Shown here piece after piece: positions 1-64,000 of a stretch of DNA of 64,000 nucleotides. This DNA is from Abyssibacter profundi (GTDB lineage Bacteria > Pseudomonadota > Gammaproteobacteria > Nevskiales > OUC007): the NCBI RefSeq assembly GCF_003151135.1, contig NZ_QEQK01000010.1, positions 62,001 to 126,000 of the forward strand. The letters run 5' to 3'. The translations under genes were made by a program, and so were the position numbers. The stretch's first letter is position 1, and every line of letters begins with the position of its first letter. The notes below the pieces were generated by a model. That model worked only from the letters and a program-made list of their open reading frames with translations. It was not told the DNA's origin and made no database searches.

Positions 1-334
1 GGGTCAACCGTCCATCTGGGTTACGCACGGGAGAGATGCTCAACTCGTTCCAGAAGCGCGACCCATCCTTACGTAGGTTTTCCACCACAACACGACAATG
101 CAGCCCGGACGCCAGCGCATCGCGCAGCCGGTCCAGCTCGGGTTGACGATCAAGCCCCTCGTTCAAGAATCGACAATCACGGCCGAGCACCTCGGCCTCG
201 GCGTATCCGGTCATGCGAGCAAATGCATGATTGATAAAGACGATCGGGTGATCGCCCCCATCACCGACCTGGGTGATGACGACGCTGTCCGCCGAGTCCT
301 GCACCGCACGCATGAGGACATTGACATCAAGCAT
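1..334 (-). CDS. LOV-domain (PAS) photoreceptor, N-terminal part
   Basis: Partial gene: it starts at ATG 334 and runs off the left edge, so only the first 111 residues are visible. GGAGG lies 6 bases before the ATG. The translation is a PAS/LOV fold: FINHAFARMTGY at about 33-44, then GRDCRFLN at 51-58 and ENLRKDGSRFWNELSISPV near the end. Cys54 aligns with the cysteine that forms the flavin adduct under blue light in LOV proteins. The usual NCRFLQ motif is changed at its first and last positions (DCRFLN). The output domain is off the window, so it could be a histidine kinase, a GGDEF/EAL protein or a short LOV protein. Confidence 0.8.
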   Translation of the reverse strand, partial: MLDVNVLMRAVQDSADSVVITQVGDGGDHPIVFINHAFARMTGYAEAEVLGRDCRFLNEGLDRQPELDRLRDALASGLHCRVVVENLRKDGSRFWNELSISPVRNPDGRLT

Positions 335-446
335 CGCAGCCTCCAGTTAAAAACCTCGGATCACCTTGCGCAGGGCCTTCTGGCGGCACCAGAACATAGG
401 TTAGTTGCGTTCGAAATGAATTGAACAATCGCCGGTGGCGGCGCCG

Positions 447-1265
447 TCACGCGCGAAACATCACACCTGCGTCAGCGAGCAGGCGCTCCACCAAACCCCG
501 GTATGACGGGCCAAACAGCCGGTAATGGACCGATGCAGGCCACAGTTGGTACACCGGCAACCGTTCATCGGACTCAGACGAACTGCATCCGTAGCTTTCG
601 AAGAATTCGCCGCCGGGCCGGGCGAACAAGCGCAGCATGGCCAAGTCGACTTCGGCATGGCCGAAATAGCAGGCAGGGTCGATGAAGGCGGCCACGCGAC
701 CGTCGCGAACCAGCAAATTGCCGGTCCAGGCGTCACCATGTAGCAGCGCGGCGGCGGGCCGTGCCGGCAGCCGCTCCGGCAGGCTGGCAATCAGCCGCTC
801 CGTGCGCTGTGCCAGCTCGCTCGGCAGGTCTGCTACCAGCGGCAGCAAGCGCTGCTGTCCCCAGAACGTCGGCCAGTGGCCGCAGGGTGTATTGAGAATC
901 GGCACATCTCTAAAGGCGTAGTCGGCATGCCAGCCGTAGTGCGGACCGGTGGTCTGATGCAGCCGTGCAAACACCCGGCCCAGGTCCTGCCAGCTGGTCT
1001 CGACCCAGCCGTCGTGGTGAATCAACGAAAGGACCAACAGTGCGCTGTCTTGGGCGAGCACCTCCGGTGTGGGCACACCGGCTGCCGCCAAGCGGCGCAG
1101 CATCGTCGCTTCCTCTATGGCCTGGGGTGACGCCTTGGCCACCACAACCGCGCCACTGGCAAGTTCAAGACGGGCGACCGCCGCCACATCACCCCCTGAT
1201 ATCGCTTGGTGCTGTCGAATAGGCTCACCCAGCAGCACCGCGGCGCGGTCGATCCAGTGGGTCAA
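447..1265 (-). CDS. Fructosamine kinase family protein
   Basis: 272 aa, normal length for the FN3K/YniA family, which phosphorylates sugar moieties bound to protein amines and so promotes deglycation. Visible landmarks are a candidate ATP-binding Lys44 (VVAKAS), the catalytic loop HGDAWTGN at 176-183 and the metal/family signature DPACYFGHAEVDLAM at about 196-210. The C-terminal YQLWPASVHYRLFG also fits the family. The ATG overlaps the stop of the upstream phosphatase gene (ATGA), so the two are translationally coupled. Bacterial members often prefer ribulosamines to fructosamines; the substrate cannot be read from this sequence. Confidence 0.88.
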   Translation of the reverse strand: MTHWIDRAAVLLGEPIRQHQAISGGDVAAVARLELASGAVVVAKASPQAIEEATMLRRLAAAGVPTPEVLAQDSALLVLSLIHHDGWVETSWQDLGRVFARLHQTTGPHYGWHADYAFRDVPILNTPCGHWPTFWGQQRLLPLVADLPSELAQRTERLIASLPERLPARPAAALLHGDAWTGNLLVRDGRVAAFIDPACYFGHAEVDLAMLRLFARPGGEFFESYGCSSSESDERLPVYQLWPASVHYRLFGPSYRGLVERLLADAGVMFRA

Positions 1266-1729
1266 TCTTCGCCCAATTGCCGCGCCAACTCGGCAGCGCC
1301 TGCCGTCACATCGGCCCAGGTGACATCAAAACCGTCTGCCGCACCGAAGTACGGGTCGGCCACCGGTTCACCGGCGCGTCCCGGCACATGATCCAGCAAC
1401 AAGCTCAACTGGGCCGTGGCGTCAGGGGGCGCCAACGCCTGCAGATCGGCCAGGTTGTCGGTATCCAGCGCGACCACATGGGTGAACCGGATAAAGTCCT
1501 CTTCACAGACCTGCCGCGCTCGATAGCGGCTGATGTCCACGCCGTGGCGGCGCGCCACGGCCTGGGCACGAACATCCGGGGGCTGACCAACATGCCAGTC
1601 GCCCGTCCCCGCCGAATCAACACCCACCTCCAAATCGCGACGCTCACACTCCACGCGAAACGCAGCCTCAGCCAGTGGGGAACGACAGATATTGCCCAGA
1701 CAAACAAACAAGACGGCAGGTGACGACAT
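1262..1729 (-). CDS. Low-molecular-weight protein-tyrosine-phosphatase family
   Basis: 155 aa from ATG 1729. A longer open frame reaches 1957, but the conserved sequence begins at MSSPAVLFVCLGNICRSP, so 1729 is chosen. The P-loop CX5R(S) is Cys10-LGNIC-Arg16-Ser17, and the general-acid loop is DPYFGAADGF near the C-terminus. Such enzymes hydrolyse phosphotyrosine or small phosphate esters in the cytoplasm. The stop overlaps the fructosamine kinase start. In that context the protein is plausibly the partner phosphatase acting on sugar-amine phosphates (ribulosamine-5-phosphate type) instead of a signalling phosphatase. That role is inferred from gene linkage. Confidence 0.9.
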   Translation of the reverse strand: MSSPAVLFVCLGNICRSPLAEAAFRVECERRDLEVGVDSAGTGDWHVGQPPDVRAQAVARRHGVDISRYRARQVCEEDFIRFTHVVALDTDNLADLQALAPPDATAQLSLLLDHVPGRAGEPVADPYFGAADGFDVTWADVTAGAAELARQLGED

Positions 1730-1971
1730 CAGAGCCTCAAACGCGTATTCAGGCGTGATCAAGACAAGCTTGGCCGCCGAGATCAAGGCTGGGCCGTTTA
1801 GCATCACCACGACGCAACCCGGCCAAATACCCCGAATATCGGCCATACTCGCCAATCCGAGCAGCAGAACGCGACGCGAAGAATCTGTAACTCGTTGTTT
1901 TATATGACAATAAGACAATGGCACGCCCTGTGCTGAACAGGTCGCGACTTCAACCAACTTCGGGGAATCGT

Positions 1972-2343
1972 ATGAAACCGCTTATTGTCGCGACGGCCGC
2001 GTTTGGCCTGTTACTCACCAGCGGCTGCGTGCTGAGTGTCACCGGTGACGGCCATGATAGTTCGAGTTCGCACCGCGAAATCCGCAAGCAGGAACGCAAC
2101 GCACGGGAGTACATCGCCACGCTATCGCTGGGCACGCCGTCCACGGCGGTGATGACGCACCTGGGTGTTCCGGACTTCACGGAGGTCTTCGCTGGCGACA
2201 AAGGTGAGTACCGGATTCTGCGCTACCGCACCCACCGCACGACGTCGGATGGCGACACCACCCGCGACGAGACCACCCCACTGGTCTTTCTCAGCGGCCG
2301 CCTGGTCGGTGTGGGTGAGGCCGCCGTGGCCCGCCTGCAGTAG
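1972..2343 (+). CDS. DUF3192 family outer-membrane lipoprotein
   Basis: 123 aa from ATG 1972; the open frame extends upstream to 1918, but the signal peptide begins at MKPLIVATAAFGLLL. The lipobox is LTSGC, so a lipid-anchored envelope protein is expected. The mature part has the SmpA/BamE-like pattern of DUF3192: LSLGTPSTAVMTHLGVPDF, then a YRTHRTTSDGDTTRDETTP block and a final GRLVGVGEAA strand. The family has no established function. It is divergent from the phosphatase gene across a 242-base gap and convergent with the flavoprotein to its right. Confidence 0.8.
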   Translation: MKPLIVATAAFGLLLTSGCVLSVTGDGHDSSSSHREIRKQERNAREYIATLSLGTPSTAVMTHLGVPDFTEVFAGDKGEYRILRYRTHRTTSDGDTTRDETTPLVFLSGRLVGVGEAAVARLQ

Positions 2344-2356
2344 GTGGCATCGCCCT

Positions 2357-2388
2357 GGAGCGGCCAGCGTCCACGACGCGGCTGCTCC
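2357..2388. terminator. Hairpin between convergent genes
   Basis: GGAGC at 2357-2361 and GCTCC at 2384-2388 enclose a second pair, GCGTC/GACGC, with a 3-base loop. The whole forms one nearly continuous GC-rich stem with a single bulge. It sits between the convergent DUF3192 and PNPOx genes. No T-tract follows, so it could be a weak bidirectional terminator or just an RNA-stabilising end. Confidence 0.4.
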
Positions 2389-2408
2389 GGGGCCGCCGTC
2401 GTTCAGCC

Positions 2409-3005
2409 TCAGTAGGGCGGTGCCTCCATCGCCGACACCTGGTCGCCATCGACCTGAAACAGACGGCGCTGGCCAGATTGCGGCCAGTTCGCCCGCCAGA
2501 CACTGACGCGCTCCAGATCAAGCACATACGCAGCCCAGGATTCCGGGCGTGGCACTCGCTCAAAACTCAAGCTGCGCCGAGCCGACTCGAACTCACGCTT
2601 CAGTGTCTGGGCATCGGCCCCGGGATACCGGGCGGCCACCAGCGCCAGCAGCTGCGTATTGCGATCCCGACTGGCCCAGATCTGGTCGGCGGCCTGGGCA
2701 CCTAGCTCCCGCGCCTGGGCATCCAACGTGACCTGAACCCGGGAAGCCTTCCAGAACAGACAAAGCGCCACCGCCGCGTTGCCTTGCAGCGCCACCCCCT
2801 TCTCCGAGCCACGATTCACAAAAAACACGATCTGATGGTCAGGCGCGAAATGGACATTAATCGTGCGCGCCGTCGGGCGACCGTCGGCTGTGACGGTTGC
2901 CAGAACCCCGGTATCCACGTCGGTTTCACCGGCGCGCTCGGCCTCGCGACGCAGCCGGGCCAGTTCGCCGACCAGCGCGGCAACAGTTTGCAGCGATTCG
3001 TTCAT
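2409..3005 (-). CDS. Pyridoxamine 5'-phosphate oxidase-like flavoprotein
   Basis: 198 aa from ATG 3005 (MNESLQTVAALVGEL). The open frame reaches 3098, but the upstream part is not conserved in character. The split-barrel FMN fold of the PNPOx family is recognisable: LATVTADGRPTARTINV, FFVNRGSEKGVAL, AALCLFWKASRVQV and a C-terminal PESWAAYVLDLERVSVWR block. True PdxH normally ends with a conserved RL-P tail, which is not seen here. It may be a general FMN- or heme-binding PNPOx relative and not the vitamin B6 enzyme. It is divergent from the next gene. Confidence 0.75.
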   Translation of the reverse strand: MNESLQTVAALVGELARLRREAERAGETDVDTGVLATVTADGRPTARTINVHFAPDHQIVFFVNRGSEKGVALQGNAAVALCLFWKASRVQVTLDAQARELGAQAADQIWASRDRNTQLLALVAARYPGADAQTLKREFESARRSLSFERVPRPESWAAYVLDLERVSVWRANWPQSGQRRLFQVDGDQVSAMEAPPY

Positions 3006-3103
3006 GAACGGCTTCCATGATGGGCGCTCAGCGTCAGATCCGGCGAGCGCAGGGGCTATGCTGTGTGCTGGAGCAGACACTAACAAGATCGGGATCAACA
3101 GAC

Positions 3104-4726
3104 ATGAAACGAGTCGGCAAGCGTTATCGCGCCAAGCGCGCAGATGATCATTACGATGTCATCGTCATTGGCTCAGGCATTGGCGGTCTGGCCAATGCGG
3201 CATTGCTCAGCCGGCTGGGACGCCGCGTCTGCGTGCTGGAACAGCACTATACGGCCGGTGGCTTCACCCACACTTACGAGCGCAATGGCTACGAGTGGGA
3301 CGTGGGCGTGCATTACATCGGGGAAGTGCACAAACCCTATTCCCCGCTTCGGCGCATCTTCGACGTAATCTCCGACGGCCAGCTCGAATGGGCGCAAATG
3401 GACGCCGTCTACGACCGCATCATCATCGGTGACAAACGCTATGATTTTTGCGCCGGACGGGAGGCCTTCAAGCGCGGACTCAAGCAGCAGTTCCCGGAGG
3501 AAGCCGATGCCATCGATGCCTATGTGGATCTGGTCGTCCGCGTCGCCGGCTCCATGCGGAAATTCTTCACCGGTCAGGCGCTGTCCCCCGGGCTGAATTG
3601 GCTTTACCGCCTGGTGCGCGACCAGCGCGTGCCACCCGAGTGCACCATGACCGTCCGCCAGGTGCTGGAAGGCCTCACCGCCAATCAGGAACTGATTGGC
3701 GTACTCACCGGCCAATGGGGGGACTACGGCATGCCGCCGGCCGAGGCGACGTTCCTGATGCACGCCTCGGTGGCGAAGCACTATTTTGACGGGGGCTGCT
3801 ACCCGGTTGGCGGCTCGTGGAAAATGGCTGACACCATCGTTCCGGTGATTCGCGCCGGTGGCGGTGAGGTGTTCACCTATGCCGAAGTCGAGTCCATTGT
3901 CGTCGAGCAAGGGCGCGCGCGGGGCGTGCGCATGGCCGACGGCAAGGTGATTCGCGCCGACGCCATTGTCAGCAATGCGGGCGCACGCAACACCTTTGAG
4001 AAGCTGCTGCCGGAAGCCGAGCGCCTGCGTCACGGTTACCCGGACAAGCTCAAGACGGTGCGACCGTCGGCCTCACATATCTGTCTGTACGCCGGCTTCA
4101 AGGGCACGGCTGAGTCGCTGGGCCTGCCGCGGACGAATCTGTGGATCTATCCGAGCGCCAGGCACGAGGAGAACCTCGCACGCTTCGAGGCCGACCAGTC
4201 CGCGCCGCTCCCCCTGGTCTACGTATCCTTCCCCTCTGCAAAGGACCCTGACTGGCCGAAGCAATATCCGGACAAGAGCACCGTCGAAGTGATCTCCCTC
4301 GGCCCCTACGAGTGGTTTGAGCAATGGCGCGACTCCACCTGGAACCAGCGGGGCGAGGACTACGAGGCGTTCAAGGCCGGACTGTCCGAGCGCCTGCTGG
4401 AGGTCTTGTTCCAGCACATGCCGCAGTTGCGCGATGCGCTGGACTACCACGAACTGTCCACGCCGCTGTCCACCGAGTGGTTCAATTTTTACGATCGCGG
4501 CGAAATCTACGGCCTGGACCACGACCCCGACCGGTTCCGCCAGCGCTGGCTGCACCCGATCACCCCGGTCAAAGGCCTGTTCCTCACCGGCCAGGATGTC
4601 GTGACCGCGGGTGTCGGCGGTGCGCTCATGGGCGGCGTACTGACCACCGGCGCCATGCTGGGGCTACAGCAACGCAAGCTGTGGCAGTTGCTCAAGACCT
4701 GGACTCCGCCGCAGGCGGCGGCCTAG
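3104..4726 (+). CDS. Phytoene-desaturase / retinol-saturase-like FAD oxidoreductase
   Basis: 540 aa from ATG 3104 (MKRVGKRYRAKR); the open frame extends to 3017 without support. The N-terminus has the dinucleotide fold VIVIGSGIGGLANAALL followed by CVLEQHYTAGGFTHTY, typical of carotenoid and retinol oxidoreductases. The C-terminus ends with the FAD-contacting stretch GLFLTGQDVVTAGVGGALMGG. Substrates of this family are polyenes or polyisoprenoids. It lies just outside the aryl-polyene locus on the same strand. A role in modifying the polyene is possible, but no sequence feature proves it. Confidence 0.8.
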   Translation: MKRVGKRYRAKRADDHYDVIVIGSGIGGLANAALLSRLGRRVCVLEQHYTAGGFTHTYERNGYEWDVGVHYIGEVHKPYSPLRRIFDVISDGQLEWAQMDAVYDRIIIGDKRYDFCAGREAFKRGLKQQFPEEADAIDAYVDLVVRVAGSMRKFFTGQALSPGLNWLYRLVRDQRVPPECTMTVRQVLEGLTANQELIGVLTGQWGDYGMPPAEATFLMHASVAKHYFDGGCYPVGGSWKMADTIVPVIRAGGGEVFTYAEVESIVVEQGRARGVRMADGKVIRADAIVSNAGARNTFEKLLPEAERLRHGYPDKLKTVRPSASHICLYAGFKGTAESLGLPRTNLWIYPSARHEENLARFEADQSAPLPLVYVSFPSAKDPDWPKQYPDKSTVEVISLGPYEWFEQWRDSTWNQRGEDYEAFKAGLSERLLEVLFQHMPQLRDALDYHELSTPLSTEWFNFYDRGEIYGLDHDPDRFRQRWLHPITPVKGLFLTGQDVVTAGVGGALMGGVLTTGAMLGLQQRKLWQLLKTWTPPQAAA

Positions 4727-4791
4727 ATTGGACAATGCCCCGATGACCCGGCGCGCGTAGGCTCGATCCAATGCCCCTCAGGATGCCCGAG

Positions 4792-5580
4792 ATGATCAAA
4801 CGCCACCCCATCCGCGCCAGCCTGATCAGCGTGCTGTTGCTCAGCCTCGTGCTGGGTGCCTGCCTGGTCTCGCATCAGCTTCCGGATGGCCCCATCCCGC
4901 AGGCCCGGTACCCCGCACCGAGCGGCGCGACCGCGGGGCCGCTGGTCATCGTTCTTCCCGGCATCCAGGACGACATGGACAGCTTGCAAGACTCCGGCAT
5001 GGTCGAACAGATCCAGCGGGCAAACCCGGACGCCACCGTCATCCTCGCCGCGGCAAGTTTCGGGTACTACATGGATCGCAGCCTGCTGGAGCGCCTGCAG
5101 TCGGAGATCATCAAACCCGCACTGGCCGAGGGATTCACCGATATCTGGATGGCCGGCGCTTCGCTGGGCGGTTTTGGCACCTTGCTGTACGAACGGGAAC
5201 ACCCAGGCTTTTTGAGCGGCCTGGTTCTCATGGCCCCGTTCACCGGGCGAAAAGATCTCGCCAAATCCATCGACAAGGCCGGCGGGCTGCGTCAGTGGGA
5301 GCCCGGGCCAGCACCACCGGTCGTGCATCCCGACGATGTTCCGCATGAAATCTGGCGGATGCTCAAAGGATTTGCGGATGACCCCGAACGCGCCCGGCGC
5401 GTGTGGCTGATTTGTGGAGACAAGGACAAGTTTCACCTTGCGGCCGAGCAAATCGCCGAAGTCATCCCGGATTCTCACTATTACGAACCGCGGGGCGGGC
5501 ACGTCTGGCGAGTGTGGGCGCCTGCCGCGGGCCATGTGTTCCACGCCATTTTTTCCGGTCGGCAGGCAGCAACTGACTGA
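4792..5580 (+). CDS. Alpha/beta-hydrolase lipoprotein
   Basis: 262 aa from ATG 4792; two other in-frame ATGs (4771, 4783) precede it, and AGGA about 9 bases upstream favours 4792. The signal peptide ends in LVLGAC, a lipobox. The mature part is an alpha/beta hydrolase: oxyanion-side strand LVIVLPG, nucleophile elbow GASLGG, acid in CGDKDKF and His in GGHVWRVW. It probably acts as an esterase or thioesterase at the membrane surface. The substrate is unknown. It follows the FAD enzyme by 65 bases and may be co-transcribed with it. Confidence 0.75.
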   Translation: MIKRHPIRASLISVLLLSLVLGACLVSHQLPDGPIPQARYPAPSGATAGPLVIVLPGIQDDMDSLQDSGMVEQIQRANPDATVILAAASFGYYMDRSLLERLQSEIIKPALAEGFTDIWMAGASLGGFGTLLYEREHPGFLSGLVLMAPFTGRKDLAKSIDKAGGLRQWEPGPAPPVVHPDDVPHEIWRMLKGFADDPERARRVWLICGDKDKFHLAAEQIAEVIPDSHYYEPRGGHVWRVWAPAAGHVFHAIFSGRQAATD

Positions 5581-5597
5581 TCGATCACAATCATGGC

Positions 5598-5627
5598 CTG
5601 ACCACAAGCGACGTTCATCGTTACAAT
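5598..5627 (+). promoter_or_regulatory. Candidate sigma70 promoter of the first aryl-polyene operon
   Basis: CTGACC (5598-5603) and TACAAT (5622-5627) are separated by 18 bases. The -10 is good and the -35 mediocre. A transcript starting near 5634 would carry a leader of about 127 bases before the ACP gene at 5761. Confidence 0.35.
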
Positions 5628-5688
5628 GGCGGCAGGGAGTTTGCACGCTGTTTTGGTCGACACCAGGGAAGCAACATCGTGCGGCGCC

Positions 5689-5733
5689 ATCAGGCGCAGC
5701 GCCCTGATCGATTCGCCCGCATCCGGGCGAATC
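5689..5733 (+). promoter_or_regulatory. Two tandem hairpins in the leader of the ACP gene
   Basis: The first is ATCAGGCGC/GCGCCCTGAT at about 5689-5708, with one bulge. The second is a perfect 10-bp stem, GATTCGCCCG (5710-5719) and CGGGCGAATC (5724-5733), with a 4-base loop. They end 27 bases before the ACP start codon. No T-tract follows, so this is not a classical attenuator; it may affect RNA stability or translation. Confidence 0.4.
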
Positions 5734-5760
5734 CCGCCAAACCACCGTCCGCGAATCGCC

Positions 5761-6009
5761 ATGAAATCTCAAACCGACATCTTTTCCACGCTCCAGGGCC
5801 TGTTCGAGGAACTGTTCGAAATCGAGCCGCAAAAGGTCACCCCCGACGCCCGGCTGTATGAAGACTTGGATATCGACAGTATCGACGCGGTCGATCTTGT
5901 TGTGCGACTGAAGGAAATCACCGGCAAGTCAGTCGAACCCGAGCAGTTCAAGAGCGTCCGCACGGTGCAGGACATCGTCGATGCCGTCGATGAAATGATC
6001 AGCGCCTGA
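5761..6009 (+). CDS. Acyl carrier protein (aryl polyene)
   Basis: 82 aa from ATG 5761 (MKSQTDIFSTLQGLFEEL). The phosphopantetheine site is LDIDSID with Ser40, and the helix pattern and acidic composition are those of a type II ACP. It heads a three-gene plus-strand operon with a dehydratase and a glycosyltransferase. The role expected from aryl-polyene clusters is to carry the growing polyene thioester (ApeE/XanC-like). The Shine-Dalgarno is weak. This is one of three ACPs in the locus. Confidence 0.9.
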   Translation: MKSQTDIFSTLQGLFEELFEIEPQKVTPDARLYEDLDIDSIDAVDLVVRLKEITGKSVEPEQFKSVRTVQDIVDAVDEMISA

Positions 6010-6016
6010 TCAACTC

Positions 6017-6373
6017 ATGACCGCCGTCCGCTGGACAACGCTGCCTATCGAGCAGCGCCGGAGTGAACACGGCCTGGAATTGGTTTGCCACTGGCAAATT
6101 CCCGAGCATCTGGCGTATTTCCGGGGCCATTTCACCCAAACGCCGATTGTTCCGGGCGTCGCGCTAACGCATTGGGCCATTCGCACGAGCTGCGAACACT
6201 TCGATCAAGCCCCCCACGTGGCCAGCATTGCCAATCTCAAATTTCACCATGTCCTGACCCCGCACGACGAGGTTACGCTGACGCTGCAACACAACCCCGA
6301 GGCAGGCAGCACCCGGTTTCGCTATGCCCAGGGTGAGCGCACCTATGCCAGCGGCCGGATCAACTGGCGTTGA
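6017..6373 (+). CDS. ApeI/FabZ-like 3-hydroxyacyl-ACP dehydratase
   Basis: 118 aa hot-dog protein. The central motif YFRGHFTQTPIVPGVAL (about residues 35-51) matches the FabZ/ApeI pattern, with His in GHF as the catalytic base. The family dehydrates 3-hydroxyacyl-ACP to trans-2-enoyl-ACP, which gives the conjugated double bonds of aryl polyenes. It lies 7 bases after the ACP stop. The protein is a little shorter than FabZ (about 150 aa) but normal for ApeI-type dehydratases. Confidence 0.82.
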   Translation: MTAVRWTTLPIEQRRSEHGLELVCHWQIPEHLAYFRGHFTQTPIVPGVALTHWAIRTSCEHFDQAPHVASIANLKFHHVLTPHDEVTLTLQHNPEAGSTRFRYAQGERTYASGRINWR

Positions 6374-7158
6374 GGCCCACGCCCGTGTCCGGCCTGAACC
6401 CCTGCATTGTCATTCCCGTGTTCAACCATGGCGCGGCCATTGGCCGCGTGCTCGAACGCCTGCGGCCGTACGGCCTGCCCTGTTGGCTCATCGACGACGG
6501 CAGCGACCGCGATTGTGCGAACACCCTGCAGCACCTGGCGGCCGAGCAGCCGGATTGGATCCGGCTGGAGCGCCTGCCCCACAACCAGGGCAAGGGCGCG
6601 GCATTTCATCACGGCCTGCGCTGCGCGCAGCAAGCCGGGCACAGTCACGTGATCCAGATCGACGCCGATGGACAGCATGCGCCGGAGGACTTGCCCCGCC
6701 TGCTCGCCGCGGCAGAAGACCGGCCGGATGCCATCATCAGCGGCGTGCCAATTTATGACGAATCCGTGCCCCGAATTCGACTCTATGGGCGCTATCTCAC
6801 CCACGTCTGGGTCTGGATCAACACCGCGTCCCTACAAATCCAGGATTCGATGTGCGGATTTCGCATTTATCCCGTGACCTTCACGGCCGCGTTAATGCAG
6901 CGCAACCGCATCGGCCATCGCATGGAGTTCGATACGGATATTCTCGTCCATGCCTACTGGGATGGCGCACCCGTCGTGAATGTCCCGACGCGCGTTCGCT
7001 ATCCCGAAGACGGGGTTTCGCACTTCCGTATGTTGCGCGACAACGCTCGTATTTCAGGGATGCACGCCCGGCTGTTCTTCAAAATGCTGTGGCGCCGATT
7101 CGGTCTGGGCCGGCGAATCAAACCTGCGCCTCGTCTGACCAGTAGCGGTAAAAATTGA
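6370..7158 (+). CDS. Family 2 glycosyltransferase
   Basis: 262 aa if started at TTG 6370, which overlaps the dehydratase stop; GTG 6385 is an alternative. GT-A features are CIVIPVFNHG, IDDGSD, NQGKGAAFHHG and the metal-binding IDADGQH (DXD equivalent). No clear transmembrane segment is seen, so it is probably cytoplasmic and membrane-associated. Aryl-polyene clusters commonly encode this domain fused to an LpxL-like acyltransferase. Here the acyltransferase is a separate convergent gene that overlaps this gene's 3' end by 41 bases. Confidence 0.85.
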   Translation: MRPTPVSGLNPCIVIPVFNHGAAIGRVLERLRPYGLPCWLIDDGSDRDCANTLQHLAAEQPDWIRLERLPHNQGKGAAFHHGLRCAQQAGHSHVIQIDADGQHAPEDLPRLLAAAEDRPDAIISGVPIYDESVPRIRLYGRYLTHVWVWINTASLQIQDSMCGFRIYPVTFTAALMQRNRIGHRMEFDTDILVHAYWDGAPVVNVPTRVRYPEDGVSHFRMLRDNARISGMHARLFFKMLWRRFGLGRRIKPAPRLTSSGKN

Positions 7159-8044
7159 ACCAGTTATAGGGGCTGCGCCGGGCGTAGTGCTCGACCCGCG
7201 CCATATAGGCCTGGGCCTGTTGCTGGGCGAAGGCCATGCGCTGGCGACTGCCAATGGCCTGCCCGCCCGGGTGCAGGCATTCGAAGTTCACCTGATAGCG
7301 GCGCCCACCCTCGAAGGTGCAAATACCCAACAGCACCGGCACGCGCAGCACGGCCGCCAGCAGCCATGGCGTGGCCGGTACACGCACCGACTCACCGAAG
7401 AACTCGACCGTGACGGTCTTCTCCTGGGGACTGTTCACGCGGTCGGCCATCAGGCCCACCACGCAGCCCTCTTCAATGGCATCTCGGATCGCCAGACCCA
7501 GTTCCGTGGATGCCTGGGATGAGTCGATCACCAGATCCAGCAACGCGGGATTTACGCTCCGCAGCGCGGCGTTCAGCGCGGCGCCGTGAGACAGATCCAT
7601 CAGCACTCGCAGGGACAAATTGTCCTCACGCTGCTGTGCGGCCCCGCGCATGGCGTCAAAGCTGCCCAGGTGGGCGCTGAGCAACAAGGCGCCCCGCCCG
7701 GAGCGGGTGATCGAATCGAAGAGTTCCGCGCCCTGCACGCAGACATCGAAAACGCCCTGATCGTCGGTATAGAAATACAGCCGATCCAGGATCGTCGACG
7801 CGAAGACATGCAGATGACGCCAGATATCCCCACGCCGGACCGGGCGGTCCAGCACACGGCGCAGGTAGTCTCGCGAAGCCTGGCGCGCGTCGCGCCCGGT
7901 CAGCACGAAATAACTCACGATGGGCCATAGCATCAGTCGCGTCAGCGGGCGACCGAGACACCGGCCCAGCCAGAAAACCACGCGAATCCAGAAGCCACTG
8001 CCCCGCTCTTGGTAAGATCGCCATTCTTCGCTCACGCGATGCAC
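7118..8044 (-). CDS. LpxL/HtrB-type acyltransferase
   Basis: 308 aa. The catalytic HX4D motif is HLGSFD (near residue 124), preceded by GRGALLLSA. RVNSPQEKTVTVEFFGESVRVP resembles the conserved D-R/F-G block of lysophospholipid acyltransferases. A hydrophobic N-terminal segment (LMLWPIVSYFVLTG) would hold it at the inner membrane. In aryl-polyene clusters this type is proposed to move the polyene acyl chain onto a lipid or sugar carrier. It is the only minus-strand gene between the ACP operon and the chorismatase, and it is divergent from the latter. Confidence 0.82.
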   Translation of the reverse strand: MHRVSEEWRSYQERGSGFWIRVVFWLGRCLGRPLTRLMLWPIVSYFVLTGRDARQASRDYLRRVLDRPVRRGDIWRHLHVFASTILDRLYFYTDDQGVFDVCVQGAELFDSITRSGRGALLLSAHLGSFDAMRGAAQQREDNLSLRVLMDLSHGAALNAALRSVNPALLDLVIDSSQASTELGLAIRDAIEEGCVVGLMADRVNSPQEKTVTVEFFGESVRVPATPWLLAAVLRVPVLLGICTFEGGRRYQVNFECLHPGGQAIGSRQRMAFAQQQAQAYMARVEHYARRSPYNWFNFYRYWSDEAQV

Positions 8045-8142
8045 TATCCACTGTTCAATTCAATTGCCCGCCCACGCCGCTGGCCAGGGCAAGCTTCCGA
8101 GACCACAGGGGGCTTGCCGAGCCGCGGCCAGTCCTGCTGACC

Positions 8143-9129
8143 ATGCTGACCGTCCACACGTCCCACCTCAACACGCCAACCTTGCTGGACAGCCCGGATG
8201 TCATGGCGGTCGTGGATTTTGCACAAACCCCGGGGCCGCGCCCCGAGGATCCCCGCCAGATGGTCACCCCGTTGGGCAGTCAGGCCAATCTACGCGAGGT
8301 CTGGACCACGTCCTCGGGCCCCGTGACTTCGGGCCAGACCGGACGCATCCAGTTCGTTCGCAGCGGCACCGAAACCATCGGTACGCTGGTGCTCGAAGAC
8401 GCCGGGCAGGCCATCGAAACCCTGGCCTACCGTGCCTACACAGAGCTGCTGACATGGCTGGATGCCCAGCCCCATCAACATCTCTGGCGGGTCTGGAATT
8501 TCCTGGCCGACATCAACATCGGTGATGGCGACCAGGAACGGTATCGCCTGTTCAGCGTGGGCCGCCTGCGCGCGCTGCGGGAGTCTGCCGTGCCGGATCG
8601 CGCCTTGCCGCCTGCCACGGCCATCGGATGCCAGGCGCCCTTGGTTTATCTCATGTTCATCGCAGGGGGACAGCCGTGCCAACCGGTCGAAAACCCGCGA
8701 CAACTGTCCGCCTATCGCTATCCACGCCGGTACGGACCTGCCAGCCCGTCCTTTGCGCGCGCAGCCAGGGTCGATGCGGGGTCACTCATCGTCTCCGGCA
8801 CGGCCAGCATTGTCGGCCATGAGACCCAGCATCCGGGCGATTGGGCACGGCAGCTGGACGAAACCCACCGCAATCTCGAAGCACTGACCGCCCACGCCGG
8901 TGTGGAGGCCGCGCCCCGAGCACTACGCGCCTATCTGCGGCCCGAGGTCCCACTGGGGCCTGTTGTCGAGCGCATCCGCGCACGCTGGGGTGAGCATCTC
9001 GATGTGATCCCGCTCGTCGGCGAGATCTGCCGCACCGACCTGATGCTGGAAATCGAGGGTGTCTGGCCATTGTCGGCCCACACCACCGCTGACCGCAGCG
9101 CGGCTGCATCACGCGCCGCGGAGGTCTGA
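8143..9129 (+). CDS. xanB2: Chorismatase (FkbO/Hyg5/XanB2 family)
   Basis: 328 aa. Conserved blocks are RVWNFLADINIGDGDQERY (about 116-134), FSVGR (137-141), PATAIGC (157-163), PVENPRQLSAYRYPRRYGP (181-199) and VSGTASIVGHE (217-227). The family converts chorismate to pyruvate plus a hydroxybenzoate or dihydroxycyclohexadiene acid; XanB2 yields 3- and 4-hydroxybenzoate. No tyrosine/histidine ammonia-lyase was found in the locus, so this enzyme probably supplies the aryl starter. Whether the product is 3-HBA, 4-HBA or both cannot be fixed by eye. It is convergent with the next gene, with 7 bases between stops. Confidence 0.88.
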   Translation: MLTVHTSHLNTPTLLDSPDVMAVVDFAQTPGPRPEDPRQMVTPLGSQANLREVWTTSSGPVTSGQTGRIQFVRSGTETIGTLVLEDAGQAIETLAYRAYTELLTWLDAQPHQHLWRVWNFLADINIGDGDQERYRLFSVGRLRALRESAVPDRALPPATAIGCQAPLVYLMFIAGGQPCQPVENPRQLSAYRYPRRYGPASPSFARAARVDAGSLIVSGTASIVGHETQHPGDWARQLDETHRNLEALTAHAGVEAAPRALRAYLRPEVPLGPVVERIRARWGEHLDVIPLVGEICRTDLMLEIEGVWPLSAHTTADRSAAASRAAEV

Positions 9130-9136
9130 CCGCCTG

Positions 9137-9571
9137 TTAGTCGAATTTAACGGCTTCGCCCTTCATGGTGACACCCGCAATGATGTTCCCCGCCCCGCAC
9201 ATGTACTCGGACTGAGACGAGAACGGCGTATTGCGGTAGTTACTGGTGATGTTGACCACGGCATCGGCCCCGAGGCCCACCGCACGGTCGCGCAGCGACA
9301 ACATGGCCGACAGCAGCGCCCATTCGCAGGCTTCCTGATCGGTCTTGTTAAAGGCGTTGGTCTTCTTGTTCGACTGGTATTCGCCAAGCCGGGAGGCAAT
9401 GGCCGGATGGGCCTGATCGCCAAAATAGAACTTCACATCATTGCCGAGCCGATTCTGCACATCTTCGCGTGCAAAAAAGTCAGATAGCGGATAGGTCTTG
9501 TGATCATCCCGCGCCTGGGCTGGCGCCACGGCCACCAAGCCGAGCAAGAGGGCAAATATCCATTGTTTCAT
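9137..9571 (-). CDS. Small secreted protein, 'excinuclease'-misnamed family
   Basis: 144 aa from ATG 9571 (MKQWIFALLLGLVAVAPAQA). The open frame reaches 9616, but the signal peptide fixes the start. After cleavage at AQA the mature domain has CEWALLSAMLSLRDRAVGLG, ADAVVNITSNYRN and a final EYMCGAGNIIAGV. I recognise this as a periplasmic family often mislabelled an excinuclease ATPase subunit; it has no ATPase motifs. It closes the ten-gene polyene operon, 55 bases after the ketosynthase. Function unknown; possibly envelope handling of pigment. Confidence 0.65.
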   Translation of the reverse strand: MKQWIFALLLGLVAVAPAQARDDHKTYPLSDFFAREDVQNRLGNDVKFYFGDQAHPAIASRLGEYQSNKKTNAFNKTDQEACEWALLSAMLSLRDRAVGLGADAVVNITSNYRNTPFSSQSEYMCGAGNIIAGVTMKGEAVKFD

Positions 9572-9626
9572 GCGTGCAAACTCCGTTTTGCATGGGGCCT
9601 GCCGCCGAGACGGCAAACCGCTGACA

Positions 9627-10859
9627 TCAGGCCTGCCAGCGCTTGAATATTAGCGAACTGTTGACGCCCCCAAAAGCAAAGTTGTTGTTCATGACGTATT
9701 CGGTGTCGATGTCGCGACTTTCGCCCATCAGGTAGTCAAGCTCGCCACAGGCCGGGTCAGGCGTGCGGAGATTGAGGGTGGGGTCGAAACGGCCCCGGTT
9801 CATCATCTCGATCGCAAACCACGACTCCAAAGCGCCGCAGGCGCCCAGGGTATGCCCCATATGGCCCTTGTACGAGGCCATGGGCTTGAAACCCAAGACC
9901 TCGACCGTGGCCTGACTCTCGGCCACATCGCCATGATCCGTGGCCGTGCCATGCCCGCAGACGAAACCCACCTCACTGGCCGGGATGCCCGCATCCTTAA
10001 GCGACTGCCGCATGGCGTGGGCCATCATGTCTTGGCTGGGCCGCGTGGCATGCGCCCCATCGGAGCTGGCCCCATACCCCACGACCTCGGCCAGAATGGT
10101 CGCACCCCGCCGCTGCGCCGACTCCAGCGATTCAAGCACGAAGGAGCAGCCGCCCTCGCCGATGACGAGACCATCGCGTTCGGCGTCGTACGGCGAAGGC
10201 GTTTGGGTGGGCGTGTCGTTCTTGATACTGGTGGCATACAGCATGTCGAAGACGACGGCCTGCGACGGGCAAAGCGCCTCGGAGCCCCCGGCGACCATGG
10301 CCTCGATACGACCGAAGCGAACCGCCTCATAGGCATAGCCAATCGCCTGGCTGCCAGACACGCAGGCGCTGGAAGTCGGAATAATCCGCCCCTTGAGCCC
10401 GAAGTGCATGCTGACGTTGGCCGCGGTGGTATGCGGCATCATGCGCAGGTAGCTGGTGGAGCTGACGCCACTCCGGCCGTCACCGCCCAGGAACTTGCTG
10501 AGTTCCATGGTCGCCGCCGTGCAGCCGCTCGACGACCCATAGGCGACGCCGATTTCCGTGAGATCCGCCGTCTCCAATGGAAACGCCGCCTGCTCCAGCG
10601 CCAGTTCGGAGGCGCGGACAGCCAGCTTTGAAACCCGCCCCATGGTCCGGGTTTTCTTGCGGGTATAGCTTGCCGGCAACTCGAACTGTGGAATCACACC
10701 GGCCAGCCGGGTCCGCATGTCCTCGTACTGGTCCCAGTCCGGCATGTACCGGATACCGCTGACATGCTGACCGAGACGGTCGGCAATATCGTCCCAGCTG
10801 CCGCCTAGCGGACAAAACCCGGCCATCCCTGTGACGACCACGCGATCTGGCTTAGCCAA
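9627..10859 (-). CDS. Beta-ketoacyl-ACP synthase (FabF/ApeR-like)
   Basis: 410 aa, full-length type II ketosynthase. The catalytic Cys166 is in TSSACVSGS, with the two histidines in GHGTATDHGD and KGHMGHTLGACG. It condenses malonyl-ACP with the growing acyl or aryl primer. The start overlaps the ketoreductase stop by 8 bases. It is the first of three intact ketosynthases in the locus. By position next to the reductase and dehydratase it corresponds to ApeR in E. coli-type aryl-polyene clusters, which is an inference from gene order. Confidence 0.9.
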   Translation of the reverse strand: MAKPDRVVVTGMAGFCPLGGSWDDIADRLGQHVSGIRYMPDWDQYEDMRTRLAGVIPQFELPASYTRKKTRTMGRVSKLAVRASELALEQAAFPLETADLTEIGVAYGSSSGCTAATMELSKFLGGDGRSGVSSTSYLRMMPHTTAANVSMHFGLKGRIIPTSSACVSGSQAIGYAYEAVRFGRIEAMVAGGSEALCPSQAVVFDMLYATSIKNDTPTQTPSPYDAERDGLVIGEGGCSFVLESLESAQRRGATILAEVVGYGASSDGAHATRPSQDMMAHAMRQSLKDAGIPASEVGFVCGHGTATDHGDVAESQATVEVLGFKPMASYKGHMGHTLGACGALESWFAIEMMNRGRFDPTLNLRTPDPACGELDYLMGESRDIDTEYVMNNNFAFGGVNSSLIFKRWQA

Positions 10860-11589
10860 GCATGCCTCCGTTAATGGAGATCACCTGTCGGGTGATGTAG
10901 CCGGCATCCTTGGAGCACAGAAATGCGATGAGCGCCGCGACCTCTTCCGGCTCGCCGATGCGCTTGGCAGGGATGAGCTTCAGCATTTCTTCCATGGGCG
11001 CCTCGCTGATCATCTCGGTGCGAATCGGGCCAGGGGCCACGCAGTTGACGGTGATCTTGCGACCGGCCAGCTCCACTGCCAAGGCCTTGGCGGCGCCGAT
11101 GATGCCGGCCTTCGATGCACTGTAGTTCACCTGACCGCGATTGCCCATGAGGCCAGAGACCGACGTCAGCGCCACGATGCGCCCGGGTGCTCGGCGCCGG
11201 ATCATCGGCATGGTCAGCGGATGCAAGACGTTGTAGAAACCGTCGAGGTTGGTGGTCATGACGCGGTCCCAGTCGGCCTCACCCAGCGCGGGAAAGGCAC
11301 CGTCGCTGGACACGCCCGCGCTGAGCACCACCCCGTAATAGGCGCCGTTCGCCTCAATATCCGCAGTAATGGCCTGCCGGGCCTGCTCGCGGTTGCCCAC
11401 GTCGAACTTGAGCAGGCGCCCCTGCCCCCCGGCCTGGACAATCGCATCCAGCACGGCCGCCGCCTCGTCATCACGGCTGCGGTAGTTGATGACCACGGTG
11501 TAGCCATCGGCGGCCAGCCGCTCCGCAGCGGCCCGACCAATGCCCCGGCTAGCCCCGGTAATCAATATGGATTCAGCTGATTCAGTCAT
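10852..11589 (-). CDS. 3-oxoacyl-ACP reductase (SDR, ApeQ/FabG-like)
   Basis: 245 aa, classical short-chain dehydrogenase. The cofactor motif is TGASRGIG near residue 12, and the active site is Ser in TSVSG with YSASK. The N-terminal NYRSRDD after beta-2 suggests NADPH preference. It reduces the 3-keto group after each condensation and works with the neighbouring dehydratases and ketosynthases. Its ATG overlaps the dehydratase stop (ATGA), and its own stop lies within the ketosynthase start region. Confidence 0.9.
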   Translation of the reverse strand: MTESAESILITGASRGIGRAAAERLAADGYTVVINYRSRDDEAAAVLDAIVQAGGQGRLLKFDVGNREQARQAITADIEANGAYYGVVLSAGVSSDGAFPALGEADWDRVMTTNLDGFYNVLHPLTMPMIRRRAPGRIVALTSVSGLMGNRGQVNYSASKAGIIGAAKALAVELAGRKITVNCVAPGPIRTEMISEAPMEEMLKLIPAKRIGEPEEVAALIAFLCSKDAGYITRQVISINGGMLG

Positions 11590-12062
11590 GCGTTCTCTTG
11601 GAGGTACCGGAGCGGATCGGCCGGCTGGTAAACATTGATGCGGGCGCTCATCAGGCTTTGGCCATCACGCAGCACCTGACAATCGAAGGTCGCCAGCCCG
11701 TCGTCTGGCATGTTGATCTCACGAGCCTCAACATCCAACACATCGCCGAAACCAAAGGCATCCACGGCGCACCGCACCTTGCGGGCACTCACCAGAAAAC
11801 CGATCTTGACCGGCTGCCCCTGCGTGGTCGCCAGCACCCCGCCGTACGCCGCGATGGTTTGCGCCATGTACTCGATGCCCACCCAAACCGGCACGCCATC
11901 GGCATCAGCAAACTGGCAGTCCGGATGAATGTCCACACGCGCCATCAATCGCCCTGGCTCCACAGTCAGGATTTGGTCCACCAGGGCCATCGGCGCGTCA
12001 TGCGGCAGGAACGCCTCGGCGGCACAGGGCAGCGAGGGCAGACTGAATTCAGATTGCGTCAT
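11586..12062 (-). CDS. ApeP-like 3-hydroxyacyl-ACP dehydratase
   Basis: 158 aa hot-dog protein. Landmarks are LPHDAPMALVDQIL near residue 19, HPDCQFADADGVPVWVGIEY and EYMAQTIAAYGG, which match the ApeP family of aryl-polyene dehydratases. In the E. coli system ApeI and ApeP are both dehydratases; here too there are two (the other at 6017). It is coupled by ATGA overlap to the ketoreductase. A 58-base gap separates it from the DUF3261 lipoprotein upstream. Confidence 0.82.
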   Translation of the reverse strand: MTQSEFSLPSLPCAAEAFLPHDAPMALVDQILTVEPGRLMARVDIHPDCQFADADGVPVWVGIEYMAQTIAAYGGVLATTQGQPVKIGFLVSARKVRCAVDAFGFGDVLDVEAREINMPDDGLATFDCQVLRDGQSLMSARINVYQPADPLRYLQENA

Positions 12063-12120
12063 GCGCGGAATCGCATCGGCGGGGTCTGTAGCAAGGCGGT
12101 ACGGGACCAGCGGAACCCGG

Positions 12121-12693
12121 TCATGGCCCGGACGGTGGCTTGGTGCCGGTCGCGCCTAGTGGCTGACCCACAAGCGTATAGCCGAGCCCCGGGTTGAACA
12201 ACCGCCAACCGCCATCGGCAAGGTATTCCACCGTGGCCACGAGCTGATTCCCGCATGACAAGGTCCGCAGGCCGTTGCGCTCCGTCAGCGACCACCTGCC
12301 GCGTGGCAGTTGTGCCTGGAGTCGCTCGACAGGCCAGTGCACCAGCTGAAAGTCACCGACCAGCACCCGGGCATCGAAATCAGCGGGCGGCCCACCGATC
12401 CACTCGACCACAGGTTCGCCGGCCTCGTACTCCAGCCGAAACCAGTCGAGGCCCAGCGGGCTCAAACCCCGTAGCTGGAGCCGCTCCGGATCGCGGCTAA
12501 CCACCGCCACCAGACGGCGCTCGTCGCCACCTTGCGGCTGCAGTCGGACGAGCTCGGCCCAGTCCTTAGCGACCGGCCAACCCACCACCGGCTGAGGCGG
12601 CAAGATCGGCGTGCAAGGGGGCACCCCGAGCCAGCGCGTACAGGCCGGAAGCACGCAGGCGACCAGCAGCGGCAGCATCCAGCGTTGCATCAT
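12121..12693 (-). CDS. DUF3261 lipoprotein of aryl-polyene clusters
   Basis: 190 aa from ATG 12693, which overlaps the exporter stop (ATGA); ATG 12690 is equally possible. The signal peptide MQRWMLPLLVACVLPAC ends in a lipobox (LPAC). The mature part contains the short beta repeats of DUF3261, for example LQLRGLSPLGLDWFRLEYE and a C-terminal GWRLFNPGLGYTL. In aryl-polyene clusters it travels with the MMPL exporter and LolA-like protein, so an outer-membrane role in export or placement of the pigment is likely. The open frame runs far upstream inside the exporter gene; that part is a shadow. Confidence 0.8.
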   Translation of the reverse strand: MMQRWMLPLLVACVLPACTRWLGVPPCTPILPPQPVVGWPVAKDWAELVRLQPQGGDERRLVAVVSRDPERLQLRGLSPLGLDWFRLEYEAGEPVVEWIGGPPADFDARVLVGDFQLVHWPVERLQAQLPRGRWSLTERNGLRTLSCGNQLVATVEYLADGGWRLFNPGLGYTLVGQPLGATGTKPPSGP

Positions 12694-15017
12694 CGCACCC
12701 TCAACCAACCTGCCCGCCACAACCCAAGCGTTGAGACAAAGGCGACCACAACACCGCACACCACCGTGGCACCGAACTCGGCCAGGGCCGGTGTCGCGCT
12801 CAGACCCAGCAGGCCGAATGCCAGCAACGTGGTCAGCATGGAGAGCACGATGGCGACCAGCGTGCGCTGGCGGTCGCGCACCGTCTCCGCAGCAAAGACG
12901 GCGTAGTCGATGGCCAGGCCCAGCACCAGCAGCAGCGCGAACAGACGAAACACGCTGAATCCCGCCTGCGCCCAGCCACACAGTCCAAGCGTGACCGCGA
13001 CCGCCAGGCCAGGTGGCACGGCGACGACCGCTGCCCGCAGCAGGCCGTACCGCAGCACCACGATCAGGCCGGCAACCACGGCCGCGAACAGCAGCACCCG
13101 CGTCGCATCCCTGCGCGCCGCCGCCAGACCGGCTTCGGCCTGCGCCACCGTGTCCAACCATTGCAGATCAAGACCAGCCTTTCGCTGCCGGTTCACCATC
13201 TGCTGCAACCTCGGCAGGTCGCTGACGCCCCCCAGGCGCAGGAGCGCGCCCCAACCCTGATCCAGAGGTCGAATCAGTCCCGCGTGCGGCGTTGCTGCGG
13301 TCAAGGTCTGCCAGCGCTCGAATGTCAGCGGCCGGCTCGCATGAAACGCGGCGCGACGTGCATCCACCCACTGTGATGGGGCTTGCAGCCGGGCCGCCAG
13401 GCGATCCAGGGCGGCGCCAGGCGCATAGAGCGTTGCTGCCATCGCGGCGTGGGAAGCCTGCTGCCGCCCGAGCGAGGGCAGCGACCGGCCAGCCTGTATC
13501 ACCGTCGTTACCACCCCATCGCCGCGCAACCGATCCAGGGCCGGGCCCACCTGCTCCAACGCCCGTAGCAGGGACTCTTGGTCGTCGGCACGCAGCACCA
13601 ACATTTGCGACGCCTCCACCCCGCCGACCAGCGCCTGCACGCGCCCGGCTTCGGCCAGCAATGCGGGCGCGCTGTAGTACATCGCGCGCAAGTCATCATT
13701 GGGGGCCAGCCGTAGCAGTCCGGTCATGGCCACAGCAGCGGCGAGCGTGCCCAGCAGCAGCCCCCAGCGCGGCTTGGAGCGCCGGCCTGTCAGCAGCCAG
13801 TCGGCGAGTCGCATGGCCGCGGGCCGCGGCTGCCACCGGTCCAGCCGTGGCCAGTAGGCCAGCAGAGCGAAGACCGTGACATACGCACCGGACAGCCCGA
13901 CCACTGAAAAAACGGCGACCTGCTGGAGACTTTGAAACGGCGCCAGCAACAGCCCGGCAAACGCGATGCATGTGGTCGCCCAGCCCAGCGTGACCCCCGG
14001 CCGAATGGCGCGCACCCGCGCCCGCGCATCCCCCTGGGCCAGCAACAAATGAAACGCGTAGTCCACGGCCACCCCGATCAGGGTGGCACCGAATACCAGC
14101 GCGATCAGGTGCAAGGTATCGAAGACCGTCACCACAGCGGCCAGCCCCAGCAACAGGCCGGAGCCGACGCTCAACGCGGTTAGCAGCAGCGGCGCCGGGT
14201 GCAGGAACAACCAGCCAAGCAAGACTCCGATCGCGAGCAGCGACACCGTTCCAATCCGGCGCATCTCCGACTGCGAACGCTGGGCGGCCGTGTCGGCATG
14301 CCGGCTGACACTGAGCTCCAGCAGTTGCACGCCAGGGGCGGCGACAGCGAGGGTGGCTTTCAGCGCGTCCAGCGCATCCACCGTGGTGGCCGCGGCCGCC
14401 AGGCCAAACCCACCAGCAGACGAGCGTAACCGCAGCACGCCCCAATCGCGGCCATCACCACGAACAACGGGCAGCCCGTCAATCCAATCAACATCGCCAG
14501 CCGGCCAGCGACTCGCAGCGAAACGCCCGAGGGTTCCGAACAGGTCTTCGGCCACGCCGTAGCCGCCCAAGCCACCGGTGGGCCCGTGCAGACGCCGCAA
14601 GGCCCGATCAGCCCAGGCATCCGCGCTCTGCTGCCGCAGGTCCGCGAGGTCGGCCGTGGTCAGCAAGTGCCCGGCATGTGGCCGCAAGGCCGGATCGGCC
14701 CAAAGCGCCGCAGGGGGTTGCATGGGCTGGAGCAGGGCTTGGCTTGCAAGCCAGCGGTCCGCAGCCTGAATGGCCTGACGCAGCCCATCGCGCCGCGGGT
14801 GACCGATCAGCAACAGCGTCTGGTCCAGCGATGCTTCGACGATGTCATCGACCCAGGCATCCAACTCGGAGTCGGCAGTCGACCCGCCAAAGGCGGCACG
14901 GATATCCGTTTCGAGCGCTAGGCCACGGTGGCCCGCGACGACGAGCAGCCCCGCGGCCACACTCATGAGCACCCCCCAGGCCCAACGGCAAACGCGTTGG
15001 CCGGCAGGCCTAGTCAA
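12690..15017 (-). CDS. MMPL/RND-family exporter (ApeM/XanK-like)
   Basis: 775 aa with two symmetric halves, each a transmembrane helix, a large extracytoplasmic domain and a bundle of about five helices (for example LLAIGVLLGWLFLHPAPLLL and VLLFAAVVAGLIVVLRYGLL). GVAVDYAFHLLL and GLAIDYAVFAAE are the paired conserved helix-4 motifs (G-x-x-x-D-Y) of the MMPL group. It probably moves the polyene lipid out of the inner membrane using the proton gradient. It overlaps the LolA-like gene by 8 bases and the DUF3261 gene by 4. Confidence 0.88.
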   Translation of the reverse strand: MTRPAGQRVCRWAWGVLMSVAAGLLVVAGHRGLALETDIRAAFGGSTADSELDAWVDDIVEASLDQTLLLIGHPRRDGLRQAIQAADRWLASQALLQPMQPPAALWADPALRPHAGHLLTTADLADLRQQSADAWADRALRRLHGPTGGLGGYGVAEDLFGTLGRFAASRWPAGDVDWIDGLPVVRGDGRDWGVLRLRSSAGGFGLAAAATTVDALDALKATLAVAAPGVQLLELSVSRHADTAAQRSQSEMRRIGTVSLLAIGVLLGWLFLHPAPLLLTALSVGSGLLLGLAAVVTVFDTLHLIALVFGATLIGVAVDYAFHLLLAQGDARARVRAIRPGVTLGWATTCIAFAGLLLAPFQSLQQVAVFSVVGLSGAYVTVFALLAYWPRLDRWQPRPAAMRLADWLLTGRRSKPRWGLLLGTLAAAVAMTGLLRLAPNDDLRAMYYSAPALLAEAGRVQALVGGVEASQMLVLRADDQESLLRALEQVGPALDRLRGDGVVTTVIQAGRSLPSLGRQQASHAAMAATLYAPGAALDRLAARLQAPSQWVDARRAAFHASRPLTFERWQTLTAATPHAGLIRPLDQGWGALLRLGGVSDLPRLQQMVNRQRKAGLDLQWLDTVAQAEAGLAAARRDATRVLLFAAVVAGLIVVLRYGLLRAAVVAVPPGLAVAVTLGLCGWAQAGFSVFRLFALLLVLGLAIDYAVFAAETVRDRQRTLVAIVLSMLTTLLAFGLLGLSATPALAEFGATVVCGVVVAFVSTLGLWRAGWLRVR

Positions 15018-15645
15018 CCAGCACGCCCCGTTCGCTTTCGGTGAGTGGACGATCCGGAGCCGGTGTCAGTTCGATCTCGGTCGCCTCGCCATTGACGTGC
15101 TTGATTCGGATCTCGCGCACGAATTGATCCCCACGCAACCGAACCTGCTGGATCACGGACGCCACGGCCGCGTCTCGCGGCGACAGCTGCACCGTCCAGC
15201 CCTGATCGTCGAGTTGGACCATCACATCAAACATGGCGTCTAGGCGTCGAAACCGGCCCGCCACCCAATCTGTCAGCAACTGCCCGGTCAGGCGCTGCGC
15301 CGTCGCCCCAAGCTCGACAGGCGCCCAGGCTCCCTGGCCCACCCGCTCGTCCACGCGACCCTGCCGTACCCGCAAGGCGGACTCCGCTGGCGACAACACA
15401 TGCCAGTACAGCCCGGCATCCGACAACAGGGCAAACCGCCCGGTGGACAGCAGCGGGAACGGTAAGGAGTCAATCTCGCGGCGCTGGGTGAACGTCCCCG
15501 TGAGCTCCTCGGCCGCGCGAACCCGGGCCTCGACCTCAGCGATGCCTGACGCGGCCGCATCGGCCTGCGCCGCACCCGCCGCGCTGCCAAGTACCCAGAT
15601 CACCCCGAGCAACCGCGCCCCATGCATCACACGCCGCCAGGGCAT
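15010..15645 (-). CDS. LolA-like outer-membrane carrier protein
   Basis: 211 aa with a signal peptide (LLGVIWVLGSAAGAAQADA). The LolA fold is suggested by LTGTFTQRREIDSLPFPLLSTGRFALL, an unclosed barrel that binds lipid, and by YWHVLSPAESALRVRQGRV. It would shuttle the polyene lipid across the periplasm between the MMPL exporter and the outer membrane. Its ATG shares one base with the stop of the ligase gene (TGATG). Confidence 0.82.
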   Translation of the reverse strand: MPWRRVMHGARLLGVIWVLGSAAGAAQADAAASGIAEVEARVRAAEELTGTFTQRREIDSLPFPLLSTGRFALLSDAGLYWHVLSPAESALRVRQGRVDERVGQGAWAPVELGATAQRLTGQLLTDWVAGRFRRLDAMFDVMVQLDDQGWTVQLSPRDAAVASVIQQVRLRGDQFVREIRIKHVNGEATEIELTPAPDRPLTESERGVLVD

Positions 15646-16898
15646 TAGTCAGCCTCTCCCTGCTCCAGCAAGACGCGAATCGCCGCAGCCGTCGGCTTGC
15701 CGGTCGCTGTCTTGGGAATCGCGCTCACCCGACGCAATGGTCGGGGGATAAACACCGGGTCGATGCGCTCGGCCAGCCAGCGACGAATCTGCGAACTCGA
15801 CGGTGATCCGACGACCACCGCGCCGACCCGTCCCGCGCCGGACAGGCCCACCACAGCCGCATCTTCCACGCCGGGGATGGCCAGTAACTGCCGCGTCAGC
15901 GCCTGCCTGGAATAGCGCTTGCCGGCCACCTTGATCATGTCGTCCGGCCGACCAAGCAGCCGAAACCCTGTGGCATTCACGACCTCGATCTGGTCCTGGA
16001 CCTGAGCCTGCTGCGGCAGATGCTCGCAGACCAATCCGCCGTCCACCGCATCGAACCGGATGCCGGGAAACAACTGCCAGATCGCGTCGCGGCAGGGCTC
16101 ACGACTGGCAATCGCCCCGGTTTCGGTGCTGCCGTAAATCTCGACCACCCGACACCCCAGCGTTGATTCGAGCGACCGCGCGAGCTCGGCTGACAGCGGC
16201 GCTGACGCTGAGATCACAACATCGATGGGTGGCAGCACAACCTGGCTCTTCAGCACGGCCTGGAGATGCACCGGCGTGCTCACCAGCACTCGCGGCCCAT
16301 CCACGGCCTCCAGCGCAGACGCAACATCCGCCGGAAAAAATGGTCGGCCCGCATGAACACGGTATCGGCCAGCCAGTACCGTCAGCACCGTCAGCTCAAG
16401 CCCGTACATGTGCTGCGGCGGCACGGTGGCCACCAACGCAGCATGCTGTGCCAGACCATGCCGGTCCAGACCGGCGACCAGACACCGCGCATCCCCCAGC
16501 AGGTTTGCCCAAGTCTTGCTCACGGGCTTTGGGGCGCCGGTGCTGCCCGAGGTAAAGCCCACGGTGGCCAGCTGCGCATCGGGCAGCTTATCCAGGCCCT
16601 GGGCGTCTCGGGTGCCCGTCCTGGGGAGCGGCGCATCCACATCCCGACAAGCCTGGGCGTCCGGGTACCGCGCGAGCACCGCCTCAATCGCCGCGGCAGA
16701 ATCCGCGCTGGGCAGCAGACAGGGCTGACCACGCCGCGCCGCAGCCAGCAACACGGTGGCGAAATCCATGCGGTCCACGCACAGATTGAGCAGTGGTCGG
16801 GCTGGATCGGCCCCTGCCAACGCGGCCGCTCTCGCCCACAGCACCGCAGGTTCCACCACCGATTCGCGACGACTTTGCCAGCCAGCGACCACGGTCAT
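15645..16898 (-). CDS. AMP-dependent aryl-CoA/ACP ligase (ApeH/XanA2-like)
   Basis: 417 aa, short for an ANL enzyme (500+ typical) but normal for the aryl-polyene ligases. The P-loop is TSGSTGAPK near residue 115, and EIYGSTETGA and a C-terminal IPKTATGKPT (Lys) loop are present. It probably activates 3- or 4-hydroxybenzoate as the adenylate and loads it on CoA or ACP; XanA2 in Xanthomonas is a 3-hydroxybenzoate CoA ligase. The neighbouring chorismatase supports a hydroxybenzoate substrate. Start ATG overlaps the stop of the membrane protein (ATGA). Confidence 0.82.
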   Translation of the reverse strand: MTVVAGWQSRRESVVEPAVLWARAAALAGADPARPLLNLCVDRMDFATVLLAAARRGQPCLLPSADSAAAIEAVLARYPDAQACRDVDAPLPRTGTRDAQGLDKLPDAQLATVGFTSGSTGAPKPVSKTWANLLGDARCLVAGLDRHGLAQHAALVATVPPQHMYGLELTVLTVLAGRYRVHAGRPFFPADVASALEAVDGPRVLVSTPVHLQAVLKSQVVLPPIDVVISASAPLSAELARSLESTLGCRVVEIYGSTETGAIASREPCRDAIWQLFPGIRFDAVDGGLVCEHLPQQAQVQDQIEVVNATGFRLLGRPDDMIKVAGKRYSRQALTRQLLAIPGVEDAAVVGLSGAGRVGAVVVGSPSSSQIRRWLAERIDPVFIPRPLRRVSAIPKTATGKPTAAAIRVLLEQGEAD

Positions 16899-17494
16899 CG
16901 AATGTCCCGGACATCCGTGTTGGCCAGCCCTCGGATGTAATCACGAACAGAGGTGTGCTCGGCTTCGGGAACGATGAGTCGACGCAGGAAGAACTCGCCG
17001 GCAAAGACAGCCAGCACAATCCCGTAGCTGATGAAGTTGGTGAACAACGACCAAGCCTCATCGCTGGCCCCGATGGCCAACACCACGCTGATCAGGCCCA
17101 TCAAGGCAAAAAAACCCGCCCAGAACGCCGTCAGGCGGCGGGTATAGCGCACCAGTATGGGCGGCAGGGCCTCACCGCGAATCTTGGCCGCCATAAAAGA
17201 AATAATCGGTGTGCGGCCTGGCGCCAGGCTTTGCATGAAAAAGACGCAAAGAAACCCGTTCATCAGCACTGGCGGCAGATAGAGGAAATAAATCGCCAGG
17301 CCCGTCGCACTGGCCCAGACCAGCGCTGCACTGCCCAACACCGCGACACCGATGGCCCAGCTGCGGCGCCGTTGCAACGGCCCCAGCAAACTCATCAGCA
17401 GCAACAGCACCAACGCCGCGGCATAAAGCGCCGTGGCCTCGGTCACGATGGCCGCGTGCACCAGCAGTGGATACGCCAGCCAGAGCAGGCGCAT
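16895..17494 (-). CDS. COG4648-type membrane protein of aryl-polyene clusters
   Basis: 199 aa, mostly hydrophobic. About six transmembrane helices can be placed, including LWLAYPLLVHAAIVT, LYAAALVLLLLMSLL, AIGVAVLGSAALVWASA, LTAFWAGFFALMGLISVV and FISYGIVLAVFAGEFFLRR. The family has no established biochemical role but is regularly found between the ACP and AMP-ligase genes of aryl-polyene clusters. It may anchor or assist early synthesis at the inner membrane. It starts 2 bases before the ACP stop boundary. Confidence 0.72.
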   Translation of the reverse strand: MRLLWLAYPLLVHAAIVTEATALYAAALVLLLLMSLLGPLQRRRSWAIGVAVLGSAALVWASATGLAIYFLYLPPVLMNGFLCVFFMQSLAPGRTPIISFMAAKIRGEALPPILVRYTRRLTAFWAGFFALMGLISVVLAIGASDEAWSLFTNFISYGIVLAVFAGEFFLRRLIVPEAEHTSVRDYIRGLANTDVRDIR

Positions 17495-17496
17495 CG

Positions 17497-17778
17497 TCAG
17501 CCGTCGCGGTTTGCGGAGACGAAATCCGTCAATGAGCGCAAGGACCGGAAAATTTCCTTGTTGCGGGCATCGTCGGCACGGATGTGCACGCCGTACTTCT
17601 GCGCAATCGCCTGGGCGATCTCCAGCGCGTCGATCGAATCGAGCCCCAGGCCCTCCTCGTCAGCACCGAACAGGGGCGCCTCAGGCGCGATATCCTCCGG
17701 CGCTTCGTCTTCCAGATTCAGCGTGTCGACGAGCAGGGAGGCCATGTCCAGTTCGGACTCGGAAAGGGAACTCTGCAT
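17497..17778 (-). CDS. Acyl carrier protein (second, aryl polyene)
   Basis: 93 aa. Phosphopantetheine attachment site LGLDSID, Ser48; the first 40 residues are unusually acidic. It is the first gene of the ten-gene minus-strand operon ACP, membrane protein, ligase, LolA, MMPL, DUF3261, dehydratase, reductase, ketosynthase, secreted protein. By position it is the ApeF-like ACP that may accept the activated aryl starter, whereas the other ACP carries elongation. That split is inferred. Confidence 0.88.
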   Translation of the reverse strand: MQSSLSESELDMASLLVDTLNLEDEAPEDIAPEAPLFGADEEGLGLDSIDALEIAQAIAQKYGVHIRADDARNKEIFRSLRSLTDFVSANRDG

Positions 17779-17811
17779 TGCAGGAACAATTGGGTAAGGT
17801 GAAGGCCTTTC

Positions 17812-17817
17812 ATTCTA
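17812..17817 (-). promoter_or_regulatory. Possible -10 box of the ten-gene polyene operon
   Basis: On the minus strand TAGAAT lies 34 bases upstream of the ACP start in the 73-base divergent gap. No convincing -35 is visible at 17 bases, so activation may be needed. Confidence 0.25.
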
Positions 17818-17851
17818 CCGTGGACCGTTTGGCCGCTGCGACACGCCTCTC

Positions 17852-18316
17852 ATGATCGAACACGAGACTTTGCTCACAGTGCCTTTTCACGATGCCGACA
17901 TGATGGGCGTCACCTGGCATGGCCACTATGTGCGCTATCTGGAGATCGCCCGCTGTGAGCTGCTGGAGCAGGTGGGCTACACCTACCTGGACATGTACGC
18001 CTCGGGCTTTGCCTGGCCCGTCGTCGATCTCAAGCTGCGCTACGCCCGCGGCTGCACCTTTGGCGACCGGCTGCGCATCCGGGTCCAGGTCGAGGAAACC
18101 GAGTTCCGACTCAAGCTGTTCTACCGCATCGAGCAGGCCGATACCGGCGAATTGCTCACCAAGGCCTGGACCACACAGGTCGCGGTGGACGCCAAGACGG
18201 GTGAGATGATCTACCCCTCGCCCACCGCGCTAACGGAGAAGATGACGGCTTACGCAGCGACGCTGGGCACCGAACCGACGACAGCAGGCGGCGCGAAGAA
18301 ATCCGTGCGACCCTAA
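17852..18316 (+). CDS. Acyl-CoA/ACP thioesterase (4HBT, ApeK-like)
   Basis: 154 aa hot-dog thioesterase. The motif HDADMMGVTWHGHYVRYLE (residues 13-31) is the 4-hydroxybenzoyl-CoA thioesterase signature, with the conserved acidic residue at Asp14 or Asp16. It probably hydrolyses off-pathway or finished thioesters. It is transcribed divergently from the ten-gene operon, has no clear Shine-Dalgarno, and ends in a 4-base overlap with the convergent flavoprotein gene. Confidence 0.82.
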   Translation: MIEHETLLTVPFHDADMMGVTWHGHYVRYLEIARCELLEQVGYTYLDMYASGFAWPVVDLKLRYARGCTFGDRLRIRVQVEETEFRLKLFYRIEQADTGELLTKAWTTQVAVDAKTGEMIYPSPTALTEKMTAYAATLGTEPTTAGGAKKSVRP

Positions 18317-19611
18317 TTCACCACCGCGCGCACACGGGCGCGTCGCCGTAGCCACTCACGCACGGCGCTCACCGGCTTCAGGCAGCTGAAGAAGTAGTAA
18401 AGCCCACGGAAGAACATCAGCCGCGGCCGCACGCCGTTGTCGCGCTCCACGTCACCCGCCAGCAGGGATGTCACCGCTTCCTGCACGCGCCAGGGGTTGC
18501 CCGGATTCGTGAACAAATGGCGGATGCCCGGCGAGTTGAAGCGGGCGATCATCCAGGTGAAGTCCTTGACGCTTCGCTTTTGCACCCGCTCGAACTCGTC
18601 CCGCAGGGCCGCGGCTTCGGGCGCCCCGCGGAGTTCGGCATCGACATAAGCCGCACCGCGCAGCGCTCCGCGCATGCCCAGCAGCACGCCGCTGGAAAAG
18701 ACCGGGTCGACGAACGCCCAGGCATCACCGACAAGAATCGCGCCGGGAAAGCACATCTGCGAACACTGGTAGGAGTAGTTGCCGGCGGCCCGCACCTCGC
18801 CAACCAGTTCGGCATGCGCCATGCGCTGACGAACATGCGGCGGGGTCAGGGCGATGGTGTCGGCCAGAAACGCCTCGGTGCTGCCGCGGCGCGTCTTGAG
18901 ATAAGCCGGGCTGCACACCGCGCCGACGCTCATCAGCCCGTCCGGCAAAGGAATAAACCAGATCCAGCCATGCTCGAACCAGCACACACTGATCAAACCG
19001 GCCTCGGGGCCCGGGTTGCGCGGCACATGACGAAAATGGCCGAAGATGGCCGCGCTGGCATGACGCATGTTCTTGCGCTTGATGCCGAACTGCCCGGCCA
19101 GCAGGGTGTCGCGGCCGGAGGCATCCACCACGTAGCGGGCCTGCCAGCACTGGGGCTCGCCGCCCTCTGGCGTGACCGTCAACGCGGCGCCCTGGCCCTC
19201 ATCGGCGAAGGTCACACCTGTCACCTTGGTCTGCTCGAAGATCTGGGCGCCGCGGCGCCCGGCATTCCGCAGCAGCACCTCATCCAGCTGGTCGCGACGG
19301 ACCTGATAGGCGTCGGGAAAATTCTTGTCCAGGGCATCGCGGAAATAAAACCGGTGCGGCGGGTTGTCGGGATTGACGTCGTAGAACTCCGCACCGGGTT
19401 TGTAGACGCCGATACGCTTGACCTCGTCCAGCACCCCGATGCGCTCGAATACCGGCTGATTCATCGGCAACAGGGATTCGCCAATATGAAAGCGTGGATG
19501 CTTCTCCTTTTCGAACAAAACCACGTTCCAGCCTTTCTCGGCCAACGCGTAGGCAGTGGTGGAACCCGCCGGACCGCCACCGATCACAGCGACGTCACAG
19601 GTCTGCGTCAT
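18313..19611 (-). CDS. Flavin-dependent halogenase-like oxidoreductase
   Basis: 432 aa from ATG 19611, preceded by GGAG at 7 bases; a TTG at 19623 would overlap that Shine-Dalgarno. FAD-binding VIGGGPAGSTTA at 9-20, the PRFHIGESLLP motif at 39-49, and WIWFIP at 216-221, which matches the WxWxIP signature of flavin-dependent halogenases. A C-terminal RRRARVR tail is basic. Xanthomonadin clusters carry a related gene, and their pigments can be brominated. Halogenation of the aryl ring is likely but not certain, since non-halogenating relatives also keep these motifs. Confidence 0.78.
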   Translation of the reverse strand: MTQTCDVAVIGGGPAGSTTAYALAEKGWNVVLFEKEKHPRFHIGESLLPMNQPVFERIGVLDEVKRIGVYKPGAEFYDVNPDNPPHRFYFRDALDKNFPDAYQVRRDQLDEVLLRNAGRRGAQIFEQTKVTGVTFADEGQGAALTVTPEGGEPQCWQARYVVDASGRDTLLAGQFGIKRKNMRHASAAIFGHFRHVPRNPGPEAGLISVCWFEHGWIWFIPLPDGLMSVGAVCSPAYLKTRRGSTEAFLADTIALTPPHVRQRMAHAELVGEVRAAGNYSYQCSQMCFPGAILVGDAWAFVDPVFSSGVLLGMRGALRGAAYVDAELRGAPEAAALRDEFERVQKRSVKDFTWMIARFNSPGIRHLFTNPGNPWRVQEAVTSLLAGDVERDNGVRPRLMFFRGLYYFFSCLKPVSAVREWLRRRARVRAVVN

Positions 19612-19638
19612 GCAAATCTCCAAGCTCGACAGGGCCGC

Positions 19639-20460
19639 TCAGGTTTCACGATGAGCGTGCCGGTGTTGTTCAAGAAACGCTTCTAAATGGGCGGTGAGCC
19701 GACGCGCTGCCACCGCGCGGCTGACGCCCGCGTCCAGAAAGGCTGCAATATCGATCGGCTCACCCACCCGGAGCGAAATATGAAATTTACGCGAGGGCAC
19801 CGAGTACCAGGGCAGGCCCTTGGTCAGCGTGCTGGGCTGGCAATCAATGATGATCGGCCGCAACGGCTTGCCGGCACGCAACGCGATATTCGCCGTCCCG
19901 CGCTGCAGCCGGACCGGCTCGCCGGGTCGGGTCCGGGTGCCTTCCGGAAAGATAATCAGGCTGTGGTTGGCAGCCAGCACCTCGGCGCAGCGGTCCACCA
20001 GCCGGGCTGAATCCACGTTGGGCACATAGCCAGCCGATCGCACCGGGCCGGCCGTGAACGGGTTTCGGAACAGCGCGCTCTTGACCACGCAGCTGGTCTG
20101 CGGAACCTGCGACATCACCATCACGACATCGATCAGGGTCGGGTGATTCGCAATGAGCAATTGCCCGGGCTCGCGGAGCTTGTCGGCGCCCTCAATCGAA
20201 TAACTCATCACCCGAAGGCAGCGCATGATTTCCACGAACACGCGCATCGCGCAGTGAATGACGAACTGCATCCGGTGATGCACGCGCGCCCGATTCCAGG
20301 TCAGCAGCCAGACCAGCGGAAACACCACCAACCCCATCAGGATGCCCCCGATCCCGAACAGCAGGAACGACAGGCCGGTCCCCGCAATACGCCAGACACG
20401 ATTCAGCGCCGCGCCCACCGGGGCCACCCAGTCCGGCAGCGCATCCGACGAGGTATTCAT
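19639..20460 (-). CDS. PlsC-type 1-acylglycerol-phosphate acyltransferase
   Basis: 273 aa. HX4D motif in NHPTLID (near residue 105) and the substrate-binding FPEGTRTRPGEPV (near 174). Two N-terminal hydrophobic segments (LSFLLFGIGGILMGLVVFPL) anchor it in the inner membrane. In aryl-polyene clusters the equivalent (ApeD-like) is thought to attach an acyl chain during lipid assembly. It overlaps the chain-length-factor stop (ATGA) and precedes the halogenase-like gene by 27 bases. Confidence 0.82.
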   Translation of the reverse strand: MNTSSDALPDWVAPVGAALNRVWRIAGTGLSFLLFGIGGILMGLVVFPLVWLLTWNRARVHHRMQFVIHCAMRVFVEIMRCLRVMSYSIEGADKLREPGQLLIANHPTLIDVVMVMSQVPQTSCVVKSALFRNPFTAGPVRSAGYVPNVDSARLVDRCAEVLAANHSLIIFPEGTRTRPGEPVRLQRGTANIALRAGKPLRPIIIDCQPSTLTKGLPWYSVPSRKFHISLRVGEPIDIAAFLDAGVSRAVAARRLTAHLEAFLEQHRHAHRET

Positions 20461-21269
20461 GTCGCGGCGGGCCCGAAGTCAACCGCGAGCCCGTACCTGC
20501 CGGAGGGCATCGGCAGCGTCACCGTGCCAGCGGTCTGGCGCGCCACCTGCTCGAGCAGTGGCAGTGCACGCGCGGCCGGGTTGGCCCGGCGCATCGATTC
20601 CAGCGGTCCCTGCAATGTCGTCTCGCCCGGCTCGGCGAATGCATCCAGCGTCAGCTGCCCCAGACTGCATGCCGGGTCGCGACCCAGCAGCCATGCGACG
20701 GCAAAGGGGATCGGCACGGGCCGTGCCCGTGACAGCGGAGGCTGGGTCATGACATCAAAGCAAACCATCAGCACGGGGGTGTCCGGCTGGTCATGCAATT
20801 GCAGGGCCGCCTCCACCAGACCGGCCGCCAGGCTGGCGTCATAGGCCGACAAGCTGGTCGACGCCACACGCGCCGCGTTCGCAATGCCCCAGTAGCCCGC
20901 CGATGCGTTGTGCACGGAGTTGTGGAACTGGGTGGGCGACAGCGCGACGGGCTCACGGGTCAGCGCCCGGCAGATGTCATCGACGATGTCCATGTCACCA
21001 CTGCATGACGCAAACACGGTGCGCAGCGCCGAGCGGTCACGGGATGACGCCGCCAGTGCATCCTCGCAGGCCGCAAAGGCGATGCGGGTGATTCTGGACG
21101 AGCGCCGACGTTCATTTTTGGGCAGCCCCGTTGGCGGCGGGTAACGTTCGACATCAGTCACCTCAGGCACGGGCGCCTGCCCGCGCAGACAAGCGAGAGC
21201 GGTTGCCCAGTCCGGCCAGCCGGGTGCGAACAAACCGACCGCCTCCAACTCGATGCTCAGCCGGCTCAT
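20457..21269 (-). CDS. Ketosynthase chain-length-factor-like protein (ApeC-like)
   Basis: 270 aa from ATG 21269 (MSRLSIELEAVGLFAPGW), which overlaps the ketosynthase stop (ATGA); the longer open frame to 21482 is a shadow of that gene. It is the N-terminal thiolase-fold half only. QFHNSVHNASAGYWGIA is the Ketoacyl-synt_2 signature, and the usual catalytic Cys is missing (STSLSAYDAS). Such proteins dimerise with a true ketosynthase and set chain length. Its partner is the adjacent 21266-22468 protein. Confidence 0.85.
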   Translation of the reverse strand: MSRLSIELEAVGLFAPGWPDWATALACLRGQAPVPEVTDVERYPPPTGLPKNERRRSSRITRIAFAACEDALAASSRDRSALRTVFASCSGDMDIVDDICRALTREPVALSPTQFHNSVHNASAGYWGIANAARVASTSLSAYDASLAAGLVEAALQLHDQPDTPVLMVCFDVMTQPPLSRARPVPIPFAVAWLLGRDPACSLGQLTLDAFAEPGETTLQGPLESMRRANPAARALPLLEQVARQTAGTVTLPMPSGRYGLAVDFGPAAT

Positions 21270-22468
21270 ACCGTCCCGCCAAGAATGAGACAGGCGTTGC
21301 TGCCACCAAACCCGAAGGAATTGCTGAGCACGTGACGCACCGATTGCCGACGCAGCGTCAGCGGGATGTCGACGCCGATCTCCGGGTCCACCTGCTCGGT
21401 ATTCAGGCTCTGCGGGACGTAACCATCCCGAATACTCAGCAATCCGATCACCGCTTCCAGCACGCCGGCCGCCCCCAGGCAATGTCCGGTCCAGCCCTTG
21501 GTGGAACTGGCGGGCACCGCATCGCCAAACAGGCCTCGCACGGCGTAGGCTTCGGACCGGTCGTTCGCCGGCGTGCCGGTGCCATGCAGATTCACGTAAT
21601 CGATATCGCCCGGCTGCAGGCCTGCACGTTCCAGGGCTTCGTCCATGGCCAAGCGAGCGCCGGCGCCCTGCGGGTCGGGCGTTGACATGTGGTGCGCATC
21701 ACTGCTTTCCCCATAGCCAAGTAACCGCCAGGGTGCGGGTTCGGAGGGCCGTTCCAGCAGCGCAAAGCCGGCGGCTTCACCAATGGAAATGCCATCGCGG
21801 CGGGCGTCCGCAGGCCGACAAGCCTGCGGCGACACCAGTTGCAAGGCATGAAATCCGAACAGTGTGGTCTCGCAGAGACTGTCGACGCCTCCGACCAGCG
21901 CCGCATCACACAACCCGGCATGGATCGCCCGGCTGGCTGCGGCAAAGACCTTGGCGCTGGACGAACAGGCGGTGGAAATGGTCTGGCTCAGCCCGGTCAG
22001 CCCCAACGCGGCCGACACGAAGGCGGTCACCGAATGCACATTGTGCGAGTAACGGTAGGCATACCAGTCCGGCAGGCGGGCGAATGCGTCATCCGCCGCC
22101 TGACGGTAGGCCTGCTCGGTGTGGGCAATGCCCGAGGTGCTGGTACCCAGGAACACACCGATACGATCAGCCCCAACGCGTGACCGGCAGGCCTCGATGC
22201 GTTCGCGCAGCGCATCCTGTTGCAACCCCAGCCAGGCCAACCGGTTATTCCGGCAATCGTAGTCGGCCTGGGCCGACGGTATTGCGACCGTGTCCAATCC
22301 GTCGACCGCCCCCAGCCACCCGGGCGCATGTGCGTAGGGCGCCAGATCACACGCGGGCCGCAATCCGCTGCGCCCCGCCTGCAAGGCCTGGGCGTGCGCC
22401 GCCAACCCCCGCCCCAGACTACTGGTGGCCGTGGCGGCGGTAATGGCAAGAGCAGTGGATTCGGACAT
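21266..22468 (-). CDS. Beta-ketoacyl-ACP synthase (ApeO-like)
   Basis: 400 aa, intact. Catalytic Cys168 is in STACSSSAKV; the histidines are in LHGTGTPAND and WTGHCLGAAG. It opens a four-gene minus-strand operon: ketosynthase, chain-length factor, acyltransferase, halogenase-like protein. Pairing with the chain-length factor makes it the likely main elongating synthase for the polyene. The upstream gap of 358 bases to the divergent lipoprotein must hold its promoter. Confidence 0.9.
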   Translation of the reverse strand: MSESTALAITAATATSSLGRGLAAHAQALQAGRSGLRPACDLAPYAHAPGWLGAVDGLDTVAIPSAQADYDCRNNRLAWLGLQQDALRERIEACRSRVGADRIGVFLGTSTSGIAHTEQAYRQAADDAFARLPDWYAYRYSHNVHSVTAFVSAALGLTGLSQTISTACSSSAKVFAAASRAIHAGLCDAALVGGVDSLCETTLFGFHALQLVSPQACRPADARRDGISIGEAAGFALLERPSEPAPWRLLGYGESSDAHHMSTPDPQGAGARLAMDEALERAGLQPGDIDYVNLHGTGTPANDRSEAYAVRGLFGDAVPASSTKGWTGHCLGAAGVLEAVIGLLSIRDGYVPQSLNTEQVDPEIGVDIPLTLRRQSVRHVLSNSFGFGGSNACLILGGTV

Positions 22469-22826
22469 GCAAGATCAACGGCGAATTCGGGCAACAGGTC
22501 TGCGGGTAATCGACGCCGATCATGCGTCGCGGCCCAGCGCTGACCGGCAGCGGACCCGTTGCTCACATAATAGCGACGGCTGTGATCGAACGCTCGGAAA
22601 TTCCGGCTGTAGCCGGTAAGTTAGGCGGCATGCATGGGACGGCGGGCGCAACGGACCGAATCATCAGACGTTCGGCTGCTTGCGCACAACGCACCTGCCT
22701 CGGCGGCGACCGTAACACCGCCGAACGCGCAGGGGCATTGCCTGGGAACCGGGTCACGGATTGCTGTCAGGTGCTGTCGGCAGACGCCTTTCTGGCGCTG
22801 GCCATCCATTTCATCAAGGGGATCAC
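22469..22826. other. 358-base divergent intergenic region
   Basis: Separates the ApeO-like ketosynthase from the lipoprotein at 22827. By eye there is no coding frame with a credible start, no long inverted repeat and no T-tract hairpin. A CATAAT at about 22564 could be part of a promoter but lacks a matching -35. It probably holds both promoters. Confidence 0.4.
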
Positions 22827-23396
22827 ATGACACTGAAACAACTGGGCCTGGGCGCCCTCTCGCTGATACTGCTTGCTGGCTGCGCGTCGGTTGAGCTCAA
22901 GGACGGTGAACGCGACATGGTCGGCACCACCCTCTACACCAAGACCAACCTGCATCCGGACGAGGCCGCACGACGCCTCTACGCGGTCAACTATCAGCAG
23001 GCCGGGCTGATTCCGGTCTGCACCGCCGTGACCGTCAAGGATGTGGACGGTGACGCCATGGTCTTCACGGTCAACGAGACGAACCGCGAGTACACCTACA
23101 TCTACCACAAGGCAGCCGCCGAGCCGTTTCCGGACCACATCAAGCGATTCTTCGGGTTTTCCTGCCCCGAAGACGAGATTGGCAGTCTGTCCGCAATCGA
23201 CCAGCAAGGCATCCGCACCGGCAAGGCCCTCAAGGGCATGAGCAAACGCGGCGTGATCATCGCCATCGGCCTGCCGCCACGGCACGTGACACCGGATCCG
23301 CAGCGCATGGATCAGTGGACTTACTGGTCCAATCGCTTCAATCGGTTTCTGGTGACGTTTGACGAAAACGGTCAGGTGACCGGCATTCAGGACTAA
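22827..23396 (+). CDS. SmpA/BamE-like lipoprotein
   Basis: 189 aa from ATG 22827; the open frame begins at 22761, but the signal peptide MTLKQLGLGALSLILLAGC fixes the start and gives the lipobox LAGC. The C-terminal third has the SmpA-like pattern: GMSKRGVIIAIGLPPRH, a WTYWSNRFNRFLVTF strand pair and DENGQVTGIQD. I do not recognise a named family. It stands alone between the two halves of the pigment locus, so an envelope role in pigment placement is conceivable but unsupported. Confidence 0.7.
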   Translation: MTLKQLGLGALSLILLAGCASVELKDGERDMVGTTLYTKTNLHPDEAARRLYAVNYQQAGLIPVCTAVTVKDVDGDAMVFTVNETNREYTYIYHKAAAEPFPDHIKRFFGFSCPEDEIGSLSAIDQQGIRTGKALKGMSKRGVIIAIGLPPRHVTPDPQRMDQWTYWSNRFNRFLVTFDENGQVTGIQD

Positions 23397-23404
23397 CCGA
23401 CACC

Positions 23405-23451
23405 GCCCGTCCGCTCCACGGCATCGCCTCGGCGGCTGCCGTGGGGCGGGC
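23405..23451. terminator. Long stem between convergent genes
   Basis: CCACGGCA (23416-23423) pairs with TGCCGTGG (23437-23444), and GCCCG (23405-23409) with CGGGC (23447-23451) just outside. It fills the 59-base gap between the convergent lipoprotein and EF-hand genes. There is no T-tract; it is probably a bidirectional transcript end. Confidence 0.4.
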
Positions 23452-23455
23452 CCAG

Positions 23456-23803
23456 CTAGCGGCGCTTCAGATCACGCAGGCGTTGCGCGCGTCGCGCCTC
23501 ACGCAGTTCCGCCTGACGCGCTTGTAGCGCCCGCAATTCATCCGGTGACAGCTGCCCGTCTTGATCGAGGTCGATCTCATCGAAGCGAGTGTGGATAATC
23601 TTCGGCAAGCCGTTGCGCACTTCTTCGCGGGACAGGCTACGACTGCCGTCCACATCCGCCTGCCGAAACTGCGCCTGCCGATCCGGCGACGACTCGGCAC
23701 CGGCGAGGCCGGACACCAGCATCGCCACAACACCCGCCACGGACAGGGCCTTCGCGCCACCGGCGCTCCACCGTTGATTGTTGATGAACAATTCCCTGAC
23801 CAT
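23456..23803 (-). CDS. Secreted EF-hand protein
   Basis: 115 aa. A hydrophobic signal segment ALSVAGVVAMLVSGLAGA follows about 17 N-terminal residues. Two EF-hand-like calcium loops are visible, ADVDGSRSLSREE and IDLDQDGQLSPDE, followed by a basic, Arg-rich tail (REARRAQRLRDLKRR). The ATG at 23803 overlaps the start of the divergent ABC-transporter gene by 20 bases, so the true start may be an internal TTG or GTG. It is likely a periplasmic calcium-binding protein; partner unknown. Confidence 0.68.
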   Translation of the reverse strand: MVRELFINNQRWSAGGAKALSVAGVVAMLVSGLAGAESSPDRQAQFRQADVDGSRSLSREEVRNGLPKIIHTRFDEIDLDQDGQLSPDELRALQARQAELREARRAQRLRDLKRR

Positions 23804-24707
23804 TCAAGGCGTTAAGAAAACCTATCCGCATTCTGACACAGCGGCCCTGGCGGGAATCGACCTGCACATCCCGGCGGGCTGTGCCTTTGGACTGATCGGG
23901 CCCAATGGAGCGGGCAAATCAACGCTCATCCGCCTGTTACTGGGCCTGCTGAAACCCGATGCCGGCCGCATGCGAATCGGCGATCACGATCTCGCCACCG
24001 CTTTACCCGCAGCCCGACGCATCTGCGGGCTGGCACCGCAGGACCCGGGGTTTTTTCCGCTGCTGACCGTTGCCGAGAATCTACGCACCTTTGGCGCGGC
24101 GGCCGGGCTGCAGGCCGCGGCCCTGGAGCAGGCGGTGGACTCGGCCATCGAGAGCACCGAACTGGGTCGCTTTGCCCATCGCCGCGCCGACCAGCTCTCG
24201 GGCGGTGTGCGTCAACGCCTGAATGTGTCACTGGCCCTGCTGGGCCAGCCCCCGATTCTGCTGCTGGACGAGCCCACCGCCGGCGTTGATGCCGAATCCC
24301 GCCGCCTGATCCTGGACGTGCTCAGGCAAGAGAACCAGCGAGGCACGACGCTGATCTACACCAGCCACTACCTGACCGAGGTCGAACAGCTTTGCGACCG
24401 CGTCGCTCTGATCGACCATGGCCAGGTCCGCTTTGAAGGCCAGTTGCAGGCAGCGCTGGCCCATGCTGCCCGGCTGTTGGTCGTCCGTCTGGGTTCGCCA
24501 CCACCGGCCGCCATGCTGGCCCGCTGGCGTTCGCGCTGGCCCGACGGCGATATCGAACACGACACCCTCACGCTGGAGACAGACCAACCCATCGACGCGC
24601 TGGGACAGCTCGCCCAGGACGGCGTGACCCTCCGCAGCATCGAATACGGCACCTCCAGCCTGGAAGCCGCGTACTTCCACATGCGCGCGGAGGTGGAGCT
24701 GACATGA
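23784..24707 (+). CDS. ABC transporter ATP-binding protein
   Basis: 307 aa from ATG 23784. Walker A GPNGAGKST, signature LSGGVRQR, Walker B ILLLDEPTAGVD and H-loop YTSHYLTEVE are all present. The order and the C-terminal extension (about 90 aa after the NBD) are those of DrrA/ABC-2 type drug and lipid exporters. It overlaps the permease gene (ATGA) and heads a five-gene operon with an ACP and two ketosynthase-like genes, so the cargo is probably the pigment or its resorcinol part. Confidence 0.88.
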   Translation: MNNSLTIQGVKKTYPHSDTAALAGIDLHIPAGCAFGLIGPNGAGKSTLIRLLLGLLKPDAGRMRIGDHDLATALPAARRICGLAPQDPGFFPLLTVAENLRTFGAAAGLQAAALEQAVDSAIESTELGRFAHRRADQLSGGVRQRLNVSLALLGQPPILLLDEPTAGVDAESRRLILDVLRQENQRGTTLIYTSHYLTEVEQLCDRVALIDHGQVRFEGQLQAALAHAARLLVVRLGSPPPAAMLARWRSRWPDGDIEHDTLTLETDQPIDALGQLAQDGVTLRSIEYGTSSLEAAYFHMRAEVELT

Positions 24708-25900
24708 CGAACCGCCTGCCACTACTGACCGCGCTCATGCACAAGGAACTGCGGGGCCTGCTGCGCGATCCACAGGGCCTGCTCGTACTGTTCCTGATGC
24801 CAACGATTTTCATCCTGGTGATGTCGCTTGCGCTGCGCGATGTCATGAGCGCCCACCAGAGCACACAGCAGCGCCTGCAGTGGCACGACGCAGACCAGAG
24901 TTACTTTTCATTGGAGTTGCGTGAGCGCCTGGGTCAGAGTGAGCGCCTGCACATCGAGACCATCGGGCCAACGGATGAGACGCTGACCCCGCCGTATTTC
25001 GGCCGTCTCGAAATCGCACCCGGTCTGGCTGATCGGCTGCACCCCGACAATCGGGAGCCGCTGGTTCGAGTCACGCTGGACCCCGCCTATCCCGTCGCCG
25101 GCTCCAGCCTGTTCCTAACAGAGCTCAAAGGTGCACTGATCAGCCTGCGGGCCGAATACATCACCGAGGACCTCTTCGGCGCGCCCGAAGACGAGGCTGC
25201 ACTGGTGCGACGCGCCACGCGCCCCGACGCCGTCCCGGTCACCGTGAACTACCCGGGCGCAGCCGAACGCTCCGAGACGCTCCCGGATGCCACCCAGCAA
25301 AGCGTCCCGGCCTGGATCGTGTTTGCGATGTTTTTCGTGGTGTTCCCGCTGTCGACCAGCATTCTGGGCGAACGGCGCGAGGGCACCCTGCAACGTCTGG
25401 CGCTGCTCAACGCCTCGCATCAAAGCGTGCTCGCAGCCAAGGTGCCGGTGTACCTCGGCGTCACGGTACTGCAGGCCAGTCTGATGCTCGCGATGGGCGT
25501 TTGGGTGGTCCCCTTGCTGGGCGGGGAGGCGCTGCAGCTCTCGGGCCGCTGGCTGGCATTGCTCCCGATTACCGTCGCAACCGGGGCCGCCGCGCTGGGC
25601 GTGGCGTTGCTCATCGCGGTACTGGCCCGGACCTCTGCCCAGGCCACGACCATCGGCGGGGCGGTCAATCTGGTCCTCGGTGCGCTGGGCGGCGTCATGG
25701 TCCCGACCCTGGTCATGCCGGAGGAGCTGCAGCTGGCCGGGCTGATCTCTCCGATGTCCTGGGCATTGGATGGCTATTGGGACATCATTCTGCGCCATAC
25801 CCCCGTGCAATCCACGCTACCCGAGTGCTTGGCCCTGCTGGCCCTCGGCGCTTCCACCTATGCCATGGCCGCCTGGCGGCTGCGCCAAGATTTCTCATGA
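24704..25900 (+). CDS. ABC-2 type transporter permease
   Basis: 398 aa. One N-terminal helix (GLLVLFLMPTIFILVMSLAL), an extracytoplasmic domain of about 150 residues, then five helices starting with AWIVFAMFFVVFPLSTSIL and ending near SPMSWALDGYWDIIL. The ERREGTLQRL loop after the second helix is typical of ABC-2 permeases. It pairs with the preceding ATPase as a homodimeric exporter. Its stop overlaps the ACP start (ATGA), which is unusual coupling of a transporter to a biosynthetic gene. Confidence 0.88.
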   Translation: MTNRLPLLTALMHKELRGLLRDPQGLLVLFLMPTIFILVMSLALRDVMSAHQSTQQRLQWHDADQSYFSLELRERLGQSERLHIETIGPTDETLTPPYFGRLEIAPGLADRLHPDNREPLVRVTLDPAYPVAGSSLFLTELKGALISLRAEYITEDLFGAPEDEAALVRRATRPDAVPVTVNYPGAAERSETLPDATQQSVPAWIVFAMFFVVFPLSTSILGERREGTLQRLALLNASHQSVLAAKVPVYLGVTVLQASLMLAMGVWVVPLLGGEALQLSGRWLALLPITVATGAAALGVALLIAVLARTSAQATTIGGAVNLVLGALGGVMVPTLVMPEELQLAGLISPMSWALDGYWDIILRHTPVQSTLPECLALLALGASTYAMAAWRLRQDFS

Positions 25901-26163
25901 AAGGCTCGCAAGACACTGCACTTAAGCTAGATCTCAAGACCTTGATCATCGAGGAAACAGAGCAGGAACTCGCCGCCGAGGACCTGACTGACGACGAACC
26001 GTTATTCGGCCCGGATGCCCGCCTGGAGCTGGATTCGATCGACGGCCTGCAGATCTCCATGGCCCTGCAGGTGGCTTACGGCGTGCGGATCACCGACCCC
26101 AAGGAGCTGATGCGCGTCATGCAGAGCATCAACACCCTGGCGGATCACCTGCAGCCGGATTGA
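25897..26163 (+). CDS. Acyl carrier protein (DarC-like, third ACP)
   Basis: 88 aa from ATG 25897. Phosphopantetheine site LELDSIDG with Ser47; the C-terminal ADHLQPD ends the ACP fold. It sits between the ABC permease and a ketosynthase and faces the darA-darB operon, so it probably serves dialkylresorcinol synthesis (DarC role). Assignment to DAR instead of polyene synthesis is by position only. Confidence 0.85.
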   Translation: MKGSQDTALKLDLKTLIIEETEQELAAEDLTDDEPLFGPDARLELDSIDGLQISMALQVAYGVRITDPKELMRVMQSINTLADHLQPD

Positions 26164-26164
26164 C

Positions 26165-27280
26165 GTGCAGACCACATCTATCCGTAGCCTGGCCATGCAG
26201 GCCGCTCCGGGCGCGACACCGCCCGAGCGCCTGGAGGTTCTGCGCAGCGGCTTACCCCCGCAGGCCATCGGGGTCTCGGATCAAACGGGTCAACGCTGGC
26301 CCTACATGTCGCGTCGTCGGCCGGACACCACCGCATCGTTTTGGGCCGACATGGCCGCCGTTGCGGAGGACGCCCTCAATGCCGCTGACCTGTCGGACCA
26401 CGCGCGTGCAACCCTGCCGGTACTGCTCGGGAGTACCTGCCTGGACATGCCGGACCTTGAGGCTGCGCTGCATTCCCAGCCCCAAGCCCCGGCCCTGATG
26501 AACGCACACTGCGGCCGGACACTGGATCAGCTGGCCACCGAGCTGGGGCTGGGTGGCCCGCAGTTCACCCTGTCGACCGCTTGCTCCTCAGCGGCCAATG
26601 CCCTGCTCCACGCCCGGCGTCTGCTAGTGGCCGGCCGGGCGGAGCATGTCCTGGTCATCGGCACCGAGTTCTACAACCGATTGACCCTCTCCGGCTTCGC
26701 GTCGTTGCTGCTGCTCAGCCCGGACACATTCCGGCCGTTCGACGCTGACCGCGAGGGCCTGATACTCGGGGAGGCCGTCGGTGCCATGGTGTTGTCGCGC
26801 CAGCCGCGTGACCGGGGCGACCTTGGCCGCCTGCTGGGTGGCGCCACCGGCTGCGACCCCAGCAGCCCGACCAACTCCAGCCCCGAGTTTCTGGTCAGGA
26901 TCATGCAGCAGGCACTCGATGACGCCGGTCTCACCACGGACGACTTGCTGGCTATTAAGGCGCATGGCACCGGCACGCCCAGCAATGACGCTGCCGAAGG
27001 TGCGGCCCTGGATCGCCTGTTCGGCAACCGTCATCCGGTCACATCACTCAAGCCCTATTTCGGCCACACCCTGGGCGCCTGCGGTTTGGTGGAGCTTGCC
27101 GGTTTGCTCGAGGCCTGGTCAGCGGGTTTTCTGCCCGCGACACCCGGTTTCCGGACCCTGGGTTCAGGCGAGCAAATGACGCCGATCACCCAGCCTCATC
27201 CGCTGCCAGCGGAAGGCGCTGTGCTCTGCAACAGCTTCGGTTTCGGTGGCAACACCACCAGCCTGGTCGTTGCACGATGA
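26165..27280 (+). CDS. Beta-ketoacyl-ACP synthase (dialkylresorcinol branch)
   Basis: 371 aa from GTG 26165, one base after the ACP stop; ATG 26195 is an alternative. Active-site Cys140 in STACSSAANA, His in AHGTGTPSND and in YFGHTLGACG, so it is a complete FabF-type enzyme, on the short side. The N-terminal 30 residues are weakly conserved. It likely makes or extends one of the acyl chains condensed by DarB. It is translationally coupled to the next ketosynthase-like gene (ATGA). Confidence 0.85.
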   Translation: MQTTSIRSLAMQAAPGATPPERLEVLRSGLPPQAIGVSDQTGQRWPYMSRRRPDTTASFWADMAAVAEDALNAADLSDHARATLPVLLGSTCLDMPDLEAALHSQPQAPALMNAHCGRTLDQLATELGLGGPQFTLSTACSSAANALLHARRLLVAGRAEHVLVIGTEFYNRLTLSGFASLLLLSPDTFRPFDADREGLILGEAVGAMVLSRQPRDRGDLGRLLGGATGCDPSSPTNSSPEFLVRIMQQALDDAGLTTDDLLAIKAHGTGTPSNDAAEGAALDRLFGNRHPVTSLKPYFGHTLGACGLVELAGLLEAWSAGFLPATPGFRTLGSGEQMTPITQPHPLPAEGAVLCNSFGFGGNTTSLVVAR

Positions 27281-28113
27281 ACGCGCTGCGCATTCAGGCC
27301 AGCCATTCCATGGAATGGCCGGCAGCCGAGACTCCGACCAATCTCGCCGAAACCCTGCGTGAACTGACAGGCCGGCCCGGCCCCCGTCGCGTGAGCCGGC
27401 TCGTGCGGCTGGCTCTGCTCGGTGCACGACAGTGTCTGGGCAACCGCCAGCTGCCGGCAGACAGCGCGGTGCTGCTGACCACCCGGACCGGTCCAGTCGC
27501 GGACACCGTGACCCTGTTGCAACAAGGCGCAGCCGGTCTGCCCCTGCCCCCCGTTCAGTTCGTCAACGTTTCCAGCAACATGGTGAGTTACTACCTGGCC
27601 GCCGAACTGGGCGTGCAAGGCAGCAATCAAGTCATCCTGTCACGCGAGCATGCCTGGTTTGGCTTGCTGGAAACGGCGCAACTGACACTGCCGCCCGGTA
27701 CCCCCGTGCTTCTGGGCGCCGTCGAAGAGAATCTGTGGCCGCTGGCGGAACATCGGCAGCGTCTCGGGCTTGCCGACGAGGCACCACTAGGCGACAGCAG
27801 CCACTGGCTGCTGGTCGAGACAGGCGAGGGGCCCGGGCCCTGCATCACGGCATTGGAGCGCCACCCAGATGATCAGGCCATGCGCGCCCGTCTGCGCCGG
27901 TGCCCACCCGAGACCACTCTGACCCTGACAGCCAACGCGCGTCAGGCCTTACCCGAACGACCGCCCTGCCCATCCGCGGCCCCTAGCCAGCTACAGAATG
28001 GCTTACCGGATGCGCACGCGGTCATCCATTGGCTGGCCGAACTCACTGGCCCGGGCTGGTGGCTGGACCGCAGCCCCCGCGGGCACTGGGTGATCATCGC
28101 CGCCCAAGCTTAG
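27277..28113 (+). CDS. Ketosynthase-like protein lacking the catalytic Cys
   Basis: 278 aa. Weak thiolase-fold resemblance: VNVSSNMVSYYLAAELGVQGSN then ILSREHAWFGLLETAQLTL and VLLGAVEENLW follow the layout of a ketosynthase N-terminal half. The position of the catalytic Cys is occupied by HAW. It may be a chain-length-factor-like partner for the preceding ketosynthase. The last 80 residues match nothing I recognise. It closes the five-gene plus operon and is convergent with the BtrH gene. Confidence 0.55.
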   Translation: MNALRIQASHSMEWPAAETPTNLAETLRELTGRPGPRRVSRLVRLALLGARQCLGNRQLPADSAVLLTTRTGPVADTVTLLQQGAAGLPLPPVQFVNVSSNMVSYYLAAELGVQGSNQVILSREHAWFGLLETAQLTLPPGTPVLLGAVEENLWPLAEHRQRLGLADEAPLGDSSHWLLVETGEGPGPCITALERHPDDQAMRARLRRCPPETTLTLTANARQALPERPPCPSAAPSQLQNGLPDAHAVIHWLAELTGPGWWLDRSPRGHWVIIAAQA

Positions 28114-28163
28114 GACCGGCGCCACTTGATCGCCGCCACCGCAACGGACAGAACCTGCGCCGA

Positions 28164-29192
28164 TCAATCCAGGTGAGCCAGTGACCGCCTAGGCTTACGC
28201 GAAACTGCCAGCACATCGCGGAAGGCCTGCGCCTCCAGCGTGGCGACCCGCGCCAACGCCTCGATCGGGCCTGCCAGTTCCACGGCCTGCCGACTGCGGA
28301 TTTGTCGCGCGCAGGCCACGGCAAACTGCCGCCAGGCATCCCCGCAAGCCGTCAGGCTCTGACCGACCTCGGCCAGATCGGCACGATTCAACCGATCCGC
28401 CATCTCATGCAGGTAGGCGGCATACATGAATCGGAAGCCGCCGCCTCCGGTGCCAATCTCTTCCTGCATACGGACGATCTGGCCCAGGTAGAGCCGCTGA
28501 CGCGCATCGTCCGAACGCCGGGGGAGGCGTTCCAGCTGACGCCCCAGCAGACGAATGCCCCTGATACCGACAAACGGCAACGGCGCGCGCAGCATCATGT
28601 TGGCCGTCTTGCGCACACTGCGGGCGAAGGCCGTGGACCAGTCGATCGTTCCGGGCACCGAGACCGGCCAGTACATCAGCCCCTTGGGTGCCAGGGCACC
28701 CCGCACGAACCGCGCCCGCTGCAGCGCCTCGCGCGGGCAGCGCTGTGGCGCCTCGAAGACCGGATCACTGACCAGGTAGTCATCGCCGTCACGGCCGTAC
28801 ACGATCAGATTGTGTGCGTTGAAGTGAAAACGCATGGCGTCCGGAAAATAGGGCAGCCAGTACACAGAGGCCTGAATACCCACGGCGCGCCCCTGTTCCA
28901 GGGCGGCGTCCAGCGCCGCCATCCCGGCTGCGGGATGACGAAATCGCTGCTGCGCCCAGCGCACGCCGATGCGCCGCGCCAGGCCACGGTAAATCCGCCC
29001 GGGCGGCATGCGGTAACTGGTCAGCGGCAGTTCGTTAATGCGCACGAACGGCAGATGCACGAAGGTCAGCCCGCTGGACAGGCCGAGCACCTCGGCTTCC
29101 GACAGGGTCAGGCCGGCAGCTTCCAGCAGAATCGAACTAACACCGGTTTCGCAGTGGCCTGCATGACGGTGCGTAATGGGTTGTAGATTCAT
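28164..29192 (-). CDS. BtrH N-terminal domain protein, putative acyl-ACP transferase
   Basis: 342 aa. The first 150 residues follow the BtrH pattern: HAGHCETGVSSILLEAAG with candidate nucleophile Cys14, SEAEVLGLSSGLTF, and AHNLIVYGRDGDDYLVSDP giving His127 and Asp143 for a Cys-His-Asp triad. In butirosin synthesis BtrH moves an acyl group from an ACP to an aminoglycoside amine. The C-terminal half is helical. It is coupled (ATGA) to the HTH-like gene in the darB operon. It may esterify the polyene acid with the dialkylresorcinol; this is inferred. Confidence 0.75.
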   Translation of the reverse strand: MNLQPITHRHAGHCETGVSSILLEAAGLTLSEAEVLGLSSGLTFVHLPFVRINELPLTSYRMPPGRIYRGLARRIGVRWAQQRFRHPAAGMAALDAALEQGRAVGIQASVYWLPYFPDAMRFHFNAHNLIVYGRDGDDYLVSDPVFEAPQRCPREALQRARFVRGALAPKGLMYWPVSVPGTIDWSTAFARSVRKTANMMLRAPLPFVGIRGIRLLGRQLERLPRRSDDARQRLYLGQIVRMQEEIGTGGGGFRFMYAAYLHEMADRLNRADLAEVGQSLTACGDAWRQFAVACARQIRSRQAVELAGPIEALARVATLEAQAFRDVLAVSRKPRRSLAHLD

Positions 29193-29596
29193 ACGGGTGG
29201 CTCCGCCTCGGGCAGCAACTGCGCCACATCACAACCCAGCGCATCCGCGTATCGCTGCCTTAGCGCAGGACTCAGACGCCGATAACCCTTCGCGCGAAGA
29301 TGACGCTTCACCCGCCAGGCCCACAGCCCGGTGGCCTGCGCCAGCGTGGGGATATCCATGCGGCGCAGGTACATGATCACCTCCAGGGGCGACCCCTGCC
29401 CGGCGGCGCAGCGCGCGCGGGCCGCCTGGGCCTGGGCTTCGAACGTGGCAACCGCCAGCGTGTTCGCGGCCTCCTCCACCGCCCAGCCAGAAGACGCCGC
29501 CACGACATACCCGCCGTCGGCATCCTGGGCATAAACTGCCCGCCGCTCTTTCGCATAGCCGGGACTGTCGTCCTGCGGCACCTCCTCAAGCTTCAT
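29189..29596 (-). CDS. Small HTH-like protein of the resorcinol operon
   Basis: 135 aa from ATG 29596, which overlaps the DarB stop (ATGA); the frame to 29662 is a shadow. The C-terminal 60 residues look like an XRE-type helix-turn-helix (MDIPTLAQATGLWAWRVKRHL, then LSPALRQRYADALG). The N-terminal half is an alanine-rich helix. Its own stop overlaps the BtrH start. I do not recognise a named family. It could be a regulator or an accessory protein; tight coupling to both enzymes argues for the latter. Confidence 0.62.
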   Translation of the reverse strand: MKLEEVPQDDSPGYAKERRAVYAQDADGGYVVAASSGWAVEEAANTLAVATFEAQAQAARARCAAGQGSPLEVIMYLRRMDIPTLAQATGLWAWRVKRHLRAKGYRRLSPALRQRYADALGCDVAQLLPEAEPPV

Positions 29597-30750
29597 GCCC
29601 CCTCCACCACCGTCAGCAGCATGTATGCGGCCGAGAAGCGCCCGCTCTCGGGCACAAAGCACAGCACCCGCTGACCCGGCGCCAGCGAGGTTTCGCGTTG
29701 CAGCGCATCCAGCATCAGATAGATCGACGCCGAGCCGACATTGCCGACCTCCGGCAGATTGGTGAACCAGCGGTCTTCAGGAATTTCGAACCCGATTCGG
29801 CGTAAGCCCTGCTGGATGCGCGGGCGGAAGTATTCGGAAGAGTAGTGCGGCAGAAACCAGTCAATCGCATCGGCGGCCAGCGGTCGACGTGCCAGCACCT
29901 CTGGCAACGCGCGCTCGATCGTCAACGCGACGATGTGCTCGTTGAGCTGACGCACGTCCTGCTGGAAGGTCATCGCCCCGGAGGCCGACCAGGCGTCGGC
30001 GGGCAGCTCCCGCCAGCCCTGCAAGCCGCCCTCGGCCTGCTTGCGGGCACCGGCATACATGCAGGCCGCCTGTTCATGAGCGTAGGAGCGCAGCTCAATC
30101 CAGTCCAGCCGGAACGACAGTCCGTGTTCCGCAGGCTGCCGACCCAGCAGCAGTGCGCCGGCGCCATCAGACAGCATCCAGCGCAGGAACACGCCATCGA
30201 ATGCCAGCTCCGGCCGCCGCTCCATCGCTGACAGTTGCGCCTCGTACTGCGCCGTGAACTGCTCGGATCGCATGAAGGTTGAGGCGGTTTCCGAACCCGT
30301 GGCCACCGCCGTGCTGGCCTGTCCGGCGGACACGGTCAGGGCGGCGTAGCGCAGTGCCGCCACCCCGGAGCAGCAAATTCCGGCTAGGGAGACAGCCTCG
30401 CAGCTGGCCGCCTCAGGCAATTCACCATGAACCATGACCCCGTGGCCCGGCGCCATCTGATCTGGCGAGGAGGTGCCGCAGGCCAACACATCCAGGTCGG
30501 GCAACGAGAAGTCCGCGCCGACCAGGCCTTTCACGGCCTCGGCAGTGAGCCGGGCATTGGTATGCGTGGGCTGGCGGGTGGCCGGATCCACCGCGTAGTA
30601 GCGCTGCCGGATCCCGTTGCGGCTGAGCACGATGCGCCGCTCGCGTGCGGGCCGATCTCCGATCTGACCCAGCACGGACTCCATGTCGTCGTTAGATACC
30701 GGCGCATTCGGTAGCACGGCACTGGTGCCGCGAATAAAAACGTCTTGCAA
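29593..30750 (-). CDS. darB: DarB-like ketosynthase III for dialkylresorcinol
   Basis: 385 aa. KAS III catalytic residues are Cys127 in GICCSG, His302 in FLPHYSSEYF and Asn337 in VGNVGSAS. The N-terminal block SNDDMESVLGQIG...SRNGIRQRYY is characteristic of the StlD/DarB-type enzymes as I know them. DarB condenses a beta-ketoacyl thioester with an enoyl thioester and cyclises to a cyclohexanedione. DarA then aromatises it. It follows darA by 11 bases in the same operon. Confidence 0.82.
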   Translation of the reverse strand: MQDVFIRGTSAVLPNAPVSNDDMESVLGQIGDRPARERRIVLSRNGIRQRYYAVDPATRQPTHTNARLTAEAVKGLVGADFSLPDLDVLACGTSSPDQMAPGHGVMVHGELPEAASCEAVSLAGICCSGVAALRYAALTVSAGQASTAVATGSETASTFMRSEQFTAQYEAQLSAMERRPELAFDGVFLRWMLSDGAGALLLGRQPAEHGLSFRLDWIELRSYAHEQAACMYAGARKQAEGGLQGWRELPADAWSASGAMTFQQDVRQLNEHIVALTIERALPEVLARRPLAADAIDWFLPHYSSEYFRPRIQQGLRRIGFEIPEDRWFTNLPEVGNVGSASIYLMLDALQRETSLAPGQRVLCFVPESGRFSAAYMLLTVVEGA

Positions 30751-30761
30751 AAGTTCCCCCG

Positions 30762-31697
30762 TCAGGATGCGGTCGCGCCCGGCTGGCGCTCAAGCTCGGC
30801 CGCAGCGGCCTGCACCCGTTGTGGCGCCAGCCGGGCGAGCAATCGCCGCAGCAATAGCGACACCGGCACGACCGTCATGATCATCAGCAATAGGAATGCC
30901 ATATAGGCGACCAGCACCACGCGTCGCAGCGGTGTTCCCGGTGCTCCGCAGGCACGCAGCAAGCGGCCCCAGATGCGGAAACTGCGTTTGCCGATGCGTT
31001 CGCTACCGGCCAGCGCAGGATCGACACGCAAGGCGTCTGTCCCCTCCAGCATCGACCGGCCCGCCTGCCATTGCGTGTCTTCCAGCGCCTGCCGGATGCG
31101 CAGACCATACCGCGATACACCCTGGATCTGTTCTTCGGTCAGCCCCGCGCGCGGCAGCCCCCAGAACGCCTCCCGCCGCCCGGTCAGCACCCAGCGCGGC
31201 GTGGTGATGAATGTGGCCAGTGCCGGGCCCGGATCGGTCAGCGCCAGGTGGTCAGTGGGCCTGGCATCGGCCGCCCGCAGCAGTTCCAGCACATCTCGAT
31301 GCGCCTCTACCCACATATTGCGGCAGGTGGTCACCGTGACCACCGGCGTCTTCGCCAGCAACTGCCGGGCCTGCGGGCTGCGCAACCAGCTGGCAATCGC
31401 GGGCGCCGGCGACAGGAACCACACCGGGTAGGCCAAGATGACGAGGTCATAGGACGTGGCACAGGACCAGGGCTGCAAGTTGACGGGTGACTGCGCCACC
31501 GTCTCCGGAAAACTGTCCAGGAACTGCCAGAAAGGCCAGGGCCAGGGCGCTGGCTCCAGGGCGGCCAGCTCCAGCTCGTCGATCGCATGGCCGGCGTCGC
31601 GCAGCGGTGCGGTCAAGGCATCCGCTACAGCGCGCGTCTGCCCCGACTGCGAAAAATGCACCAGCAATATGGATCGGCGCACGGTATCGGCAGCCAT
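30762..31697 (-). CDS. darA: DarA-like dialkylresorcinol-condensing enzyme
   Basis: 311 aa. Flavodoxin-like start ILLVHFSQSGQTRAV (FMN phosphate loop SQSGQT), then the DarA-characteristic PWPFWQFLDSFPE, YDLVILAYPVWFLSPAPA and VTVTTCRNMWVEAH. A C-terminal transmembrane segment VVLVAYMAFLLLMIM anchors it. In known DAR pathways DarA oxidises the DarB product to the resorcinol. It is the first gene of the four-gene minus operon darA, darB, HTH-like, BtrH-like. Confidence 0.85.
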   Translation of the reverse strand: MAADTVRRSILLVHFSQSGQTRAVADALTAPLRDAGHAIDELELAALEPAPWPWPFWQFLDSFPETVAQSPVNLQPWSCATSYDLVILAYPVWFLSPAPAIASWLRSPQARQLLAKTPVVTVTTCRNMWVEAHRDVLELLRAADARPTDHLALTDPGPALATFITTPRWVLTGRREAFWGLPRAGLTEEQIQGVSRYGLRIRQALEDTQWQAGRSMLEGTDALRVDPALAGSERIGKRSFRIWGRLLRACGAPGTPLRRVVLVAYMAFLLLMIMTVVPVSLLLRRLLARLAPQRVQAAAAELERQPGATAS

Positions 31698-31831
31698 GAG
31701 TTATCCCGCCCCAAGTCGGCCAAAGTGTAGCAATCTGACCGGGGCCGGGGGTGGCTCAGATCACGCCAGCCGGAGGAAAAAGCCCGTGCTCACCGAACTG
31801 CGCTGGGAGGCGCGAGTAGATCAGTGCTTCC

Positions 31832-33100
31832 TTAATAGTCCGGATCAAAGTTGAAGTAGATCGGGTTCGACAACGCGATCATGTTCCCGCTGAGCGCGGA
31901 CGCGCCGGGGACTTCGGGATAGGGCACGGGTAGACCCGTGACTTCCACCCGGTAGTAGCTGCGTTGGCCGGCAGGCGGGTTGTCCACGAAGGTCACGGTT
32001 GTCTGCCCCGGTGCAATGGTCAGGCTGGTGAAGTCTGCCCCATCACGGACCACCTGAACGGTGTAGGGAAGCAGGCCAGCGGAGCCGCCCAGCAGTTCGA
32101 CATGAAATGTCACGGCGTCGCCAGTCGGCACGATGTTGTCGCCCATCATCATGTCGGCCTCACCATCGCCGTCCACATCTGCGGTGAACTCGACGCGGGG
32201 CGCATGGGGGTTGGCGCTAATCGACACCCGCCCGTTGGTCAGTGCCTCAACCACGGCAGCAGCGCTCCGCTCGGTGGCGAATACCCAGGTCGTCGGCGTA
32301 CCGACGTTGTTCCCACCGGCCTGGATGCTGTTCGGGACCGGCGTATCGCCTGGCTCCGGATAACCATGGTGGGAGTCGCTGCCCCCACGCCCGGTGAGAT
32401 CCCGCCCGGACTTCAGCAGGTCGTCCCAGATGGTAACGGCGCCCTCGTTCGTGGCCCAGATGGCCGAGTTCCAGACCTCGATGGAATGAACCATGTCGTA
32501 GCTGAAGCTGAAACTGTCGCCGTTGCCTGGATGATTAGCTGATAAGTGAATGCCGGCCTCTTTGACAAAGGCGGCAATCCGGGCGTCGAAGTCGTCCCGC
32601 AGGTCATACAGTTGCTGGTGGTCATAGGGCTGGGCCGAGAATGTATTGCCATGGCCCCGATGTGTGGTCCATTCCGCTCCGTACAGCATGATCAAGGGGC
32701 TGGAGACAAAGGCCGGATCAGACCAGGTGTGCTCCGCCACGGCACCCTCCACGTGGTTGTCGTGATCGGACAACCCCAGGAAGTCCATGCCCACGGACTC
32801 GGCCAAGCCCGTGATCTTGGTGATCGGGTTATTGGATGCATCCGCGCTGTGATCCGAGTGGATGTGCAAATCTCCGCGCAGCCATTCGCCCGCGGTCAGA
32901 CTGGCAACAGGCGGCAGATCCAACTCGCCCGCGGGCGCACCGCCGGATTCATCATGGCCCGGCGCATCGGGTGCCGCGGGCCCTTGATCATCGCCACCCT
33001 GCACAGGCGCCCCGGTGTTCCCGGGATCGCCCGTTCCGCAACCACCCATCGAAGCCAACGCCGCAGCGACAAGGACAACGGAAAGACGACGCAAAACCAT
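31832..33100 (-). CDS. PHP-domain (CehA/McbA-type) metallohydrolase lipoprotein
   Basis: 422 aa. Signal peptide with lipobox (SMGGC), then a low-complexity Gly/Pro/Asp linker (about 23-60) and a PHP domain: GDLHIHSDHSADAS, GLSDHDNHVEG, HLSANHPGNG and GGSDSHHGYPEPG supply the metal-binding His/Asp residues. The last 120 residues are beta-rich, with DVDGDGEADMMMGD resembling a calcium-binding insert. It is probably an extracytoplasmic phosphoesterase or related hydrolase; substrate unknown. Confidence 0.8.
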   Translation of the reverse strand: MVLRRLSVVLVAAALASMGGCGTGDPGNTGAPVQGGDDQGPAAPDAPGHDESGGAPAGELDLPPVASLTAGEWLRGDLHIHSDHSADASNNPITKITGLAESVGMDFLGLSDHDNHVEGAVAEHTWSDPAFVSSPLIMLYGAEWTTHRGHGNTFSAQPYDHQQLYDLRDDFDARIAAFVKEAGIHLSANHPGNGDSFSFSYDMVHSIEVWNSAIWATNEGAVTIWDDLLKSGRDLTGRGGSDSHHGYPEPGDTPVPNSIQAGGNNVGTPTTWVFATERSAAAVVEALTNGRVSISANPHAPRVEFTADVDGDGEADMMMGDNIVPTGDAVTFHVELLGGSAGLLPYTVQVVRDGADFTSLTIAPGQTTVTFVDNPPAGQRSYYRVEVTGLPVPYPEVPGASALSGNMIALSNPIYFNFDPDY

Positions 33101-33187
33101 GGCTCAACACGCTCTGACCAGCAATAAGGGCCGGGAGGCTAGGGCGAGTCCATTGCGAGATCATGACTCGCGGCGCGGTGACGCCCA

Positions 33188-33213
33188 TAAAAAAAGCGGC
33201 CTTGCGGCCGCTT
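33188..33213 (-). terminator. Rho-independent terminator (minus strand)
   Basis: An 8-bp stem AAGCGGCC/GGCCGCTT with a 4-base loop is followed by T7 on the minus strand. It lies 289 bases beyond the Old Yellow Enzyme stop and 88 bases upstream of the PHP-lipoprotein start, so it ends the candidate sRNA. Confidence 0.8.
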
Positions 33214-33302
33214 AGAGGAGAGCCCACTGGGGTGCTGGGCAATTCGAGCGGAGACTGAACTCGACGCTCAATGCACGACACACGGGGAAGGATGTGTCGT
33301 GC
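33188..33302 (-). ncRNA. Candidate small RNA with C-rich hairpin loops
   Basis: On the minus strand an extended -10 TGGTTTAAT (33316-33308) is followed about 6 bases later by a perfect 10-bp stem, GCACGACACA/TGTGTCGTGC (33302-33293 and 33282-33273), with loop TCCTTCCCCG. A weaker GAGCG/CGCTC stem comes next. Then GCCCA/TGGGC (33240-33236, 33226-33222) has loop GCACCCCAG. The RNA ends in an intrinsic terminator: AAGCGGCC/GGCCGCTT (33213-33194) plus seven T. Length is about 115 nt. No known RNA family is recognised. Confidence 0.5.
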
Positions 33303-33501
33303 GAAGCATTAAACCAGCGCCCATGTAAGGAAAATGTGAGGTCAGCGCATTCTTTTCGTTTGGTGCGTTTAGTTGCAACGAATCGAGCTGTATGCGATTG
33401 ATCCCCATGATCATTTCTGTCCGCTTAAGGCCGTAACCGTTGGTCGGCCGCCTCAGAACAGGTCCAGCAGATCGCAGAACCCGCCCCGGCCAGCGCCAAT
33501 A

Positions 33502-34740
33502 TCAACCGCTGGCGCGTAATCGCTTGGTCTGTCGCACACCGGACGCCGTACCTACCAGACTGCACAGAAACGCCTTGAGACCGGACTCATTGGGCTTGGG
33601 CTGCTTGCCGCGGCCAATGCGCCTTAGCTGTCGGGTGTACCAGGTGACTTCCATGATCGCCATACGGTCCACCGGACCGATGCCCGTCTTGATCGGCCGC
33701 ACACGCTGCAGCGGGTCCTGACCGGCCAGCAAGCGGCGGGACACCTCGGGCTCGATGGCCAGCAGCCGGGCGATGCCACAGAGGTCCAGCGACCCCGATT
33801 CCAGCGCAGCGCTCATGCCAGCATGGGTGCGGAAACCGCCGGTGACCATCAACGGCGTGTCCGGAATTCGGGCCCGCACCTGATCGGCGAAATCGAGGAA
33901 ATAGGCCTCGCGTTCGCGGGTGGATGCACGCACGCCGGTCATCGCCGGCGCCTCGTAGGTACCGCCGGAGATCTCGATCAGCGCGATCCCAGCGTCGGCC
34001 AGCGCGGCCATGACATCCAGGGATTCTTCTTCCGTGAAACCGCCGCGCTGGAAGTCCGCCGAGTTCAGCTTGATACCGATGGGGAAATCCGGAGCGGTGG
34101 CCGCTCGCATGGCGGCCAAGACTTCCAATACGAAGCGCCTGCGGTTTTCCGGGCTGCCGCCCCATTCGTCCGCGCGCTGGTTGGTTTTCGGTGACAGGAA
34201 CTGGCTGACCAGATAGCCATGGGCCCCATGGATTTGCACGCCGGAAAAGCCAGCCTGATAGCAGATCTCGGCGGCCCGGCCGTAGCGGGCGATCAAGTCC
34301 TTGATCTCATCACCCGTCAGCTCACGCGGCGTCTCGAAGTAAGCCTGCATCGCCTTGTTAAACGGCACGGCCGAGGGCGCGACCGTTTCCTGGTTCAGGC
34401 CTTTGGGACACTGCCGTCCCGGGTGGTTCAACTGCACCCAGATCTGACCGCCACCCGACTTGCCGGCCTCGGCCCAGGCACGCAGGGTATCCAGATCTCG
34501 GTCATCCTCGATGACCACATTGCCCGGCTCGCCCAAGGCCTTGCGATCAATCATCACATTGCCGGTGATAATGAGCCCCGTCCCACCTTGGCCCCAACGA
34601 CGATACAACTCCACCAGTTCAGGCGTGGCTCGGTTATCCATCGTCCCCAGCGCCTCGCTCATCGCCGACTTGGCAATACGGTTTGGCAGGCGGCTGCCAT
34701 TGGGCAGCTCGAAGGGCGTGTTCAAGGTGATCTGGCTCAT
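33502..34740 (-). CDS. NADH:flavin oxidoreductase / Old Yellow Enzyme family
   Basis: 412 aa from ATG 34740 (MSQITLNTPFELPNGSRLPN); the frame to 34824 is unsupported. TIM-barrel landmarks are NRIAKSAMSEAL, WVQLNHPGRQCP, GVQIHGAHGYLVSQFLSP with NQRADEWGG, and a C-terminal VTGGFRTHAGM. The GAHGYL and NQR(T/A)D motifs bind FMN and substrate. The family reduces activated alkenes or acts as NADH oxidase; a [4Fe-4S] cluster domain is absent at this length. Substrate unknown. Confidence 0.85.
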   Translation of the reverse strand: MSQITLNTPFELPNGSRLPNRIAKSAMSEALGTMDNRATPELVELYRRWGQGGTGLIITGNVMIDRKALGEPGNVVIEDDRDLDTLRAWAEAGKSGGGQIWVQLNHPGRQCPKGLNQETVAPSAVPFNKAMQAYFETPRELTGDEIKDLIARYGRAAEICYQAGFSGVQIHGAHGYLVSQFLSPKTNQRADEWGGSPENRRRFVLEVLAAMRAATAPDFPIGIKLNSADFQRGGFTEEESLDVMAALADAGIALIEISGGTYEAPAMTGVRASTREREAYFLDFADQVRARIPDTPLMVTGGFRTHAGMSAALESGSLDLCGIARLLAIEPEVSRRLLAGQDPLQRVRPIKTGIGPVDRMAIMEVTWYTRQLRRIGRGKQPKPNESGLKAFLCSLVGTASGVRQTKRLRASG

Positions 34741-34796
34741 GCGTCTAGCGGCTCCTGAATCGGGTCTACGCCTCCCGACACCGAACGCAGCGTCGC

Positions 34797-34830
34797 GGGC
34801 GGACGGGATTGTGGCATGTCCCATCCGCCC
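34797..34830. repeat. Inverted repeat between katG and the flavin oxidoreductase gene
   Basis: GGGCGGACGGG (34797-34807) and CCCATCCGCCC (34820-34830) pair at 10 of 11 positions around a 12-base spacer, in the 237-base gap. It could be the end of the katG transcript (no T-tract) or an operator for the downstream gene. Confidence 0.35.
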
Positions 34831-34977
34831 CTGCCTTGACCCTCAGATTCGTGCTAACGCCAGTCCGGTCAAGCCGGTCGGCGGGCCAGCGATCTACCAC
34901 CAGCCACCCTGCCATGAGCATCGCGTTGTGCCCCCCAGCACTGATCCGCCGCTGTCCCAACGCACAGACACAACCCG

Positions 34978-37287
<2,310 letters not shown>

Positions 37288-37364
37288 GTCAGCCTAACCC
37301 GCGTCCATCTGATGCTGCGCCCGTCGACCCAGGCGGCGCAAGGCAATGATCGTTGCCCTCTCGA

Positions 37365-38267
37365 TCACACGCGCTGCCGCCGCGACGGCGCAACCGGTTG
37401 CTGGCTGAACGCACCGATCATCGGCGTGCCATGCGCACGCATGATCGGCTCGATCTCACGATGCAGGGCGTGATAGCGATAAAACGGTACGCGGGGAAAC
37501 AGATGGTGGATGGAGTGCAGGTTCTGGCCCAGCCAGAACCACTCGAAGGGGCGCATCCAGGCCGGCATCAGCAGGCTGTTGGTGTTTCGCCAACGTGTCG
37601 GCTCCCGATACGGCGCATGGGGACGATAGGCGAACCAGTACGCCGTAAAGAATGCCCCAGCCAGATAGCCGATCAGCAGCAGCCAGCCTGCCCCAGGACG
37701 GGTGACCAGCAGTAGAAATCCGAGCCGCCAACCCAGCGCCACGGTTGTTTCGACGACGTAGATGGCTTGCTCGCGGCGCGACAGCCCGCTCCAGTGCCCC
37801 CGAAACAAGAAGCTGTTCTGTACCCAGAGAAACTGCAGCCCCGTCCGGATCAGAGCAACCAGGCCATCGCCCATGGTGCGAACCACGTAATCAGGGTCTT
37901 TGTCCGGCTGGTTGGTGTAGCGGTGGTGGGTGAAATGTTCCACCGTGTGCGTGGAGTACGGCACCATAATCAACGGTGCCACGGCATAGCCGCACAGGTC
38001 GTTGACCCACTTAAGACCCGCCTGCTGCCCGTGGATGTTGCCGTGCGCGGCCTCATGCAGCGGCGTGTATGAGAAGTAGGTCGCGACCGCGTACACCACA
38101 ATGGCCGCCCAAAGCGGCATGACACCGGCGGCGAATAACACCAAATTGCCAACAAACACGACCAGCGTGGCCGCCGTGAACAACACGGTCGGCCATGCGA
38201 AATGGCCCATGTGGCGTTTGGCTGCGGATATCGCCTGACGGTTCAGGGCAGATAATTCTTCGCTCAT
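37365..38267 (-). CDS. Membrane fatty-acid desaturase
   Basis: 300 aa from ATG 38267; the ATG at 38273 touches the AGGAG Shine-Dalgarno, so the second ATG, 6 bases away, is preferred. Three histidine boxes bind the di-iron site: HEAAH, EHFTHHRY and NLHSIHHLFPR. Four to five transmembrane segments can be drawn. It introduces a double bond into a membrane acyl chain or a carotenoid-like substrate. The divergent AraC gene 116 bases away is a probable regulator. Confidence 0.85.
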   Translation of the reverse strand: MSEELSALNRQAISAAKRHMGHFAWPTVLFTAATLVVFVGNLVLFAAGVMPLWAAIVVYAVATYFSYTPLHEAAHGNIHGQQAGLKWVNDLCGYAVAPLIMVPYSTHTVEHFTHHRYTNQPDKDPDYVVRTMGDGLVALIRTGLQFLWVQNSFLFRGHWSGLSRREQAIYVVETTVALGWRLGFLLLVTRPGAGWLLLIGYLAGAFFTAYWFAYRPHAPYREPTRWRNTNSLLMPAWMRPFEWFWLGQNLHSIHHLFPRVPFYRYHALHREIEPIMRAHGTPMIGAFSQQPVAPSRRQRV

Positions 38268-38383
38268 GCTCATCTCCTTTCGCGCCGAATCACAGCCAGC
38301 CTAGTGGCGGCCAATACGCCAGGACAGAGCGAACCCGGTCAGCCTTGCCGCATTTTCGGCCAGCCGGTCTAGACTGCAGGCGT

Positions 38384-39424
38384 ATGAACCGCCCGCAGAC
38401 CAGCGACCCGATCCTCCACCCCGTGGCCATTGCTCAGGTCATGATCAACTTTGCCGTGGCGCAAGGAGCAGACGCCGCAACCTGCCTGGCCGGCACCGGC
38501 ATTGATGAATCGACACTGGCATCGGCCGAGGCGTTGATCACCCGCGAGCAGGAAATGCGGCTGATGGAAAACCTCATGCTCGCGCTACCGGACGTGCCGG
38601 CGCTGGGTTTTGAGCTGGGCCTGCAGTACAGCATCGCCACTTTTGGCAGCTGGGGCTTTCTGATGCGCACCTCGCGCAACCTGCAGGAGGCCATCAAACG
38701 CACGCTGAACTTCCTACCGCTCAGCACGGCCTACTGCCAAATTCAGCTGATTCGCGAGCCCGGCACCATTGGCGTGGCGTTTCAAGCCGACCGGATTCCG
38801 CGCCAACTGCGCACCACCATGTTGGAACGCGACATGGCCACTGCGATCCAGCTGCTGCGCGAGATGGGCTTGGCCGGCATCCCCTTGCAGGCCTTGACCT
38901 TTGCCCACCAGGCGCCCGCGTATGCAGACCGGCTTGAGGCGCTGGCCGGCATTCGCCCGATATTTGACTACCCCCGCCACAGCTTGCTGCTTAGCCGCGC
39001 CGACGCCGAACGGCCGCTACCCACTTACGATGCGCAGCTCGTTAGCCTGCTGGAAGACCAGTGCCGCCAGCAGTTGGCACGCCGCCAGCCCGGCGGGTGG
39101 GTTGCCCGCACACGCCAACAGATGCTGGGCCCGCAAGGCTTCACGACGTCCATCGAGACCATCGCCCAAGCGCTGAACCTGTCGACGCGCAGCCTCCGGC
39201 GCCGGCTTGAAGCCGAAGGCACCGGCTTTCGCGAACTCCTCGAACAGGAACGACAGCAACTAGCCTGTCAGCTACTGAGCAACACGCGGATGACGCTCGA
39301 CGAAATCGCCGTGCATCTGGGCTACGGCGACACCTCCAGCTTCACCCGGGCGTTTCGACGCTGGTTTGGTGAAGCGCCAGGGGTTTATCGATCACGCGAG
39401 TCAACGCCGGGTGCAACTGAATGA
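38384..39424 (+). CDS. AraC-family regulator with Arabinose_bd-type N-domain
   Basis: 346 aa from ATG 38384; the frame to 38195 overlaps the desaturase and is unsupported. The N-terminal 200 residues resemble the ligand domain of OruR/ArgR-like AraC proteins. The C-terminal double HTH has IAQALNLSTRSLRRRLEAEG and IAVHLGYGDTSSFTRAFRRWFG. It faces the desaturase across the 116-base promoter gap, as these regulators often do with lipid-metabolism genes. The ligand cannot be named. Confidence 0.87.
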   Translation: MNRPQTSDPILHPVAIAQVMINFAVAQGADAATCLAGTGIDESTLASAEALITREQEMRLMENLMLALPDVPALGFELGLQYSIATFGSWGFLMRTSRNLQEAIKRTLNFLPLSTAYCQIQLIREPGTIGVAFQADRIPRQLRTTMLERDMATAIQLLREMGLAGIPLQALTFAHQAPAYADRLEALAGIRPIFDYPRHSLLLSRADAERPLPTYDAQLVSLLEDQCRQQLARRQPGGWVARTRQQMLGPQGFTTSIETIAQALNLSTRSLRRRLEAEGTGFRELLEQERQQLACQLLSNTRMTLDEIAVHLGYGDTSSFTRAFRRWFGEAPGVYRSRESTPGATE

Positions 39425-39934
39425 GCAGAGCGCCGGGGCCTGTAGACAGCACCATCCGGCCGCCTGGACGGACAGGCCCCGGGACCAATGAGCCATTAGG
39501 GAAAACACCGTGGCGGCCATCGGCGGCTGGGTGAGGCATTGGGACGACGAGTACACGGCGAACAATCTCACTCGCCTTACCGGATTCATCGGACCCAAGC
39601 CGGTCAGGCCTTCGCCCGAGGCAATCTCAAGCAACCCATGACGACGCAACTCGCGTAGAAGTTCACCGTTGAAACGCGGCCCTGCAACGCTCCGGCTGCC
39701 CTCTCTTCGACGAGGCTTGCTGATCATTGATCAAGCCTTCCAAGGCAGCGTCAACTTCGATCAATCGGTACAAGCCAGACTCCGATGAAGCTTGTTCTTA
39801 TACGCGTTGCCCGAGGCCTGCCCCGCGTATAAGGTCACCTCTTCAGATGGGCACTCAAGACCCATTCTAAACGGTGCCCTCGGCTCGCCTTGCAGCGATG
39901 CTGAGTTCAGCGACTAGCGAGGAGAACGCTCAAC
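39425..39934. other. 510-base intergenic region
   Basis: Between the AraC gene and the acyl-ACP-reductase-like gene. It contains the inverted repeat described separately at 39797-39833 and a palindrome-like TGATCATTGATCA at about 39720. A minus-strand frame (39401-39727) has no recognisable protein character. Most of the rest shows nothing I can name. Confidence 0.45.
39797..39833 (+). promoter_or_regulatory. Operator-like inverted repeat
   Basis: CTTATACGCG (39797-39806) and CGCGTATAAG (39824-39833) are perfect 10-bp arms around a 17-base spacer, 101 bases before the reductase-like start. There is no T-tract, and the half-site spacing (27 bases centre to centre, about 2.6 helical turns) fits a dimeric or tetrameric repressor site better than a terminator. 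Confidence 0.5.
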
Positions 39935-42025
39935 ATGAAACACGTCGTCAGCGTCACGATGGGATCGTCCACCAACGATTTCACGTTCGAGACCGATTTT
40001 CTTGGCCAGCCATTCACTGTCAGCCGGGTCGGCGCAGACGGAGATGAATCGCAGGCTTGGGAGTTGCTGCGTCGTCATCAGGCCAAGGCCGACGCCATCG
40101 GCCTCGGTATGATTCGCGACCACCACGATGTCGGCACCCGGCGCATCGTGCACGCCGACACCGAGCGCATGCTGGGCGTGGTCACGCGTGTGCCGGCCAC
40201 CACCGGAGCCGCCCTACGTCGCCTGCTCCAGGTGCGAGCGGTTCGCCACGTGCAGAAGCAACTGGGCAACTTTTTCAACAACAACAAGGTGTTGTTCCTG
40301 TCGGGCGTGGTCAATTACGACATGGCCGTCGCCATGGCGGACTACACGCCCAACCTGCGCTTTGCCGACGCCGTGCTCCAAACCGGCGCACCCAAAATGC
40401 TGACCTCGCTGAATCAGCTTGAGGTCTTTGCCCGAGGTGCCCGGCTGGCCGAATCCGTCCTCCCACTTCGGACCCTGTCGACGGTCATGCCCGGGCTGTC
40501 GGCGGTGAAAAGCAGCCTCGTGCGTAAGCAGATCCGCGACTCCCATACGGTGGTTGGTACCTTCGATGATCTGAAACAGTTCATGGAGGACGGCGCGCTC
40601 AAGGACAAGACGGTCATCACCTCGGCGGTCGACGACGAACGGTTCGCCGCCTTCAAGCGCTGGGAAGCCAACCTGGTCGTCGATGTTTCACCAACGCTGT
40701 TCGACCACGTCGTCGGCACCAACACCATCCAAGCCATGATTCTCGCGGCATTGAATATGTCCAGCGAAGAGCTGGCGGATGCCGACCTTGAAGACATTAT
40801 TCGCGAACTGGCGATTAAACCGCGCCTGCTGCATCCGACCGGCGAGTTCCGCAACATTCGCCGCTTTGCCTTTGTGATTCATCCGCTCAGCCAGGAGTAC
40901 ATCACCAAGGGCTTCCCGCTGCCCAAAGCGACACCAAAGGTCGTGATGGACAAGGTCGAGCAGGCCGCCGCGCACATGCCGCCGATGGTGTACTCGAAAA
41001 TGTCGAACATCGTCTCTCCGGCCGGAGCCGAGGCTGAAGGCTGGCTGATCACGGTGGGTGGAACACCCCGGGAAATGCTCGCTCGCAGCCCCGAATTCAC
41101 CTACCGTCGTCTGCTCATGGCGGCCAGCATGGCGCAGAAAATGGGCGCGCAGATCATCGGCCTGGGTGCATTCACCAAAGTGGTCGGCGATGCGGGCGTC
41201 ACGGTCGCTCGCAGGGCTGAGATTCCTGTCACAACCGGTAACAGCTACTCGGCATCAGGCGCGCTTTGGGCCGCCGCCGATGCGGTCCGACGTATGGGCC
41301 TGGTCAAGATCAACAAGAACCAGAAGATCGCCGGGAAGACCATGGTCGTCGGCGCGACCGGCTCCATCGGCTCCGTCAGCGCCCGATTGCTCGCGATGGC
41401 CGTGGACGAGGTGTACCTGGCCGGCCGCAACATGAAAAAGCTAGAAGCCTTGAAGGCCTCCATGCTCAAGGACACGCCGCAGGCCAAGATCGTGGCCACC
41501 ACGAACTACGAAGACCACCTCCACGAAATGGACATGATCGTCACGTCCACTTCGGGGGCTGGTAAGAAAATTCTGGATATCACCAAGGTCAAACCCGGCT
41601 GCGTCATCACCGACGTCGCCCGCCCGCTTGATCTACCGCCAGAAGAAGTGGCCAAGCGACCCGACGTGCTGGTCATCGAATCCGGAGAAATCGAGCTACC
41701 CACCGACGTCAAGATGAAGGACATCGGCCTGCCGCCCAACGTGATTTACGCCTGCCTGGCGGAAACCATCGTGCTGGCACTCGAAGGACGTTTCGAGGTC
41801 TTCACCATTGGCCGCGACACCGAATGGGAGAAGGTCAAGGAAATCTACAAATTGGGCCTCAAGCACGGGATGAAGCTCGCGGCGATCTCGGGTGTCAACG
41901 GCGTCTTCACTGACGAGGACATCGCCGAGGTCAAGCGGCTGGCACTCGAGGCGCGCAAAAACTGGACGCCAGGCCAAGCCACCCGCAGCCGACCAGAGAG
42001 TCGCAAGAAAGACGCTGCCGCCTAG
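39935..42025 (+). CDS. Long acyl-ACP-reductase-like NAD(P)-binding protein
   Basis: 696 aa. Residues about 305-460 resemble the middle of cyanobacterial acyl-ACP reductase (FAFVIHPLSQEY, PGR-like block, AQKMGAQIIGLGAFTKVV, VTTGNSYSASGALWAA), and a Rossmann fold starts at about 470 (VVGATGSIGS). The first 300 residues match nothing I know. The cysteine that follows TTGN in the cyanobacterial enzyme is not conserved here, so thioester reduction is uncertain. AGGAG lies 10 bases before the ATG. The next gene is an Fe-alcohol dehydrogenase. Confidence 0.68.
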   Translation: MKHVVSVTMGSSTNDFTFETDFLGQPFTVSRVGADGDESQAWELLRRHQAKADAIGLGMIRDHHDVGTRRIVHADTERMLGVVTRVPATTGAALRRLLQVRAVRHVQKQLGNFFNNNKVLFLSGVVNYDMAVAMADYTPNLRFADAVLQTGAPKMLTSLNQLEVFARGARLAESVLPLRTLSTVMPGLSAVKSSLVRKQIRDSHTVVGTFDDLKQFMEDGALKDKTVITSAVDDERFAAFKRWEANLVVDVSPTLFDHVVGTNTIQAMILAALNMSSEELADADLEDIIRELAIKPRLLHPTGEFRNIRRFAFVIHPLSQEYITKGFPLPKATPKVVMDKVEQAAAHMPPMVYSKMSNIVSPAGAEAEGWLITVGGTPREMLARSPEFTYRRLLMAASMAQKMGAQIIGLGAFTKVVGDAGVTVARRAEIPVTTGNSYSASGALWAAADAVRRMGLVKINKNQKIAGKTMVVGATGSIGSVSARLLAMAVDEVYLAGRNMKKLEALKASMLKDTPQAKIVATTNYEDHLHEMDMIVTSTSGAGKKILDITKVKPGCVITDVARPLDLPPEEVAKRPDVLVIESGEIELPTDVKMKDIGLPPNVIYACLAETIVLALEGRFEVFTIGRDTEWEKVKEIYKLGLKHGMKLAAISGVNGVFTDEDIAEVKRLALEARKNWTPGQATRSRPESRKKDAAA

Positions 42026-42188
42026 ACCCGGCGGCTCTGGCGGCGAGCCCATCCCAGGCGTGGTGAAGGAAGCGCTGATGGGTTCGCACACCAAGACGGA
42101 GCCGGTTTTCGCGCGCGCTCAGGCAGGGTGAATGCCGCTGGGTCGTTCCAACTTAGTCAGCGACAACGGCGCACCAGCGGCGCCACAT

Positions 42189-42217
42189 ACCGAGTAAAAA
42201 AGAGGCGGTAAACCGCC
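42189..42217 (-). terminator. Terminator-like hairpin on the minus strand
   Basis: GGCGGT/ACCGCC at 42204-42217 is followed on the minus strand by TC and T6. No minus-strand gene ends here, so it would only stop antisense RNA or be part of the 234-base leader of the alcohol dehydrogenase. Confidence 0.3.
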
Positions 42218-42259
42218 GACGAAAGCCCACGGCTCATTAACTGGGGAGAGACCACCATC

Positions 42260-43567
42260 ATGGCGAGCGCGACACCACGATCTTTCATTGCCCGTTTAAC
42301 CGAGCCTTACGTCCACGGGGTTTCGATGAAAGGGCTTAAGGCGGCCACAGCGGTCCTGCCGTTCAAGTGGCCCAAGACTTTTGAGGGGGATTCGCCGTCG
42401 GTCGAGATGTGCCGTTACATCGTGGAGAAAGGCTGGCATCAATCCGTGCTGTTCATCTCTAGCAAGACGCCGGTCCGGACCGGCCTGATCCAACCCATGG
42501 TCGACGTGCTGGAAGCGGGTGGTATCAAGGTGACCGTTTACGACAACGTGCAACCTGACCCGACCGTGGAACAGATTGAGGCGACCGTCGATGTGCTGCG
42601 CGCCAACCAGTGCGATGGCGTAATCGCGCTCGGGGGCGGCTCCGTGATCGATGCCGCTAAGGCGGTCGCGGCCCGAGGCAAAAACCCCAAACGCAGCATC
42701 ATGGACATGACCGGTATGTTCCGTGTCATGCGCGGCATGTTGCCGCTGTATGCGGTGCCGACCACCGCCGGGACCGGGTCGGAAGTCACCATCGCCGCCG
42801 TGGTGACCGATACCAAAGGCCAGCGCAAGTTGCCGATGCTCGACCCGCGCCTGATGCCGCGCCTAGCCGCGTTGGACGGCAGCTTGATGCTCGGCGTGCC
42901 CCAGCATGTGACCGCGGCCACCGGCATGGACGCCCTGACCCATGCCGTCGAAGCCTTTATCAGCGGCAATGCCATGGACCGCACCGATGTGCTGGCCCTG
43001 GAAGCCGTCAAGCTCATCATGGCCAACCTGGAAACGGCGTTTGAAGATGGCAGCAACCTTGAAGCCCGGCAGGCCATGGCACGGGCATCACACCTCGCCG
43101 GCAAGGCCTTTACACAGGCGGGCGTCGGTTACGTGCATGCAATCGCCCACAACTTCGGCGCGCTTTATCACGTGCCCCACGGTCGAGCGAACGCGATTGT
43201 CATGCCTTACGTGCTCGACTACTCCAAATCCAAATGTGCCAAACGCCTGGCGCGGCTCGCACGCGAGGCCGGCATTGGTGACGAGGTCATGAGCGCAGAT
43301 GAGCGCGCCAGCCTGTTCATTGCCCGTATCCGCGAGATGAATGAGCGATTCGGCATTCCGGACCACGTGGAAGCGTTGAAGGAAGAGGACATCCCCCGCA
43401 TTGCTCGGGCTGCCCGGGCCGAAGCCCGCTGGACCTACGCCGTGCCGCGCTACATGCGTCGCCATACGGCCGAGTGGATTGTTTCGAAGATGCTGCCGAA
43501 TGCGCCCGACCGTCCACAGCCGGATGAGCCAGACGTGCCGGGGACCGAGGAGACTACGTCGGACTGA
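42260..43567 (+). CDS. Iron-containing alcohol dehydrogenase
   Basis: 435 aa. Group III ADH features are GGGSVIDAAKAVA (NAD), PTTAGTGSEVT, GMDALTHAVEAFIS and the Fe-ligand block HAIAHNFGALYHVPHGRAN. About 40 extra residues at each end flank the core; the C-terminal tail is Pro/Asp/Glu-rich. It interconverts aldehydes and alcohols. Gene order suggests it reduces the aldehyde made by the upstream protein, giving a fatty alcohol, but the direction is inferred. GGGGAGAG lies about 11 bases upstream. Confidence 0.87.
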   Translation: MASATPRSFIARLTEPYVHGVSMKGLKAATAVLPFKWPKTFEGDSPSVEMCRYIVEKGWHQSVLFISSKTPVRTGLIQPMVDVLEAGGIKVTVYDNVQPDPTVEQIEATVDVLRANQCDGVIALGGGSVIDAAKAVAARGKNPKRSIMDMTGMFRVMRGMLPLYAVPTTAGTGSEVTIAAVVTDTKGQRKLPMLDPRLMPRLAALDGSLMLGVPQHVTAATGMDALTHAVEAFISGNAMDRTDVLALEAVKLIMANLETAFEDGSNLEARQAMARASHLAGKAFTQAGVGYVHAIAHNFGALYHVPHGRANAIVMPYVLDYSKSKCAKRLARLAREAGIGDEVMSADERASLFIARIREMNERFGIPDHVEALKEEDIPRIARAARAEARWTYAVPRYMRRHTAEWIVSKMLPNAPDRPQPDEPDVPGTEETTSD

Positions 43568-43670
43568 TCCCCCATCCGCGCAGGTCGAAACAGATGACGT
43601 CACTGCCGAGGATCATGCGGATGGCGGCGTGCGGCCGCCTGGACCGACACATCAGCGGATCAATCAGCCG

Positions 43671-45272
43671 TCACGGAAAGCACCCCGACGGCGTGGTCGG
43701 TGACTGCGAGCGCACACCGGCACAAAGCAGTTCGGTGGAGGTGGCATCCATGGCGGTCGCGATGCGGGCTGCGCTGCGAATCTCGGCAGCCATGCGGGCA
43801 TAGTCGACCTTCTCGACATGCTGGTTCTCCGCGAAGGACAGCATCATGTTCGGCCCGGTGATGTAAGAGGCATTCGGCACACCCGCCGCATTCAACGGGC
43901 TGCCGACACCGAAGTAGATCACCCCGATGGGGCGATTGACGAAGACCCGCCGCAGGTCTTCCGCCTGCACTGCAGCAGTCATCAACGCCTGGACCACATT
44001 GTCGGTGCCGTACCAGACCCCCGGCTCGTACTCGCCGCTAGGGTGAAAGCCCTGCTCGTCATCCAGCCATTCGGGCTGGCCGAGATGTTCCATGGTCAGG
44101 GATGCGACAGAACGGCCGATCAGTTCCTGGTAGCGGCTGATGAAGCCCGCGGTATCGCCGCCGAATCCGTTGTGAAAATGGCCGGGCATCATCACAAAGG
44201 TCATCGTGCGCTGGCGGCATTGTTGGGGAAGCGAGGCGAAATAGCGTGCCAGGGCGAGTATCCCCAGTGTGCCGTTCTCCTGCGAGGCGCTGGTACCGTC
44301 CGTGTGGGTGTTGAACAGCATGACCTCGTCAGGACGCGTGCCCGGCAAAGTGGCGATGACGATATCCGTTTCGGCGTCGGGGTCGCGCTCGACCAGCAGC
44401 TCCAGGCGCACCTCTGCACCGTCGGCAATAGCGGCTTTGAGCTGGTCGCCCGTCGCGCGGTCCACATAAAGCGTTGGCAGCCCCTGGCTGTCGGCCGGGT
44501 TGGTCAGAAACGGCGTGTACTGCCCGGCTGCATTCTCGGCAGATGCGTCGTAGGACACGATGGCTGCCACGGCCCCGGCATCACGTGCCAGCCCAACTGA
44601 CACCTGTTCCTGGGGCGTCAGGAACGACACCGAAGCCCGCCGGTAGGGCGTGGCCGGCGTCATGGTGTTGTCGGGGTCGTGCACATAGCTGGTCGTGGAG
44701 TACAGCAGGGCCAGGGTCAGCGGTAACTGGTCCTCTTCGTAGATCACAACCGTGTTGCTAAAGTCGCCCAGCAGAAAATCCTGTGGCAGCCCGGCTCCGG
44801 CATCGGCCAGCCGCCCGACCACGCCGCCGTCCGGCGTATAACCCGAGTAGGGATAAAAGCTTGCGACGGGGATCGGCGTTTCAACGCCGTCGACGATTAA
44901 GGTCAAGCTGTAGTCGTGGTGATGCCACCACTCCAGCGACATCGGATCACGCTCGACGCTCAGCCCATACGACGCCAGCTCCTCCGCCAGAAAATCGTGC
45001 CAGGCCGCCAACGCAGGGCTGCCCGTGAACCGGGGCCCGCGCTCGACCATGCGACGCTGCCAGATTTCCAGCAAGGCTTCGTCCGGGAGTCGATCCGCCA
45101 AGACCTCAGCTGCGGTCGTCAGATCACCGGGCTCCGGACAGGCAACCGGCTCGGCAGGCGGGGCTGGCGCATCCGGCCCGGCCGAAGAATTGCTTTGACC
45201 GCAGGCCGTCAGCAGCAGACCCGCGGCCACCAGCGCGGCGGCGCCCGCGTGGCAATGGTTTGGCATCCCCAT
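43671..45272 (-). CDS. M28-like metallopeptidase lipoprotein
   Basis: 533 aa from ATG 45272 (MGMPNHCHAGAAALV); the frame to 45422 is unsupported. Lipobox LLTAC. A PA-type insert is suggested around AGAVAAIVSYD. The M28-like core has FNTHTDGTSASQENGTLGILALARY, where the family usually has HxD...G(A/T)xDNASG, so one metal ligand differs, and the normal EE-G pair is not visible. It may be an aminopeptidase or glutaminyl-cyclase-type enzyme of the envelope with altered or lost activity. Confidence 0.72.
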   Translation of the reverse strand: MGMPNHCHAGAAALVAAGLLLTACGQSNSSAGPDAPAPPAEPVACPEPGDLTTAAEVLADRLPDEALLEIWQRRMVERGPRFTGSPALAAWHDFLAEELASYGLSVERDPMSLEWWHHHDYSLTLIVDGVETPIPVASFYPYSGYTPDGGVVGRLADAGAGLPQDFLLGDFSNTVVIYEEDQLPLTLALLYSTTSYVHDPDNTMTPATPYRRASVSFLTPQEQVSVGLARDAGAVAAIVSYDASAENAAGQYTPFLTNPADSQGLPTLYVDRATGDQLKAAIADGAEVRLELLVERDPDAETDIVIATLPGTRPDEVMLFNTHTDGTSASQENGTLGILALARYFASLPQQCRQRTMTFVMMPGHFHNGFGGDTAGFISRYQELIGRSVASLTMEHLGQPEWLDDEQGFHPSGEYEPGVWYGTDNVVQALMTAAVQAEDLRRVFVNRPIGVIYFGVGSPLNAAGVPNASYITGPNMMLSFAENQHVEKVDYARMAAEIRSAARIATAMDATSTELLCAGVRSQSPTTPSGCFP

Positions 45273-45312
45273 GGTGCAATCTTGTTGTGTGTCTCCTGAC
45301 ACCCAGACTAGA

Positions 45313-46104
45313 TCACTCCAGATAAACCGCTTGAACGTAGTTGCGATCACGAAGCAAAGAGGGCCGGATCGCATAGAACGCCTGAAAGGTACGTGTGAGA
45401 TGCGCCGAGTCGGCAAACCCACACTGATGCGCGACCTGAGTCAGCGGTTCACCCAGCACGATCCGCCGAAGCGCCTGCCGCATCTTCTGCCATAACAGGA
45501 AATTGCGCATGGACAGGCCGAGCTGCTCACGAAACAAATGCATTAAGTGCGAGGGCGACAGGCCCGCCAGCTCGGCGAGCTCCGACAAACAGACCTGCGG
45601 TTCAGACTGCTGGCGCAGCCGATTGGCCACCCGGCGGATGCGATCATCCAGCTGCACATCTTCAGTGGCCCCCAGCTGCTGTCCGACGGCGTGGATGAGT
45701 GTGCCGGCCAACTTACGCACTTGTTGCACATCCGCGCGACCGCCCAGGACTTCCAGCGTTGGCGTGGCGAAAGCGCTGGCAAAGGCATCGCTGAGAGTGC
45801 GGATTACCCCCGGCCCGAGCAGACGGTGCAGGGTCAGCGCGGCCGGCGTATCCGGATCAAGATTCAGGCTCAGAAAGGGGATGTCCGTGGCATCGATACG
45901 GCGTTTTGCACCCACAGCGCAAAGCGCAGCCTTGCAGTGCATCGCCGGTTGCCCTTCGGGTTCAAGCAGCAGCGGCTGGTCGCCGGCAGACAAGACCAGA
46001 TTGGCGGCATAGCGGTGCGTCCGGTTACCCGCATAACGCCAACTGGTCCAGACGAAACCGTCCGACCACACGAATAGCTGTGCTGGCCCCGTTTGCTGCA
46101 TCAA
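45313..46104 (-). CDS. AraC-family regulator
   Basis: 263 aa, starting at ATG 46104 or 46101. N-terminal cupin-like region, then a double HTH: LSELAELAGLSPSHLMHLFREQLG and LTQVAHQCGFADSAHLTRTFQAFY. It lies 40 bases upstream of the peptidase on the same strand, so it may control its own operon or the peptidase. The effector is unknown. Confidence 0.83.
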   Translation of the reverse strand: MMQQTGPAQLFVWSDGFVWTSWRYAGNRTHRYAANLVLSAGDQPLLLEPEGQPAMHCKAALCAVGAKRRIDATDIPFLSLNLDPDTPAALTLHRLLGPGVIRTLSDAFASAFATPTLEVLGGRADVQQVRKLAGTLIHAVGQQLGATEDVQLDDRIRRVANRLRQQSEPQVCLSELAELAGLSPSHLMHLFREQLGLSMRNFLLWQKMRQALRRIVLGEPLTQVAHQCGFADSAHLTRTFQAFYAIRPSLLRDRNYVQAVYLE

Positions 46105-46162
46105 TGGCCTGGGTGTCGCCTCCTGACATGGCGAACTATGCGCGTCTTCGGGCCCGATTACC

Positions 46163-46471
46163 TCAACCGACCGGAGACAAGGCGCGGGTGCGCATCAAAT
46201 GGACTCCGATTGCGACAACCGAACCAACCCAGATCAGGCCGAACGGCGTTGCTATCGAGGTCAAGAGCGGCGCGTGCGGCTGCAGCGAGCGGTGGAGCAC
46301 CACCGCAAGAACGACCAGAACCGCACGAAACATCACGTATATGACGGTATTCCAGAACAGAAAAATCGACTCCCGTTCAAGAAGAAACTCAAGCTTCTGA
46401 ACTAGCGTCCATCCGTAAGATTCCCGGTCAAGGCGACCGTTTCGCTTGCCGCCGAATGCCTTTGTAGGCAA
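46163..46471 (-). CDS. Small two-helix membrane protein
   Basis: 102 aa with a TTG start at 46471 and no clear Shine-Dalgarno. Two hydrophobic helices are separated by a short loop: IFLFWNTVIYVMFRAVLVVLAVVL and IATPFGLIWVGSVVAIGVHLM. The N-terminal 45 residues are basic. No family recognised. It lies 58 bases before the AraC gene on the same strand and could be its membrane partner. Confidence 0.5.
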   Translation of the reverse strand: MPTKAFGGKRNGRLDRESYGWTLVQKLEFLLERESIFLFWNTVIYVMFRAVLVVLAVVLHRSLQPHAPLLTSIATPFGLIWVGSVVAIGVHLMRTRALSPVG

Positions 46472-46707
46472 CCCATCGGCGGCCGCTGACCCTCAAGCGG
46501 GCGTCGGCTGATCGACAGGAAAGCAGCAAATGCGGACATTCCCCCTGAAGGCCGACCTATGTCCGCAACCGACCCGAGGCGGTAGTCCGAGTCAGGTTGG
46601 CTGGGAGGCTGCTTTGTGGCAGAAGGGGACGCTCACACGCTCAGGATTTGAGGTGTGTCGCATTGTTCTCGACTCTAAGCCGCTAACTCGCAAAACCACT
46701 TGAGGGT
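46472..46707. other. Gap with inverted repeat
   Basis: 236 bases between the small membrane protein and the LysR gene. TGCGGACAT (46531-46539) and ATGTCCGCA (46559-46567) are a perfect 9-bp inverted repeat with a 19-base loop. The same GCGGAC/GTCCGC words recur at 49900-49985, suggesting a dispersed intergenic repeat family. Confidence 0.4.
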
Positions 46708-47619
46708 TCATACAGCCAGATCGGGTTGCCCCACTTTTCGGCTTAGGAATTCCACGAAACAGCGTAGCTTGCTCGGCAGATACTTCCGCGAGGGCATCAA
46801 CAACCACACAGCAGGATCGCGGTCACTGACCCAGAATTTTGTTTCGGGAAACAGGCTGACCAAGCTGCCATTGTCGAGTTCTCGATGAACCAGCCATCGA
46901 GCAAGCAGGGCTGGCCCGTTGGACTCCAGCGCTGCCCGTTTGAGCGCCAGCGGGTTGCTGCACAGGAATTGCCCGGCAACATTGACTTGTAGCGCCTGCC
47001 CGGACTCAGATTCGTAATGCCAATGATCCCGAAAGCCACCGAAGGTATAGCGGCAGCAATCAACGCTTGATAGGTCGTCAGGTTGTCTGGGCCGGCCATG
47101 CTGTTCCAGCCACTGTGGGCTGGCGACAACGTGGTAGTGCACCCGCGCCAGCCGCCGCGCGATCAAACCCGAGTCAGCTTGTGGACCCAAGCGGATCGCC
47201 AGGTCCAGGTTGTTTTCGATCAGATCGATGCGCTCCTCGGTCGCCAAGATTTCGACCGTGATCTGCGGATAGCGGTTACGAAACTCTGTTAGCACCGGCA
47301 CGATGCAGGACTCGGTAAATGCAGATGAGGCCGTCAAGCGAAGGTGGCCGCGCGGAGTTTCAGCAGCATCTCGGGCGTCTGCATTGGCTTGGGCCAAGGC
47401 ATCCAACACACCTTCGATTTGCGCCAGATAGCGCTGCCCAGCTTCGGTCAATGCCAAGCGCCTTGTCGAGCGTTGCAGCAAGCGCACGCCGAGCTCGCCT
47501 TCCAAAGCATGGATAGCACGGCTGATCGATGACGGTGCCACGTTGCGCGCTCGGGCAACGACCGAAAAGCTCTTTGCCTGCGCGACCGCAACGAAGGTTT
47601 CGAGTGCTTTTTGATCCAT
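46708..47619 (-). CDS. LysR-family regulator
   Basis: 303 aa. N-terminal winged HTH: MDQKALETFVAVAQAKSFS, then RNVAPSSISRAIHALEGELG. The C-terminal periplasmic-binding-like ligand domain is complete (ILATEERIDLIENNLDLAIRLG). It is divergent from azoR with a 105-base gap and probably regulates it in response to quinones or electrophiles, as for many AzoR-linked LysR genes. Confidence 0.9.
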   Translation of the reverse strand: MDQKALETFVAVAQAKSFSVVARARNVAPSSISRAIHALEGELGVRLLQRSTRRLALTEAGQRYLAQIEGVLDALAQANADARDAAETPRGHLRLTASSAFTESCIVPVLTEFRNRYPQITVEILATEERIDLIENNLDLAIRLGPQADSGLIARRLARVHYHVVASPQWLEQHGRPRQPDDLSSVDCCRYTFGGFRDHWHYESESGQALQVNVAGQFLCSNPLALKRAALESNGPALLARWLVHRELDNGSLVSLFPETKFWVSDRDPAVWLLMPSRKYLPSKLRCFVEFLSRKVGQPDLAV

Positions 47620-47630
47620 GCCAGCAATTT

Positions 47631-47644
47631 TGCGTCATTCGCAC
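47631..47644. promoter_or_regulatory. Possible LysR-type operator
   Basis: TGCG-N5-CGCA in the 105-base divergent gap between the LysR gene and azoR. The arms are short, and this is only a candidate binding site. Confidence 0.25.
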
Positions 47645-47724
47645 AAGAGTTATCCATCAAGGCATGTTTTTTTGCTCCAGCCGCGGGCTGCAATCTACTG
47701 CCGATTGTCAACCCGAGACCGACG

Positions 47725-48348
47725 ATGAAACTACTGAGAATTGATGCCAGCGCCCGACTAGACGGCTCGCACTCGCGTGACTTGGGCGATCACTTTTGTG
47801 CAGCCTTGCGTGATGCCGTACCGAATCTCGACATCACCGTCCGCGACCTTGCCACGAAGCCCACCGAGCTGATTCAAGACACCACCATTGTCGGCTTTTA
47901 CACGCCCGGTGATGAAATGACGTCGGCGATGCGACAGGCGACTGCGCTCTCCGATCAACTGATCGATGAGTTACAAGCAGCCGATACCTTGTTGCTTACC
48001 GTGCCGATGTACAACTTTTCGATCCCGGCCGCGCTCAAGGCATGGATTGACCAGGTTGTGCGGATCAACCATACGTTTTCCTACAACGGCACCGCGTTTA
48101 CTGGCTTGGTCAAGGCTAGGCAGGCCTACGTGGTTTGTGCCTACGGCGCCGCCGGCTACGCGCCGGGCGAAGGCTTTGAGGCGGCCAACTTTCTGCAGCC
48201 CTATATGCAGTTCCTGCTGCAGTTTCTGGGTATAGATTCGATCGATTTTGCCGCAGTGCAGGCGACAACCGCCGACGAACAGACCGTGGCGACAAACACG
48301 ACGACAGCGAAGGCGCAAATCGACCAGTGGGTGATGCGCTATGCATAG
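47725..48348 (+). CDS. azoR: FMN-dependent NADH azoreductase / quinone reductase
   Basis: 207 aa from ATG 47725 (MKLLRIDASARLDGSHSRDL). The flavodoxin-like fold has the SAR-x-x-x-S-x-S-R FMN-phosphate loop, VPMYNFSIPAALKAWIDQV and YGAAGYAPGEGF. AzoR reduces quinones and azo or nitro compounds with NADH in a two-electron step, protecting against electrophiles. It is divergently linked to the LysR gene and followed by the broken GST and an SDR, a probable xenobiotic-stress group. Confidence 0.9.
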   Translation: MKLLRIDASARLDGSHSRDLGDHFCAALRDAVPNLDITVRDLATKPTELIQDTTIVGFYTPGDEMTSAMRQATALSDQLIDELQAADTLLLTVPMYNFSIPAALKAWIDQVVRINHTFSYNGTAFTGLVKARQAYVVCAYGAAGYAPGEGFEAANFLQPYMQFLLQFLGIDSIDFAAVQATTADEQTVATNTTTAKAQIDQWVMRYA

Positions 48349-48363
48349 CCATCGAGAATCGTC

Positions 48364-49070
48364 ATGACGCCAGACACTTCGAAGCCGACGCTGTACTGGA
48401 TCTCTGGCAGCCCGCCCGCTTGGCAGGTGATGCTGGGCTTGACCCTGAAGCGCGTGAAATTCGATTCCGCGCTACTGGATGTAAGCCGGCGCAAGATCCG
48501 ACAGCTCGCGTATTTGGGCATCAATCCGACTGGGCGGGTCCCCACACTGCTTGACGGCGACGTTGTTGTTCAAGAGAGCATTGCGATCCTTGCCTACCTG
48601 GATCGCTCGCGCCCTGATCGACCGCTGTATGGGGCTACGCCAGCTCAAACAGCAACTGTTTGGCAAGAGTGATGAAGTTAGATTCGGATATTTGGCCCGT
48701 ACCGGGCGCGTTCGCACCGCGGCTACTCAAGGGTGCGGATGGCACTCTCGACGACGAGTTCCATGCCGCTACGTTCAAACATGGGTGTTGGTTGGATGAG
48801 CTCGAACGCCGACTGGAAAACCAAGCCTTCTCGAATGGGCCCGCCCCCACAGCTGCCGATTCTTGGTTGCTGCTAGCGATTGCATGGGTGCAACGGGCGA
48901 TCGACCGATTTGACGTGGCTACCAGTGACAACAGTACGCGTGTGCTGGCTCCGTATCGGCAGCAACTTGGCCCGTCGCTGGCGCGCTGGGTCAAATCATT
49001 TTCGGCTATCGAAGGCGTTGTTGGCGAAGCGCCGCCGTATTGGGACAACTTTCCCCTGTTTAACCATTAG
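48364..49070 (+). pseudogene. Glutathione S-transferase with a frameshift
   Basis: The thioredoxin-like N-domain (MTPDTSKPTLYWISGSPP to ATVWQ) runs in one frame to a TGA at 48670-48672. The helical C-domain continues in the -1 frame from about 48666 (RVMKLDSDIWPV to PLFNH, stop 49070). Joining at CAA restores WQRVMKLDSDIWPV, as expected in this family. One missing A would explain it. A sequencing error in an A run or a true pseudogene are both possible; a programmed shift is less likely. Confidence 0.82.
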
Positions 49071-49079
49071 GACACCCAC

Positions 49080-49835
49080 ATGACAACCAAATCAAATAAC
49101 AACGTCATCATTGTTACCGGCGCAAGTCGTGGTATCGGCGCAGCAATCAGCCATCACTTTGCCGAGCGCGGCTGGTGTGTCATTGCAGCAGCGCGGAACA
49201 CCGCAAACGTTGATGCGTCGGCTGACGGCGATAGGTGCGTCGTACCGGTCGAGGTCGATGTCATCGACGCTGGCGCGGTCGAGCAACTATTTCACGTCGC
49301 CGCCGAACATGGCCCGGTTGAATTGGTCGTCAACAACGCCGGCACCATTGACCCCATCGCGCGCATTGAGGATTCTGACCCCGGAGCCTGGGCATCCGCG
49401 GTCGATGTGAACCTCAAGGGGGCGTTTTATGTGCTACGTGAGGCAGTCCGCGTGATGAAACCGCTGGGTGGCGGCACGATCATCACTATCAGTTCCGGCG
49501 CAGCCAATGCGCCAATGGAGGGCTGGAGCCACTACTGCACGACCAAAGCGGCCGTACAGATGCTGACCCGATGCGCTGACAAGGAGCACCGTCAGCACGG
49601 CATCCGCGCGCTAGGCCTGAGCCCCGGAACAGTGGCCACAGACATGCAGGCAAGCATCAAGTCATCGGGCATCAACCCGGTCAGCAAGTTGCCCGACAGC
49701 GCGCACATTCCTCCGGCGTGGGTTGCAAAGTCGATTGAGTACTTGCATGAGCACGCGACCGAAGATGACCTTGGGAACGACTTCTCGATCAAGACCGATC
49801 AGGGGCGAGACCGGGTTGGACTGCCGCGTAGCTGA
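49080..49835 (+). CDS. Short-chain dehydrogenase/reductase
   Basis: 251 aa. IIVTGASRGIGAA near residue 15, NNAG, Ser in TISSG and YCTTK as the catalytic Tyr-Lys. The opening residues are Asn/Lys-rich and the codons are less GC-biased than in the surrounding genes. It follows the GST by 9 bases and is probably co-transcribed from azoR. It resembles sepiapterin-reductase-like SDRs; substrate unknown. Confidence 0.85.
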   Translation: MTTKSNNNVIIVTGASRGIGAAISHHFAERGWCVIAAARNTANVDASADGDRCVVPVEVDVIDAGAVEQLFHVAAEHGPVELVVNNAGTIDPIARIEDSDPGAWASAVDVNLKGAFYVLREAVRVMKPLGGGTIITISSGAANAPMEGWSHYCTTKAAVQMLTRCADKEHRQHGIRALGLSPGTVATDMQASIKSSGINPVSKLPDSAHIPPAWVAKSIEYLHEHATEDDLGNDFSIKTDQGRDRVGLPRS

Positions 49836-50136
49836 CCGGCAGCTTAGGGCTGGATGCAGACATCGGTCGGCTGCCGGACAGATGACCGCTAGTGGCCGAT
49901 AGCGGACTCCCCAACTCCGTTCCCGACTGTCCGCTTAGGACGGACCACGGCCTTCGGTCACCGCGTAGCCTCCCCCGTCTAGCGGACACGCTGCGGCTAG
50001 AACTTCTGGCGTGCCCGCCCCGGTTGACGAGCTGGCGTGACGACACCGGTACGCCACAGCCGAGGTTGCTCCTATCCCTCCCAGTTTTGGAAAGACTTTA
50101 TTAACAAACAACAAACATCGGCCAGCGAAGTCGCGT
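49836..50136. other. 301-base gap with repeated GCGGAC words
   Basis: Several direct and inverted copies of short words (CCGGCAG, ATGACCGCTAGTGG, TAGCGGAC, GTCCGCTTAGGAC) between 49840 and 49990. It looks like a degenerate intergenic palindromic repeat. No open frame with a credible start. The last 50 bases are AT-rich, just beyond the glmS stop. Confidence 0.4.
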
Positions 50137-51969
50137 CTATTCCACCGTCACAGACTTCGCCAAGTTACGCGGCTGGTCCACGTCGGTGCCCCGCAACACC
50201 GCGACGTGGTACGACAGCAGCTGCAATGGCACGGTGTAGACGATGGGCGCGATTAGGTCATCGGCGTGGGGCATATCGACGACGGTCACGCCGTCTTCTG
50301 ATTCAAACCCGGCCTGTTTGTCAGCGAACACGATGAGTTGGCCGCCGCGGGCACGCACTTCCTGCAAATTGGATTTGAGTTTGCCCAGTAGCTCGTCATT
50401 GGGCGCAACGGCGATGACAGGCATGTCTTCGTCGACCAGCGCCAGCGGGCCATGTTTGAGCTCACCTGCGGCGTAGCCTTCGGCGTGGATATAGCTGATT
50501 TCCTTGAGTTTCAGCGCGCCTTCCAGGGCGATGGGGAACATCACCCCGCGACCGAGGAACAAGGCATGATGCTTGTCGGCGAAGCGTTCGGCGATGGCCA
50601 GCAGGGTGTCGTCGATGAGCAGGCAGTTTTCGATGGCCGCCGCCAGGCTGCGCAGCTGGTGTACGGCCGTGGATTCCGCCTCTTCAGTCAGTCGGCCCCG
50701 CGATTTGGCCAGCATGAGCGTGAAGATCAGCAAGGCCACAAGCTGGGTTGTGAACGCCTTGGTAGAAGCGACACCGATCTCGGGACCGGCTGCCGTCATG
50801 AGCGACAGGTCGGTCTCGCGCACCATGGATGATTCCGGCACGTTGACGATACCCAGGGTGGCCAGATAGCCCGCCTGACGGGCAAACCGCAGGGCGGCCA
50901 GCGTGTCGAGAGTTTCTCCCGACTGAGAAATGGTCACGAACAGGGTGTCGTCGGCCACAACGGGCTTGCGATAGCGATATTCGCTGGCCAGTTCCACGTT
51001 GCAGGGGACGCCAGCAATGGCCTCAATCCAGTACCGTGCGACGAGCCCGGCATGAAAGCTGGTGCCGCAGGCCACGATAGTGACGGATCGAACACCCGGC
51101 AGGATGGCTTCGGCATCGGGCCCCATGGCGGCCGTCAGAACACGCGACTCGGAAACCAGGCCATGCCAGGTGTCGGTCACCACGCGGGGCTGCTCGAAGA
51201 TCTCCTTTTGCATGTAGTGCCGGTACCCGGCCTTGGAGGTGGCGTCGGGGTCCAGCGCCGATTCCGTCACCGAACGGGTTACGGGTTCACCATGTAGATC
51301 CCGGATCTCGACGCCGCTACGGGTGACTCGGGCCACGTCTCCCTCTTCGAGGAAGATGAAGCGGCGGGTCACGGCCAGAAGCGCGGCCACATCACTGGCT
51401 ACGAAATGTTCGCCAATACCGATTCCGATGACCAGCGGCGTGCCACGCCTGGCCACAACTAGGGCGTCGCGTTGCGCCTGATCCACGGCGGCAATGGCGT
51501 AGGCGCCATCGAGCCCATGGACCACGGACTCCACAGCATCGAAGAGATCGCCCTTGGCGAGCAACGCGCGATGGATGGCGTGGGAGAGCACTTCCGTATC
51601 GGTTTCTGAATCGAAACGGTAGCCCTCGGCAGCCAACTCGGCCTTGAGCGCCTCATGGTCTTCGATGATGCCGTTATGCACCAATGCCAACCGCCCTTGC
51701 GAAACCATCGGGTGGGCATTGTGCTCGGCGGGCACGCCGTGGGTGGCCCAGCGCGTGTGGGCAATGCCCAGCGGGCCGCGTGGCGGCGCCTCACCCATGC
51801 GGTCAACCAGTGCCTGCACCTTGCCGACACAGCGCACACGGTCGATGGCTTGATCGCCCACCAGGGCCACGCCAGCGGAGTCGTAACCCCGGTACTCCAG
51901 GCGACGCAGGCCTTCGATCAGGATCGGGGTGACATCACGTTCGGCAATGGCGCCGACAATTCCGCACAT
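50137..51969 (-). CDS. glmS: Glucosamine-6-phosphate synthase
   Basis: 610 aa. Starts MCGIVGAI; Cys2 is the glutaminase nucleophile. Two SIS domains follow (VACGTSFHAGLVARYWIE and LGRGVMFPIALEGALKLKE) and the C-terminus is LAKSVTVE. It forms glucosamine-6-P from fructose-6-P and glutamine, the first step to UDP-GlcNAc. Downstream of glmU in the same direction, 65 bases apart. No glmS ribozyme is expected or seen. Confidence 0.98.
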   Translation of the reverse strand: MCGIVGAIAERDVTPILIEGLRRLEYRGYDSAGVALVGDQAIDRVRCVGKVQALVDRMGEAPPRGPLGIAHTRWATHGVPAEHNAHPMVSQGRLALVHNGIIEDHEALKAELAAEGYRFDSETDTEVLSHAIHRALLAKGDLFDAVESVVHGLDGAYAIAAVDQAQRDALVVARRGTPLVIGIGIGEHFVASDVAALLAVTRRFIFLEEGDVARVTRSGVEIRDLHGEPVTRSVTESALDPDATSKAGYRHYMQKEIFEQPRVVTDTWHGLVSESRVLTAAMGPDAEAILPGVRSVTIVACGTSFHAGLVARYWIEAIAGVPCNVELASEYRYRKPVVADDTLFVTISQSGETLDTLAALRFARQAGYLATLGIVNVPESSMVRETDLSLMTAAGPEIGVASTKAFTTQLVALLIFTLMLAKSRGRLTEEAESTAVHQLRSLAAAIENCLLIDDTLLAIAERFADKHHALFLGRGVMFPIALEGALKLKEISYIHAEGYAAGELKHGPLALVDEDMPVIAVAPNDELLGKLKSNLQEVRARGGQLIVFADKQAGFESEDGVTVVDMPHADDLIAPIVYTVPLQLLSYHVAVLRGTDVDQPRNLAKSVTVE

Positions 51970-52034
51970 GGGATTTCCTTGCTTCGCACGAGGCCAGTCG
52001 GGTCACCGACCGGAGACGGCAGTGTACCCCTGCG

Positions 52035-53402
52035 TTAGGGGTTCTTTGCAGGCTTACGCCAGCCGGCAATGGATTTCTGACCACGGGCCCGACAAATCGT
52101 CAGGGCGTCATCCGGTGCATTGCGGGTAATCGTCGATCCGGCCGCGATGTAGGCGCGATCACCCACGGTCACGGGCGCCACCAGCTGACTGTCGGTCCCG
52201 AGAAACGCGTCGTCACCCACGATGGTCTGGTGCTTGTTGGCGCCGTCGTAGTTACAGGTAATAACGCCGGCCGAAACATTCACACGCTTGCCAATGGTTG
52301 CATCGCCCAGATAGGCCAGATGGCCAGCCTTGGCGCCAGCATCCAGCCGGGCCTTTTTTGTCTCGACAAAGTTGCCGATGCGGTTGTCCCCGACCAAGAC
52401 GGTACCCGGCCGAAGACGCGCAAAGGGTCCGATCTGACAGCTGGGGCCGATGTCGGCATCCTCGATGACGGTATTGGCATGGATGACGGTGCCATCGCCG
52501 ATGCGCGCGTTGCGGATGACGCAATTGGGGCCGATCTCGACGCCGTCACCCAATTCGACATCGCCTTCCAGCACCACGTTGATGTCGATCACCACATCTT
52601 CGCCCGCCGCGACATGGCCGCGTTGGTCAAAGCGGGCGGGGTCCAGCAGCGTGACCCCGGCCTGCAGCAGCGCATCTGCCGCGCGCGCCTGCAGCACACG
52701 TTCGGCCTGCGCAAGCTGGCGACGATCGTTAACTCCGGCGACTTCATCTGCGTTATCCGCCTGAATGGCTTGCACCGACACACCATCGGCCACCGCAAGC
52801 TCCACCACATCCGTGAGATACAGCTCACCCTGTGCGTTGTTGCTGTCAATGCGGGACAACCACTGTTTGAGCCGGATGGCGGATGCAGCCAGCACGCCGG
52901 TATTGGTTTCGTCGATCGCCCGCTGTTCGGGATTCGCGTCCTTCTGCTCGACAATCGCGCTGACCGCGCCGTCTTCATCGCGCACGATGCGCCCGTAGCC
53001 GCTGGGGTCGGGCAGAACGACGGACAACAAGGCCGGCCCGTCGACGTCAACCAAGCGCTCCAAAGTGGGACGCGTGATCAGCGGCACGTCCCCGTACAGC
53101 ACGAGCACCCGAGCATCATCGGGAATGGCCGGCATGGCCTGTTGAACCGCATGCCCGGTACCCCGTTGCTCGGCCTGCAAAACCCACTGCACTGCTGCCG
53201 ACGCGAAGCGGGACTCCACGACATCCGCCCCATGGCCCACCACGACGTGGGTGGCCGCCGGTGACAGCGCCTGGGCGGTCTCCAACACATGCGCCAGCAT
53301 GGGCCGACCACCGAGTGGCTGCAGCACCTTGGGCTGGGAAGAGCGCATACGTGTGCCACGCCCGGCGGCGAGGATCACGACATGAAGATTGGGATGATTC
53401 AT
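52035..53402 (-). CDS. glmU: Bifunctional GlmU uridylyltransferase/acetyltransferase
   Basis: 455 aa from ATG 53402; the frame to 53453 is unsupported. N-domain VILAAGRGTRMRSSQPKVLQPLGGRPM (pyrophosphorylase), C-domain left-handed beta-helix with hexapeptide repeats (VIRNARIGDGTVIHANTVI and similar). It makes UDP-GlcNAc from GlcN-1-P. In line with glmS and after the ATP synthase operon, the common gammaproteobacterial order. Confidence 0.97.
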   Translation of the reverse strand: MNHPNLHVVILAAGRGTRMRSSQPKVLQPLGGRPMLAHVLETAQALSPAATHVVVGHGADVVESRFASAAVQWVLQAEQRGTGHAVQQAMPAIPDDARVLVLYGDVPLITRPTLERLVDVDGPALLSVVLPDPSGYGRIVRDEDGAVSAIVEQKDANPEQRAIDETNTGVLAASAIRLKQWLSRIDSNNAQGELYLTDVVELAVADGVSVQAIQADNADEVAGVNDRRQLAQAERVLQARAADALLQAGVTLLDPARFDQRGHVAAGEDVVIDINVVLEGDVELGDGVEIGPNCVIRNARIGDGTVIHANTVIEDADIGPSCQIGPFARLRPGTVLVGDNRIGNFVETKKARLDAGAKAGHLAYLGDATIGKRVNVSAGVITCNYDGANKHQTIVGDDAFLGTDSQLVAPVTVGDRAYIAAGSTITRNAPDDALTICRARGQKSIAGWRKPAKNP

Positions 53403-53523
53403 CGCATCAGGCTGCCAGTGCCCGGGCATGGTGGGCAAGCCGGAGGCGGGCACGATAGCGGATCACTCGAGCGTTAAGCAGCCGGGGCGCACGAAGCCAC
53501 GGCCTATGCGCTGCCCGTGACGC

Positions 53524-53934
53524 CTAGCGCTTGGACTTCAGCTTTTGCAGCAGATGCAGACGTGCAGCGGCTTCGGCCAGTTCGGCCTGCGCCATGGCGA
53601 GGTCGACGTCGGCACTCTGGTTTGCCAGGGCCTCTTCGGCGCGCTTCTTGGCTTCCAGTGCTGCAGCTTCATCCAGATCGCCGGCACGCGCGGCCGTGTC
53701 GGCCATGACCGTCACCTGGTAGGGCTGCACTTCGAGAATACCGCCGGAGACGAAGAATGACTGCTCACCCGAGGTGCTCTTGACCCGGACTTCGCCCGGC
53801 TTGAGGCGCGTCAGCAGCGGGGCGTGACGCGGAGCGATGCCAACTTCGCCCATCTCGGCCGATGCAAACACCATGTCGGCGGCACCGGAGTAGATTTCGC
53901 CTTCGGCGCTGACGATGTCGACATTCAATTCCAT
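53524..53934 (-). CDS. atpC: ATP synthase epsilon subunit
   Basis: 136 aa. N-terminal beta-sandwich (MELNVDIVSAEGEIYSGAAD) and C-terminal helical hairpin rich in Ala/Glu (AAALEAKKRAEEALAN). It is the regulatory subunit of the F1 rotor. Last gene of the atp operon, 52 bases after atpD. Confidence 0.96.
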   Translation of the reverse strand: MELNVDIVSAEGEIYSGAADMVFASAEMGEVGIAPRHAPLLTRLKPGEVRVKSTSGEQSFFVSGGILEVQPYQVTVMADTAARAGDLDEAAALEAKKRAEEALANQSADVDLAMAQAELAEAAARLHLLQKLKSKR

Positions 53935-53986
53935 CTGGGTACTCCGTAGACAACGGGCCGCCGGACAACCCCGGCGGCCCCGTCAA

Positions 53987-55447
<1,461 letters not shown>

Positions 55448-56308
55448 TCAGACGGCTGCAGCGCCGCCCACAATTTCTGCAAGTTCTTGCGTAATCGCGG
55501 CCTGGCGAGCTTTGTTGTACTCCAGCTGCAGGTCGTCGATGATCTGGCCCGCGTTGTCGGAGGCCGACTTCATGGCGATCATCCGTGCCGCCATTTCACA
55601 GGCGACGTTTTCGGCCACGGCGCCATAGACCTGGGCCTCGACGTAACGCATCAGAATGCCGTCGAGCAGATCTTCAGCACTGGGCTCGTAGATGTAGTCC
55701 CAGTTGTCCAGCAGGCCTTCGTCCTTGACCGGCTGCACGGGCAGCAACTGCTCCACGGTCGGCTTCTGCGTCATGGTGTTGACGAAGCGGTTGTGGATTA
55801 GCACCACCTTGTCGAGCTCGCCATCGCGGTACTTGTCGAGCAGCACCTTGACCGGACCGATGAGCTGGTCCAGATGCGGCGTGTCGCCCAGACCCGTGAC
55901 CTCGGAGACGATGTTGCCGCCGACGCGCTTGAAAAAGCCCATGCCCTTGGAGCCGACGATCATCAGATCGACTTCGGCGCCCGCGTCCTTGGCCGCACGG
56001 AACTCGCCCAGCGCCTGCCGGAACAGGTTGATGTTCAGGCCACCACAGAGGCCGCGGTCGGTGGACACGACGATAATGCCCACGCGCTTCACCGGCCGCT
56101 CGACCAGGAACGGATGCTTGTAGTCCGGATTGGCTTCAGCCAGATGCCCGATGGTGCGGCGAATTCGCTCGGCATACGGCGTGGCCGCGGCCTGGCGATC
56201 CTGCGCCTTGCGCATCTTGCTGGCAGCGACCATTTCCATGGCCTTGGTGATCTTCTGCGTGTTCTTGACGCTTCGGATCTTGCCTTTAATTTCCTTGCCG
56301 ACGGCCAT
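55448..56308 (-). CDS. atpG: ATP synthase gamma subunit
   Basis: 286 aa. N-terminal coiled coil ([32 protein letters not shown]) and matching C-terminal helix ([32 protein letters not shown]). This is the rotor shaft of F1. Typical length and position between atpA and atpD. Confidence 0.97.
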
Positions 56309-56444
56309 CTTGACTCCTACTGAGGCGCCCGGATGTTGCTCGGGCGCTCAATGCTTAAAACCTCGTGACTGCTTCGTGAACCGGCCGGGCAAGACCACTT
56401 GGTCCGGCCTGGCCATTCACGCCTGACGCGCGATAACAGTCCGC

Positions 56445-57986
56445 TTAAAAGGCCGACTGCTTCTTGAACGCGTCCAGGGCAGCGGTCATGTCCGCCTTGA
56501 TCGCATCGTCGTACTTGCCGGATTCGTTGATGCGATCCAGCAGGTCCTTGAACTCGCCGTTCAGGAACTGGTGCAGTGCCTCGTCGAACTCCACGACCTT
56601 GTCCTGCGGGACATCGTCGAGGTAGCCGGCATCAGCGGCGAGCAGCGAGAACGCCATCTCGGCCACGGACAGCGGCGAGTACTGACGCTGCTTCATCAGC
56701 TCGGTGACGCGCTGACCGCGCTCCAGCTGCTTGCGGGTCGCTTCGTCCAGGTCGGATGCGAACTGGGCGAAGGCCGCGAGTTCGCGGTACTGCGCCAGGG
56801 CCAGACGAACACCGCCGCCCAGCTTCTTGATGATCTTGGTCTGGGCCGAACCACCCACACGCGACACGGACAGACCGGCGTTGATGGCCGGGCGGATGCC
56901 GCTGTTGAACAGGTCGGTTTCCAGGTAGATCTGACCGTCGGTGATGGAAATCACGTTGGTCGGCACGAAGGCAGACACGTCGCCGGCCTGGGTTTCGATG
57001 ATCGGCAGTGCCGTCAGCGAACCGGTCTGACCCTTGACTTCACCGTTGGTGAACTTCTCGACGTAGTCGGCGTTCACGCGGGCTGCACGTTCCAGCAGGC
57101 GTGAATGCAGGTAGAAGATGTCACCCGGGTAGGCTTCACGACCCGGCGGGCGCTTCAGCAGCAGCGAGATCTGGCGGTAGGCGACAGCCTGCTTGGACAG
57201 ATCATCGTAGACGATGAGCGCGTCTTCACCGCGATCGCGGAAGTACTCGCCCATGGCGCAACCGGCATACGGTGCGATGAACTGCAGGGCCGGCGATTCG
57301 GCGGCGGCAGCGGCCACGACAATGGTGTGATCCATTGCGCCGTGCTCTTCCAGCTTGGCAACCACGTTGGCGATGGAGCTGTTCTTCTGCCCGATCGCGA
57401 CGTAGATGCACTTAACGCCGGTGCCCTTCTGGTTAATGATCGTGTCGATGGCCACCGCGGTTTTACCCGTCTGGCGGTCACCAATGATCAGCTCACGCTG
57501 ACCACGACCCACCGGGACCATGGCGTCAATGGACTTCAGACCGGTCTGCACCGGCTGATCCACCGACTGACGCGCGATCACGCCCGGCGCGACCTTCTCG
57601 ATCGGAGAGGTGCCTTCGGCGTTGATGTCGCCCTTGCCGTCGATGGGACGACCCAGCGCGTCAACCACGCGGCCCAACATGGCGGGGCCGACCGGCACTT
57701 CGAGGATGCGACCGGTGGTCTTGACCCAGTCGCCCTCGGTCAGCGTGCTGTAGTCACCCAGGACCACGGCGCCGACAGAGTCACGCTCCAGGTTCAGGGC
57801 CAGACCGAAGACATCACCCGGGAACTCGAGCATTTCGCCCAGCACCGCGTCTTCGAGACCATGGATGCGCACGATGCCGTCGGCCAGCGACACGACTGTG
57901 CCCTGGTTCCGCGCTTCGGTCACGGCCTCGAAATTCTTGATGCGATCCTTGATGAGATCGCTGATTTCAGACGGATTCAATTGCAT
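56445..57986 (-). CDS. atpA: ATP synthase alpha subunit
   Basis: 513 aa. P-loop GDRQTGKT, and [19 protein letters not shown] and the Arg-finger region ISVSR-like VSRVGG are present. Non-catalytic F1 subunit. Normal length. Confidence 0.98.
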
Positions 57987-58040
57987 GTTGTGTTTCCTGG
58001 TGTCGCGACGCGTGTTGCGTCGCTTCCTGGTTGTCCTCGT

Positions 58041-58577
58041 CTACGCGGTCAGCGCCTGAGTGATGCGGTCCACACGGCCGGCGACCGAACCGTCGATGAC
58101 CAGATCGCCAGCGCGGAGCACCGCACCGCCGATCAGGGCGTCATCAATGGTCACGCTCAACTCGACATCCCGACCCAGTCGCTTGGACAGGGCGGCCACC
58201 AAGGCGGCCTGGGCGTCATCACTCACCGGCTTGGCGGCAGTCATGTCGACAGCGATCCGGCGCTCGGCTTCGTCCTTGAGCAGGCCGTACTGCTCGGCAA
58301 TAGCCGGCAACAGCGCCACGCGCTTGTTGTCAGCCAACACCTTCAGCAGCTTGAGCCCGTCGTCCGATAAGGCGTCCCCGCTGGCACCCTGAACCAGGGC
58401 CACGAGTTCTTCCTTGCTAACGGCCGGATGGCCGATCAGACGGGCCACCTGCTCTTCGGAGACCACAGCAGCCATGGCATCAACCGCGGATTGCCCCGCG
58501 GCCAATGTGCCGGCTTCGTGCTGCAGCTCGAAGAAAGCGCGCGCATACGGTCGTGCCAGTGTGGACAGCTCGGCCAT
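58041..58577 (-). CDS. atpH: ATP synthase delta subunit
   Basis: 178 aa. N-terminal six-helix domain (LARPYARAFFELQHEAG) and the C-terminal VDMTAAKPVSDDAQAALVAALSKRLG with the GAVLRAGDLVIDGSV motif near the end. It holds the stator to the top of F1. Two bases separate it from the atpF stop. Confidence 0.95.
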   Translation of the reverse strand: MAELSTLARPYARAFFELQHEAGTLAAGQSAVDAMAAVVSEEQVARLIGHPAVSKEELVALVQGASGDALSDDGLKLLKVLADNKRVALLPAIAEQYGLLKDEAERRIAVDMTAAKPVSDDAQAALVAALSKRLGRDVELSVTIDDALIGGAVLRAGDLVIDGSVAGRVDRITQALTA

Positions 58578-58579
58578 GA

Positions 58580-59050
58580 TCAGATCTCGGTCGCGAGCTG
58601 CTTGAGCAGATCATCGTGCGCGGAGGCGTCAACCTCGCGGCCCAGCACTTTCTGTGCACCGGACAATGCGATGGCAGACACTTCCTTACGCAGTTCAGCC
58701 TTGGCGCGCTGCATCGAGGCTTCGATTTCCTCGTTCGCGGCCTTGATGATGCGCTCGGCTTCGGTGCGTGCCTCGGACTTGGCCTTTTCGACAATGTCGT
58801 TGGCCTGACGATTAGCGCCATTGAGGATGTCCTGTGCCTGGGCACGGGCGTCCTTGAGCGCATCGTCAGAGGCGCGGCTGGCTTCGGCCAGCGAAGCTTC
58901 GCCTCGCTCAGCCGCCGCCAGACCGTCCTCGATCTTCTTGGCACGCTCGTTCATGGCCTGCTTAATCGGCGGCCAGACGAACTTCATCGTGAACAGCACG
59001 AACAACGCGAACGTGATCGTCTGCCCGATGATGGTGGCGTTAATACCCAC
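58580..59050 (-). CDS. atpF: ATP synthase b subunit
   Basis: 156 aa. One N-terminal membrane helix (IIGQTITFALFVLFTMKFVWPPI), then a long Ala/Glu/Lys-rich helix forming the peripheral stalk dimer. Normal length for the single-b gammaproteobacterial enzyme. Confidence 0.96.
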   Translation of the reverse strand: MGINATIIGQTITFALFVLFTMKFVWPPIKQAMNERAKKIEDGLAAAERGEASLAEASRASDDALKDARAQAQDILNGANRQANDIVEKAKSEARTEAERIIKAANEEIEASMQRAKAELRKEVSAIALSGAQKVLGREVDASAHDDLLKQLATEI

Positions 59051-59095
59051 TGCTATCTCCTACGGTTGGATGGAACGCAACGTCGTAGGTGGTAG

Positions 59096-59395
<300 letters not shown>

Positions 59396-59409
59396 TTAAA
59401 AGATCAGAC

Positions 59410-60641
<1,232 letters not shown>

Positions 60642-60773
60642 CCGCCTGAGGGGGCGCGAAGTATAGCCATGCCCCCATGACAGGTCAATGAAATGTTGCG
60701 CCGCACCAACCGGGCAAGTGCGCAAACCTTTGACAGCACATGGCGACGGCGGTTTACGACCGGAGCCGGGCGC

Positions 60774-61634
60774 TTAGGTCAACTCGCGCAGGATGTCTTC
60801 CAGCTCGTCCATCGAGCCATAGTTGATGACGATTCGCCCCTTGTCGCGCCCTTTTTGCTGCAGCTCCACCTTGGCGTTCAAACGACCGCCCAGCTTGCGA
60901 CCCAGGCTGACCAGGTGATCCGATACCGGTGCCGGTGTGTGCTTGGGCTTGGCCGGCGCATCAAGATCCCTGACCAGCGCTTCGGTCTGGCGAACGCTGA
61001 GTTTGCGAGCCACGACTTCATGCGCCAGGCGCAGCCGGACCGCTTCGGGGGCGCCCAGCAAGGCACGGGCGTGACCCATTTCCAGCGAGCGCGACTGCAC
61101 GAGTGCTCGGATTTCATCGTCTAGCTCGAGGAGTCGGAGCAGATTGCTGACAGCCGCCCGCGAACGCCCCACCGATTCCGCGCAGGCCTGATGCGTGAGA
61201 CCACACTCTTCGATCAGCCGGTGCAGTGCCAGCGCCTCTTCAATGGGGTTGAGCGACTCGCGCTGGATATTCTCGATGAGCGCGACCGCCAGCGCGGCCT
61301 GGTCTTCCAGCGGCCGGATGACGGCTGGAATGGTTGGCAGGCCGACGATTTGCACCGCACGCCAGCGACGCTCGCCGGCGATGAGTTCGTAGCCCTCGTC
61401 AGCCTGTCGGACCACGATGGGCTGAATCACACCCTGCGCACGGATCGACTGGGCCAAGGCCTCCAGCGCCTCGGGGTCGAACTCGCGTCGCGGCTGAAAG
61501 CGACCGGGGCGGATCGCCTCGACCGGGATATCTTCCAGGCTGCCTTCCGCTTCGGCCTGCTCGCGGGAGACCTCGACGCCGCCGGCCAGCAGCGCGTCCA
61601 GCCCGCGGCCCAGGCCCCGCTTTTTCGCCGCCAT
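60774..61634 (-). CDS. parB: Chromosome-partitioning protein ParB
   Basis: 286 aa. The CTPase/clamp motif GERRWRA (after YELIAGERRWRAVQ) and ENIQRESLNPIEEA are present, then a helix-turn-helix (LTHQACAESVGRSRAAVSNLLRLLEL) and a C-terminal dimerisation tail ending IVINYGSMDELEDILREL. It spreads from parS and loads condensin. Its ATG shares one base with the parA stop. Confidence 0.96.
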   Translation of the reverse strand: MAAKKRGLGRGLDALLAGGVEVSREQAEAEGSLEDIPVEAIRPGRFQPRREFDPEALEALAQSIRAQGVIQPIVVRQADEGYELIAGERRWRAVQIVGLPTIPAVIRPLEDQAALAVALIENIQRESLNPIEEALALHRLIEECGLTHQACAESVGRSRAAVSNLLRLLELDDEIRALVQSRSLEMGHARALLGAPEAVRLRLAHEVVARKLSVRQTEALVRDLDAPAKPKHTPAPVSDHLVSLGRKLGGRLNAKVELQQKGRDKGRIVINYGSMDELEDILRELT

Positions 61635-62410
61635 CAGGCGGCCTTCCTGCCGGAACCGCGCAGCACTTCGCCAGCCAGCGCCAGGTAGGCCTGCGCCCCC
61701 TTGGATTGACTGTCGTAGTCAAAGGCCGGCAGACCATGACTGGGCGCCTCAGCCAAGCGCACGTTGCGCGGCACGATGGTCCGATAGACCTGATCCGGAA
61801 AATGCGCCAGCAGCTGGGCCGAGACTTCGTTTGCAAGATTGTTGCGTGGATCGAACATGGTGCGCAGCACGCCTTCGATCTCCAGCCGCGGGTTGAGCAC
61901 GGCGCGGACCTTGCGGATCGTATCGAGCAGGGCCGACAGCCCTTCCAGCGCGTAGTACTCGCATTGCATGGGAATCATGACGCCATCGGCCGCAACCAGC
62001 GCATTGACCGTCAGCATGGACAAGGCAGGGGGGCAGTCGATGACAATGTAGTCGAAGTCATCCTGGACGCCGGCCAAGGCCTGGGCCAAGGCCTTTTCGC
62101 CGCCCTTTTGCTGACGCAGACCCACTTCGGCCGCGGTCATGTCGGTGTTGCTCGGCAGCAGGGAAAAGCCCAGGGTGCGCGGCGCGACAATGGCATCGGC
62201 CATCGTGGCCTCGCCCAGCAGGACGTCGCAGCCGGTCAACTCCAGGTCGTCCTTGTCGACGCCCACACCCATGGTGGCATTGCCCTGGGCATCGATGTCG
62301 ACCAGCAGCACACGCTTCTTGGTGGCGGCCAGCGAGGCCGCCAGATTCACGGCCGTCGTCGTCTTGCCGACGCCGCCTTTCTGATTTGCAATCGCAAGTA
62401 TTCGAGCCAT
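61634..62410 (-). CDS. parA: Chromosome-partitioning ATPase ParA (Soj)
   Basis: 258 aa. Deviant Walker A KGGVGKTT at residues 10-17, then DIDAQGNATMGVG and the DYIVIDCPPALS Walker B. It is a non-plasmid, chromosomal type by its direct start at the ATPase domain and its linkage to parB and rsmG. Confidence 0.97.
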   Translation of the reverse strand: MARILAIANQKGGVGKTTTAVNLAASLAATKKRVLLVDIDAQGNATMGVGVDKDDLELTGCDVLLGEATMADAIVAPRTLGFSLLPSNTDMTAAEVGLRQQKGGEKALAQALAGVQDDFDYIVIDCPPALSMLTVNALVAADGVMIPMQCEYYALEGLSALLDTIRKVRAVLNPRLEIEGVLRTMFDPRNNLANEVSAQLLAHFPDQVYRTIVPRNVRLAEAPSHGLPAFDYDSQSKGAQAYLALAGEVLRGSGRKAA

Positions 62411-63036
62411 TAGCCAGCCTCGGAAAGAATGACAGCACAGCGCTCGGCCGCCAGGCCGGGCACGGTCAGGGGTACGATGGTTTCAACGGTCACACGACTA
62501 TCCAAGGCCTTCAGTTCCTCGTCGGGCACCTGGCCCTTCATGGCCACCCAGCGACCACCTGGCGCAAGCAGGTGGCGGGTCAGATCGACGAATCGATCCA
62601 GACGGGTAAATGCCCGACAGGTGACGGTAGCGAAACGGGTCTCGCTTTGAAAGTGCTCCACGCGCTGCTCGGCCACTGTCACACGCTCCAGGCCCAGCTC
62701 GCGGCAAACATGGCGCTGAAACCGCGCCTTCTTGCCCACCGATTCCACCGACAGCACCGACCAATCCGGTCGCAGGATCGCGGCCACCAGGCCCGGCAGG
62801 CCCGCGCCGCTGCCAATATCGGCCACGGGGCCCCGCAGATGCGGCATCACAGACAGGCTATCCAGAATATGGGTCACCACCATCTGTGCCGGATCGCGGA
62901 CCGCCGTCAGGTTATAGGCGCGATTCCAGCGGGCCAGCTCCTCGACCAGGCGAGACAGCTGCTGCGCCTGGCGATCATCGAGCGGACAATCCATTTGCAG
63001 GGCGCCGCGCGCAATGGTCTTGGCGTAGGCAGTCAC
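62410..63036 (-). CDS. rsmG: 16S rRNA (guanine-527-N7) methyltransferase
   Basis: 208 aa from GTG 63036 (VTAYAKTIARGALQMDC); the frame to 63093 is longer than the family. The SAM site is VADIGSGAGLPGL, and THILDSLSV and VTCRAFTRLDRFV are present. It modifies G527 of 16S rRNA. Its stop shares a base with the parA start. The mnmG gene, usually next to it, is not on the right; a FimV-like gene is divergent instead. Confidence 0.94.
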   Translation of the reverse strand: MTAYAKTIARGALQMDCPLDDRQAQQLSRLVEELARWNRAYNLTAVRDPAQMVVTHILDSLSVMPHLRGPVADIGSGAGLPGLVAAILRPDWSVLSVESVGKKARFQRHVCRELGLERVTVAEQRVEHFQSETRFATVTCRAFTRLDRFVDLTRHLLAPGGRWVAMKGQVPDEELKALDSRVTVETIVPLTVPGLAAERCAVILSEAG

Positions 63037-63276
63037 GCGGGGCTCCGTTGATTCGGCAACATGCGCAGCAGCAGGCAATCGGGCGGCGCGCAAGTATACG
63101 CCCAGCGCCGAACTTCACCTCGGCTTGCCCGCAGCATTGGTACGCTCGGGCCGTTATGCGTGGGCAAGGGAACAGCCCGGGCTGTCCGCATCCGGCCGTC
63201 ACCGCCTCGGCGACAGTTGCAGATGCCCATGCTGACGACATTTGCGGAAGCGGCCCCGAGCCGCAAGGTGTAGAGC
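63037..63276. other. Divergent gap rsmG / FimV
   Basis: 240 bases. No credible gene. DnaA boxes, inverted repeats of note or a T-tract hairpin were not seen; it must hold both promoters. Confidence 0.35.
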
Positions 63277-64000
63277 ATGCAGCAACCCCGCCACCGACTG
63301 TCACCGCCCTCCTGGCGCCCGCGCGGCATGGCCTGGGGCTCCGCCGCCCTGCTCTGCACCAGCCTGCCGGCCGGTGCGCTCAGTATCGGTGAGCCCCACA
63401 GCGTGTCGCATCTGGCCGAACCGCTGTCATTTTCCGTGGATATCGAGCGCGCCGGCGCGAACGTGCAAGACATTTACGTCCGCCCGGTCAGCACGGCGGA
63501 ACGCCCACCCGGCCAGACCGAACTGACCATGCGCGTCGACCCGCTGCCGGGCGACCGGCTCCGGCTGACCGTGACAGGCAGCAAGCCCCATCTGGAGCCG
63601 ATTCTGTCCTTCGAAATCGAGGTCCGCTCGGGCAGCCAACGCATCGCCAAGGAAATTGCCGTGTTGGCCGATGTGCAGCCACAGGCGAGCCTGTTCCGGC
63701 AACATCCGCTGGTTGAACGGGCCGGAGAAACCACGCTGCATCTGCGGCTGCCCGGCGACCCCGCCTCGGCTGCGTCACCGCCCCCGCGGGCCGAGCGCGA
63801 ACCCGCCGCACCCGTTGCATTGGCCGCAACCCAGTTTGGCCCGGTCGCGGCCGGTGACACGGTCTCCATGATCGCCCAGCGCACACGACCCAGCCCCGCC
63901 ATGCCGCTGCGGCAGGCCATCCAAGCCGTGTTGGACGCAAACCCAGACTTGCGAGGGGATCCGGCGCAGCTGCGAGCAGGTCAGATGCTCAGCCTGCCCG
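63277..64000 (+). CDS. fimV: FimV-like protein, N-terminal part
   Basis: Partial, 241 residues from ATG 63277 to the window edge with no stop. Signal segment AWGSAALLCTSLPAGALS, then LSIGEPHSVSHLAEPLSF and a beta domain (VDPLPGDRLRLTVTGSKPHLEPILSFEIEV) as in the FimV N-terminus. A Pro/Ala linker follows, then a LysM-like segment (PVAAGDTVSMIAQRTR, then VLDANPDLRGDPAQLRAGQMLSLP). FimV scaffolds polar type IV pilus and signalling proteins at peptidoglycan. The C-terminal TPR-like region lies beyond the edge. Confidence 0.82.
   Translation, partial: MQQPRHRLSPPSWRPRGMAWGSAALLCTSLPAGALSIGEPHSVSHLAEPLSFSVDIERAGANVQDIYVRPVSTAERPPGQTELTMRVDPLPGDRLRLTVTGSKPHLEPILSFEIEVRSGSQRIAKEIAVLADVQPQASLFRQHPLVERAGETTLHLRLPGDPASAASPPPRAEREPAAPVALAATQFGPVAAGDTVSMIAQRTRPSPAMPLRQAIQAVLDANPDLRGDPAQLRAGQMLSLP

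Follow-up and report, generated by a model that had tools for sequence, protein, structure and literature searches.

DarH, a BtrH-related candidate acyltransferase for joining polyene and resorcinol in a pigment cluster of Abyssibacter profundi

In a stretch of 64,000 nucleotides from Abyssibacter profundi (the window), the gene darH encodes what is probably an ACP-dependent transferase that moves a polyene acyl chain onto a resorcinol. Its family, its fold, an invariant catalytic triad, its place in a coupled operon and its co-occurrence with both halves of the pathway are supported by the evidence below. Flexirubins and arcuflavins, pigments that are widespread among bacteria, consist of two halves built separately. 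For arcuflavin, the polyene-resorcinol ester was predicted from mass spectra, and the 2014 Azoarcus paper left the joining enzyme open and unnamed (PMC3949708); the authors working on Chitinophaga guessed at a ligase, proposing a 'ligase-like enzyme (FlxW)' (PMC3992019). No functional study linking DarH or DarG to flexirubins or dialkylresorcinols was found in the openly searchable literature. DarH stands out as a candidate for this step by its triad, by membership of a fold family that includes carrier-protein-dependent enzymes and by its strict co-occurrence pattern; if the assignment is true, a fold of amide-forming enzymes would extend to phenolic esters.

The darH gene and the dar block

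The darH reading frame starts with ATG and encodes 342 amino acids on the minus strand (28164-29192), the plus strand of the same interval being interrupted by stops. The earlier note had placed a BtrH-domain gene at exactly this position, leaving the strand unstated, and the domain is confirmed: Pfam BtrH_N covers residues 13-144 (E 5e-44, 150.1 bits) and is followed in tandem by DUF4872 (residues 155-326, E 2e-51, 174.6 bits), both above the gathering score. With NF053550, the equivalog model 'BtrH-related acyltransferase DarH' of NCBIfam release 20.0, the protein scores 444.1 bits (cut-off 300), residues 6-327 covering positions 2-324 of the 325 in the model. The gene also lies with darA, darB and darG, the company in which this family expects it. 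Judged by sequence, the DarH of the window is an ordinary member of an already named family; the idea of an acyltransferase is contained in the NCBIfam name and hence is not new. The dar block and darH itself comprise the following features:

23778-25900, plus strand: ABC transporter ATPase and permease (ABC-2 permease domains; conserved synteny)
25897-26163, plus strand: acyl carrier protein, candidate polyene donor with the motif LDSID (PP-binding, 25.7 bits; ACP position of Azoarcus darC)
26165-27280, plus strand: ketosynthase in the position of Azoarcus darJ (family matches; related loci)
27277-28113, plus strand: chain-length-factor-like protein in the position of Azoarcus darK (no family match; conserved next to KS2 in related loci)
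28164-29192, minus strand: darH, BtrH-related acyltransferase (Pfam BtrH_N and DUF4872; NCBIfam NF053550)
29189-29596, minus strand: darG, 135 amino acids, DarG family dialkylresorcinol biosynthesis protein with a predicted C-terminal Cro/C1-type HTH fold (NF053536, 143 bits, cut-off 70; model and fold search)
29593-30750, minus strand: darB, StlD/DarB ketosynthase forming the resorcinol ring (NF005293, 544 bits, cut-off 450)
30762-31697, minus strand: darA, flavodoxin-like dialkylresorcinol aromatase (weak Flavodoxin_2; syntenic homologues beside darB)

The genes run in the order darA, an 11 bp gap, darB, darG and darH. The stop and start codons overlap as ATGA between darB and darG (29593-29596) and again between darG and darH (29189-29192). 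Translational coupling of darH into a darA-darB operon, as claimed earlier, is borne out by these overlaps, but the link passes through darG, which had gone unmentioned. No family in Pfam or NCBIfam scores above its cut-off for DarA; the gene is assigned, putatively, by its position and by an identity of 24-67% to genes beside darB in related loci. DarG, which tracks darH and sits between it and darB, is modelled as a short beta-beta-alpha part joined to an HTH domain of the Cro/C1 type, which resembles repressors and the HTH of HppE (Z 9-11); it may serve as regulator, as partner of DarH or as accessory to an enzyme. The ABC genes are preceded by a small reading frame (23456-23803) that weakly resembles an XopAW-type model for calcium binding (28.5 bits, cut-off 120); the resemblance probably reflects no more than a segment like an EF-hand.

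The arcuflavin cluster of Azoarcus BH72 contains darA, darB, darD, darE, an ABC ATPase, two unrelated genes, an ABC permease, an ACP, a ketosynthase and a hypothetical protein (PMC3949708), a DAR gene set equal to that of the dar block in the window. The names differ: the 'darH' of the Azoarcus paper is a PilT-domain gene, and the counterpart of darH in the window is darE (azo0290), annotated there as a 'BtrH-like peptidase' (PMC3949708). Like the window gene, azo0290 and its NF053550 relatives have darB, a small protein and ABC genes as neighbours, and comparison of the window DarH with the family and with azo0290 revealed no difference.

Fold and catalytic residues

The AlphaFold2 model of DarH, built on 31 homologues, is confident (pLDDT 87.8, pTM 0.87). 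Searches of solved structures by sequence gave nothing useful, so the link to known folds rests on this model. When the whole chain is compared with the PDB, the best matches are AziU3 (Z 24.9), CtaG (Z 23.8) and CcbD (Z 22), all of which share the full-length two-domain fold over about 292-311 residues. C39 peptidases and phytochelatin synthase match the first domain only (Z about 13). C39 enzymes that process bacteriocins act on double-glycine leader peptides, either fused to an ABC exporter or working alongside one; near darH there is an ABC pair encoded separately.

The triad residues are encoded as follows:

29151-29153, minus strand: Cys14 codon; the residue begins helix 14-25 and is the predicted nucleophile that forms the acyl-enzyme
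28812-28814, minus strand: His127 codon; the residue begins strand 127-135 and is predicted to act as general base
28764-28766, minus strand: Asp143 codon; the residue directly follows strand 138-142 and is predicted to complete the triad

In an alignment of 102 darH proteins all three residues are invariant, so the Cys14-His127-Asp143 pattern had been read correctly in the earlier note. The structure prediction proposed there as a check places Cys14 at the opening of the first helix, His127 at the opening of its strand and Asp143 behind the next one; in the model the triad is thus in papain order and at papain-like positions. His8 and His13 are also essentially invariant, as are two stretches, RFHFNAH and, in the second domain, RMQEEIGTGGGGFR. 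C14, H127 and D143 persist in two remote relatives (23-25% identity), together with H8, H13 and an E-x2-GTGG core. His8 stands six residues before Cys14, presumably in the place usually held by the oxyanion-hole Gln of papain-like enzymes.

AziU3, from azinomycin biosynthesis, is the best full-length match and was crystallised with a partner, AziU2. A candidate role for DarG as the counterpart of AziU2 is unsupported, given that the fold search with DarG returned HTH proteins and no AziU2 among the matches listed. CtaG, from closthioamide biosynthesis, has the same full-length fold at an identity of 11-12%, and its C11, H128 and D144 carry nearly the same numbers as C14, H127 and D143 of DarH; the deposited CtaG structures include the variants C11A, H128A and D144N. 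Its proposed reaction is the transfer of hydroxybenzoate between carrier-bound partners, with beta-alanine on a carrier as the acceptor (PMC6772006). CcbD and LmbD, from lincosamide biosynthesis, have the full-length fold, the catalytic cysteine and, as predicted for DarH, a carrier-protein donor, but differ in their Cys-His-Glu triad and amide product, at 15% identity. CcbD works by a ping-pong mechanism in which the acyl group passes from the carrier protein onto the cysteine and then to an amine, and it docks the carrier protein via Arg312, Arg316 and Arg324 (PMC12945683); its C19S variant was deposited in complex with a carrier-protein domain. Conserved Arg288, Arg296 and Arg301 of DarH lie in or at the end of the modelled helix 271-299, which by analogy may be equivalent to the Arg-bearing helix of CcbD. 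BtrH, from butirosin biosynthesis, is an ACP:aminoglycoside acyltransferase (PMC10318531) with the same BtrH_N domain; its acceptor is an amine, whereas that of DarH is predicted to be a phenol.

A papain-like fold also raises the alternative that DarH is a cysteine thioesterase, serving either to free the polyene acid or to clear wrongly primed ACPs, with the ester made by another enzyme. C39 peptidases, which are kin to this fold, hydrolyse their substrates (PMC10318531), and the label of peptidase given to the Azoarcus counterpart (PMC3949708) leans the same way. The full-length matches to AziU3, CtaG and CcbD, however, stand far above those to the peptidases, which are confined to the first domain. 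Together with the distribution of darH described below, this makes hydrolysis an improbable function. In terms of the model, DarH is the cluster protein that combines a carrier-protein-acyltransferase fold with the right distribution.

The polyene cluster and the type of pigment

The genes for the polyene half lie in the same window:

7118-8044, minus strand: HtrB-like acyltransferase, a rival ester synthase (PF03279)
8143-9129, plus strand: FkbO/Hyg5-like chorismatase of the XanB2/ArcB type, likely source of a hydroxybenzoate starter (PF21168, E 6e-29)
15645-16898, minus strand: ArcT-like AMP-ligase that would activate the starter; no second AMP-ligase was seen among the scanned cluster genes (family matches)
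17497-17778, minus strand: acyl carrier protein (NF006617, 104.7 bits, cut-off 70)
18313-19623, minus strand: FAD-dependent halogenase-like protein (Trp_halogenase, E 1e-26)
19639-20460, minus strand: PlsC-like acyltransferase, a rival ester synthase (PF01553)

The earlier note had assumed a pigment of the flexirubin type. Flexirubin clusters draw their starter from a tyrosine ammonia-lyase, whereas the window has the chorismatase instead; it holds no aromatic ammonia-lyase, and the single PF00221 match of the genome, on another contig, may be a histidine ammonia-lyase. A chorismatase together with one AMP-ligase is common to the window and to the xanthomonadin and arcuflavin pathways. Every component of an arcuflavin-type cluster, namely a XanB2-type chorismatase, an AMP-ligase, polyene genes and a DAR block with a BtrH-like protein, occurs here. 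Because the window holds a chorismatase as starter enzyme and lacks an aromatic ammonia-lyase, its pigment is more likely arcuflavin-like (a xanthomonadin-type polyene plus DAR) than a flexirubin.

Co-occurrence with both halves of the pathway

The distribution of darH was surveyed in 274 genomes of the Gammaproteobacteria, the class of the genome that supplied the window, with PF13723 as marker for aryl polyenes. Above the cut-offs, darH was found in 13 genomes, darB in 16 and the polyene marker in 65. All 13 genomes with darH also contain darB and PF13723, and darH is above cut-off in none of the 49 that have PF13723 without darB; these counts ignore the kinship of the genomes, Fisher values drawn from them are not probabilities of function, and true DAR-only clusters are rare in the sample. 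A thioesterase fits this pattern poorly, for release would be needed in the 49 polyene-only genomes as well. The second sample comprised 178 genomes of the Bacteroidia, the class of a Flavobacterium, with darH in 31, darB in 32 and both in 30. The exception with darH only (G428) is a contig of 4 kb; the others are a contig of 5.5 kb (G432) and a lone darB without darA (G350). In this class PF13723 is a poor marker, found in 28 of the 31 darH genomes with low scores. The distribution shows that darH belongs to genomes holding both pigment halves and that the DAR-plus-polyene package moves as a unit. The co-occurrence ties darH only to this package, which also brings darG, the ABC pair, an ACP and KS/CLF.

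Three gammaproteobacterial genomes (G104, G198 and G221) have darA, darB and the polyene marker without darH and count against the proposed role. Their loci (L116, L117 and L118) consist of a bare darA-darB pair with no darG, darH, ABC genes or ketosynthases adjoining, the polyene marker lying elsewhere in the genome; they are useful natural controls. They bear on a second alternative, in which the ester is made by the PlsC-like or HtrB-like acyltransferase or by an AMP-ligase such as FlxW, and DarH acts elsewhere in the pathway. All three kinds of gene are present in the window, and FlxW was put forward for Chitinophaga (PMC3992019). The PlsC-like and AMP-ligase genes recur in the polyene clusters of G198 and G221 and therefore do not track the darH package. 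Since polyene clusters without darH carry both, these two genes do not explain the link to resorcinol and were rejected as ester synthases. The single AMP-ligase among the scanned cluster genes has a counterpart, ArcT of Azoarcus, that activates the hydroxybenzoate starter (PMC3949708). Overall, this second alternative is about as doubtful as hydrolysis by DarH.

Proposed reaction

Since a heterologous host makes the resorcinol with darA and darB alone (PMC3992019), ring formation does not require darH. DarH would instead be an acyltransferase of papain fold that works on a carrier protein. Cys14, assisted by His127 and Asp143, would take the finished aryl-polyene acyl group from the phosphopantetheine arm of the ACP to give an acyl-enzyme thioester (polyenoyl-S-DarH). 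His127 and Asp143 would then activate the phenol, so that the dialkylresorcinol from DarA and DarB attacks the thioester through one of its phenolic hydroxyls and the ester-linked, arcuflavin-like pigment leaves the enzyme. The acyl-ACP transfer from polyene to resorcinol suggested in the earlier note is thus supported by fold, triad, operon position and co-occurrence, while it is inferred that a polyene on ACP is the donor, that a resorcinol hydroxyl accepts the acyl chain and that an ester results. Against it counts that CcbD, CtaG and BtrH form, or are proposed to form, amides and not phenolic esters. The more specific proposal, that a protein of the BtrH/CcbD fold uses a phenolic hydroxyl as acceptor to make an aryl ester from a carrier-bound polyene, possibly with DarG as obligate partner, has an even chance of being right.

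The amine acceptors of CcbD, CtaG and BtrH, and the ABC transporter conserved beside darH, could also suggest that the acyl chain goes to another acceptor, for example to an amine, to a lipid or to a component of transport. The strict tracking of darB and the ester detected by mass spectrometry in arcuflavin (PMC3949708) point to resorcinol, and a different acceptor is very improbable.

Conservation and variants of the block

A scan of bacterial genomes found 332 stretches encoding darH. Among the best 79 of these 332 loci, the block darA-darB-darG-darH, followed by the ABC ATPase, the ABC permease and ketosynthases, is kept in lineages ranging from Gammaproteobacteria to Bacteroidota; the nearest relative of DarH is that of an Abyssibacter MAG (76% identity), and those of Flavobacteria reach 41-48%. 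The dar block is also present in Galbibacter EGI 63066, a reported flexirubin-type producer (PMC13166967).

Some loci depart from this arrangement. A MAG labelled Syntrophus (L131) carries three copies of darH (4365-5381, 13840-14856 and 15590-16606), two of them with their own darG, and two copies of darB near a possible radical-SAM-like protein. Another genome (G252) has a reading frame of 338 amino acids between darG and darH (L119, 6575-7591). Remote BtrH-type proteins in two further loci (L121, 7089-8105; L122, 7303-8331) score 103-126 bits to DarH and occur in other gene contexts.
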